IMG/VR virus record: IMGVR_UViG_3300009091_000057
Coordinates: 1 to 25,104 of that record
Direction: 5' to 3' (one strand)
DNA: 25,104 nt
Source of the DNA: a virus
Part shown: positions 1 to 25,104 of the stretch, in pieces
Numbering within the stretch: the stretch's first letter is position 1
Layout of the letters: each line of letters starts with the position of its first letter
Notes under the pieces: model-generated
Seen by the model: only the letters and a program-made list of their open reading frames with translations
The model's database searches: none
Told to the model about the DNA's origin: nothing
Position numbers and translations under genes: made by a program

Positions 1-1370
1 ACGGAATCCGTGGCTTCCTGCAGGAGATTCGTCTGGAACCCGCTCGTGGCGGTTCCGACTTTCCCCTCTGAGGCCGGGAAGATCTGCGTGACGTCGTCGA
101 ATTCCTTCTGCAGCAGCTCGACATTGCGCCAGAGGTCTGCCGCCACGTTCGGGGGGACCCAGGGCTGCGGAGGCGGCAGGTTCGGAATCGCCACGTATTC
201 GATGATTTCGCCCGCCTCCGACGTCCAGCTGCTCTTCGGCAGCTGATGCTGCTTGGCAACAATGATCTTCGGGTGCGCCATCAGCCGGAGGTTCTCCGCC
301 AGCTTCGACCGCATGAGGTTGTATTCTTTTTGCAGGTCGATGAGCTGCGCACAGACCGTGGGGCACCAGTACTGCCCGGCGACCTTGATATCGAAGAACT
401 CAACAACCGGAAATGGATTGGGGAGATCGGCAAAGCCGTAGGGCAGTTGGTTTTCAATCTTGGCCACCACGTCCCCGACGAGCACCCGATATTGCCCTTT
501 CGGGTATTTCCCGCACGGAGCCAGGAAATGCTCCGTCACGAGCACAGAATCCTGCTGATCTTCCTTTCCTCCAGTGGAGTAGGAATACGGATTCAGCCCG
601 GCAATCTGGCGTTCATAGGTGAAATAGCTCTCTTCACCCTTTGAGGCAGAGATATCCTCCGCAATCTGAGGGTAGCGCTGCCGCATCTCCTCCACATCCC
701 GAATCTTGATCCTCATGATCTCAGGCTGATCCCCGATATCGGGGATGCCAGGATCTGCCACGAGCACCTCAAACGGGCTGCCCACCTCTATGGCAGGATC
801 TCCAAGAGGTTCATCCGTATACACGGGCAGACCAGCTTCTCCCTCGGTGACGACTCTGGCGATGGCGGTCGGGTCCCAATGGAACCACCAGAAGCCTTTT
901 CCGGCGACCATGGCCCACAGGAGGGCATCCTTGTATTTGTGTTCCAGGCGCAGCTTTCGCCACAGGTAGTCGAGGACCTTCTGTGTGGCCTTCGCGTTCT
1001 GGTAGTCCGCATACTCGTTCGTGGCAGGAACCACGAAGGGCTTCGGCCGGTTTTTGAGGAATTTCGAGAGTCGGGCACGGATCTTCGCTTGCAGACGATT
1101 GATTTTCAGGCGCACTCTATGCGGTGGCGCCTTCGGCACGGTCAGCCGGTTGTACCGGTCGTCCCATTCCACGTACTGGTTCCCGCGGAACATCGCCGCG
1201 TTGATGAACCATTCCTGTTCATGCACCTGGCGTTCTGTTCGCCAGCGGGAACGCTTTTCCTTCGTCTCGGCGGCGAGCGCCTCGTAATCGAGCTGTTCGG
1301 AAAGCTCGTCCGGTAGCGGCATGCCGAGCGATTCCTCAGCTAGCTCGTTAATTTCCTCGCCACCGTTCAT
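1..1370 (-). CDS. Phage portal protein, P22-like (C-terminus cut by window edge)
   Basis: Portal proteins form the dodecameric ring at one head vertex through which DNA is packaged and ejected. Translating the minus strand from the ATG at 1370 gives an unbroken frame of about 456 codons that leaves the window on the left. The N-terminal part is charged and helical. It is followed by a segment with FLKNRPKPFVVPA, then LRLEHKYKDALLW and GKGFWWFHWDP, the pattern I associate with the P22-type portal family. Later parts (LIDLQKEYNLMRSKLAEN) fit the helical stem. It lies directly downstream of the large terminase and a small gene, the usual terminase-portal order, and overlaps the small gene by 23 bases, suggesting coupled translation. 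Family assignment is from motif recognition; full length and C-terminus are not visible. Confidence 0.85.
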   Translation of the reverse strand, partial: MNGGEEINELAEESLGMPLPDELSEQLDYEALAAETKEKRSRWRTERQVHEQEWFINAAMFRGNQYVEWDDRYNRLTVPKAPPHRVRLKINRLQAKIRARLSKFLKNRPKPFVVPATNEYADYQNAKATQKVLDYLWRKLRLEHKYKDALLWAMVAGKGFWWFHWDPTAIARVVTEGEAGLPVYTDEPLGDPAIEVGSPFEVLVADPGIPDIGDQPEIMRIKIRDVEEMRQRYPQIAEDISASKGEESYFTYERQIAGLNPYSYSTGGKEDQQDSVLVTEHFLAPCGKYPKGQYRVLVGDVVAKIENQLPYGFADLPNPFPVVEFFDIKVAGQYWCPTVCAQLIDLQKEYNLMRSKLAENLRLMAHPKIIVAKQHQLPKSSWTSEAGEIIEYVAIPNLPPPQPWVPPNVAADLWRNVELLQKEFDDVTQIFPASEGKVGTATSGFQTNLLQEATDS

Positions 1371-1620
1371 CAGCCTGCTCCAGGATGACCACTTCCATGG
1401 CGTCGGTCATATGCCGTCCTTCAGGAGGAGACCCGTCCGTTTCATAAGCGCCCACCATCCGCTCGAGCGCCGACGTCATCCGGAGGGAGGTTTCCGCCTG
1501 GAGCGACGAGACGCGAAGGATTTCTCCGATCAGCTCCCGCATGCTTCGTCGATCCGCCTGCATTTCCTCCAGGATCACGCTGAAGCCAAGAATATCACGG
1601 ATCTTCGAGGTTAATCCCAT
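1348..1620 (-). CDS. Small helical protein between terminase and portal
   Basis: This 90-residue protein starts at the ATG at 1620, which overlaps the last bases of the terminase gene (the terminase stop is at 1611-1613), so translation is probably coupled. A GTG at 1647 is also in frame but would extend the overlap and has no better ribosome site. The middle (residues 15-60) is rich in Glu, Arg, Met and Leu with heptad-like spacing and is probably a coiled coil (EEMQADRRSMRELIGEIL). No catalytic motif is seen. Its place suggests a head-assembly or packaging accessory role, but that is inference from position alone. I do not recognise the family. Confidence 0.7.
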   Translation of the reverse strand: MGLTSKIRDILGFSVILEEMQADRRSMRELIGEILRVSSLQAETSLRMTSALERMVGAYETDGSPPEGRHMTDAMEVVILEQADERWRGN

Positions 1621-3245
1621 GCGGAGAGCGCCCCTAATCCCGTCCACTTCTGCTGGACTTGTTCCAGACAGCGCTCATGCACTGTCGGTTCCTTCGCGGA
1701 TCCTGCCACATCCTGAAGCATCCGTCCATCTCCATCGAACATGGCCTGGGAAACCGCCAACGCCAAGACGCTGGCCATGTCATCGTGGAGCCCTTGCGGC
1801 GCGGAAATCTGGACGGAACCGCCTCCCGTGAGCGTGCGTTCAAGGCTCTTCAGCTCTCGGATCGTTTCTCCATCGTCAACAAGGCGGATCTTCTTCTGCA
1901 GGAAGAGCTGCTGGAGGTTGCCGAAGAGCTGGCTCTTACTCTTGGACGTGAAGGTGACAGGAATGATTTCAATTCCTCTCATCCTCAGAAGCTGGCCCAA
2001 GGATTCCAGGTGGTATTGATCGGAATAGACCACAGAGGAACGGTATTCCAAGAGCAGCGGCACGAGGATATCCAGGATCGCCGCGGGAGAAAGGACCTCT
2101 CCGGAACGGGCGATGAATCGCCGCACGGCATCCTGCACAACGACTCCTTGTTCATTGTGCACAATCGTGAACGCAAAGGCGTCGCGGCGGAATGCGGGGT
2201 CGATCGCGGGGTAATACGTCCACTTGGGGTTGTACGGGCGTTCGAACACGTCGTGATCGCGGGCCTGCTCCACGAGCACAGTGGGAATGAAGCCGGAGAT
2301 CGAATCCTGGAACTCCGCGAGGATCTCGCGCTCAAAGGCGCGTTCATCGCGTTCCCGCTCCCTGACGAGGAATTCCCTGGTGACGAGGGGATTCCCCATG
2401 ACCGCAGTAGAGCCGACGATCACGAGGACTTCACGGTATTGCTCGCGTTGCGCGTCGTGGTAGAGCTTCCATCCTTCAGTGCCAGCCTCTGCATACTGAT
2501 ACAGGAGGCCCGCCTTGTTCCAAGGAGTGGAGATGCCTACGATCTTGCGATCGGGGAACTGGACTTGCCCTGGGCTCAACGCGCGGTAAATTTCATAGTC
2601 CGGATTCGCGCTTTCCGCTTCCTGATACCAGACGCCCACTTCGTCCAAGACGGAGACCGGAGACGCGAAGCCACGAACGCTCTTCAACGTTGCCGGCACG
2701 CAGGAGATCGTGAAGCGGTTTTTCAGGTCAATCCGATCCGCCGTGATCTGCACCATCTCCTTTTCGAGGAGGGGCGAGGATTCCAGGACAGCGCGCACGA
2801 AATGCAGGCTGTTCCGCGCCATCCGGAGATCCTGGGCGATTTGAAAGCAGATCCCTTGTTGCCGGGGGCGCAGGAATCGCTCGTGCCCGCCGCAGGTCGC
2901 CTCATAGGCCACGATCGTCGCCGCGAAGGCATCGGTTTTCCCAGCTCTTCGTCCGACAATCAGCCACGCTTCCCGATATTCCTTGGGCCTGTATTCCGGG
3001 AATCCGGTGTCATGGATCTTCGTGATGAAGCCGTGGTCATCGCGATCGCAGGCGCCATGGAAGATCCGCCACAAATCCATCTCCGTGAAGCCGGTTTTCT
3101 CGTCGGTGTTCCGCGCGGAGAGCGGGACGCCATACATGAGCTTCAGCGCGACCCTCTGCGGGAAGGCGAGTTCCTCAAACCTCACGCGCAAGAGCGCCCG
3201 CTCGCTGATGGCTTCTTCGAAAGAAATCCGGTCTCTCCCTGTCAT
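1611..3245 (-). CDS. terL: Terminase large subunit
   Basis: This is the ATP-driven DNA packaging motor and headful/cos nuclease. The 544-residue protein has both expected domains. The ATPase domain carries a Walker A at residues 98-104 (GRRAGKT, K103), a Walker B at about 198-202 (SVLDE) and a coupling motif GIST at 237-240. The RNase H-like nuclease domain carries D349 (AIDPAF), D409 (YSDQYH) and D488/D489 (HDDMAS), matching the acidic triad of the family. Length is typical. The start ATG at 3245 shares a base with the upstream stop (TGATG), so it is translationally coupled. It sits between a probable small subunit and the portal. Confidence is high; which packaging mode it supports cannot be read from motifs. 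Confidence 0.96.
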   Translation of the reverse strand: MTGRDRISFEEAISERALLRVRFEELAFPQRVALKLMYGVPLSARNTDEKTGFTEMDLWRIFHGACDRDDHGFITKIHDTGFPEYRPKEYREAWLIVGRRAGKTDAFAATIVAYEATCGGHERFLRPRQQGICFQIAQDLRMARNSLHFVRAVLESSPLLEKEMVQITADRIDLKNRFTISCVPATLKSVRGFASPVSVLDEVGVWYQEAESANPDYEIYRALSPGQVQFPDRKIVGISTPWNKAGLLYQYAEAGTEGWKLYHDAQREQYREVLVIVGSTAVMGNPLVTREFLVRERERDERAFEREILAEFQDSISGFIPTVLVEQARDHDVFERPYNPKWTYYPAIDPAFRRDAFAFTIVHNEQGVVVQDAVRRFIARSGEVLSPAAILDILVPLLLEYRSSVVYSDQYHLESLGQLLRMRGIEIIPVTFTSKSKSQLFGNLQQLFLQKKIRLVDDGETIRELKSLERTLTGGGSVQISAPQGLHDDMASVLALAVSQAMFDGDGRMLQDVAGSAKEPTVHERCLEQVQQKWTGLGALSAWD

Positions 3246-3352
3246 CAGCGCAGTTTCTTCGTGGAGTCTTTCTGGAGCGTCTTCTTCAGGGCGGCGTTTT
3301 CCACGAAACGCTGAGGGAGGACCCGTGGCTTCGGCAGCAAAGGCTTTTTCAT
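3245..3352 (-). CDS. Very small basic protein (35 aa) in the packaging operon
   Basis: A 35-residue Lys/Arg/Pro-rich protein that starts MKKPLLPKPR and ends KKLR. Its ATG overlaps the upstream stop in an ATGA, and its own TGA shares a base with the terminase ATG (TGATG). Both junctions are exact, which is the main reason to call it real. A longer frame in the same phase starts at 3520 but lies antiparallel in content to a better gene (3349-3531), so the short form is preferred. Highly basic composition could mean nucleic-acid binding, or the ORF may serve only as a coupling bridge that feeds ribosomes to the terminase. Function unknown. Confidence 0.55.
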   Translation of the reverse strand: MKKPLLPKPRVLPQRFVENAALKKTLQKDSTKKLR

Positions 3353-3531
3353 CGGGAGATCTTCTTCAGGGTTTTTGCCAGCCTGGCTCTCTTCGCGGCG
3401 AGCGGCCCGTATTCCCCGCGGAGAGCCCGCATCAGCGCTTCTTTGGGGATTTTCTCTCCATGCGGGATCCCCAGCTGACGGTGCAACGCCCCTGGGTGCT
3501 GAATCGCCTTCCCAATCCACTTCTTTTCCAT
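3349..3531 (-). CDS. Small conserved-looking phage protein with HPGALHRQLGIP motif (60 aa)
   Basis: This 60-residue basic protein begins MEKKWIGKAIQHPGALH and continues with LGIPHGEKIP and a Lys/Arg-rich C-terminal helix (RARLAKTLKK). I recognise the pattern (a helix, then HPGAL, LG, GEKIP and a final basic helix) from small uncharacterised proteins that sit near phage head genes; I know no assigned function. The start ATG shares a base with the upstream stop (TGATG at 3529-3533) and its stop overlaps the next gene (ATGA). The overlapping longer frame 3245-3520 is rejected because its composition in this stretch (Ser/Arg/Gly-rich, no motif) looks like a shadow. Confidence 0.75.
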   Translation of the reverse strand: MEKKWIGKAIQHPGALHRQLGIPHGEKIPKEALMRALRGEYGPLAAKRARLAKTLKKISR

Positions 3532-3683
3532 CAGGCTGCTGCCACCACCGTCAGCTGGGCGAGAAGGTCTTTGACTTGTTCCTTATTCAGAACAATTTGC
3601 AGGTCCCGCTTCCCGCACCGTTGTGGGTCATCCTTGATCTGTAAGACCACCAGATCCTCAACGCGCTTGACCCTTATACGCAT
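3531..3683 (-). CDS. Small hypothetical protein (50 aa)
   Basis: A 50-residue protein starting at the ATG at 3683, overlapping the end of the upstream 192-residue gene by 26 bases and joined to the next gene by TGATG. It reads as a short beta hairpin (VEDLVVLQIKDD), a second strand (RDLQIVLN) and a C-terminal helix (KEQVKDLLAQL). This small beta-beta-alpha layout is common among phage accessory proteins, but I cannot name a family. A longer frame in the same phase begins at 3980, inside the upstream gene, and is Arg/Ser-rich there, which marks it as a shadow. Confidence 0.6.
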   Translation of the reverse strand: MRIRVKRVEDLVVLQIKDDPQRCGKRDLQIVLNKEQVKDLLAQLTVVAAA

Positions 3684-4236
3684 GGAATGCCGACCTGTTC
3701 GCGAGCGCCTGTTGCAGCGCAAATGCCTGCTGTTGCTGCTCCATCTGCGAGGCGATCTCCAGCATTTTCTGCACGCGTTCCATGACCCACGGATCCCGCT
3801 CCTGCGCAGCTGACGTCCCTTCGTAGCCGCCAGCGGGGTTCGCCTGCGTTGGGAGCGGCTCAACCGGCTCAACTGCCTGCTCGACCGCGGTGGGCGGGGC
3901 TGCAGGCCCAGCGAGCTTTCCAAGCTGATAGCCTCCGTAGCCGCCAAGCCCCGCAAGCGTGAGTGCGCCAACAGCCCCAATGCTCTTCCGCCCAGGTTTA
4001 ATGAATACCTCAGGCTTTGGAGGAATGCCTGCGCCAGCGCTGACGGTCGGCGGGGCTACTGGAGGCGCTGCTCCTGCCGCGGCCTTCAGCAAGGGGCTAT
4101 CCGGGGGGAGCAGCGCTGGATCGATGTCGATAAATGGCAGCGTCAGCTGTTCGATCGCGGATTCTTCCGGGGATTTCGGACGGAAGCCGCCTTTTGGCAC
4201 TGATGGGACTTTAATTTTCGTCCGTGGCCCCGCCAT
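3658..4236 (-). CDS. Gly/Pro/Ala-rich protein with a glycine-zipper segment
   Basis: This 192-residue protein has a basic N-terminus, a Pro/Ala-rich stretch (about residues 45-75) and a glycine-rich hydrophobic stretch at about 86-108 (GAVGALTLAGLGGYGGYQLG). A second Pro-rich linker follows, then a helical Gln-rich tail (MEQQQQAFALQQALAN). The hydrophobic stretch could be a membrane-inserting or glycine-zipper segment of the kind found in minor virion or DNA-ejection proteins; that is inference. There is no catalytic motif. Its ATG shares bases with the upstream stop (TAATG). It belongs to the same minus-strand operon as the terminase. Function unknown. Confidence 0.75.
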   Translation of the reverse strand: MAGPRTKIKVPSVPKGGFRPKSPEESAIEQLTLPFIDIDPALLPPDSPLLKAAAGAAPPVAPPTVSAGAGIPPKPEVFIKPGRKSIGAVGALTLAGLGGYGGYQLGKLAGPAAPPTAVEQAVEPVEPLPTQANPAGGYEGTSAAQERDPWVMERVQKMLEIASQMEQQQQAFALQQALANRSAFHAYKGQAR

Positions 4237-4430
4237 TAGAGCTTTCCTTCCGCGTGGAGCTTATGCAGCTGGTCTCCCAACTGCGCTGCCGCGAGTTGCT
4301 CTGAGGAAGCCTTGATTGCCGGAAGTTTCGGGTAGTTCGGGGTGGTGGCGTGGAAAGAGCCATCCGGCTGCTTTCGCACTCGAATCGTGAAATTCTGCTG
4401 GCTCGTCAGATCATTGGATGACCGTAGCAT
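4236..4430 (-). CDS. HicB-like small protein (64 aa), no HicA partner
   Basis: A 64-residue protein whose layout resembles the HicB antitoxin fold. A first strand (FTIRVRKQ) leads to a turn with PDGSF, then a second strand (FHATTPNYPKLP), and a helix rich in Ala, Leu and Gln. HicB-type domains typically show this strand, DG turn, strand ending in P..P, then a helix. No HicA-like dsRNA-binding toxin is adjacent, so a toxin-antitoxin role is not supported. The protein overlaps the upstream gene by 20 bases and couples to the next by TAATG. HicB-like folds are also found as stand-alone phage proteins. Assignment is tentative. Confidence 0.6.
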   Translation of the reverse strand: MLRSSNDLTSQQNFTIRVRKQPDGSFHATTPNYPKLPAIKASSEQLAAAQLGDQLHKLHAEGKL

Positions 4431-4851
4431 CGGAGATCTCCTCCGTTGGACGAGACGGGGGCAGTTTCCGCGCCCGTTCCGCTCGATACGCGTCCAACGT
4501 GTCGATTATACGGCCTTTTACTTTCTGGGCATCCCCATTCTTCTGGAGAATCCCAAGGCCAAACGCGAGATCCCGCGCCGCTTCTAAAGATCCCATGGTC
4601 AGATGCGCTTCGTACACGGCAAGGACCTTGGGAGCGAGATTGTCATACAGCAACGCCCGGTAGTGATCGATGAAGCCGGTTTCCGTCGCGAGTTCCAGCG
4701 CCCTTTTCACGCCCTCCGGAGAAACGCGGTATTTCTCGCTGATCTCCTTCACGCTCCGGCCCATCGCCTTTTCAATGGCGATCAGCGCTGTGCGCAGTTC
4801 CGCGACCTTCTTCTGCTGTTGTTGGGAAGGAGGGGGTTTTTCCTCAGCCAT
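4411..4851 (-). CDS. terS: Probable terminase small subunit (helix-turn-helix DNA-recognition protein)
   Basis: This 146-residue protein is the first gene of the packaging operon. After a Gln/Pro/Lys-rich tail it has a charged helix, then a helix-turn-helix (about residues 35-60, RSVKEISEKYRVSPEGVKRAL). A helical segment then reads LAPKVLAVYEAHLTMGSLEAARDLAFGLGIL. Small terminases bind the packaging site with an N-terminal HTH and oligomerise through following helices, and they commonly contain such 'LAPKAL...' helices; the position five genes before the large subunit also fits. The start at 4851 (MAEEK) is chosen over 4971 because the extra 40 residues look non-coding; no strong ribosome site is visible for either. 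It could instead be another HTH regulator. Confidence 0.65.
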   Translation of the reverse strand: MAEEKPPPSQQQQKKVAELRTALIAIEKAMGRSVKEISEKYRVSPEGVKRALELATETGFIDHYRALLYDNLAPKVLAVYEAHLTMGSLEAARDLAFGLGILQKNGDAQKVKGRIIDTLDAYRAERARKLPPSRPTEEISDATVIQ

Positions 4852-4994
4852 GGGAGAAGAATACTCGGCATGGAGGAAACGCACAACTCCCCCCTGCATG
4901 GTGGAGGAGGGGGTAGGATGCAAGAGGAAGCGCGGTTCCCCCCATGCCGGAAGCGAAGATACCAGAGACAAGCGGCAAAAGGGGCTCGTTTTCC

Positions 4995-5022
4995 TGGTTC
5001 GCGTCTGCAGCCCCCTGGTTCG
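4995..5022 (+). repeat. Two degenerate TGGTTCG repeats, 21 bases apart
   Basis: TGGTTCG occurs at 4995-5001 and 5016-5022. Each differs from the TGGTTCA heptamer of the main cluster by its last base. They lie just upstream of the first strong dyad and are probably weak or decayed members of the same site family. Confidence 0.5.
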
Positions 5023-5039
5023 CCCTTTTCGCGGGGCAC

Positions 5040-5291
5040 TGGTTCAAAGTGGTTCATCGGGGTGAACCAGATGAACCAGTTGGGAACGCGTTGGAAATAA
5101 AGGAGTTCCGGGAATTGGGCTCTGCCCCTGGTTCAGGTGGTTCATTCCGCCTTATACCAAGAAGTGCACCACCCAGATGAACCCAAAGGGTGGTTCATAC
5201 TGGTTCAAACGAGTGAACCAGGGAGAAAGACATTGAAAAGAAAGGACTTAGGAGGAGAAAATTTCCTCAGCTGGTTCAACCACGTGAACCA
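5040..5291. repeat. Cluster of eleven TGGTTCA/TGAACCA heptamers forming dyads with 6-base spacers
   Basis: Forward copies (TGGTTCA) start at 5040, 5050, 5129, 5138, 5191, 5201 and 5272. Reverse copies (TGAACCA) start at 5063, 5072, 5214 and 5285. Three inward-facing pairs have exactly six bases between the half-sites (5050/5063, 5201/5214, 5272/5285). A degenerate outward pair (TGAACCC at 5178 with 5191) also has six. Extra half-sites sit 9 or 10 bases from their neighbour (5040/5050, 5063/5072, 5129/5138, 5191/5201), about one helical turn. This is a cooperative binding array for a dimeric protein, such as a replication initiator or a regulator. The binding protein is not identified. Confidence 0.9.
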
Positions 5292-5323
5292 TTAAGAAAT
5301 GGCGCGTTTTCCGCTCTGCTGAA

Positions 5324-5344
5324 GAGCCCCTCTTTGGGGGGCTC
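5324..5344. terminator. Short G/C hairpin, possible terminator
   Basis: GAGCCCC (5324-5330) pairs with GGGGCTC (5338-5344) around a 7-base loop. There is no T run after it on either strand, so a rho-independent terminator is only possible. It could equally be a structural element of the control region. Confidence 0.35.
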
Positions 5345-5400
5345 CCGCGCACGGAACGGTCTAACCGCTCCTCTCCAGTGGCGGGGTGAGGAAAAGGGCT

Positions 5401-5424
5401 TTCATTTTTCCAAAAATTTTTTAG
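5401..5424. other. AT-rich tract beside the repeat cluster
   Basis: The stretch is almost entirely A and T (a T5 run, then A5 and T6 runs) inside GC-rich DNA. It lies about 110 bases from the last dyad. Such a tract next to iterons is typical of the DNA-unwinding part of an origin. That role is inference; an UP-element or simple bent DNA is the alternative. Confidence 0.4.
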
Positions 5425-5656
5425 AGTTCTGCAGTGTCAAGAGGGGGCGGGGGAGTCAGACAAGGATCCGGGGGGTAGGGGACCCGTCCACCCCGCGATG
5501 ATAGTCAGACGCTGATCCTCCGCACGTCCGCCAGGGCAGCAAAAGTACAGCATTGCGAGACAGCTCCAGCGTAATCATAGAGCCTAACGCCACCACCTTC
5601 ATCCTTTGGGGTTTTCAGTTCTTCCTGCTGCCTTATTTTCTTACCTGATTCTTTTG

Positions 5657-5671
5657 TGGTTCAGGGGTTCA
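5657..5671 (+). repeat. Isolated TGGTTCA/GGGTTCA pair upstream of the first early gene
   Basis: TGGTTCA at 5657-5663 is followed by GGGTTCA at 5665-5671, 8 bases on. It belongs to the same heptamer family as the 5040-5291 cluster but lies about 50 bases before the start of the 5723 gene. If a protein bound here it could control that gene. Confidence 0.5.
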
Positions 5672-5722
5672 GACCACCTGGCCCGGGAGGAGAGTTCCTC
5701 CGCCCGAAGGAAGGAGTGAGCC

Positions 5723-6124
5723 ATGGGTTTCGTCGAGTTCGTTCTCCGCTTCTGGAGCCTACGAGTCGAGCGTACCGGGTACGCGCGAGTCCTCAGGGAC
5801 GTGACCTGGGGTGACACCCAGAGCGCTGACCGGACGCCACTGAGCCGCCGCTTCGCCAGCATGGCGGAGTACTTCGCTGCCGCCAACAAGTTGAGCCCCA
5901 GCGATGCACGGGCAGAGCTGGTGCGCCAGCTCATTGCCAACGCGACCGTCTTGGAGAACCACGGGCTCACCGTCCGCAACTTCACCAACGTCTACGGCGA
6001 GACGACGTTGGGAATCGGGGTATCACGCAAGCCCATCTGGACGACAACCGCCGACGACCTCGCTGCCGACCTCGCAGCGGTGGACAGCACGGCAATCGAC
6101 CTGCCCGACGACATCCCCTACTAA
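5723..6124 (+). CDS. Hypothetical early protein (133 aa), monocistronic
   Basis: The start ATG at 5723 follows a very strong ribosome site (AAGGAAGGAG, 9 bases upstream). The protein has a hydrophobic/aromatic N-terminus (FVEFVLRFWSL), a central helical segment (RFASMAEYFAAANKL, then DARAELVRQLIANATVL) and a short strand-rich C-terminal part (NFTNVYGETTLGIGVS) with an acidic end. No known motif is seen. It is the only gene between the control region and a strong terminator at 6135-6179, so it is expressed alone, probably early and strongly. A host-takeover role is plausible from position but is inference. Confidence 0.8.
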   Translation: MGFVEFVLRFWSLRVERTGYARVLRDVTWGDTQSADRTPLSRRFASMAEYFAAANKLSPSDARAELVRQLIANATVLENHGLTVRNFTNVYGETTLGIGVSRKPIWTTTADDLAADLAAVDSTAIDLPDDIPY

Positions 6125-6134
6125 CCGGCTACCG

Positions 6135-6179
6135 CCTGGGGATCGCGCTGAGACCGCGCGATCTCCAGGCCCCCTTTTT
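6135..6179 (+). terminator. Rho-independent terminator
   Basis: A 14-base-pair stem (5' arm 6135-6148, 3' arm 6156-6169, one G-U pair) encloses a 7-base loop and is followed by CCCCC and TTTTT (6170-6179). It begins ten bases after the stop of the 133-residue gene and ends its transcript. Confidence 0.9.
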
Positions 6180-6246
6180 CGCAGGCGCGGGGGTAGCCCT
6201 CGAGCTTCTTCCTAGAGCCTGCAGTGGCGGAGAAACGGAGACCCTA

Positions 6247-6462
6247 ATGGCCCTGAGATTCACCATGCAACCCCGAGTAACGCTGACCTCATGGCGCGCA
6301 ATCGCAGAAACCGCGGCGTACGTCGCGACCAGCGCTGGTCGCCGTCGAGGTTCGTGGGATCGCGATCACTACCGGTTCTCATCGTCGTCGCCAGCGCTGG
6401 CACTCGCCAAAGGATACGACCTCGAACCGAGGCTCATCCGAGCCAAGCGAAGTGCCCAATGA
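6247..6462 (+). CDS. Small basic hypothetical protein (71 aa)
   Basis: First gene of a tight plus-strand cluster. A 71-residue, Arg- and Ser-rich protein begins at an ATG preceded by CGGAG about 8 bases upstream. Its stop overlaps the next ATG as ATGA (6459-6462), which supports its being translated. I see no domain; composition is low-complexity in the middle (a run of serines). Another frame at 6291 overlaps it, but only that frame's 3' part (from 6459) looks real. Function unknown. Confidence 0.55.
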   Translation: MALRFTMQPRVTLTSWRAIAETAAYVATSAGRRRGSWDRDHYRFSSSSPALALAKGYDLEPRLIRAKRSAQ

Positions 6463-6665
6463 TCAAAAACCAGCGCGTCATGCACGTGACAGAGAATGGA
6501 GCGAGCCACCGAGTGCTCGCACAGTCCGGATGGACCCAGGTCTCGACGTACAACCGAAACGATATGGGCCCCGCAGCCGTGCTCGTTGGCGACGCCATCC
6601 CCACCGGCTACCGCGCCATCTACGGCAACGAACGCATCCTCGATCGGCTGGAGAAGAAGGCGTAA
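6459..6665 (+). CDS. Small hypothetical protein (68 aa)
   Basis: Starts at the ATG inside ATGA shared with the previous stop; the same frame is open from 6291 but the upstream part is a shadow of the 71-residue gene. The 68-residue product has short strands with polar turns (MIKNQRVMHVT, HRVLAQSGW, AAVLVGD) and ends with a charged helix (RILDRLEKKA). It looks like a small compact alpha/beta protein. No family recognised. Confidence 0.6.
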   Translation: MIKNQRVMHVTENGASHRVLAQSGWTQVSTYNRNDMGPAAVLVGDAIPTGYRAIYGNERILDRLEKKA

Positions 6666-6705
6666 GCCTTCAGCATGCTCACCAAGTGGCGAGGAGGAGA
6701 AAGAC

Positions 6706-7158
6706 ATGAGAGGAAAAGCCAGCATCTTCCAGCAGCTAGGCGACCGCATCCGTGCGCTGTTCTCCCAGTTGCGCTCCCGCGTCAGCAACGCACAGAGAGC
6801 CAAGCTCATCAGAAAGCACAAGGACTACAGGAAAGCTGTCCGAATCCAGAGGGAAATCCAAGCCCTCGAAGACCAGAAGCTGACACTCGCCCGAGACCTC
6901 GACAAGCTGGGCTGGGAAGCCACGCCCTACTGGCTGGCTGACACGGAAGCACCAGTCGTGCCCAGTGAGATGCGGCGGAACCCGCCACGTGCCGCCAAGA
7001 GCCCAGAAGAACAGACCCTCGAAGACGAGGAAGCCCAGTGGATCAAGCGCCTGACAGAGCTGGAGATCCGCGCCACGCTGAAAGATCCGAACACGGCCAA
7101 CGCCATCCTCGAATTCATGGCCCAGCTCGACACGCGTGATAAGGAGACCAAGAAATGA
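6706..7158 (+). CDS. Coiled-coil hypothetical protein (150 aa)
   Basis: The ATG at 6706 follows a strong GAGGAGG site 8-9 bases upstream, which decides the start; the same frame is open from 6496 but that part overlaps the 68-residue gene. The protein has a long basic/acidic heptad region (about residues 8-68, with ALEDQKLTLARDLDKLGW), a proline-containing linker, and a second acidic helix (about 100-145, EEAQWIKRLTELEIRATL). It is probably an elongated helical oligomer. It couples to the next gene by ATGA. Function unknown. Confidence 0.75.
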   Translation: MRGKASIFQQLGDRIRALFSQLRSRVSNAQRAKLIRKHKDYRKAVRIQREIQALEDQKLTLARDLDKLGWEATPYWLADTEAPVVPSEMRRNPPRAAKSPEEQTLEDEEAQWIKRLTELEIRATLKDPNTANAILEFMAQLDTRDKETKK

Positions 7159-7505
7159 AGGAAGAGCCTGAAGGCGAAGAGCCGAACATGGCAGAGTTCG
7201 AAAAGCGCGCGGATGCGCTCTACGACATGCTGGTCGTCTTCCTGATGGGCACAAATGAGCACCCCACAGTGATCACCGCGGCGATCACGAAAGTGCTCAT
7301 CAAGGCCCTCGCCCACAGCATCACCACAAGGGAACAGCTCGAAGACATGCGCAAGCTGTACGCCGACTTCCCCAATGCGGTCATCGCGCACATCAAGGAG
7401 TGCGAGTATACGTATCCCGGACTGAAGGCGGAACTCAAGGCAGCAGAGCCTGCCTCCGAAGTACCCTCCGCTGAGGAACTGGAACAATGGCTCAGACTCG
7501 AGTAG
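7155..7505 (+). CDS. Hypothetical helical protein (116 aa), paralogue of the 11634 gene
   Basis: Starts in the ATGA overlap with the coiled-coil gene. An internal ATG (residue 12) is an alternative start. The core reads LYDMLVVFLMGTNEHPTVI, then ITKVLIKALAHSIT and a charged helix with LEDMRKLY. The stretch from FLM to KALA lines up with FLM to LKA in the 97-residue protein at 11634 without gaps, sharing F, L, M, N, P, I, T, V and L positions, so the two appear to be distant copies. All-helical, soluble. Its C-terminus overlaps the next gene by 19 bases. Function unknown. Confidence 0.75.
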   Translation: MKEEPEGEEPNMAEFEKRADALYDMLVVFLMGTNEHPTVITAAITKVLIKALAHSITTREQLEDMRKLYADFPNAVIAHIKECEYTYPGLKAELKAAEPASEVPSAEELEQWLRLE

Positions 7506-7717
7506 CTCCGCGGATCTTCGCAGAGATTACGAGGATCCCGTACATCATCCGGTACCAGGATCCGAGTACGAAAGCTGTGTTAGAAGGCTCGTACAATCCG
7601 CTCACCCATGAGCTGCGCTGGAACTGCGGTGCCGCCGTCACCCTAGAGCAACTCAGCGCAGTCGCCGACTGGACCGTCGAACTCCGAATGCTCACGCTCA
7701 GCGGAGTCCACGGATGA
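7487..7717 (+). CDS. Small hypothetical protein (76 aa)
   Basis: A 76-residue protein that begins inside the end of the previous gene (19-base overlap). It alternates short beta strands (PYIIRYQDPSTK, AVLEGSYNP, HELRWNCGAAVT) with a final helix and strand (LEQLSAVADWTVELRML). This pattern suggests a small beta-rich domain. One cysteine, no motif. It joins the next small gene by ATGATG at 7714. No family recognised. Confidence 0.65.
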   Translation: MAQTRVAPRIFAEITRIPYIIRYQDPSTKAVLEGSYNPLTHELRWNCGAAVTLEQLSAVADWTVELRMLTLSGVHG

Positions 7718-7893
7718 TGCCACTCCCATGCATCATCGCCCGTGCCGTGATCGCCGTGGCCCTGATCGCAGGCCAGCTCCTCGCCATGGAAGCGCTGTAC
7801 GAGATCATCCGGTCGCTGCGCCACCTCAGCTCCGAAATCTCAGTCATCCGTGAAGACCTGCGCTCAGCAGACAGGAGATTCAGACACTCATGA
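7714..7893 (+). CDS. Small single-pass membrane protein with charged helical tail (59 aa)
   Basis: Translation from the ATG at 7714 (overlapping the previous TGA) gives 59 residues. A hydrophobic segment at about 6-24 (CIIARAVIAVALIAGQLLA) is followed by an amphipathic charged tail with heptad-like spacing (LYEIIRSLRHLSSEISVIREDL). This is a clear membrane-anchor plus coiled-coil layout. Such proteins in phages include spanin- or holin-like and superinfection-exclusion proteins, but nothing here decides among them. It closes the 6247-7893 cluster. Confidence 0.65.
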   Translation: MMPLPCIIARAVIAVALIAGQLLAMEALYEIIRSLRHLSSEISVIREDLRSADRRFRHS

Positions 7894-7945
7894 CCATATC
7901 GCCCACCAGTAAATAAGAGCCCGTAGGGAAAGCCGCCTCCATAGC

Positions 7946-7986
7946 CGTTGTCAAGGTTCTAGGCATTGACCTCGAATTTGACAACG
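7946..7986. promoter_or_regulatory. Inverted repeat overlapping the -35 box (candidate operator)
   Basis: CGTTGTCAA (7946-7954) and TTGACAACG (7978-7986) are exact 9-base inverted repeats separated by 23 bases. The right arm contains the -35 hexamer of the promoter at 7978-8006, so a bound dimer would block RNA polymerase. The loop contains a second TTGAC-like half. A repressor site is the simplest reading (inference). Confidence 0.55.
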
Positions 7987-8006
7987 GCGTTAGCCTCGTG
8001 TATACT
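7978..8006 (+). promoter_or_regulatory. Sigma-70 promoter of the MoxR/VWA operon
   Basis: TTGACA at 7978-7983, a 17-base spacer, and TATACT at 8001-8006. This matches the -35 consensus fully and the -10 at five of six positions with optimal spacing. Start of transcription is expected near 8013, leaving a leader of about 25 bases with GGAAGGAGGAG before the TTG start at 8038. It is the best promoter in the window. Confidence 0.88.
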
Positions 8007-8037
8007 GTCCGTCCCCGCCCAAGGGAAGGAGGAGCCC

Positions 8038-8280
8038 TTGACCGAAGAGAAAGCCCCGATTGCCGTGAAGACCACGTACACCGTCGCCCTGGAATGCGGC
8101 TTCGACATTCGTGTGTCGAAGAGCAGCAATGATCTGCAGAACGTCCAGCTGCAGATCGTCGATCGCACGGATCGGGAATGTGCCGACAGCATCAACCTCA
8201 CCGCCATCGAGTGGCGGACTCTCTTTGACCTGTATTACATGCTTGGGGTCTATCCGCCCAAGCCTGAGGAGACGGCGTAA
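8038..8280 (+). CDS. Hypothetical protein (80 aa), first gene of the MoxR/VWA operon
   Basis: The frame is open from a TTG at 7966, but the promoter lies inside that extension, so the true start is the TTG at 8038, preceded by GAAGGAGGAG. The 80-residue product has strands in the first half (IAVKTTYTVALECGFDIRVS, NVQLQIVDR) and a helix near the end (AIEWRTLFDLYYML). It looks like a small alpha/beta protein. It shares one base-pair junction (TAATG) with the next gene. Function unknown; as promoter-proximal gene it should be made in large amounts. Confidence 0.75.
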   Translation: MTEEKAPIAVKTTYTVALECGFDIRVSKSSNDLQNVQLQIVDRTDRECADSINLTAIEWRTLFDLYYMLGVYPPKPEETA

Positions 8281-8633
8281 TGCCCACCACCAAGGACGAA
8301 CTCAAGCGCTACAAGGCGTACCTGCTCCAGCAAGCCATCACCGTGAAAGACGAGACGCAAGGCTTGCAGGAAGCCTCTTCACGCGAGATCAACCTGGGCG
8401 TGGAACTCGCGGTGGAGATCGAGAACATCATCAACAACGACGTCGAAGCGCACGGCCCACTGCTGAACGCCACGGTCGCCTCGCTGCTGGGCTCTGCCGC
8501 CGTGGGCATGATGGTCAACCGCATGGATCTGCCGGAAGAATATCTCCGCCAGATGTTCACCGCGATCATCCGCAAGAACTTTGAACTGCGGAGCTTTCCA
8601 ACAGCTCTGCCTTCCAACGGAGTGACGCACTAA
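8280..8633 (+). CDS. Hypothetical helical protein (117 aa)
   Basis: Starts in a TAATG overlap. All-helical prediction: a basic N-terminal helix, an acidic helix (LGVELAVEIENIINN), a small-residue helix (LLNATVASLLGSAAVGMMV) and an amphipathic final helix (EEYLRQMFTAIIRKNF). The small-residue helix could touch a membrane but is not long or hydrophobic enough to be certain. Its helix order and spacing (EH..., then a 20-residue aliphatic helix, then LRQM) weakly resembles the proteins at 7155 and 11634. It lies directly before the AAA+ gene and couples to it by TAATG, so it may be a partner of that ATPase. Confidence 0.75.
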   Translation: MPTTKDELKRYKAYLLQQAITVKDETQGLQEASSREINLGVELAVEIENIINNDVEAHGPLLNATVASLLGSAAVGMMVNRMDLPEEYLRQMFTAIIRKNFELRSFPTALPSNGVTH

Positions 8634-9373
8634 TGGCGAAGTCCACACCCATTTCCTCGCTCACAGCATGGCAGATCCACGATCACATGCTCTCCGCGCA
8701 CGTCCCACGGATGCTGACCTACGGCCCTCCCGGAATCGGAAAGTCCTACGGCCCAGCGAAATGGGCCGCGAAGAACCGCTGGGAGTTCATGAGCGTCACG
8801 CTGACAGACCAGACGCCAGCCTCAGAGCTGCGAGGGCACTTCATCCTCAAGGGCTCCGACTTCGTCTGGCACGATGGCGTCGTCACGAGAGCGTGGCGGA
8901 AAACCCAGGAAGGCCTCAACGTCCTGATCGAGATCAACGAGATTGTGGAAGCGGGCGCCGACGTCGAAGTCTTCCTCCACAATGCCCTCGACGATCCCGA
9001 GTTCGCCAGACTGGATCTTCCAACCGGCGAAACCATTCGTCCGGCTCCGGAACGTCTCATCGTCGTCGCCACGATGAATGGCAATCCGGGCATGATCCGC
9101 GAAGCCCTCCGTGATCGCTTCCCGGTGAAGATCCAGCTCAACGAACCGCATCCCGATGCAATCATGGCGTTGCCATCGGACTTGCGCCCACTCGCCATGG
9201 AAATGACCAAGGCATCGAAGGGAAAAGATCGCATGAGCGTTCGCCCCTTCGTGGCCTATGCGCAGCTTCGGAGCCGTGTCGCCGCGAACATCGCAGCTGA
9301 GGCGGTCTTCGGGGAGAACGCACTCGACATTCTCACAGCATTGGGGCTTTCAACGATCAAAGCCCCGAAGTAA
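8633..9373 (+). CDS. MoxR-type AAA+ ATPase
   Basis: A 246-residue AAA+ ATPase of the MoxR/dynein-related (AAA_5) kind. Seen motifs: Walker A GPPGIGKS at 31-38, Walker B-type VLIEINE at 97-103 (Glu where Asp is more usual), sensor 1 ATMNGNP at 146-152, and an arginine-finger candidate in REALRDRF at 156-163. MoxR enzymes act as hexameric chaperone-like remodelers, usually with a VWA-domain partner encoded next door, as here (gene at 9386, 12-base gap). The lid domain is short. Similar phage proteins are often annotated as CobS-like; nothing here ties it to cobalamin. Target unknown. Confidence 0.9.
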   Translation: MAKSTPISSLTAWQIHDHMLSAHVPRMLTYGPPGIGKSYGPAKWAAKNRWEFMSVTLTDQTPASELRGHFILKGSDFVWHDGVVTRAWRKTQEGLNVLIEINEIVEAGADVEVFLHNALDDPEFARLDLPTGETIRPAPERLIVVATMNGNPGMIREALRDRFPVKIQLNEPHPDAIMALPSDLRPLAMEMTKASKGKDRMSVRPFVAYAQLRSRVAANIAAEAVFGENALDILTALGLSTIKAPK

Positions 9374-9385
9374 AGGAGCTGGCTC

Positions 9386-10882
9386 TTGCGAAGAACATTC
9401 CCGGAAGTCTTGCCTGACGATCGGGGTGGCGAGGAGTGGCAAGTCTCTCAGACGTTTCTGGGCGACCTCCACGCCACCACCGATCTCAAGCGGAAGACGA
9501 TGACCATCCCGGGCGGCGACGATGCGCAATCACTGGCCGTCCGTGCACGGGAGATGATTGCCGCAGCAATCGGCTCCGGATGGGATCATTACAAGGTCTC
9601 GCAGAAATATGATCTCAAAGTGGCCTCGGTGGCGCTGGCTGAGCGCATCCGCGTGAACTGGTCGATTAGGAACGCGGATAGCTTGATCGGCTCCGTTCCC
9701 CCCATGGCGCAGGAAGCGCTGACCCAATACGAACACAGCACGATCACCCAGAACGAACTGGACGTCGCTGTCGCGCAATGGCAGAAGGCCTACAGAAAGG
9801 AGCCGAAAGACACGCTCAAGCGGTGGGCGATGGCAGCCATGGACGCCGCCTTCACGGCGGATCAGTGCGCCATCATAGAGCTTGGACGCCGCATGATAGG
9901 CGATGTCCCCGAAGACGATGAATCGTCGATGGTCGATCAGATCTTCGAGCAGCTCTGCGAACGGATAAATAAGATCTGCATCGACGGGGCGTCACGCCAG
10001 CGCTCCGGCATTCCCAAGCTCTCCACAATCGTCGAACTGGCAAAAGCCCTTGAGAAAACCGTGGATAATGCCATCGACGACAGCATGATGAGCGGTGCAC
10101 GCGACGGTCCACCTGCTGATCCGGACGATCGCATGCGCATGAGCAAAAAAGATCGTGCGGCGTTGGACATGCTCGATCCAGACGGAAACAAGATGAAAAA
10201 ACGGAACGAGCAGTTCGAAGGGCGATGGCCCGTCAGCGCGAAGCATCGCTGGGGTGAACTCACCATCGTCGAGGCGAGTCTCGTCGATGACTTCCGCATC
10301 CGTAGGCTCTTGAGGAAAGCCTACGCCACGGACGCAGGCGTGCAGATCGGCGCCCTGCACCGCCTCTATACGGATCAGAAGATCTTCCGCGATGTGAAGC
10401 TCGTCAACGTCGGAACCGTGCTCATCGACACCTCCGGATCGATGAGCCTGAGCCAAGAGGACATCTATAACATGGTCCTCGAATGCCCAGCGATCACAGT
10501 CGCCACGTACTCCGGCGAGGAAGCCGAAGGCGTCCTGAAGATCGTCGTCAGCGGAGGGAAGATCGCGCATGATTCCAATGACTTCTATCCGCCAGGTGGC
10601 GGTGGAAACATCGTCGATGGCCCAGCGCTGGAGTGGCTGGGCACTCAGCAAGCACCGCGAATTTGGATCTCTGACGGCTGCGTGACAGGCATCAACGACA
10701 CCATGGCTCCGAACCTCACCATGGAGTGCATCGCCCTGCTCGCCCAGCATCAAATCTGGCGAGTGCCAACGCTCACGCACGGAGGGCAGCTGGTGAAGCT
10801 GCTCAACGACCCACGGAAAAAGCGATTGCTCATGGAAAGCCAATGGGGCTTGTTCATACCCCAGGAGGGCGCACACCGATGA
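9386..10882 (+). CDS. VWA-domain protein, partner of the MoxR-type ATPase
   Basis: A 498-residue protein starting at TTG 9386, chosen because AAAGGAG lies 7 bases upstream. The N-terminal two thirds are helical and charged. The C-terminal third is a von Willebrand factor A domain: MIDAS motif DTSGSM at residues 348-353, and ISDG near 430. The usual third MIDAS position (Thr after a Gly pair) reads GGGGN here, so metal coordination may be altered. Known MoxR/VWA pairs (RavA-ViaA, CbbQ-CbbO) use the VWA protein as adaptor that brings a target to the ATPase. The stop overlaps the next start as ATGA. No CobT-type chemistry is implied. Confidence 0.88.
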   Translation: MRRTFPEVLPDDRGGEEWQVSQTFLGDLHATTDLKRKTMTIPGGDDAQSLAVRAREMIAAAIGSGWDHYKVSQKYDLKVASVALAERIRVNWSIRNADSLIGSVPPMAQEALTQYEHSTITQNELDVAVAQWQKAYRKEPKDTLKRWAMAAMDAAFTADQCAIIELGRRMIGDVPEDDESSMVDQIFEQLCERINKICIDGASRQRSGIPKLSTIVELAKALEKTVDNAIDDSMMSGARDGPPADPDDRMRMSKKDRAALDMLDPDGNKMKKRNEQFEGRWPVSAKHRWGELTIVEASLVDDFRIRRLLRKAYATDAGVQIGALHRLYTDQKIFRDVKLVNVGTVLIDTSGSMSLSQEDIYNMVLECPAITVATYSGEEAEGVLKIVVSGGKIAHDSNDFYPPGGGGNIVDGPALEWLGTQQAPRIWISDGCVTGINDTMAPNLTMECIALLAQHQIWRVPTLTHGGQLVKLLNDPRKKRLLMESQWGLFIPQEGAHR

Positions 10883-11223
10883 TCGAAAAAGGCCTGTATC
10901 ACATCTCACTCCGCAACGGCGTGAAGATTACGCTGAGGAACGGGCGAGAGGCGCTCTCGCTGTTCCTCAAAGCGGATGAGTTCCAAAGGAATGACGATCT
11001 CTATCATGCCCATCTTACTGAGGCATTGGTAGACCAGATTGACGCAGCCGGGCGGAGCTATGCCGGATGGTTCATGGTAGACGAGGATTCCGCCCGCCTC
11101 ACGATTCCGGAGCGCAACATCGCTGGATGGCAGTGGATTGAGGACAAGCCCATTGTCGAGGAGAAGCCTGTCGATCTCGAGGAGATTCGAAGGCTCTTGG
11201 AGGGCCCACCCCGTGCAGATTGA
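10879..11223 (+). CDS. Hypothetical protein (114 aa) coupled to the VWA gene
   Basis: Starts at the ATG in the ATGA overlap; the same frame is open from 10726 but that part is a shadow of the VWA gene. The N-terminus is beta-rich (GLYHISLRNGVKITLRNGREAL), followed by a helix, more strands around GWFMVDEDSARLTIP, and an acidic C-terminus (IVEEKPVDLEEIRRLL). It could be a small adaptor of the ATPase pair, judged only from position. No family recognised. Confidence 0.75.
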   Translation: MIEKGLYHISLRNGVKITLRNGREALSLFLKADEFQRNDDLYHAHLTEALVDQIDAAGRSYAGWFMVDEDSARLTIPERNIAGWQWIEDKPIVEEKPVDLEEIRRLLEGPPRAD

Positions 11224-11461
11224 AATCGTGCCCATCCCACAAGGCTCTGGGCGCATCACCGCCACGAGCGCCATCTGGGACGAGCTGATCAAAGCGAAAC
11301 TCACAGGTGTCGCGATTCGGGTCAACATCGAAAGCGCGAAAGCAGCCAAGCTGCTGCAGAACTCGCTCTCCCACAGAGTGCGGAAGAACCTCCCATCGTG
11401 CCGCCTCCGCTCTCAATGGGACCGCGCCACCCAGCTACTCACGCTATGGATCAGCGAGTAG
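11213..11461 (+). CDS. Small hypothetical protein (82 aa), GTG start
   Basis: The start is the GTG at 11213, inside the end of the previous gene, with GGAGGGC about 10 bases upstream. The frame is open further back, but that region is a shadow. The product has a first strand (MQIEIVPIP), a helix (SAIWDELIKAKL), a strand (VAIRVNI), a helix (AAKLLQNSL) and a Trp-containing final strand (ATQLLTLWIS). Alpha/beta, basic. Overlaps the next gene by 16 bases. Function unknown. Confidence 0.65.
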   Translation: MQIEIVPIPQGSGRITATSAIWDELIKAKLTGVAIRVNIESAKAAKLLQNSLSHRVRKNLPSCRLRSQWDRATQLLTLWISE

Positions 11462-11637
11462 CCCAGCTCCGGACGGCGATTGCCATTGAAGAGATCGCCT
11501 CCACCTACGCGAACATGCTGCGGCGGGTGTCATGGGAGGAGCCCGCCGCTGAGATCCACGCCGTCTACGACACACTCAACCTGCTGGCGGGGAAGGCCCT
11601 CGCCTGGCAGGCGGCGCTGAAGGAGGACAAGGAATGA
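11446..11637 (+). CDS. Small helical protein (63 aa)
   Basis: Begins at ATG 11446 within the end of the previous gene; an earlier in-frame ATG at 11398 would lie deep inside that gene and is unlikely. The 63 residues are nearly all helix (QLRTAIAIEEIASTYANML, then EIHAVYDTLNLLAGKALAW). Acidic/basic balanced, soluble. ATGA overlap with the next gene. Function unknown. Confidence 0.65.
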   Translation: MDQRVAQLRTAIAIEEIASTYANMLRRVSWEEPAAEIHAVYDTLNLLAGKALAWQAALKEDKE

Positions 11638-11927
11638 CGAAGAAGAAGGAAATCACGGATGAGGAACTGGCAGCGACGAAGCCGCTCGCGTTTCAAAGCG
11701 TGAACATCCTCCGCTTTCTGATGGAGAAGAACCAAGACCCTGCCGACATCTTCATGGTCATTACGCTCGTGCTCGTCGGGCTCAAGGCCATGTTCTTCGT
11801 CGGATCCTCAGAGGACTGGGAAAAGATGATGGCCGGGCTCAGCGAGTACGTCAACAAGGAAGCCGACCATGCGCTGAGGGATATCCCTGAGGTGATCGCG
11901 AAGATCAGAGGGGATGCCTATGACTGA
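11634..11927 (+). CDS. Hypothetical helical protein (97 aa), paralogue of the 7155 gene
   Basis: Starts in an ATGA overlap. The core VNILRFLMEKNQDPADIF, then VITLVLVGLKAMFFV and a charged helix with WEKMM aligns without gaps to the 116-residue protein at 7155 (FLM..N..P..I...IT.VL pattern, about 11 identical of 25 by eye). The aliphatic middle helix could be buried in an oligomer. The presence of one copy in the small-gene cluster and another in the MoxR operon suggests duplication. Function unknown. Confidence 0.75.
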   Translation: MTKKKEITDEELAATKPLAFQSVNILRFLMEKNQDPADIFMVITLVLVGLKAMFFVGSSEDWEKMMAGLSEYVNKEADHALRDIPEVIAKIRGDAYD

Positions 11928-12429
11928 CATCGAGCGGCTATTCGACTTCGCCCAGTCAGCCTTGGACAACCAGAACTGGCTGGCGGGGATGATCGAGGTG
12001 GACTGTGACCTTGGGAATTTCGCTGTGGCGCTGGCGTCGAAGGAGGCGCATGACAACCGCCACAAGATTATCCACATCTTGGCAGAGGTCTTCCCGGGCG
12101 TGACCGCGATCCGCTTTCTCTACGACGGCTACGTCACCCCATTGGAGGATGGGAAACCGTGCCCGGAATGCCTGGGAGAAGAGCCAGAGCGTTCAACATG
12201 CACAGCCTGCTGTGGCTTTGGCCTGCAAACCGATAGCACTGGCCGCTCCGATGCGCTCGTCGTGATTGAGATTACCAAGGAGGGACAGACCGTTCACACC
12301 CAGCGGTACACCGTGGTTGGAACGCCCAAGAGCGGCACCGTCAGGCGGCTCTACCAGCGCCCGACCTCACACAGCATCAACGGCGAGGATCTGACCGGTT
12401 TCCATTCGTCTTACCCGGAGACACTATGA
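11920..12429 (+). CDS. Hypothetical protein with Cys4 zinc-binding loop (169 aa)
   Basis: Two ATGs (11914 and 11920) compete; the second is preferred because GAGGGG lies 7-8 bases upstream of it. The N-terminal half is helical (IERLFDFAQSALD, HKIIHILAEVF). The middle has two CxxC pairs, CPEC and CTAC followed by CGFG, spaced like one DnaJ-type zinc module. The C-terminal part is beta-rich. Zinc binding is a fair inference; a DnaJ role is not, as there is no J domain. It couples to the next gene by ATGA. Confidence 0.75.
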   Translation: MTDIERLFDFAQSALDNQNWLAGMIEVDCDLGNFAVALASKEAHDNRHKIIHILAEVFPGVTAIRFLYDGYVTPLEDGKPCPECLGEEPERSTCTACCGFGLQTDSTGRSDALVVIEITKEGQTVHTQRYTVVGTPKSGTVRRLYQRPTSHSINGEDLTGFHSSYPETL

Positions 12430-12818
12430 CCATCAACGAAGGAATCGCGAAGTACGGCAGACTGCCCGCGGATGGAGAGCCGCGTATCCACGTGGCTCAG
12501 GAGATCTTCGATACGCTCTTGAAAGCCGGCGTCGATTGCAAGCTCTCGTCCGTAGCGGTCGCCTACATGAAGTGGCTGAAGACCCAGACGATGACAGAGG
12601 TGGCGAAGCCCGACCCCGTGAAGCCTGCGTCAATCGCGAAGAGGGCCAGGCGTGCAGCGAAGCGGCAAGAACAGCAGATCAACGAAGCCATGCACACGCG
12701 GCTGCAGTCACGGATTGACGACGCCGATCGGCTGCGGACACTCGTGGATGCCCGGGAGATGATGCTGATCGCGTTCGACGGCCTGATCGCCCAGCTCTCG
12801 CTGCGCCTGGCGAAGTAG
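12426..12818 (+). CDS. Hypothetical basic protein (130 aa), last gene of the operon
   Basis: Starts in an ATGA overlap. The N-terminal 55 residues form a compact helical segment (AQEIFDTLLKAGVDCKL, VAVAYMKWLK). A Lys/Arg/Ala-rich linker follows (SIAKRARRAAKRQEQ), then a long charged helix (about 85-128). The basic linker suggests nucleic-acid or protein contact. It is followed by a strong hairpin (12846-12877) that probably ends the operon. No family recognised. Confidence 0.75.
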   Translation: MTINEGIAKYGRLPADGEPRIHVAQEIFDTLLKAGVDCKLSSVAVAYMKWLKTQTMTEVAKPDPVKPASIAKRARRAAKRQEQQINEAMHTRLQSRIDDADRLRTLVDAREMMLIAFDGLIAQLSLRLAK

Positions 12819-12845
12819 GCACAAGAAGGTTCTCACACTCTTCAA

Positions 12846-12877
12846 GGGGGAGGCGCGGAGGATCCCGCGTCTTCCCC
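12846..12877. terminator. Strong 13-bp hairpin at a convergent junction
   Basis: GGGGGAGGCGCGG (12846-12858) pairs with CCGCGTCTTCCCC (12865-12877), with two G-U pairs and a 6-base loop. It lies 28 bases past the stop of the plus-strand operon and about 120 bases past the end of the minus-strand pair. It has no clear T run, so it may slow polymerase or block 3' decay rather than act as a textbook terminator. Confidence 0.6.
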
Positions 12878-12943
12878 GGAAAGGATGCAGCATGAGTGCG
12901 GAAACGGGGCTAGCGCCCCCGTCCGGTGGTCAGCAGGCTTTCG

Positions 12944-12987
12944 GCGTTTGTGGCGGGGCGCCCGGACGGGCCGCGTTTGTGGCGGGG
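12944..12987 (+). repeat. Direct repeat GCGTTTGTGGCGGGG, 29-base period
   Basis: The 15-mer occurs exactly at 12944-12958 and 12973-12987. Between and around them CCCGTCCGG (12918-12926) and CCGGACGGG (12962-12970) form an inverted repeat. A 32-codon frame (12892-12990) spans the area but has no support beyond a weak ribosome site. The stretch between the two convergent units is probably non-coding. Confidence 0.6.
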
Positions 12988-12999
12988 TGAAAATCCTGG

Positions 13000-13878
13000 T
13001 CATTTCACCGTCTTCGACGCCCTCTGGATCTTGCTCCAACAGGCCCCCTCACTCTTCTTTGGGAAGCAATCTTTGAGCTTCCGCGCCAGCTCTCTGAGGC
13101 TCTCCCCCTTCCGGTTCTGCACTAACTCTATCGCCTTGGCATGGAAGGAATCCGCCATGGAAAACAGGTGGTACTCCGGATCCATCGCCACCCCAATGGC
13201 ATGGAGTTCGAGGGCCCTGCCCTTCGCGGTCAGCGTTCGCTCCGTCAGATGAAGAATCGAATCCATCCTTCCAGCGATATATCCGCTGCCCCGGTTCTCA
13301 TCCGTGACATCCATCTGAAACCCATTGGGACTACTCTTCCGGGCATGTGAAAGCAGCAGGATCGCCGGATTACGCGCCGCGGCCCTCAGCGCAGCGATGA
13401 CTCTCTTCATCTCTGATGAAGAGTTCTCCTCTTGGTCATGAACCTCCCTGATCGTGTCAATCACGAGCAGAACGGGCGGCGGATCCATTGCCGCCAGCGC
13501 CGCTCTGAGCCACGTGTTCCCATCACCCAGAATGTTGAAGGGGTAGGGCAGCTCGTCCGAATCCGCGTCAGCAAAGAACACACCAGAAAGGTCCAGCTTG
13601 GGTCGGACCTCCTCCAAACGCTCTGTCCACACCGTCCTCGGGGTATCCACCTGTAAATATGCCACGGGTCCATGGGTGCGCACTCCAAATCCCATCCATT
13701 CATTGACGGAAGGCGTCGCAATGGCATGCGCCAGCTGCAACGCCAAGTAAGACTTCCCAACCTTCGGCTTGCCAAAGAGATTGACATATCCTCCTGTCGG
13801 CAGTACATCCTCGATGATCCACGCTTCAGGCGCACGCGGCAGCGCCAGATACGACTCGAACTCGTGGAAGCGTGCCAT
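13000..13878 (-). CDS. RepA-like RecA-fold ATPase (AAA_25), probable replicative helicase
   Basis: A 292-residue RecA-fold ATPase. Walker A is GKPKVGKS at residues 36-43 after WIIEDVLPTGGYVNLFG, a lead-in typical of the RSF1010 RepA/AAA_25 group. Walker B is VLLVIDT at 136-142, and a LLLSHARK motif at about 175-182 fits the sensor region of this group. Family members are hexameric replicative helicases of plasmids and phages, or related DNA-repair ATPases. The C-terminal 60 residues are basic (LARKLKDCFPKKSEG) and may bind DNA. It follows the Dam-type gene with a 2-base gap, on the strand opposite its neighbours. Confidence 0.85.
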   Translation of the reverse strand: MARFHEFESYLALPRAPEAWIIEDVLPTGGYVNLFGKPKVGKSYLALQLAHAIATPSVNEWMGFGVRTHGPVAYLQVDTPRTVWTERLEEVRPKLDLSGVFFADADSDELPYPFNILGDGNTWLRAALAAMDPPPVLLVIDTIREVHDQEENSSSEMKRVIAALRAAARNPAILLLSHARKSSPNGFQMDVTDENRGSGYIAGRMDSILHLTERTLTAKGRALELHAIGVAMDPEYHLFSMADSFHAKAIELVQNRKGESLRELARKLKDCFPKKSEGACWSKIQRASKTVK

Positions 13879-13880
13879 CG

Positions 13881-14354
13881 CTAACGCCGGAAGATCACCA
13901 ACATCGAAGGGAACGGTGCAGGGTTCCCGGCGATCCCCTTCATCCTGAAGCGGATCCGTCCTTTCAGAAAGCGAATCTCCGTTCGCTGATCCGCGCGGTA
14001 GCAGAACTCATGAAACCATCGGGTATCCGTTCGGGCAGGGAGGAGCAACATGACAAGGTCCGCGGATTCCCAGATGTAAACGCTGTACCATGCTTGCTTC
14101 ACGAACGATCCGACTAGCCTCCCATAGGGAGGATTGCAGAACACCCTCCCCCGCCACTTCTGTGTCAAGGCATCGTCGTAATACTCCGCACAGAGAGCGT
14201 TCTCGGCATTCGCCGCGGCATCCGTCGTAAATCCGAACTCCTTCTGCCATTCCGCAAAGATCTCCGGGGGCGTTTCCCAATCGCCCCGACTGGAGGAGAA
14301 AAGCACGTCTTTCCATTTGGCATTATCATTGCCAATCTCGATGGGTATGGACAC
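13881..14354 (-). CDS. dam: Phage DNA N6-adenine methyltransferase (Dam type)
   Basis: A 157-residue enzyme of the phage N-6-adenine-methyltransferase family, transferring methyl from SAM to adenine in DNA. Seen features: WETP (26-29), the conserved FTTDAAANAENA stretch (about 42-53), catalytic NPPYG (74-78) and a C-terminal FPSMLVIF strand. The GTG at 14354 is chosen as start because GAGGTGA, a strong ribosome site, lies 5 bases before it; an ATG at 14378 has none. Even so, the 5' end overlaps the divergent nuclease gene. It is co-transcribed with the RepA-like ATPase. Target site is not readable, GATC being the common one for the family. Confidence 0.88.
   Translation of the reverse strand: MSIPIEIGNDNAKWKDVLFSSSRGDWETPPEIFAEWQKEFGFTTDAAANAENALCAEYYDDALTQKWRGRVFCNPPYGRLVGSFVKQAWYSVYIWESADLVMLLLPARTDTRWFHEFCYRADQRTEIRFLKGRIRFRMKGIAGNPAPFPSMLVIFRR
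14317..14335. promoter_or_regulatory. Palindrome TTGGCA-N7-TGCCAA at a divergent start
   Basis: TTGGCA (14317-14322) and TGCCAA (14330-14335) form an exact dyad at the point where the minus-strand methyltransferase and plus-strand nuclease diverge. It lies inside the first codons of the methyltransferase and just before the nuclease ATG, so a dimeric regulator there could act on both. Role is inferred. Confidence 0.45.
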
Positions 14355-15471
14355 GATTCTCACCTCACGATCGCGCATCGTCGCCTACGCCAACTGCCAA
14401 CGACTCGGGTATCTCACGTATGACTGGGATGGAACGGGGCTGGAGCCGGTGACGCTGGCGCTCCCCCTCGCCAACGGCATCGCCGTTCATGAGATTCTGG
14501 CAGCCATCCTCACGGGAACCCCTCCAGAAGCAGCAATAAGCAAGGTGCTTGCCGAGTATGCGGCGCAGGTCAAGGCCTTGGGCGTGGCGAATGAAGACCC
14601 GGAAGGCCTGGAGTGGCTCATCCGCGAACAACGCACCCTCCTGGAAGGGACGATCCGGGCATGGCTGCGGATTCGGCTCCCCCAATTGCAAGCCCAGTTT
14701 GACTTTCTGGCCGTCGAGAAGGAACTCCGGTGGCCCCTCGACCCGGAAGCCACGATTATTGATCAGGTACGGTGCGATGTGCTAGCCCGGAGGAAAACCG
14801 ACGGCGGACTCTTCTACGTGGAATGGAAGACCACGACCACCGGGGGCGACGAATGGATCAAGCAATGGGAGCATAACACGCAGATCTTGGCGAACGTCTT
14901 GGCCGTGGAAGAAATGCTCCACGAACGCTGCGAGGGGGTGATGATTGAAGGGATCCTCAAAGGGCGCCGGAAAATTGACGAAGCCGCCCGGAGTCCCTTT
15001 AATGGGAAGAAAATCCAGTTCTCCCCCCTCTGCTATGGCTACAAGCATGTGGTGGCGGGGGAGTATAGCCCTCGGTATCAGGCGGCAAAGGGCTGGTACA
15101 AGATAGCGACCTTTGAGGAAATGCCCATCAAAGAATGGGTGGAACAGGTCATGACTGTGGAAGACTGCTCGGCCCTGTTCGCTCCCGTCCCGCCCATCCG
15201 GCCGAACCGCAGGCACTTGGAACGTTGGCGCCGACAGACGATTGTGGTAGAAAAGGACAGGGCCTTTGCCCTAGACCAAGTCGCACGGGGGGCGGATCCC
15301 GACCTGCTCTTCCCCATGAACGACGAGCATTGCTTCCGGTATTGGGGGCATCCGTGCCCCTTTGAGCCGCTGTGCTTCCGGGAGGAGATTGAACAGGACC
15401 CCCTTGGCTCTGGGCTCTACCAGCGCCGGGAAGATCATCATAAAATCGTGGAACTCACGGAGGACGTATGA
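14341..15471 (+). CDS. PD-(D/E)XK nuclease, Cas4/RecB-like with Fe-S cysteines
   Basis: A 376-residue nuclease of the PD-(D/E)XK superfamily. Active-site residues visible are H50 (GIAVHEIL), D136 (RCDVLAR), E151 and K153 (EWK), and Q171 in the following helix. Four cysteines, C19 near the N-terminus and C331, C339, C345 near the C-terminus, match the split Fe-S cluster of Cas4, AddB and related exonucleases. It probably resects DNA ends for recombination, in line with the Sak4-like ATPase downstream. The start is uncertain: ATG 14341 and 14347 and TTG 14317 are all possible, and none has a clear ribosome site. No cas genes or arrays are nearby. Confidence 0.87.
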   Translation: MGMDTILTSRSRIVAYANCQRLGYLTYDWDGTGLEPVTLALPLANGIAVHEILAAILTGTPPEAAISKVLAEYAAQVKALGVANEDPEGLEWLIREQRTLLEGTIRAWLRIRLPQLQAQFDFLAVEKELRWPLDPEATIIDQVRCDVLARRKTDGGLFYVEWKTTTTGGDEWIKQWEHNTQILANVLAVEEMLHERCEGVMIEGILKGRRKIDEAARSPFNGKKIQFSPLCYGYKHVVAGEYSPRYQAAKGWYKIATFEEMPIKEWVEQVMTVEDCSALFAPVPPIRPNRRHLERWRRQTIVVEKDRAFALDQVARGADPDLLFPMNDEHCFRYWGHPCPFEPLCFREEIEQDPLGSGLYQRREDHHKIVELTEDV

Positions 15472-15497
15472 CTGCAGAACAGGATTGTCTGCCGTGA
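15468..15497 (+). CDS. Nine-codon mini-ORF bridging two genes
   Basis: ATG at 15468 overlaps the nuclease stop (ATGA). The frame encodes only nine residues (MTAEQDCLP) and its TGA overlaps the GTG start of the methyltransferase (GTGA at 15494-15497). Both junctions are exact, so it may relay terminating ribosomes from one gene to the next. It may also be chance. Confidence 0.35.
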   Translation: MTAEQDCLP

Positions 15498-16096
15498 AGG
15501 CGAGGGAAATCCGCGCACTCGGCAATTGGGGTTCCCAGGGAGGACTGCTTTCTGAAGCAGAGCTGGCCTTCCTGATGGAAATCACGGGGCTCATTGCAAG
15601 GGAACGTGGGGAGGGCTTCCGGATGCTGGAGGTCGGGCATTACTACGGGCTCTCCACGATGGGAATTGTGAGAACCCTACAGCAGTCGCTCCTCGTGCAC
15701 TGGAAGCTGATCACCCTCGACGCCCATTGCGCAGACCCATGGGTGCCCGCAACCGACCCCAACGTGTTCTTCAAGAACCAATGGGATCGCTTCCCGGATC
15801 CCCGCGTGGAGGTGCAGATCCAGCGTTCGGAACTGCTCACCGGGCTGCCTCCGTTGGACGCCGTGTTCTATGACGGGGATCACGGCAACGAACAGTTCCG
15901 CTTTACGCAGATGGTCCACGCGACTCCTGGGATCAAGACGTTCCTCTTTGATGATCGGGATTTCCCGGTTCCTGTGAAATGCGTGGAGTTCCTGCGCGAC
16001 CATGGCTGGGATGACTTCTCTCCTCAGCTGGTGAGAGGTCCGCAAGACAAGGCACATCCGCTCACGATGAGCATTGGATGGTTCCGCCGTGGATGA
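15494..16096 (+). CDS. Class I SAM-dependent methyltransferase (Methyltransf_24-like)
   Basis: A 200-residue protein with a Rossmann-type methyltransferase fold. Motif I is LEVG...GLST (45-55), with acidic LDAH at 75-78 and DGDH at 127-130, typical of the Methyltransf_24/CmcI-TylF type group. These act on small molecules, sugars or peptides, not on DNA bases, so its substrate here may be a sugar or surface structure. The frame is open from 15362 inside the nuclease gene; GTG 15494 is chosen because it follows the nuclease stop and overlaps the mini-ORF stop. TTG 15485 is an alternative. Overlaps the HNH gene by 23 bases. Confidence 0.8.
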   Translation: MKAREIRALGNWGSQGGLLSEAELAFLMEITGLIARERGEGFRMLEVGHYYGLSTMGIVRTLQQSLLVHWKLITLDAHCADPWVPATDPNVFFKNQWDRFPDPRVEVQIQRSELLTGLPPLDAVFYDGDHGNEQFRFTQMVHATPGIKTFLFDDRDFPVPVKCVEFLRDHGWDDFSPQLVRGPQDKAHPLTMSIGWFRRG

Positions 16097-16472
16097 GGAA
16101 GAGCCTGAAATAGAGGTCGTGGTGTATGAGATCACGCCTAAGGTCATTACACGGGTCCTCGGTAAGACGGTAATCCCCGATGATGAGGAGCACGAATGTT
16201 GGGAATGGCAAGGCTCCCGCACGTACGATGGCTACGGCCACGTCTCCGTGGGAGGGAAGCTGTTCCTCGCACACCGGGTGCTCTACGTGGTCTACAAGGG
16301 AGAGATTCCTTCCGGGCTCGTATTGCTCCACTCGTGTGACAACAGAAAATGCGTAAGCCCGCATCATTTGCGGGTTGGGACGCAGGCAGAGAACTTGCAA
16401 GACATGCATAACAAGGGGCGGTGGAGGAGGAAACCACATGCACAGTCCAAGGGAACTGCGAGAGATGCTTGA
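16074..16472 (+). CDS. HNH endonuclease (HNH_3 type)
   Basis: A 132-residue HNH nuclease. It shows the CWEWQG start of the domain (42-47), the AHRVLY helix (66-71), the core LLHSCDNRKCVSPHHL (about 84-99, with H86, C88, C93 and H97/H98 as ligands or catalytic residues) and a final GTQAEN turn. HNH_3 enzymes are commonly free-standing homing nucleases in phages; some act in packaging or degradation of rival DNA. It is inserted between the methyltransferase and HTH genes with overlaps on both sides (23 and 35 bases), unusual for a recent homing insertion. The start at 16074 lacks a strong ribosome site; GTG 16089 is possible. Confidence 0.88.
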   Translation: MDGSAVDEEEPEIEVVVYEITPKVITRVLGKTVIPDDEEHECWEWQGSRTYDGYGHVSVGGKLFLAHRVLYVVYKGEIPSGLVLLHSCDNRKCVSPHHLRVGTQAENLQDMHNKGRWRRKPHAQSKGTARDA

Positions 16473-16677
16473 TTTCACGAAAGATGAATTCGCGGAGGTC
16501 GTCGGCGTCATTCCGGAAACGGTCAGGCGCTGGGAACAGCGGGTGCATGCCCCGTCGCCGCTGGCGAGACGGCGCCTTTATGAAGTGGAGGAGTATGCGC
16601 TGCACGATTTGCTGCCGGATCCCGGCGTTACGAATGGTCGGAGGAAAGCGCGGGTACTGCAAAGATCACACGCGTGA
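16438..16677 (+). CDS. Small helix-turn-helix protein (79 aa)
   Basis: The ATG at 16438 follows GGAGGAGG about 9 bases upstream; the frame is open from 16375 but that is a shadow of the HNH gene. Residues 1-36 (ELREMLDFTKDEFAEVVGVIPETVRRWEQ) form an Xre-type helix-turn-helix with the usual 'EFAE-x-x-GV-x-x-ETVRRWE' pattern. The remaining 40 residues are basic with no domain. Likely a transcriptional regulator or DNA-binding accessory factor. It could bind one of the dyads in this window, but nothing links it to a given site. Confidence 0.82.
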   Translation: MHSPRELREMLDFTKDEFAEVVGVIPETVRRWEQRVHAPSPLARRRLYEVEEYALHDLLPDPGVTNGRRKARVLQRSHA

Positions 16678-16742
16678 AGCGTTCGAGGATGCCGCCCGTT
16701 TGCACGGCATGCATCCCGAAGACACGCACATGACACAACCCT

Positions 16743-17693
16743 ATGCCCAACACCAACACAACCAAGAGACGCGAGTACGTGAGGGATCTCGTCTACGGGA
16801 TCTCCTCAAGCGGAAAAACCAGCTGGTGGATCAGAGTGGCGATTCACCTCCACGAGACCACGGGAAAGAAAACCCGGTGGTATCTGGGCGACGGCGGCGG
16901 CACGACCATCGACGTGAGCCAGGTAGACGACTTCGTCGAGGTAATGCATTATAACCTCTGGGATCACCCGTTAGAGGTCACCCAGAAAATCGCTGAGGGC
17001 TGGTGGCCGCAAGACGTGGAAGAGCCGAATTCAAAGCTGCTTCCGCCCACCGCTGATGAACTGGCGCATTACGGCCTCTTCGTCTATGAAGGGATGTCCG
17101 TGATGGCGGATTACATCATGGGCGATCGGGAGGGAGGGCTGGCGAACCGGATGGCGAGAGGAGAAATGCTCAACAACGATGCGTCGTTCCGTCTCACGGA
17201 TGGGGCGTTGAAGTTCGGCGGGAACGCCCGCACCCATTACGCCTTCACGCAACGACGGATCCTCGACTGCATCGAACGCACGCGTGCTCTGCCTGTGCAC
17301 GTGGGGTGGACCGCCCACGAGCGCAAGGTTGACGATGAGGATACAAGGGAGGTGTGGATTGGTCCAGATGTCGCGGGTAAGGTCCTGACGACGAAGATCG
17401 GAGCGTCGTTTGGGAACACGATTCATCTGCTGCCGGTTCGACATACCGTGAAGCAGACCGATCCGGTCACGAAGAAGCCGGTAGACCAGGTGGTGATGCA
17501 GCGGAGGGCCTACACGAGGAGCCACTACGATCCGAGCGGCTCTCATTTCGTGCAGTACTTCGCCAATACCCGCCTGCCGGTGGGGGTTGGGGCAGGATCA
17601 TTCCCTGAGTATCTGGTGGATCCTGACCCCGTTGACTACTACAAGCGACTCAGAGAATCAGCGAAGAAGGACAAGACCCATGGTAACACTTAG
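16743..17693 (+). CDS. Sak4-like RecA-fold ATPase (AAA_24 type)
   Basis: A 316-residue ATPase with Walker A GISSSGKTS at residues 19-27, an early GGGTTID segment and a Walker B-like LFVYEG (Glu in place of the usual Asp). Phage Sak4-type proteins are small RecA/Rad51 paralogues that pair single strands with help from an SSB; the next gene may be that SSB. The pairing with a Cas4-like nuclease upstream fits a recombination set. Closest alternative is a general AAA_24 packaging/NTP-binding protein. The start at 16743 follows a 65-base gap that holds only tiny frames. It overlaps the next gene by 14 bases. Confidence 0.75.
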   Translation: MPNTNTTKRREYVRDLVYGISSSGKTSWWIRVAIHLHETTGKKTRWYLGDGGGTTIDVSQVDDFVEVMHYNLWDHPLEVTQKIAEGWWPQDVEEPNSKLLPPTADELAHYGLFVYEGMSVMADYIMGDREGGLANRMARGEMLNNDASFRLTDGALKFGGNARTHYAFTQRRILDCIERTRALPVHVGWTAHERKVDDEDTREVWIGPDVAGKVLTTKIGASFGNTIHLLPVRHTVKQTDPVTKKPVDQVVMQRRAYTRSHYDPSGSHFVQYFANTRLPVGVGAGSFPEYLVDPDPVDYYKRLRESAKKDKTHGNT

Positions 17694-18312
17694 CGAACTG
17701 GATCGACTGCACGTGGATGTGGAAGTGGCCACGCCAGAGGCCTACGTTGACGGATCCCTTCCCATGCTCGTCCCGGAGGGGATGTATGACCTCGTCATCA
17801 CCGATTGGGACGTGAGCCGCAATCGGGAGACGAAGGAATGGGATGGGAAAGCGATCGTGCTTCAGTGCGAAACGCTGGAGATGGGCGAGGACGGGAAGCC
17901 CCGGTATATCCGGAACCTCCGGATCTGGACAACCACGTTCCTGCGCAATGGCGTCAAGGTCAGCGGGTTGGGCGATCTCCTGCGTTCGATCGATGATACC
18001 GCCACGTGGACCACGTTGACTGAGGCGGGTCAGATCTTGCAGAAGGCAATGGATCAGCGCATTCCCTTCCGGGTGAAGCTGGTCTGGGAGGCGTTCGACA
18101 GCGTCTACTTCAATGAACATGGCGGCGGCTCGATGGTGAACAAGAGCCCTGAGCAGAAGGCGCTCAGGAAGCTGGCGACCATCAAGGGGATGGCGAACTT
18201 CCGGCAAGCGCCGGATGGCACGTATCTGCCTGAGGTTGAGGGGCCCAGCGGGGACATCCTCGAAGCCCGGATCACCATCGATCGGTACATTCCGTCGTCG
18301 AAGAGACGGTAA
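17680..18312 (+). CDS. Possible ssDNA-binding protein (DUF669-like), Sak4 partner
   Basis: A 210-residue protein starting at ATG 17680 in the end of the ATPase gene; the frame is open from 17587 but as a shadow. The core resembles the beta-barrel of phage SSB-like proteins: VPEGMYDLVITDWDVSRN, then GKAIVLQCETLEMG, then GKPRYIRNLRIWTTTFL. In many phages a Sak4 gene is followed by such an SSB, and the order here is the same. Assignment is by layout and context, not by a diagnostic motif, so moderate. The C-terminus is basic (KRR). Followed by 160 bases of structured non-coding sequence. Confidence 0.6.
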   Translation: MVTLSELDRLHVDVEVATPEAYVDGSLPMLVPEGMYDLVITDWDVSRNRETKEWDGKAIVLQCETLEMGEDGKPRYIRNLRIWTTTFLRNGVKVSGLGDLLRSIDDTATWTTLTEAGQILQKAMDQRIPFRVKLVWEAFDSVYFNEHGGGSMVNKSPEQKALRKLATIKGMANFRQAPDGTYLPEVEGPSGDILEARITIDRYIPSSKRR

Positions 18313-18334
18313 GAGCCAAAGAAAGACGGCTCTT
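18311..18334 (+). terminator. Hairpin at the end of the 17680 gene
   Basis: AAGAGCC (18311-18317) pairs with GGCTCTT (18328-18334) around a 10-base purine-rich loop, just at the stop codon. The sequence after it is CCGAGG, so there is no T run. Possible weak terminator or mRNA-processing stem. Confidence 0.4.
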
Positions 18335-18349
18335 CCGAGGCTGGCGTCA

Positions 18350-18411
18350 GGGGGCTCGAACCGTGAACGGGGTTTCCTTAACTCCTTCTCCGTTCATGCA
18401 TTCGGGCCCCC
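18350..18411 (+). ncRNA. Long imperfect hairpin before the polymerase gene (structured RNA candidate)
   Basis: The outer stem pairs 18350-18360 with 18401-18411 (11 base pairs, one G-U). A small internal loop (3 and 4 bases) separates it from an inner stem of 7 pairs (18364-18370 with 18390-18396), capped by a 19-base loop. It lies in the 164-base gap before the UDG-polymerase start at 18477. It could be a terminator/attenuator, an RNA processing site or a protein-binding operator of the polymerase. It is not a tRNA: the arms do not fit. Confidence 0.45.
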
Positions 18412-18476
18412 TCCTGGCCTTGAAGTGGGGAAAATGATGTGCTCTAATTGGATGCCGGTGGAGGAGCGTGGAATTC

Positions 18477-21149
18477 ATGGGAAAACCGGACAGCCCCTGT
18501 CGGGAGTGTCCTCTTCGGACGATCGGAGCCGGGTGGGTCAGAGGGGACGGCCCTCAGCCTGCGGAGATCCTCCTCGTCGGGGAGGCACCTGGTGAGACCG
18601 AAGCCCGGCTGGGCAAGCCCTTCGTGGGCTCTGCTGGGAAGATGCTGGATCGCCTGCTTGGCCGGGCTGGGATTGACCGCGCTCGTTTCCGGGTGGCCAA
18701 CGTCCTCTGCTGCCGCCCCCCGAGGAACTATCTGGCCGGTGCACCTTACGAGCATGCCGCCATCGGCACCTGCGCCCCCCTCCTCGACGAAGAAATCCGT
18801 CTTACGCGTCCCAAGGTCATTGTTGCGTTAGGAAATATCCCCCTTCGCAGGTTGGCGAAGGTTTCCGGGATTGGCCGCTACCGCGGATACCCCATTCTCC
18901 ACGAATCGGGCGCGTGGATCGTCCCGACGTATCATCCTTCCCATCTGCTTCCTAGGAAGGGGCAAGTTGAAACGGCGAAGCTGACCGGGATGGTGATCCT
19001 GGATTTGAAGCGCGCGGTAGACATCGCGGAACACGGATATGAACGGGAAACCACGGCTCGCTATCGGCTAGACCCTTCTCCGTCGGAAGCCGCGATCTTC
19101 GCGGTGGAGTATGAAAACGCGGTAGACCAGAAGCGCACGTCTTATCTGAGCGTGGATATTGAAACCCCGGGGAAGCTGAAAGCCTCGGAAGATGAGGATC
19201 TGGATGAGGAAATCGGCTCCACCCAGATCCTCCGCATGTCCTTCTGCTTTACCCCCGGCTACGCGATGAGCGTGCAGTGGAGCCCGGAATACCTGCCCGT
19301 GATCCGGAGGATTCTGTCGTATCCCGGGGCGGCTCATGTCGTCTGGAATGGCTATGCCTTCGATGTGCCCATCCTAGAGGCCAACGGGATGCGAATAAAA
19401 AATCCCGTGTTCGATGGAATGTGGGGGTGGCACCTTCTCCAGAGCGATCTCCCTCGTGGGTTGGAGGCAGTGACGAGCGTCTACGCGGCGGAACTTGGTG
19501 CGTGGAAACATCTCGGCTCTTCAGAGCCCGCCCGCTACAACGCCATGGACGCGGACGCCGCCCTCCGTTGCATGCTGGGGATCGAGCGGGATCTCAAAGA
19601 ACGGGGCCAGTGGGATCTCTTCCAAGACCATATCGTGAACCTCCATCCCATCCTGTTCAGAGCGGGGCGACGCAACGGCGTGCGGATCGACCGTGAACGA
19701 CAGGATGCCCTCCGGGCAGAGCTGCTCCAACGCAGAGACCAGCTCTTGATCCAGGCTCAGGGCATGGTCGGCCCCCTGAACAAAGCAGAGAAGCTATACA
19801 TTCGCCCCCCAAAGGGGAAGACCCCCCTCGTGGAAGTGGCGGCAACTCGCACGGTCAGCGTGTGCGATGTCTGTGGCGCCCGGAACGCGAACACCGTCCA
19901 CTTCCAGAGGAAATGCCCCACAGGGATGAAGAAGCTCGTGGAAGAGCCCTGCACGAAGTTCAAGTGGGAACCGGAGTGGAGCACGCTCTCAGGAGAGACC
20001 CTCCTGGAGGCAGTAGGAGAGGCTGGCTTTAACCCCGTGTCCTCCCCACAGCTCATCCGGTATGCCAAGGATCAGGGGCATCCCATCGGGGAGAACTACA
20101 AGACCGGCTCTGAGCAGCTCGATAAGAAAGTCAAGGCTGCGCTGATCAAGCGGTTCGGCGCCACCCACCCGATCTACGCCCTGTCCCAAGAGCTGTCAGA
20201 GCTGACGAAGACCCTGGGCACCTACGTGGATGGGTATACCCCCGACTCCCATGGGCTGATCTATACGACCTATTCCTTCGCCCCTTCGACGGGCAGGCTC
20301 TCTTCGAGGAACGTCAATCTGCAGAACGTCTCCCGGGGCTCGAACAATCGCCATGCGCGGGCGATCCGGGAAACCATTGTCCCCCGCCCCGGGCACGTCT
20401 TCGTGGAGGCCGATTCCTCCGCCATCGAAGCCGTGATGAGCGGGTTCTTCATGGATGACGCGGAATACATCCGGCTGGCCCGCACCGGGATCCACGATTA
20501 CGTGACGTGCGTGGAGATGGGGTTGGAATTTGATCCGGCCGCACTCAAGGGATACCGGAAAGACCCCCGCTACGCGGAGAACCGGGAGCGGAACAAGCGG
20601 GTGGTGCATGGGACGAACTACGGGATGTCCCCGAAGATGATGGTGATGCAATATCCGGAGGTGTTCCGGACGGAACGGGACGCGTCCTACGCACAGGCCA
20701 CGTATTTCAAGGCGTGCCCACGGCTCGCCCCTTGGCAACATGAAATCCGCACCCTCGCGCACAAGCAGACGTTCTTGAAGAACCCCTGGGGGTATCGGCA
20801 TTACTTCTATCAGGTCTTTGAGAAGAACGACAAAGGCGAGATCGTACCGGGCCCGGATGCCAAGCGGTGCGTGGCGTTCCTGCCGCAGTCCAGCGCCGCC
20901 GCGTTCATGCGCGATAGCCTCGTGCTGCTGGGCAGCTCCGAATGGATGCCCTATGCCCCGGCGATCGTCTCCATCCACGATTCCATTGCCTTAGACGTTC
21001 CGATCGACCTCGCGGATCACGCCATCGAATGGCTGATTCAAACGCTGACTCGCCCAATTCCGCTCCTCAATGGCCTCCGCATCGGCTGCGAAGTCAAACA
21101 AGGGCGTTCCTGGGCGGAGATGGAGGTGGTGGCACGTGAAAACGTCTGA
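18477..21149 (+). CDS. Fusion: family 4 uracil-DNA glycosylase + family A DNA polymerase with 3'-5' exonuclease
   Basis: 890 residues, three domains. Residues 1-180 are a family 4 uracil-DNA glycosylase: C8, C11, C78/C79 and C99 for the Fe-S cluster, GEAPGE at 35-40, HPSHLL at 153-158. Next is a DnaQ-like 3'-5' exonuclease with D227/E229, N291/D296 and Y354/D358, apparently intact. The polymerase follows: TGRLSS (605-610), motif A D646 and E651, O-helix R703, K707, H711, Y715, motif C H834-D835-S836. A Cys4 insertion (C463, C466, C480, C492) lies before motif A. ATG 18477 is chosen over GTG 18468 for ribosome-site spacing. SPO1-type phage polymerases set the precedent for such a fusion. Main replicase, probably. 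Confidence 0.93.
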   Translation: MGKPDSPCRECPLRTIGAGWVRGDGPQPAEILLVGEAPGETEARLGKPFVGSAGKMLDRLLGRAGIDRARFRVANVLCCRPPRNYLAGAPYEHAAIGTCAPLLDEEIRLTRPKVIVALGNIPLRRLAKVSGIGRYRGYPILHESGAWIVPTYHPSHLLPRKGQVETAKLTGMVILDLKRAVDIAEHGYERETTARYRLDPSPSEAAIFAVEYENAVDQKRTSYLSVDIETPGKLKASEDEDLDEEIGSTQILRMSFCFTPGYAMSVQWSPEYLPVIRRILSYPGAAHVVWNGYAFDVPILEANGMRIKNPVFDGMWGWHLLQSDLPRGLEAVTSVYAAELGAWKHLGSSEPARYNAMDADAALRCMLGIERDLKERGQWDLFQDHIVNLHPILFRAGRRNGVRIDRERQDALRAELLQRRDQLLIQAQGMVGPLNKAEKLYIRPPKGKTPLVEVAATRTVSVCDVCGARNANTVHFQRKCPTGMKKLVEEPCTKFKWEPEWSTLSGETLLEAVGEAGFNPVSSPQLIRYAKDQGHPIGENYKTGSEQLDKKVKAALIKRFGATHPIYALSQELSELTKTLGTYVDGYTPDSHGLIYTTYSFAPSTGRLSSRNVNLQNVSRGSNNRHARAIRETIVPRPGHVFVEADSSAIEAVMSGFFMDDAEYIRLARTGIHDYVTCVEMGLEFDPAALKGYRKDPRYAENRERNKRVVHGTNYGMSPKMMVMQYPEVFRTERDASYAQATYFKACPRLAPWQHEIRTLAHKQTFLKNPWGYRHYFYQVFEKNDKGEIVPGPDAKRCVAFLPQSSAAAFMRDSLVLLGSSEWMPYAPAIVSIHDSIALDVPIDLADHAIEWLIQTLTRPIPLLNGLRIGCEVKQGRSWAEMEVVARENV

Positions 21150-21396
21150 CCAGTTCAAGCCCCGTCCGCTCAAGGACGGCGAATACTATGTCGGGGGGAC
21201 GCAGATTGGAAAGCGGGCCCGGGTGAAATGGGGGGTGGAGAGTGATGGATCGCGTCGATGCACAAAATGCCTCAAGATGAAACCACTGGACCGCTTCGAC
21301 AAACAGCGGAGCCAGTGCAAACCGTGTCGAGCTGCCCGCACTGCCGGAGGCTCATCGTCCCGGTCACCCGTGGTGGGCAGCGATTTAATCCTCTGA
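21136..21396 (+). CDS. Small zinc-finger protein (86 aa)
   Basis: The GTG at 21136 overlaps the end of the polymerase gene; the frame is open from 21070 as a shadow. The product has a short strand-rich start (KDGEYYVGGTQIG) and then CTKCLKMKPLDRF...CKPCRAAR, two CxxC pairs about 18 residues apart. This 'C-x-KC...K-x-x-x-x-F...C-x-x-C' pattern is what I know from treble-clef zinc fingers at the N-terminus of phage HNH nucleases; here no nuclease domain follows. Likely DNA-binding. Its last 73 bases overlap the next gene. Confidence 0.65.
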   Translation: MKTSDQFKPRPLKDGEYYVGGTQIGKRARVKWGVESDGSRRCTKCLKMKPLDRFDKQRSQCKPCRAARTAGGSSSRSPVVGSDLIL

Positions 21397-21512
21397 TTCG
21401 AGTGGTGGAGAGCGATGGAACAACCGGATGGCAATGCCCCTGGTGTGGGGCCGAATGGCGAACGCCGGCTGGGAACGATCGGCATTCTCACGGGGGAGTC
21501 GGGCCGGTATAG
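21324..21512 (+). CDS. Small zinc-ribbon protein (62 aa), overlapping both neighbours
   Basis: Starts at GTG 21324 inside the previous gene. The frame encodes CPHC near the N-terminus and CPWCGAEW near residue 40, a four-cysteine zinc ribbon. The overlap with the upstream gene (73 bases) and with the glycosyltransferase (98 bases) is large, so one of the three starts may be misplaced. The clear cysteine pairs argue that the frame is or was coding. No strong ribosome site. Function unknown. Confidence 0.45.
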   Translation: MSSCPHCRRLIVPVTRGGQRFNPLIRVVESDGTTGWQCPWCGAEWRTPAGNDRHSHGGVGPV

Positions 21513-22197
21513 CCGGTTTTGGAACTGCCAGATGGCCCTGCGTCCGCCGGGCCCGTGTAAGCTGATCGTCAAGTTCTCCGTGAACATCGCGGAAGCCCGG
21601 AATCAGATCCTCCGGGAAGCCGAGGGGGACTGGGTGTTTTTCATGGATGATGATCACACGTTCGCGCCGGATCTGCTGCTGAACCTGCTGGCGCGGAACG
21701 TCCCCGTGATCCAACCGCTGGTGCTGTCACGGTATGGCCCGTTCGGCCCCGTGATCATGGGGGCCCGGACCGGGGATGGCAAAGCCCACTGGAAGTTCGC
21801 GCTGAGCCTCACGGATCCGCCCGAGCTGAAACCCGTGGAGGTCGCGGGTTGCGCGGGGATGCTGGTCCGGCGCGCCGCGTGGGAACAGCTGGACGACCCG
21901 TGGTTCGAATCCGGGCAGGTCCAGGCGGATGTGATCTCCGAGGATATGCATTTTTGCCGGAAGCTCCGCGCCAAGGACATCCCCATTTATTGCGATATGC
22001 GGCATACCATGGGGCATCTCAACGTCGGGGAGGTGTGGCCGATTCGCAATGAGGACGGGACCTGGAAAACTCGCGTGATCTTCGGGAACCAGGCGCTGGA
22101 TATCCCCGCGGCAGCCCCGAAATTCCGGGTGGACAACGCCACCGGGAAGGTCTTCGATCCGGACGGCCGCGAAGTGCCCAATGAGTATCGGCCTTAG
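21415..22197 (+). CDS. Glycosyltransferase, GT-A fold (family 2-like)
   Basis: A 260-residue glycosyltransferase-like protein. The N-terminal part has FSVNIAEARNQIL (about 54-66), followed by the metal-binding DDD at 78-80 in WVFFMDDDH. A later SED segment (VISEDMHFCRK) fits the catalytic acid region of GT-A enzymes. It should move a sugar from a nucleotide donor to an unknown acceptor: phage DNA, a virion protein or a host surface glycan. The ATG at 21415 has GGAG close upstream (4-base gap); the first 20 residues look weakly structured, so a later start is possible. Overlaps the membrane gene by 17 bases. Confidence 0.8.
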   Translation: MEQPDGNAPGVGPNGERRLGTIGILTGESGRYSRFWNCQMALRPPGPCKLIVKFSVNIAEARNQILREAEGDWVFFMDDDHTFAPDLLLNLLARNVPVIQPLVLSRYGPFGPVIMGARTGDGKAHWKFALSLTDPPELKPVEVAGCAGMLVRRAAWEQLDDPWFESGQVQADVISEDMHFCRKLRAKDIPIYCDMRHTMGHLNVGEVWPIRNEDGTWKTRVIFGNQALDIPAAAPKFRVDNATGKVFDPDGREVPNEYRP

Positions 22198-22975
22198 CGT
22201 CGCGGCGCTCCTCGCGCTGCTCTGGTGGGAAGTGGGGGGTCCGCCGTGGCGGATCTCCCCCGACGGCCAGTATTACCTGCAAGCAGGGGCGCCGCGGCCG
22301 TATGGGCTGCGCTGGCTGCTCCCATGGCTCTGCCGGTCTCACGTATACTGGTGGATAGCCTGTTCGTATGCCGCGATCGCTGCGACGGCCCTGATCGTGG
22401 GGTGGCACGCGGGGGTCACGGCGTCGGTGCTGTTCCTGGGGCTGGCGTCGACCCGGACCAACGCCATGTTCCCCATTCTCACAGACCAGCTGGGCATGCT
22501 GCTGCTGCTAGGTGGGGTGATGCTCCCATGGCCATGGAACCTGGTCAGCGTGGGGATCGGCGCGATGGTGAACGAGAAGGTTCCGGTGTTCGCCGCCGCC
22601 TGGACCAGCGAGATCCGGCTGCTCCTGCCACTTGGGATCGTCTGGTTTGCTTGGCGGAGATCGCCCACGCCATCCGAGCAGAGTCCCGATTGGCTGCGCC
22701 GCCCGTGGACGGAGGCACGGAAGAAAGCCTGGGAGATCCTCGATGCCCGGCAGCTCCTGCTCCCGTGGGGGATCGCCGCGATCGGGCTGCTTCACACGCC
22801 TCCACTGGCGCTTCTCTTGGCGTATGCCCAGCTGGCTTTCGCTCAGGATCGTGCCCGTTTGTACCAGTGGATCGCCCCGATGGTGGTGATGACCGTTCCT
22901 TCCCTCATCCCCCCAGTCCTCCTGGTTCCCTTGCTCGTCCTGCACTGGCTCAACCCATGGCGTCGAGTTCTCTAG
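22181..22975 (+). CDS. Polytopic membrane protein, possible GT-C glycosyltransferase-like
   Basis: A 264-residue protein with about six or seven hydrophobic segments. An early loop reads ISPDGQYYLQAG, then YGLRWLLPWLC, a D...YY...R.L.PWL layout I associate with GT-C membrane glycosyltransferases and related enzymes. A later NEKVPVFAAAW segment sits between membrane helices. It follows the GT-A gene with a 17-base overlap, and such pairs can build or transfer lipid-linked sugars. The enzyme call is tentative; the membrane topology is clear. It has no signal of phage holin or DNA-injection function. Confidence 0.7.
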   Translation: MSIGLSVAALLALLWWEVGGPPWRISPDGQYYLQAGAPRPYGLRWLLPWLCRSHVYWWIACSYAAIAATALIVGWHAGVTASVLFLGLASTRTNAMFPILTDQLGMLLLLGGVMLPWPWNLVSVGIGAMVNEKVPVFAAAWTSEIRLLLPLGIVWFAWRRSPTPSEQSPDWLRRPWTEARKKAWEILDARQLLLPWGIAAIGLLHTPPLALLLAYAQLAFAQDRARLYQWIAPMVVMTVPSLIPPVLLVPLLVLHWLNPWRRVL

Positions 22976-23046
22976 AAATTCTCTGTCTTTTCATCGTGTT
23001 GGTTGCCTGGGTCCTTGGCATGTCAGTTGCTCTTTCTATCAAATAG
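22957..23046 (+). CDS. Membrane microprotein (29 aa)
   Basis: ATG 22957 overlaps the end of the membrane gene. The frame encodes 29 residues with one hydrophobic helix (about 7-26: LEILCLFIVLVAWVLGMSVA). It ends 9 bases before the next gene, whose ribosome site (AGGAGGG) follows directly. Very short, so support rests on the clear membrane helix and tight fit between neighbours. Function unknown. Confidence 0.45.
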   Translation: MASSSLEILCLFIVLVAWVLGMSVALSIK

Positions 23047-23055
23047 GAGGGCAGA

Positions 23056-23499
23056 ATGACTCGCAGCAATCAAGGGCTCTATGATTTCGTCCGGTGGAAC
23101 CCCGATATCTGGCGCACGGAGGACCTGGGTGGGCACCTGGAAGAGTGGAAGATCAGTGATGATAACCGGCTCTGCAAGGGGAGAGTGCGGGAGGAGAAGC
23201 TGCCTGAGGATCAATGGCCTACAAAGCCGGGGGAGGAATGGCATGGGATGGTGGGGACGACTCGGACGGTCGTGGTAGGATGGGATCCGACCAACCTCAC
23301 GATCGACCTTCGGATGACGCGGGAGAAGGATGGCCTGCAACAAATCTGCTGCTTCATCCATGGGACTCTGGCGGCGGTTCGGGCTCCCGGCGAGGGGGAT
23401 GTTCCCCTTGAGGAGCGGGCAGAGCTGCCCCTGCAGCTGGCCCCTGTCGGAGACGTCGCTGGGAGCGATCTTCTGGCGCGAATCGCTGCTGGAGACTGA
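23056..23499 (+). CDS. Hypothetical protein (147 aa)
   Basis: The ATG at 23056 follows AGGAGGG 5 bases upstream, a strong ribosome site. The protein is soluble with aromatic residues in the first third (YDFVRWNPDIW), a strand-rich centre (TTRTVVVGWDPTNLTIDLRM) and an acidic, Leu/Ala-rich C-terminus. Two adjacent cysteines sit near residue 97. No motif recognised. It is followed after 3 bases by a membrane protein gene. Confidence 0.75.
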   Translation: MTRSNQGLYDFVRWNPDIWRTEDLGGHLEEWKISDDNRLCKGRVREEKLPEDQWPTKPGEEWHGMVGTTRTVVVGWDPTNLTIDLRMTREKDGLQQICCFIHGTLAAVRAPGEGDVPLEERAELPLQLAPVGDVAGSDLLARIAAGD

Positions 23500-23502
23500 C
23501 CA

Positions 23503-23700
23503 ATGACTTTGACTTTTCTGACGACGCTCCGTATCGTGGTGGGGTTCCTGGTGCTTCAAACGGCAAGGGGCCTGCTCTTCATCGGGACTCATCTCTCTCG
23601 GGTGGGGTGGTGGTTGGCCGACCGGGAAGACATGATCCGCCAACAGAAGACGATGATCCATGTCATCAAGCAGGCATTGGAACAGGACGGGAAGGCGTAG
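23503..23700 (+). CDS. Small membrane protein with helical tail (65 aa)
   Basis: A 65-residue protein with one hydrophobic helix (about 4-28: TFLTTLRIVVGFLVLQTARGLLFIG) and a charged amphipathic tail (REDMIRQQKTMIHVIKQALEQD). Layout is the same as the 59-residue protein at 7714 (membrane anchor plus coiled coil), without clear sequence likeness. It could be a membrane-anchored scaffold or lysis accessory; undecided. The start is 3 bases after the previous stop. Confidence 0.65.
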   Translation: MTLTFLTTLRIVVGFLVLQTARGLLFIGTHLSRVGWWLADREDMIRQQKTMIHVIKQALEQDGKA

Positions 23701-23737
23701 GCGGATTCCTGGGGAGCTGACGAATGTCAGCTTTACC

Positions 23738-23989
23738 ATGAGTACGTCTAAAAGTGAATATCTCGTGTGGAAGCAGGCGGCGGAAGATGCGTGTGAGACG
23801 ATGTCGGAGTACGCGAGGAAAGCGGTGAAGCAGCGGTTCGAACAGGAGAATCCCCACAAACTCGGATTTGGAGAGGAGTTCAGGATGAACAGCGGAACAT
23901 TGGCCAAGATGGTCGGAACGGTGGCGCACGGCAGCGGTGGTGATGACCGTCGGCTTCCCCAGCCCTTGGTGAGTCAGAAGGCCCAATGA
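23738..23989 (+). CDS. Small protein with ribbon-helix-helix-like start (83 aa)
   Basis: From ATG 23738 the product begins MSTSKSEYLVWKQAAEDACETMSEYARKAVKQRFEQE. This resembles the helix pair of ribbon-helix-helix regulators (E-Y-x-x-W-K-x-x-A, then M-S-E-Y-x-R-x-A). The in-frame codons upstream read TNVSFT, which would make the N-terminal strand, so a non-ATG start a few codons earlier is possible. The second half is polar with no motif. ATGATG overlap with the next gene. Perhaps a transcriptional regulator. Confidence 0.55.
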   Translation: MSTSKSEYLVWKQAAEDACETMSEYARKAVKQRFEQENPHKLGFGEEFRMNSGTLAKMVGTVAHGSGGDDRRLPQPLVSQKAQ

Positions 23990-25104
23990 TGAAGTACTCA
24001 GTCAGTCTCGGTCTCGGGCTCGTCGGCATCGCGGCGCTGAGCGCCATGGCCGCATCGCAACTGGTGAAGATGGCCGGAGGCGACACGGCGCGTGTGGAAT
24101 GCAGCGGGGCGAAGCTCGACACGACGTCCGTGAACGCCACGACGCTCGACCTGACGTGTCAGCCGGTGCCGGTGCCGCCCGGCCCGGACATGGTGCCATT
24201 GCCATCCGGGGATAGTAATGACATGCGATTCTGGCATCCAGCGAAAGCTCACGATGGCTTGAATCCGCATGAGCACGGGGATGCCCCGCCGCAGTGGGTG
24301 CTCGACTGGTCGCAGGCGAATCTGGGCAGCACCCAGTTGTTCGGGTGGCAACCTGTGGAGACGCCCAACGAAAACTACATGAAGCATCAGGCCTACAAGG
24401 GCGCGCGGGGAGCGATCTCCGGCGTGAACGTCTACCTGCTGCACCACTCGCAGTCGAATCCGATGGACTGGCCCGCCCCGTATCACTCTTGGCGGCTGTG
24501 GGTCAGGGATGCACAAGGGGGCGTGTCGTATTTGCAGGGGCGGATGTATTTCGGCTGGCCTGACGTGCGAACGCATCGGCTGGGGCGAGCGGAGGAAGAA
24601 CCGGGCTATTACGGGCCGTCATGGCCGGGTCGGGGCCAGTTCATCATCGGGTGCCGGATGCAGTCGGATACGGCGACTTGTGAGCAGTGGTATGGATTTG
24701 CCGGTGATCGGGCGATTCATCTCAGCGTGACGATCTGCGGGGCTGCCGCCATCTGTGATCCCGACAACCTGCAGACGATGGATGCCGCGATGGACATGAG
24801 CACATGGGATCTCACAGGGTCGCAAGGCACGAGCCGTCGCTACGAGATCAGCTGGTACGGGCCGACGAGTCAGGGCATCGAGTCGCCGCGTTACAACGGC
24901 TGGTGGTGCCAGCAGGTGGCCCCGACCGAACCCGCGCACACGCACTACTCGCTTCCGGCATGGGCGCATTACGCGCCAGCCGAAGGTCCGAACCAGTGCA
25001 AGGCGGGGTTCGCGCCGCAATTCACGTCGCCCACGATGCCGACGTCGGGTATCTACTACAAGACGGGCAACACGTTTACGCGGTCGTTTTCGAGCGCTGG
25101 GCTG
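23986..25104 (+). CDS. Secreted protein with signal peptide (C-terminus cut by window edge)
   Basis: The frame is open from the ATG at 23986 to the window edge, at least 373 codons. Residues 1-23 form a signal peptide: short basic start, a hydrophobic Leu/Gly/Ala stretch and AMAAS as cleavage region. The mature part has a Pro-rich linker and a His-rich segment (FWHPAKAHDGLNPHEHGD), then a Trp/Tyr-rich beta region with scattered cysteines (several could pair). This is what an exported, perhaps metal-binding protein looks like; it is not a virion-type protein that I recognise. I cannot name a family. Overlaps the previous gene by 4 bases. Confidence 0.8.
   Translation, partial: MMKYSVSLGLGLVGIAALSAMAASQLVKMAGGDTARVECSGAKLDTTSVNATTLDLTCQPVPVPPGPDMVPLPSGDSNDMRFWHPAKAHDGLNPHEHGDAPPQWVLDWSQANLGSTQLFGWQPVETPNENYMKHQAYKGARGAISGVNVYLLHHSQSNPMDWPAPYHSWRLWVRDAQGGVSYLQGRMYFGWPDVRTHRLGRAEEEPGYYGPSWPGRGQFIIGCRMQSDTATCEQWYGFAGDRAIHLSVTICGAAAICDPDNLQTMDAAMDMSTWDLTGSQGTSRRYEISWYGPTSQGIESPRYNGWWCQQVAPTEPAHTHYSLPAWAHYAPAEGPNQCKAGFAPQFTSPTMPTSGIYYKTGNTFTRSFSSAGL

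Follow-up and report, generated by a model that had tools for sequence, protein, structure and literature searches.

MoxR-type ATPases paired with VWA proteins occur repeatedly across widely differing viruses (cyanophages, haloviruses, N4-like phages and jumbo phages), where they are often labelled cobalamin genes, peptidases or endonucleases. MoxR-VWA ('CobS/CobT') pairs of tailed viruses have already been published (PMC8651126, PMC7824862, PMC7911831; papers with PMC numbers are cited from excerpts throughout), and within these literature excerpts no tested function was found for any tailed-virus pair. The best solved match of both partners is NorQ-NorD, the bacterial MoxR/VWA chaperone of nitric oxide reductase, for which a ring and VWA finger model has been described (PMC13036017).

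The window, a 25,104-nucleotide stretch of virus DNA, holds a MoxR/VWA pair of this known kind, the phage 'CobS/CobT' or MoxR-vWA pairs, in genes g3 and g4 of a ten-gene operon. The operon had been proposed, from its sequence only, as a candidate undescribed system, and 'undescribed' is too strong a word given the tailed-virus pairs in print. We consider it likely that g3-g4 is a remodelling motor of a virus-contig family, expressed early or in the middle of infection, and that the small genes around it are lineage-specific.

The operon and its small genes

The ten genes (8038-12818, all on the plus strand) overlap or nearly touch, with intergenic gaps from g1 to g10 of -1, -1, +12, -4, -11, -16, -4, -8 and -4; gene starts were chosen by eye, and the TTG start of g1 lies downstream of AGGAGG. 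GC at codon positions 1, 2 and 3 was 0.56-0.68, 0.30-0.46 and 0.68-0.84 across the ten, which is coding-like, so all ten look like real genes. The sequence-only reading had described a near-consensus promoter followed by ten genes joined by overlaps or a 12-base gap, and both points were borne out (Table 1), coordinates and coding-like third positions being in agreement. A scan of 5000-13200 at a threshold of 9/12 consensus positions found three promoter-like sites, against 1.6 +/- 1.3 in shuffles. Terminator-like sites (six) were fewer than in shuffles (7.7 +/- 2.7), and a weak one lies on the plus strand at 8201-8217, within g1. Because of the gene overlaps, a single transcript probably spans all ten genes.

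Table 1. Features of the window, with the basis of each assignment
Feature	Position	Strand	Basis
Terminase large subunit (TerL)	1611..3245	-	phrog_2 3.9e-19
Sigma-70-like promoter (putative)	7978..8006	+	TTGACA-17-TATACT, 11/12 consensus positions
g1, 80 aa, orphan, TTG start	8038..8280	+	codon-position GC
g2, 117 aa, orphan	8280..8633	+	codon-position GC
g3, MoxR-type AAA+ ATPase, 246 aa	8633..9373	+	Pfam AAA_5 1.2e-14
g4, VWA partner, 498 aa, TTG start	9386..10882	+	phrog_33218 6.8e-18, alignments, NorD VWA match
g5, 114 aa, orphan	10879..11223	+	codon-position GC
g6, 82 aa, orphan, GTG start	11213..11461	+	codon-position GC
g7, 63 aa, orphan	11446..11637	+	codon-position GC
g8, 97 aa, orphan	11634..11927	+	codon-position GC
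g9, 169 aa, two CxxC (CPEC, CTACC), orphan	11920..12429	+	codon-position GC
g10, 130 aa, orphan	12426..12818	+	codon-position GC
AAA_25 gene	13000-13878	-	
Dam methylase gene	13881-14378	-	
PD-(D/E)XK exonuclease	14317..15471	+	Pfam PDDEXK_1 3.1e-9, phrog_1218 4.4e-6
Sak4-like annealing ATPase	16743..17693	+	phrog_124 4.1e-8
Uracil-DNA-glycosylase domain fused to family A DNA polymerase	18468..21149	+	Pfam UDG 4.9e-27, DNA_pol_A 4.5e-28

The eight small genes are indeed unrecognised, as had been stated, with a Cys4 protein (g9) among them. None rose above the curated Pfam or NCBIfam cut-offs; the best E-values were 0.075 in Pfam, 0.0077 in PHROGs and 0.015 in PADLOC, and the best NCBIfam match (E 0.0013) scored 18 bits, where the cut-off is 400. 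Among the 31,800 ORFs of pair loci there were 161 relatives of g3 and 158 of g4, and no relative of any small gene at E <= 0.1, in loci whose flank was mostly 7 kb or less and could hide diverged or distant homologues. Scans of virus contigs with g2 and g8 returned contigs of the same phage only. The small proteins could serve a ten-part machine as adaptors or subunits peculiar to this phage; translational overlaps run along the whole operon, and orphan adaptors could be too diverged for detection. However, none of the eight detectably recurs with the pair, including in the locus G003, where the order MoxR, VWA, exonuclease, polymerase is that of the window, and we regard such a machine as improbable. 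The idea that the eight are constant partners was not upheld, and the proposed check of gene order in related contigs showed that the pair is kept and the small genes, detectably, are not.

Apparent relatives of g9 in loci L211 and L212 (48% over 31 residues) matched out of frame within a 5.8 kb reading frame; these loci were without a MoxR or VWA match (best E 0.73), and a profile search of the whole records found no ATPase, so the match was treated as chance. The small genes showed no significant paralogy once the 91 pairs compared were counted; the best were g6/g10 (z 4.6) and g8 against an ORF upstream at 7155-7505 (z 4.5), with 1/300 shuffles each.

The ATPase, the VWA protein and their family

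The g3 protein matched phrog_16448 (2.1e-20) and phrog_249 (5.1e-14), and its top PDB sequence match was NorQ (8.7e-16). Walker A reads G31PPGIGKS38, Walker B has N for D followed by E103, and T147/N149, R162 and R204 stand in conserved columns; we take these residues, by analogy, to be the Walker motifs, catalytic Glu, sensor 1, Arg finger and sensor 2. The MoxR-type motif set is thus present save for the Asn, and the window shares G36, K37, E103, N149, R162 and R204 with 99-100% of 87 sampled pairs. With the AAA_5 match, these motor residues support the earlier identification of a MoxR-type ATPase. The Asn, which could weaken Mg-ATP hydrolysis, occurs in the window ATPase and in 65 of the 87 pairs, the Asp clade comprising 22. 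The Asp/Asn difference is a single change on the MoxR tree with a branch support of only 4; the tree is of a quick kind with long branches, the window's among them, and excludes L137, which is without Walker A. Relative to its relatives, the window ATPase has one extra residue ahead of Walker B.

The g4 match to phrog_33218 covers residues 286-465, and no Pfam match was found at E <= 1. The protein aligns with the virus VWA family as a divergent member, at only 18-30% identity to 48 relatives. Its MIDAS-like site (DxSxS...D) is D348-S350-S352 ... N408-D411 ... D430, and each of these six residues is shared by the window and 99-100% of the sampled pairs. The top structural match of the g4 model was the NorD VWA domain (Z 10.1, 143 aligned, rmsd 3.3), and Foldseek gave E 1.7e-3 against 9qhd. 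The pLDDT was 60 or less at residues 101-180 and below 50 at 241-280, so the middle of g4 falls outside the usable model. Site, alignment and model together bear out the second gene as the VWA partner.

Most relatives carry an HExxH metallopeptidase motif in the N-terminal region of the VWA protein (69/87 sampled pairs; absent in 18/87). HExxH is absent from the whole of g4, which has REMIA at the aligned position. On the MoxR tree the motif changed state at least nine times, with the pair retained throughout; the direction was probably loss, a choice that the tree counts cannot separate from gain. Because HExxH is missing in 18 pairs while pair and MIDAS remain, proteolysis is not a constant part of the family. 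The locus L026 was scored HExxH-positive from its aligned letters HEMLH, its extended reading frame placing the motif outside the part tested. As for the fold of the N-terminal region, an HExxH relative (L116) matched several collagenase or MATCAP peptidase chains at E of only 0.08-1.2, and a zincin fold was set aside, as a second structure comparison showed almost only the VWA half. The peptidase reading thus draws on the HExxH motif and on PF13203 in the phage N4 parallel, without a fold match.

The pair is conserved side by side in many uncultured phages. In 154 of 170 virus-contig loci, a total that includes the window, same-phage loci and some contigs more than once, the VWA gene followed immediately after the ATPase gene; the MoxR gene came first in every such case, with both genes on one strand. 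The MoxR scan gave a VWA neighbour in 75/80 loci taken (from at least 182), the VWA scan a MoxR neighbour in 73/79 new loci (80 of 198 being taken), and the 11 misses had about 1 kb of DNA or less on the missing side. At 90% identity these formed 87 distinct pairs, window included, which are a sample and exclude the single-partner loci (16/170).

This compact family corresponds to phrog_33218 (VWA), without a Pfam model. Three relatives' VWA proteins matched that profile at 1.1e-25 to 3.6e-49, and a relative's ATPase also matched phrog_16448. PHROGs gives the VWA family no function, and no name for the pair family was found beyond phrog_33218. The phrog_33218 profile matched none of 14 control cellular genomes, and no relative turned up among 84,980 cellular genomes, scanned both with g4 (44 stretches) and with the MoxR alignment (594 stretches), in patterned stretches only, from which strictly lytic phages would escape. 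By tblastn, g4 had no match at E <= 10 in 50,697 phage records and two relatives' VWA proteins had none in phage records at 1e-5, so no isolated phage with this exact family can be named. Synechococcus phage S-CBS4, the nearest by TerL, was rejected as a carrier of the pair, having no phrog_16448 match. In a viral fold library, A0A1B0XTW8 (451 aa) was near g4 (20% identity, E 6.5e-18), followed by a Klebsiella phage 'VWA-like' protein (1.3e-3).

Genome context and proposed role

TerL was on the opposite strand to the pair in all 35 relatives with TerL in reach, while exonuclease-family genes (50/50 loci) and annealing-protein genes (83/83 copies, 48 loci) were on the pair's strand; all the TerL cases and nearly all the recombination-gene cases belong to the Asn clade, not to the 22 Asp-clade pairs. 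The window shares this layout through non-homologous genes of equivalent function, and its arm is mixed, the AAA_25 and Dam methylase genes lying on the other strand between operon and exonuclease. A near-identical 48 kb contig has a portal gene spanning window position 1, with a major head protein gene beyond it, on TerL's strand.

This strand layout lowers the likelihood of a late virion module. For group 2.2 jumbo phages the MoxR-vWA pair has been proposed to be a virion-assembly chaperone, which would fold or mature a structural protein, and such a role is reported for Acidianus two-tailed virus, in its tails (PMC7824862). A roseophage has genes for four virion proteins close to its homologues of N4 gp24/gp25, whose expression is thought to fall in mid-infection (PMC4193335); retention of HExxH in most sampled pairs would also fit virion-protein processing. 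However, the pair lies opposite TerL in the relatives and the window alike, the portal and head genes share TerL's strand, and the peptidase motif has proved dispensable, so that this role is disfavoured and seems unlikely.

The pair might remodel or disarm a host complex for takeover or anti-defence. Its operon sits early in the rightward arm, downstream of a host-type promoter, and the pair lies amid orphan small genes, a usual location for host-directed genes. Anti-host genes turn over quickly, yet the pair is kept across the 87 sampled pairs while its orphan neighbours turn over. PADLOC gave no credible match; its hits were confined to IetA for g3 (17.5 bits across 23 residues) and SduA for g10 (E 0.015). 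We hold a host-directed role to be as unlikely as the virion one. A VMAP or effector of the MoxR-vWA-VMAP ternary conflict systems (PMC7159879) found no match at E <= 1 among the ten genes, in a search without a VMAP-named model.

The phrog_249 match of g3 carries the label 'porphyrin biosynthesis', and a cobalamin role has been proposed for viral cobST (PMC8651126), in which the pair would team with host CobN as a cobaltochelatase helper and raise cobalamin supply. However, common AAA+ ancestry could by itself account for the label, the nearest solved protein being NorQ; CobN (PF02514) was found in 0/10 virus records, possibly fragments, against 5/14 controls; the genes scanned, part of the gene set, included no recognisable corrin enzyme; and phage cobS function is called uncertain in the excerpt of PMC11288001. 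This role is disfavoured too, and very improbable.

The remodelling motor that we favour would work as follows. By homology to NorQD, g3 would form an ATP-driven ring on which g4 docks through its VWA domain, and the MIDAS-like site and helical N-terminal region of g4 may hold a client while ATP hydrolysis changes its state by twisting or pulling, the mechanism described for NorQ-NorD (PMC13036017). With HExxH absent, only holding and remodelling can remain in this phage. The pair would be expressed with early or middle DNA-metabolism genes, and the eight small genes would share its operon as lineage-specific genes rather than constant subunits. Of the earlier claim of a phage MoxR ATPase and VWA partner that remodel targets, the pair stands, on sequence and the NorD match, and the remodelling is probable. 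Tentatively, the likeliest client is part of the phage's own recombination or replication machinery; adjacency to recombination genes may mean only a shared transcription arm. A more elaborate reading is doubtful: a virus-only motor acting on recombination or replication complexes, with Asn fixed at Walker B, the peptidase repeatedly given up and small adaptors specific to each phage. As part of this joint reading, and equally doubtful, the VWA adaptor began as a metallopeptidase, remodelling and not proteolysis being conserved. For viral pairs of this kind, the window family weakens both the proteolysis guess, through the absence of HExxH in 18/87 pairs, and the late-virion guess, through strand layout.

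Comparison with known MoxR/VWA systems

CobS/CobT of T4-like cyanophages and related proteins (phrog_249 / phrog_459 'peptidase') likewise combine an AAA+ ATPase with a VWA MIDAS protein, there with HExxH: the VWA protein of cyanophage S-ShM2 has HEVGH and DWSGS, and that of Actinomycetia phage DSL-LC01 has HEALH and DISGS. The S-ShM2 pair lies one gene from the sliding clamp. These viral proteins are longer, share about 26-34% ATPase identity (partly measured with a relative's ATPase) and have D-E at Walker B, in contrast to N-E in the window ATPase. The window-family VWA profile matched S-ShM2 at E 7.7e-5 and DSL-LC01 at 0.46. The jumbo phages of group 2.2 and Acidianus two-tailed virus also have MoxR and VWA proteins, known here by description; the group 2.2 VWA protein has an N-terminal metallopeptidase (PMC7824862), whereas g4 is without HExxH. 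Gene 3 of HHTV-2 was rejected as a g4 homologue, the 22% alignment leaving the MIDAS positions out of register and the profiles missing it.

The NorD MIDAS is DxSxS-T-D, and the window family has the invariant N408 and D411 about where the Thr is expected. In the excerpt of PMC13036017, the NorD N-terminal domain is not described as a peptidase, and the client of NorQ-NorD is a respiratory enzyme.

Phage N4 gp24-gp25 has the same architecture, an ATPase gene followed by a gene with metallopeptidase (PF13203, 3.1e-87) and VWA-like (PF09967, 1.4e-46) domains. The window-family profiles gave E 0.03 or worse, so N4 is an architectural parallel only, apparently of a separate or very distant lineage. 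Both genes are listed as N4-like phage core genes, gp24 as 'Unknown' (PMC4193335), and with this shared architecture in core genes the narrowed question is approachable in E. coli with phage N4.

Occurrence and identity of the MoxR-VWA pair

The core pair of the operon, formed by the MoxR-type ATPase g3 and its VWA partner g4, is a real phage motor that is widespread and so far uncharacterised. A starting alignment with three distant ATPases gave 11 loci, one from the same phage as the window, and virus-contig scans with the resulting alignments returned at least 182 loci (80 kept) and 198 loci (80 kept). Both genes were present in 154 of the 170 loci examined, always on one strand and in the order ATPase then VWA. 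Twelve of the remaining 16 were cut at the end of the available DNA, and four (L028-L031) were remote relatives; a protein with a MIDAS-like motif was also encoded in three of these (L028, L029 and L030). Removal of redundancy at 90% identity left 87 pairs, including that of the window. Pattern scans of 84,980 bacterial and archaeal genomes found no relatives among 594 stretches for the ATPase or 44 stretches for g4 alone.

The g3 gene encodes a short AAA+ ATPase of the MoxR type (Pfam AAA_5, 1.2e-14; PHROGs phrog_16448 and phrog_249), and the nearest solved protein was NorQ (8.7e-16), of the bacterial NorQ-NorD chaperone. The phrog_16448 profile matched 14 of 14 control genomes and is therefore not virus-specific. 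There was no Pfam match for g4, which matched phrog_33218 (6.8e-18), a virus family without annotated function found in none of the 14 control genomes. The AlphaFold2 model of g4, built from a 49-row alignment, had a mean pLDDT of 74.8; ten-residue blocks of residues 291-480 averaged at least 88, save 301-310 (73), and pLDDT averaged 79-91 over residues 31-90 and was poor at 101-180 and 241-280. The model was closest to the NorD VWA domain, which ranked first in Foldseek (E 1.7e-3) and gave a Z of 10.1 and an rmsd of 3.3 over 143 residues in VIA-align, where the top non-NorD chain scored 7.9. Because Foldseek alone misses 0.001, g4 was assigned as a VWA protein from motif, alignment and structure together.

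The Walker B Asp position of the ATPase was Asn in 65 of the 87 pairs and Asp in 22, with one switch, of low support, on the drawn MoxR tree. The ATPase residues E103 (next after the Walker B Asn/Asp), N149, R162 and R204 were invariant; their presumed roles are taken by analogy from other AAA+ ATPases. Invariant positions of the VWA protein were D348, S350, S352, N408, D411 and D430. Since the NorD MIDAS is described as DxSxS-T-D (PMC13036017), the phrog_33218-type proteins probably have an invariant Asn/Asp (N408/D411) where the MIDAS Thr is expected. HExxH was present in 69 of the 87 VWA proteins. At the aligned site the window's g4 reads R-E-M-I-A, with gap placement varying with the aligner setting, and HExxH was absent from all of g4 whichever alignment was used. 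Presence or absence of HExxH changed at least nine times on the MoxR tree, a count that cannot itself separate loss from gain; we read the changes mainly as losses because parallel families carry the motif. As HExxH varies and the motor and MIDAS residues are invariant, the peptidase looks optional and the motor and VWA site do not. In a working scheme carried over from NorQ-NorD, g4 would grip a client with both its N-terminal region and its MIDAS-like site, leaving g3 to twist the bound client.

The operon and its small genes

The sequence-only reading had placed a promoter and ten genes here, and this observation was confirmed, positions included. Gene starts were chosen by eye, guided by overlaps and by Shine-Dalgarno-like sequences. 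The small genes look like real genes, not chance frames, because GC was high at the third codon position and low at the second, as in all ten genes.

Two near-identical contigs were compared with the window (an IMG/VR virus record, 25,104 bases). One, of 14.7 kb, showed 19 differences in 12,958 bases; the other, of 48 kb, with one end inside g3 and the other side 38.9 kb past window position 1, showed 15 in 9,097 bases. The operon had seven of the 19 differences: five synonymous ones in g3, one replacement in g4 and one in g1.

With same-phage loci excluded, none of g1, g2 and g5-g10 had a phmmer match at E <= 0.1 among the loci's 31,800 ORFs, compared with 161 matches for g3 and 158 for g4. 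A permissive search of seven contigs (six whole) gave nothing better than E 0.5 for the small genes, and virus-contig scans with g2, g8 and g9 found only the same phage, besides one g9 match rejected as chance. The relatives' own recurrent neighbours, such as a 102-aa gene just upstream of the pair (36 of 87), differed from the window's small genes. A ten-part system, as once proposed, was thus not supported, the small genes being undetected with the pair in relatives. We call them only not detectably conserved, because distant relatives of proteins this short escape single-sequence searching.

Coordinates of features in the window and in comparison viruses
Feature	Position	Strand	Description
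Hairpin	6134-6170		terminator-like, upstream of operon; 15 pairs, 11 G-C
Operon	8038-12818	+	g1-g10
g3	8633-9373	+	246 aa
Patch in g3	8983-8998		five synonymous differences in 16 bases, common to both near-identical contigs; looks like small conversion or recombination
g4	9386-10882	+	498 aa
HNH endonuclease	16074-16472		phrog_1872, 1.1e-32; relatives on contigs G004, G005 and G006, also with the ATPase
UDG-polymerase fusion	18468-21149	+	uracil-DNA-glycosylase domain ahead of family A DNA polymerase
Glycosyltransferase-like gene	21415-22197		family 2; Pfam 3.9e-8
Annealing gene copy, a relative's locus	L188:9395-9952		Rad52-like
N4 gp25	L209:3165-4307		labelled HNH endonuclease by RefSeq and PHROGs (phrog_1314)
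MW202554 gene (circular record)	L017:38234-38959		annotated 'vwfa domain protein'

Genomic setting

In relatives, 50 of 87 loci had a gene for a metallophosphoesterase exonuclease downstream of the pair (phrog_284, 5.8e-42), and 48 of 87 had one for a Rad52-like single-strand annealing protein (phrog_3290, 2.5e-11); all were on the pair's strand. The terminase large subunit (TerL; phrog_38, 1e-61), where reached (35 of 87), was always on the opposite strand; one member of each family was tested against its profile. Nearly all these neighbours came from the Asn clade, and those of the Asp clade differ. Of the 48 loci with the annealing gene (main clade), 35 carried it twice.

The window's TerL also lies opposite the operon, and a PD-(D/E)XK exonuclease, a Sak4-like annealing ATPase and the UDG-polymerase fusion lie further downstream on the pair's strand. 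Apart from the exonuclease, which matched the divergent relative G003, none of the window's other tested genes matched those of relatives; its downstream recombination and replication genes are not homologous to the relatives' genes but of the same trade. G003 keeps the window's gene order of MoxR, VWA, exonuclease and polymerase, and by eye its polymerase has an opening stretch similar to that of the fusion. The layout is not wholly tidy: genes for an AAA_25 protein and a Dam methylase, placed between the operon and the exonuclease, are on the other strand. On the 48 kb contig a portal gene spans window position 1 on TerL's strand, followed farther out on that strand by the major head protein and internal virion proteins. 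From neighbouring genes and strand layout we infer early or middle expression of the pair; the neighbourhood does not prove its function.

Comparison with known systems

Viral cobS/cobT pairs are known, with a CobN-hijack idea proposed (PMC8651126), and phage cobS function has been called uncertain or speculative (PMC11288001, PMC11705849). No functional test of a tailed-phage pair of this kind turned up in the literature searched. The MW202554 'vwfa domain protein' was not found by VWA profiles of the window pair's family; the polymerase of that virus matches the window's. AAA/vWA neighbour genes are described in haloviruses (PMC7911831), and the MoxR-vWA of jumbo phages, with a fused metallopeptidase, has prompted a virion-assembly idea (PMC7824862). 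The cobS gene of cyanophage S-ShM2 is one gene away from the sliding clamp. The N4 core genes gp24 and gp25 are listed as 'Unknown' and 'vWFA domain' (PMC4193335; PMC2784036), and both are said to be middle transcripts (PMC4193335). The HNH label of gp25 is probably a mislabel spreading through annotation, because in Pfam the protein matches a metallopeptidase domain at 3.1e-87 and a VWA-like domain at 1.4e-46. The HExxH of most relatives of the window's pair is likewise found in N4 gp25, the cyanophage CobT-like 'peptidase' and the DSL-LC01 protein.

Follow-up and report, generated by a model that had tools for sequence, protein, structure and literature searches.

An apparently intact family-4-type uracil-DNA glycosylase fused to a phage family A DNA polymerase

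A single open reading frame in the virus record IMGVR_UViG_3300009091_000057 joins a uracil-DNA glycosylase (UDG) to a 3'-5' exonuclease and a family A DNA polymerase. Judged from motifs and predicted folds, we consider this protein to be probably (roughly 0.6) a replicative family A polymerase with a catalytically competent family-4-type UDG that would excise uracil at the phage fork. The whole stretch analyzed, 25,104 bases, is referred to here as the window; the record, listed with the IMG/VR end classes, is probably a fragment of a genome. The fusion is common in phages, and the one in the window is, its thumb insert aside, of a known and ordinary kind. What remains of interest is the usefulness of an intact domain for testing, the insert in the polymerase thumb, and an apparent decay series among the fused UDGs.

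Reading frame, domains, and genomic surroundings

The frame runs uninterrupted on the + strand from 18468 to 21149 and encodes 893 amino acids counted from a GTG at 18468, or 890 from an ATG at 18477. The ATG, which the first-pass annotation had taken as the start, is probably the correct one because its spacing to a GGAGGA at 18460 to 18465, judged by eye, is better than that of the GTG. Residue numbers throughout are counted from the GTG. The features of the fusion are as follows.

18468/18477-21149, + strand: UDG, 3'-5' exonuclease, and family A DNA polymerase fusion (Pfam, PHROG, AlphaFold2)
18498-19034, + strand: family-4-type UDG domain, residues about 11 to 189 (motifs, profiles, fold)
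18579-18602, + strand: UDG motif A, GEAPGETE, residues 38 to 45 (alignment)
18933-18950, + strand: UDG motif B, HPSHLL, residues 156 to 161 (alignment)
19146-19590, + strand: 3'-5' exonuclease, residues about 227 to 374 (motifs, Klenow alignment)
19764-20024, + strand: insert at the polymerase thumb tip, residues about 433 to 519 (AlphaFold2, alignments)
20004-21119, + strand: family A polymerase, residues 513 to 884 (Pfam, motifs, Klenow alignment)

Pfam matches exceeded the gathering score at both ends of the protein (UDG, residues 26 to 165, E = 4.9e-27; DNA_pol_A, PF00476, residues 513 to 884, E = 4.5e-28, 98.7 bits). The profile phrog_17, "DNA polymerase," spans residues 31 to 888, so the UDG region is already within that profile. 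The AlphaFold2 model of the whole protein had a mean pLDDT of 85.2, with residues 439 to 507 and 510 to 513 below 50. A chance open reading frame was excluded by the E values and by homologues co-linear across nearly the full length. Misassembly at the junction was likewise excluded, since homologues are co-linear through both domains and the GC content is similar on either side (0.63 in the UDG part versus 0.61 in the exonuclease-polymerase part).

Family 4 was defined here by motif A, GE(A/G)PG (PMC10359453), and motif B, HPS(S/A)(L/V)(L/V)R. In the window UDG, Cys11, Cys14, Cys82, and Cys102 align with the Fe-S-type cysteines of the Thermotoga maritima and Thermus thermophilus UDGs, as putative ligands of an Fe-S cluster. 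Retained as well are the uracil contacts N78 and H156 and, in motif A, Glu39. They are the equivalents of N91, H178, and E52 of UdgX, in which N91 and H178 contact uracil, E52 acts in catalysis, and R184 binds substrate (PMC10359453). The motif-B arginine equivalent to R184 is displaced by one residue (LLPR in the window versus the usual LLR). TIGR00758, the family 4 model, was the top-scoring UDG model (E = 1.1e-35), at 122.9 bits against a cut-off of 125.3.

Because ordinary family A polymerases took up the PDB fold matches listed for the whole protein, the UDG domain was folded and searched separately. Its AlphaFold2 model (pLDDT, 93.1) matched the T. maritima family 4 UDG 1vk2 with Z = 25.9 and an rmsd of 1.9 over 177 residues at 36% identity, followed by 1ui0 (Z = 25.3) and 4zby (Z = 24.0). 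UdgX structures scored like those of family 4 (Z = 24 to 26), and TDG/Mug structures scored at most 15.0. We considered and rejected an identity as UdgX: by the published definition (PMC10359453), the window has GEAPG rather than GEQPG and a loop, CCRPPRNYLAG, without KRRIH, and it scored 105.8 bits with the UdgX model TIGR03914 against a cut-off of 189.95. Overall, the alignments and models suggest that the UDG is apparently complete for catalysis.

The exonuclease motifs are DIET (230), NGYAFD (294), and YNAMD (357), which contain D230/E232, N294/D299, and Y357/D361; the Pfam search of the fusion protein returned no match to an exonuclease model. The polymerase has motif A, DSSAIE (649), with D649/E654; motif B, with R706/K710/H714/Y718; and motif C, with H837/D838. 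Residues 193 to 886 of the AlphaFold2 model superpose on the Klenow fragment (Z = 35.2; rmsd, 4.0; 559 residues). Polymerase motifs A, B, and C and the exonuclease carboxylates of a proofreading family A polymerase are thus all present in the window. The first-pass annotation had described a UDG joined to a family A polymerase with all domains apparently intact. Both statements held, the former in a single frame with the catalytic motifs present and the latter from the UDG, exonuclease, and polymerase motifs and their predicted folds.

The thumb insert is the unusual feature of an otherwise ordinary UDG-polymerase. It comprises 86 residues between a thumb helix that ends at about residue 433 and FNPVSSPQL at about 519, has cysteines spaced C466-x2-C469-x13-C483-x11-C495, and lies mostly below a pLDDT of 50. 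Most of the 44 fused relatives compared have 6 to 7 residues at this site, none of them has the four-cysteine insert, and no homologues of it were detectable in INPHARED or IMG/VR. In an alignment with T7 gp5, it falls at the site of that polymerase's own insert, which binds thioredoxin. Metal binding and a role in processivity are guesses. That active uracil excision and a metal-folded thumb insert, serving as a processivity or partner-binding element, together make up a distinct replisome design seems doubtful to us.

Upstream of the polymerase gene are a nuclease and a Sak4-like gene, as is also seen in other fusion phages, and a portal gene lies at the left end of the record.

3-1370, - strand: P22-like portal, truncated by the left end of the record (PF16510, E = 6.9e-20; phrog_156, E = 2e-35)
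14317-15471, + strand: PD-(D/E)XK nuclease (PF12705, E = 3.1e-9)
16743-17693, + strand: Sak4-like ssDNA-annealing protein/ATPase of a replication-recombination module (phrog_124, E = 4.1e-8)

The record also carries a terminase (PHROG) and a Dam-type methylase (Pfam). The P22-like portal reported by the first-pass annotation was confirmed by PF16510. Its remark that no thymidine-modifying genes were visible was also correct within the 25-kb record, itself probably a fragment, in which we found no thymidylate synthase/hydroxymethylase (PF00303), ThyX, or trimeric dUTPase (PF00692). Elsewhere in the window, an HNH (homing-type) endonuclease frame lies just upstream of the Sak4 and polymerase genes (16074 to 16472, + strand; PF13392, E = 2.1e-11). 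A MoxR-like AAA ATPase (AAA_5, E = 1.2e-14) is followed by a 498-amino-acid protein matching phrog_33218, of unassigned function (together 8633 to 10882, + strand). The latter contains a DTSGSMS stretch that resembles a VWA metal site, and the two are a possible chaperone-like pair in a phage early region.

Distribution, variation, and phylogeny of the fused glycosylases

In INPHARED, 91 records matched the UDG part of the protein and 852 matched the whole protein, the majority of the latter by way of its polymerase part. A scan of IMG/VR with the single protein recovered only one relative and an alignment was required for more; the alignment-based scan found at least 561 encoding loci. UDG and polymerase lay in one open reading frame at 16 of 18 INPHARED loci and, among the matches listed, at 73 of the 81 IMG/VR loci examined. 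All 45 aligned members matched both the UDG_fam4 and pola models. Annotated hosts of fusion phages include Thermus, Bacillus, Lysinibacillus, Weizmannia, Serratia, Yersinia, Pseudomonas, Brevundimonas, Microcystis, and Vibrio, and further annotated sources are a Methanomicrobiales-linked virus and spring water. A UDG profile search of genome contigs recovered only free-standing bacterial and archaeal UDGs. As to whether many unrelated phages carry the same fusion with a known function, a point raised by the first-pass annotation, the fusion is indeed present in many and no experimentally established function was found.

Across 50 fusion records examined, PF00303 was present in 8 and absent from 42, PF00692 was over the cut-off in 5 and not in 45, and a P22-like portal was over the cut-off in 7. 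The combination of a UDG-polymerase and a P22-like portal in the absence of thymidylate synthase therefore recurs. With PF00303 in only 8 of these 50 records, a tie between the fusion and phages containing hydroxymethyluracil (HMU) was not borne out.

The fused UDGs vary widely in their motifs. The full set is retained by the window, the Thermus phage phiLo, and vir526, whereas the Fe-S cysteines are missing in about half of the fused homologues in our alignment (ctMlz233, Mel-JY34, and L002 among them) and several lack uracil-binding residues. Thus, the domain can persist without canonical catalysis. Among 91 aligned UDG rows, the fused UDG of SPO1 has QENPFDYE at motif A, Ser at the position of N78, and no Fe-S cysteines; that of LysYB1 has ADNPTDFE and Gly; those of Serbin, P744, and PMBT14 have GD(A/N)PN and Pro; and those of BSP7 and Youna2 have GDSPI and Tyr. 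SPO1, LysYB1, P744, Serbin, and PMBT14 (L005, L006, L009, L011, and L012) thus carry a fused UDG without the uracil-contacting Asn. In BSP7 (L016, Bacillus), Youna2 (L018, Weizmannia), and StAshley (L013, Brevundimonas), the fusions adjoin genes of 7-deazaguanine type (QueD/QueE/FolE-like, or 7-cyano-7-deazaguanine synthase).

Genes of the PF00303 type occur in the fusion phages SPO1, LysYB1, P744, Serbin, PMBT14, and ctfzr933; 5 of the 6 lack N78. We considered whether HMU phages have degenerate UDGs, using a panel of 18 phages not selected by motif: N78 was lost in 5 of 7 PF00303-positive phages versus 3 of 11 others (Fisher P = 0.14, with the phages phylogenetically non-independent), a trend that is suggestive and not significant.

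The UDG tree comprised 66 rows (41 fused and 25 free-standing), with long-branch rows left out. One branch parted the fused from the free-standing UDGs (support, 94/93; 92% of bootstrap trees), and the window fell inside a 30-row fused set without SPO1 (96/92), on an end branch of about 1 change per column. The fused or free-standing label changed once in this tree and four times in a quick, weakly supported tree of 132 rows. A single origin of the fused UDGs is favored by these sequence comparisons. In the polymerase tree, the fused rows did not form one clade, and the window, on a long branch, grouped with the polymerase of EPV3 and fused polymerases from environmental phages (96/90). The first-pass annotation had called for a phylogeny of both domains against SPO1-type and free-standing UDGs; the fused UDGs did separate from the free-standing ones, but the window did not group with SPO1. 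Nor does SPO1 serve as the precedent proposed there: its UDG has none of the Fe-S cysteines, is missing the uracil-binding Asn and the glycines of motif A, and stands apart in the tree. SPO1 is an altered branch of a large, mostly undescribed phage polymerase group.

The polymerases of GiKK and JacoRen57 are sister to the fused ctfzr933/Serbin group in the polymerase tree (100/99). Their N termini gave no Pfam UDG match but matched the C-terminal half of the UDG profile by hhalign (probability, 97.2; E = 4e-11) and by hmmsearch.

L189, 1232-1680 (Gordonia phage GiKK): putative UDG half-domain remnant (hhalign, hmmsearch)
L190, 1367-1780 (Mycobacterium phage JacoRen57): putative UDG half-domain remnant (hhalign, hmmsearch)

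These remnants and the sister position are consistent with loss of the UDG from a fused ancestor. A T5-like polymerase (L188) gave a weak hint only of such a remnant. From sequence comparison, the fused UDGs appear to form a graded series from intact (window, phiLo, vir526) through Fe-S-less and motif-altered (SPO1, Serbin, BSP7) to half-domain remnant. A wider and, in our view, unlikely reading is that a fused UDG was the ancestral state for a large share of phage family A polymerases, with many of the "plain" ones being decayed descendants.

Proposed function and alternative readings

In the reading we prefer, the polymerase, which has a proofreading exonuclease and no 5' nuclease, would replicate the phage DNA. 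The UDG would flip out and excise uracil, either dUMP incorporated opposite A or deaminated cytosine, in or beside the duplex being made by the polymerase. An AP endonuclease, presumably the host's, would open the site, and the polymerase of the fusion itself would fill it. Through the tether, base-excision repair would take place right at the fork, and the phage DNA would be kept free of uracil. We infer the excision of uracil, the action at the fork, and the host-supplied next step. The absence of PF00303 from 42, and of PF00692 above the cut-off from 45, of the 50 fusion records is in keeping with a target that is uracil and not a modified thymine. Even highly diverged fused UDGs keep the Glu and Pro of motif A, but this is not independent support because the IMG/VR sample was drawn with that motif (pattern GE[AF]PG[EA][TQE]E); the sample is biased to an intact motif A and uninformative on the frequency of altered motifs. 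It is important to note that, if the UDG attacked the single-stranded template before the polymerase reached it, the abasic sites left behind would block copying; its action must therefore be directed or restricted in some way.

That difficulty bears on a reading in which the pocket binds uracil in the template, making the polymerase stop or slow down, and excises little or none of it. Archaeal family B polymerases have a read-ahead uracil brake of this kind. A tethered sensor would spare the template from abasic sites, the domain is still kept in some fused UDGs without catalytic residues, and the phiLo fusion structure 9qhs describes itself in its title as "with modified template." The window, however, has the full excision-type set, including the motif-A Glu and four cysteines, beyond what binding would be expected to need, and we regard a pure sensor as unlikely here. 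The graded series from intact through Fe-S-less and motif-altered to half-domain remnant could instead mean that the UDG is an inherited architectural domain, mainly DNA binding or structural, on the path of decay seen in other phages. The window sits at the intact end of that gradient, with its cysteines, motif A, N78, and H156 kept despite deep divergence, which makes such a role distinctly improbable for this protein. We give very little credence to the idea that a modified thymine in the DNA of the phage itself is what the domain recognizes or edits. Thymidylate-synthase/hydroxymethylase-type genes are indeed found in several fusion phages, but PF00303, ThyX, and PF00692 are all absent from the window (probably a genome fragment), most of the fusion records examined lack PF00303, and the uracil pocket in the PF00303 phages is mostly altered, unlike that of the window, a difference that is suggestive only.

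Uracil excision at the fork is thus the reading that we carry forward. Since many fused UDGs look catalytically complete, the question of why a glycosylase sits on a polymerase can be tested with the window and phiLo proteins. The spread of domain states, from intact through altered to remnant, also gives a natural series in which to ask under what conditions a phage requires uracil to be removed at the fork.

Comparison with known systems

In the open-access literature, we found one paper describing such a fusion (PMC7412058) and no biochemical test of any fused UDG. That paper, from 2020, reports UDG, exonuclease, and polymerase domains in the DNA polymerase I of all 11 members of the PaBG group; its authors saw no close phage relatives of that UDG beyond the group and proposed a role in accurate replication (PMC7412058). 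PaBG/"Lupandier" is a jumbo myovirus, and its likeness to the window rests on the published domain description (PMC7412058).

SPO1 gp31 and the polymerase of Lysinibacillus phage LysYB1 likewise have a UDG fold N-terminal to a family A polymerase but differ in their altered motif A, in having a dUMP hydroxymethylase or thymidylate synthase close by, and in lying apart from the window in the UDG tree. The environmental UDG-polymerases (ctMlz233, MW202489; Microcystis phage Mel-JY34; vir526; IMG/VR loci L021 to L100) share the window's domain order over nearly the full length at about 23 to 29% identity, and several occur with a P22-like portal, although about half are without the Fe-S cysteines. 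Among them, the Manatee Spring phage ctMlz233 (MW202489) is a complete circular genome of similar design, in which the replication module faces a packaging block of portal and terminase.

The free-standing family 4 UDGs (TM0511, T. thermophilus UDGa, and that of S. tokodaii) share with the window the fold, the Fe-S cysteines, GE(A/G)PG, and HPS/HPA; they differ in being unfused and in lying across the one tree branch (94/93). Like the window protein, phiLo_158 of Thermus phage phiLo has an N-terminal UDG with four cysteines followed by a family A polymerase. Its UDG motifs are GEAPGNDE and HPSFVLR, and it is 31% identical to the window over 163 aligned UDG residues. It differs in length (1,175 amino acids versus 893), in its distant polymerase, and in belonging to a 178-kb phage of a thermophile. 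PDB entry 9qhs, "phiLo family-A DNA polymerase with modified template," matches phiLo_158 end to end over residues 34 to 1175.
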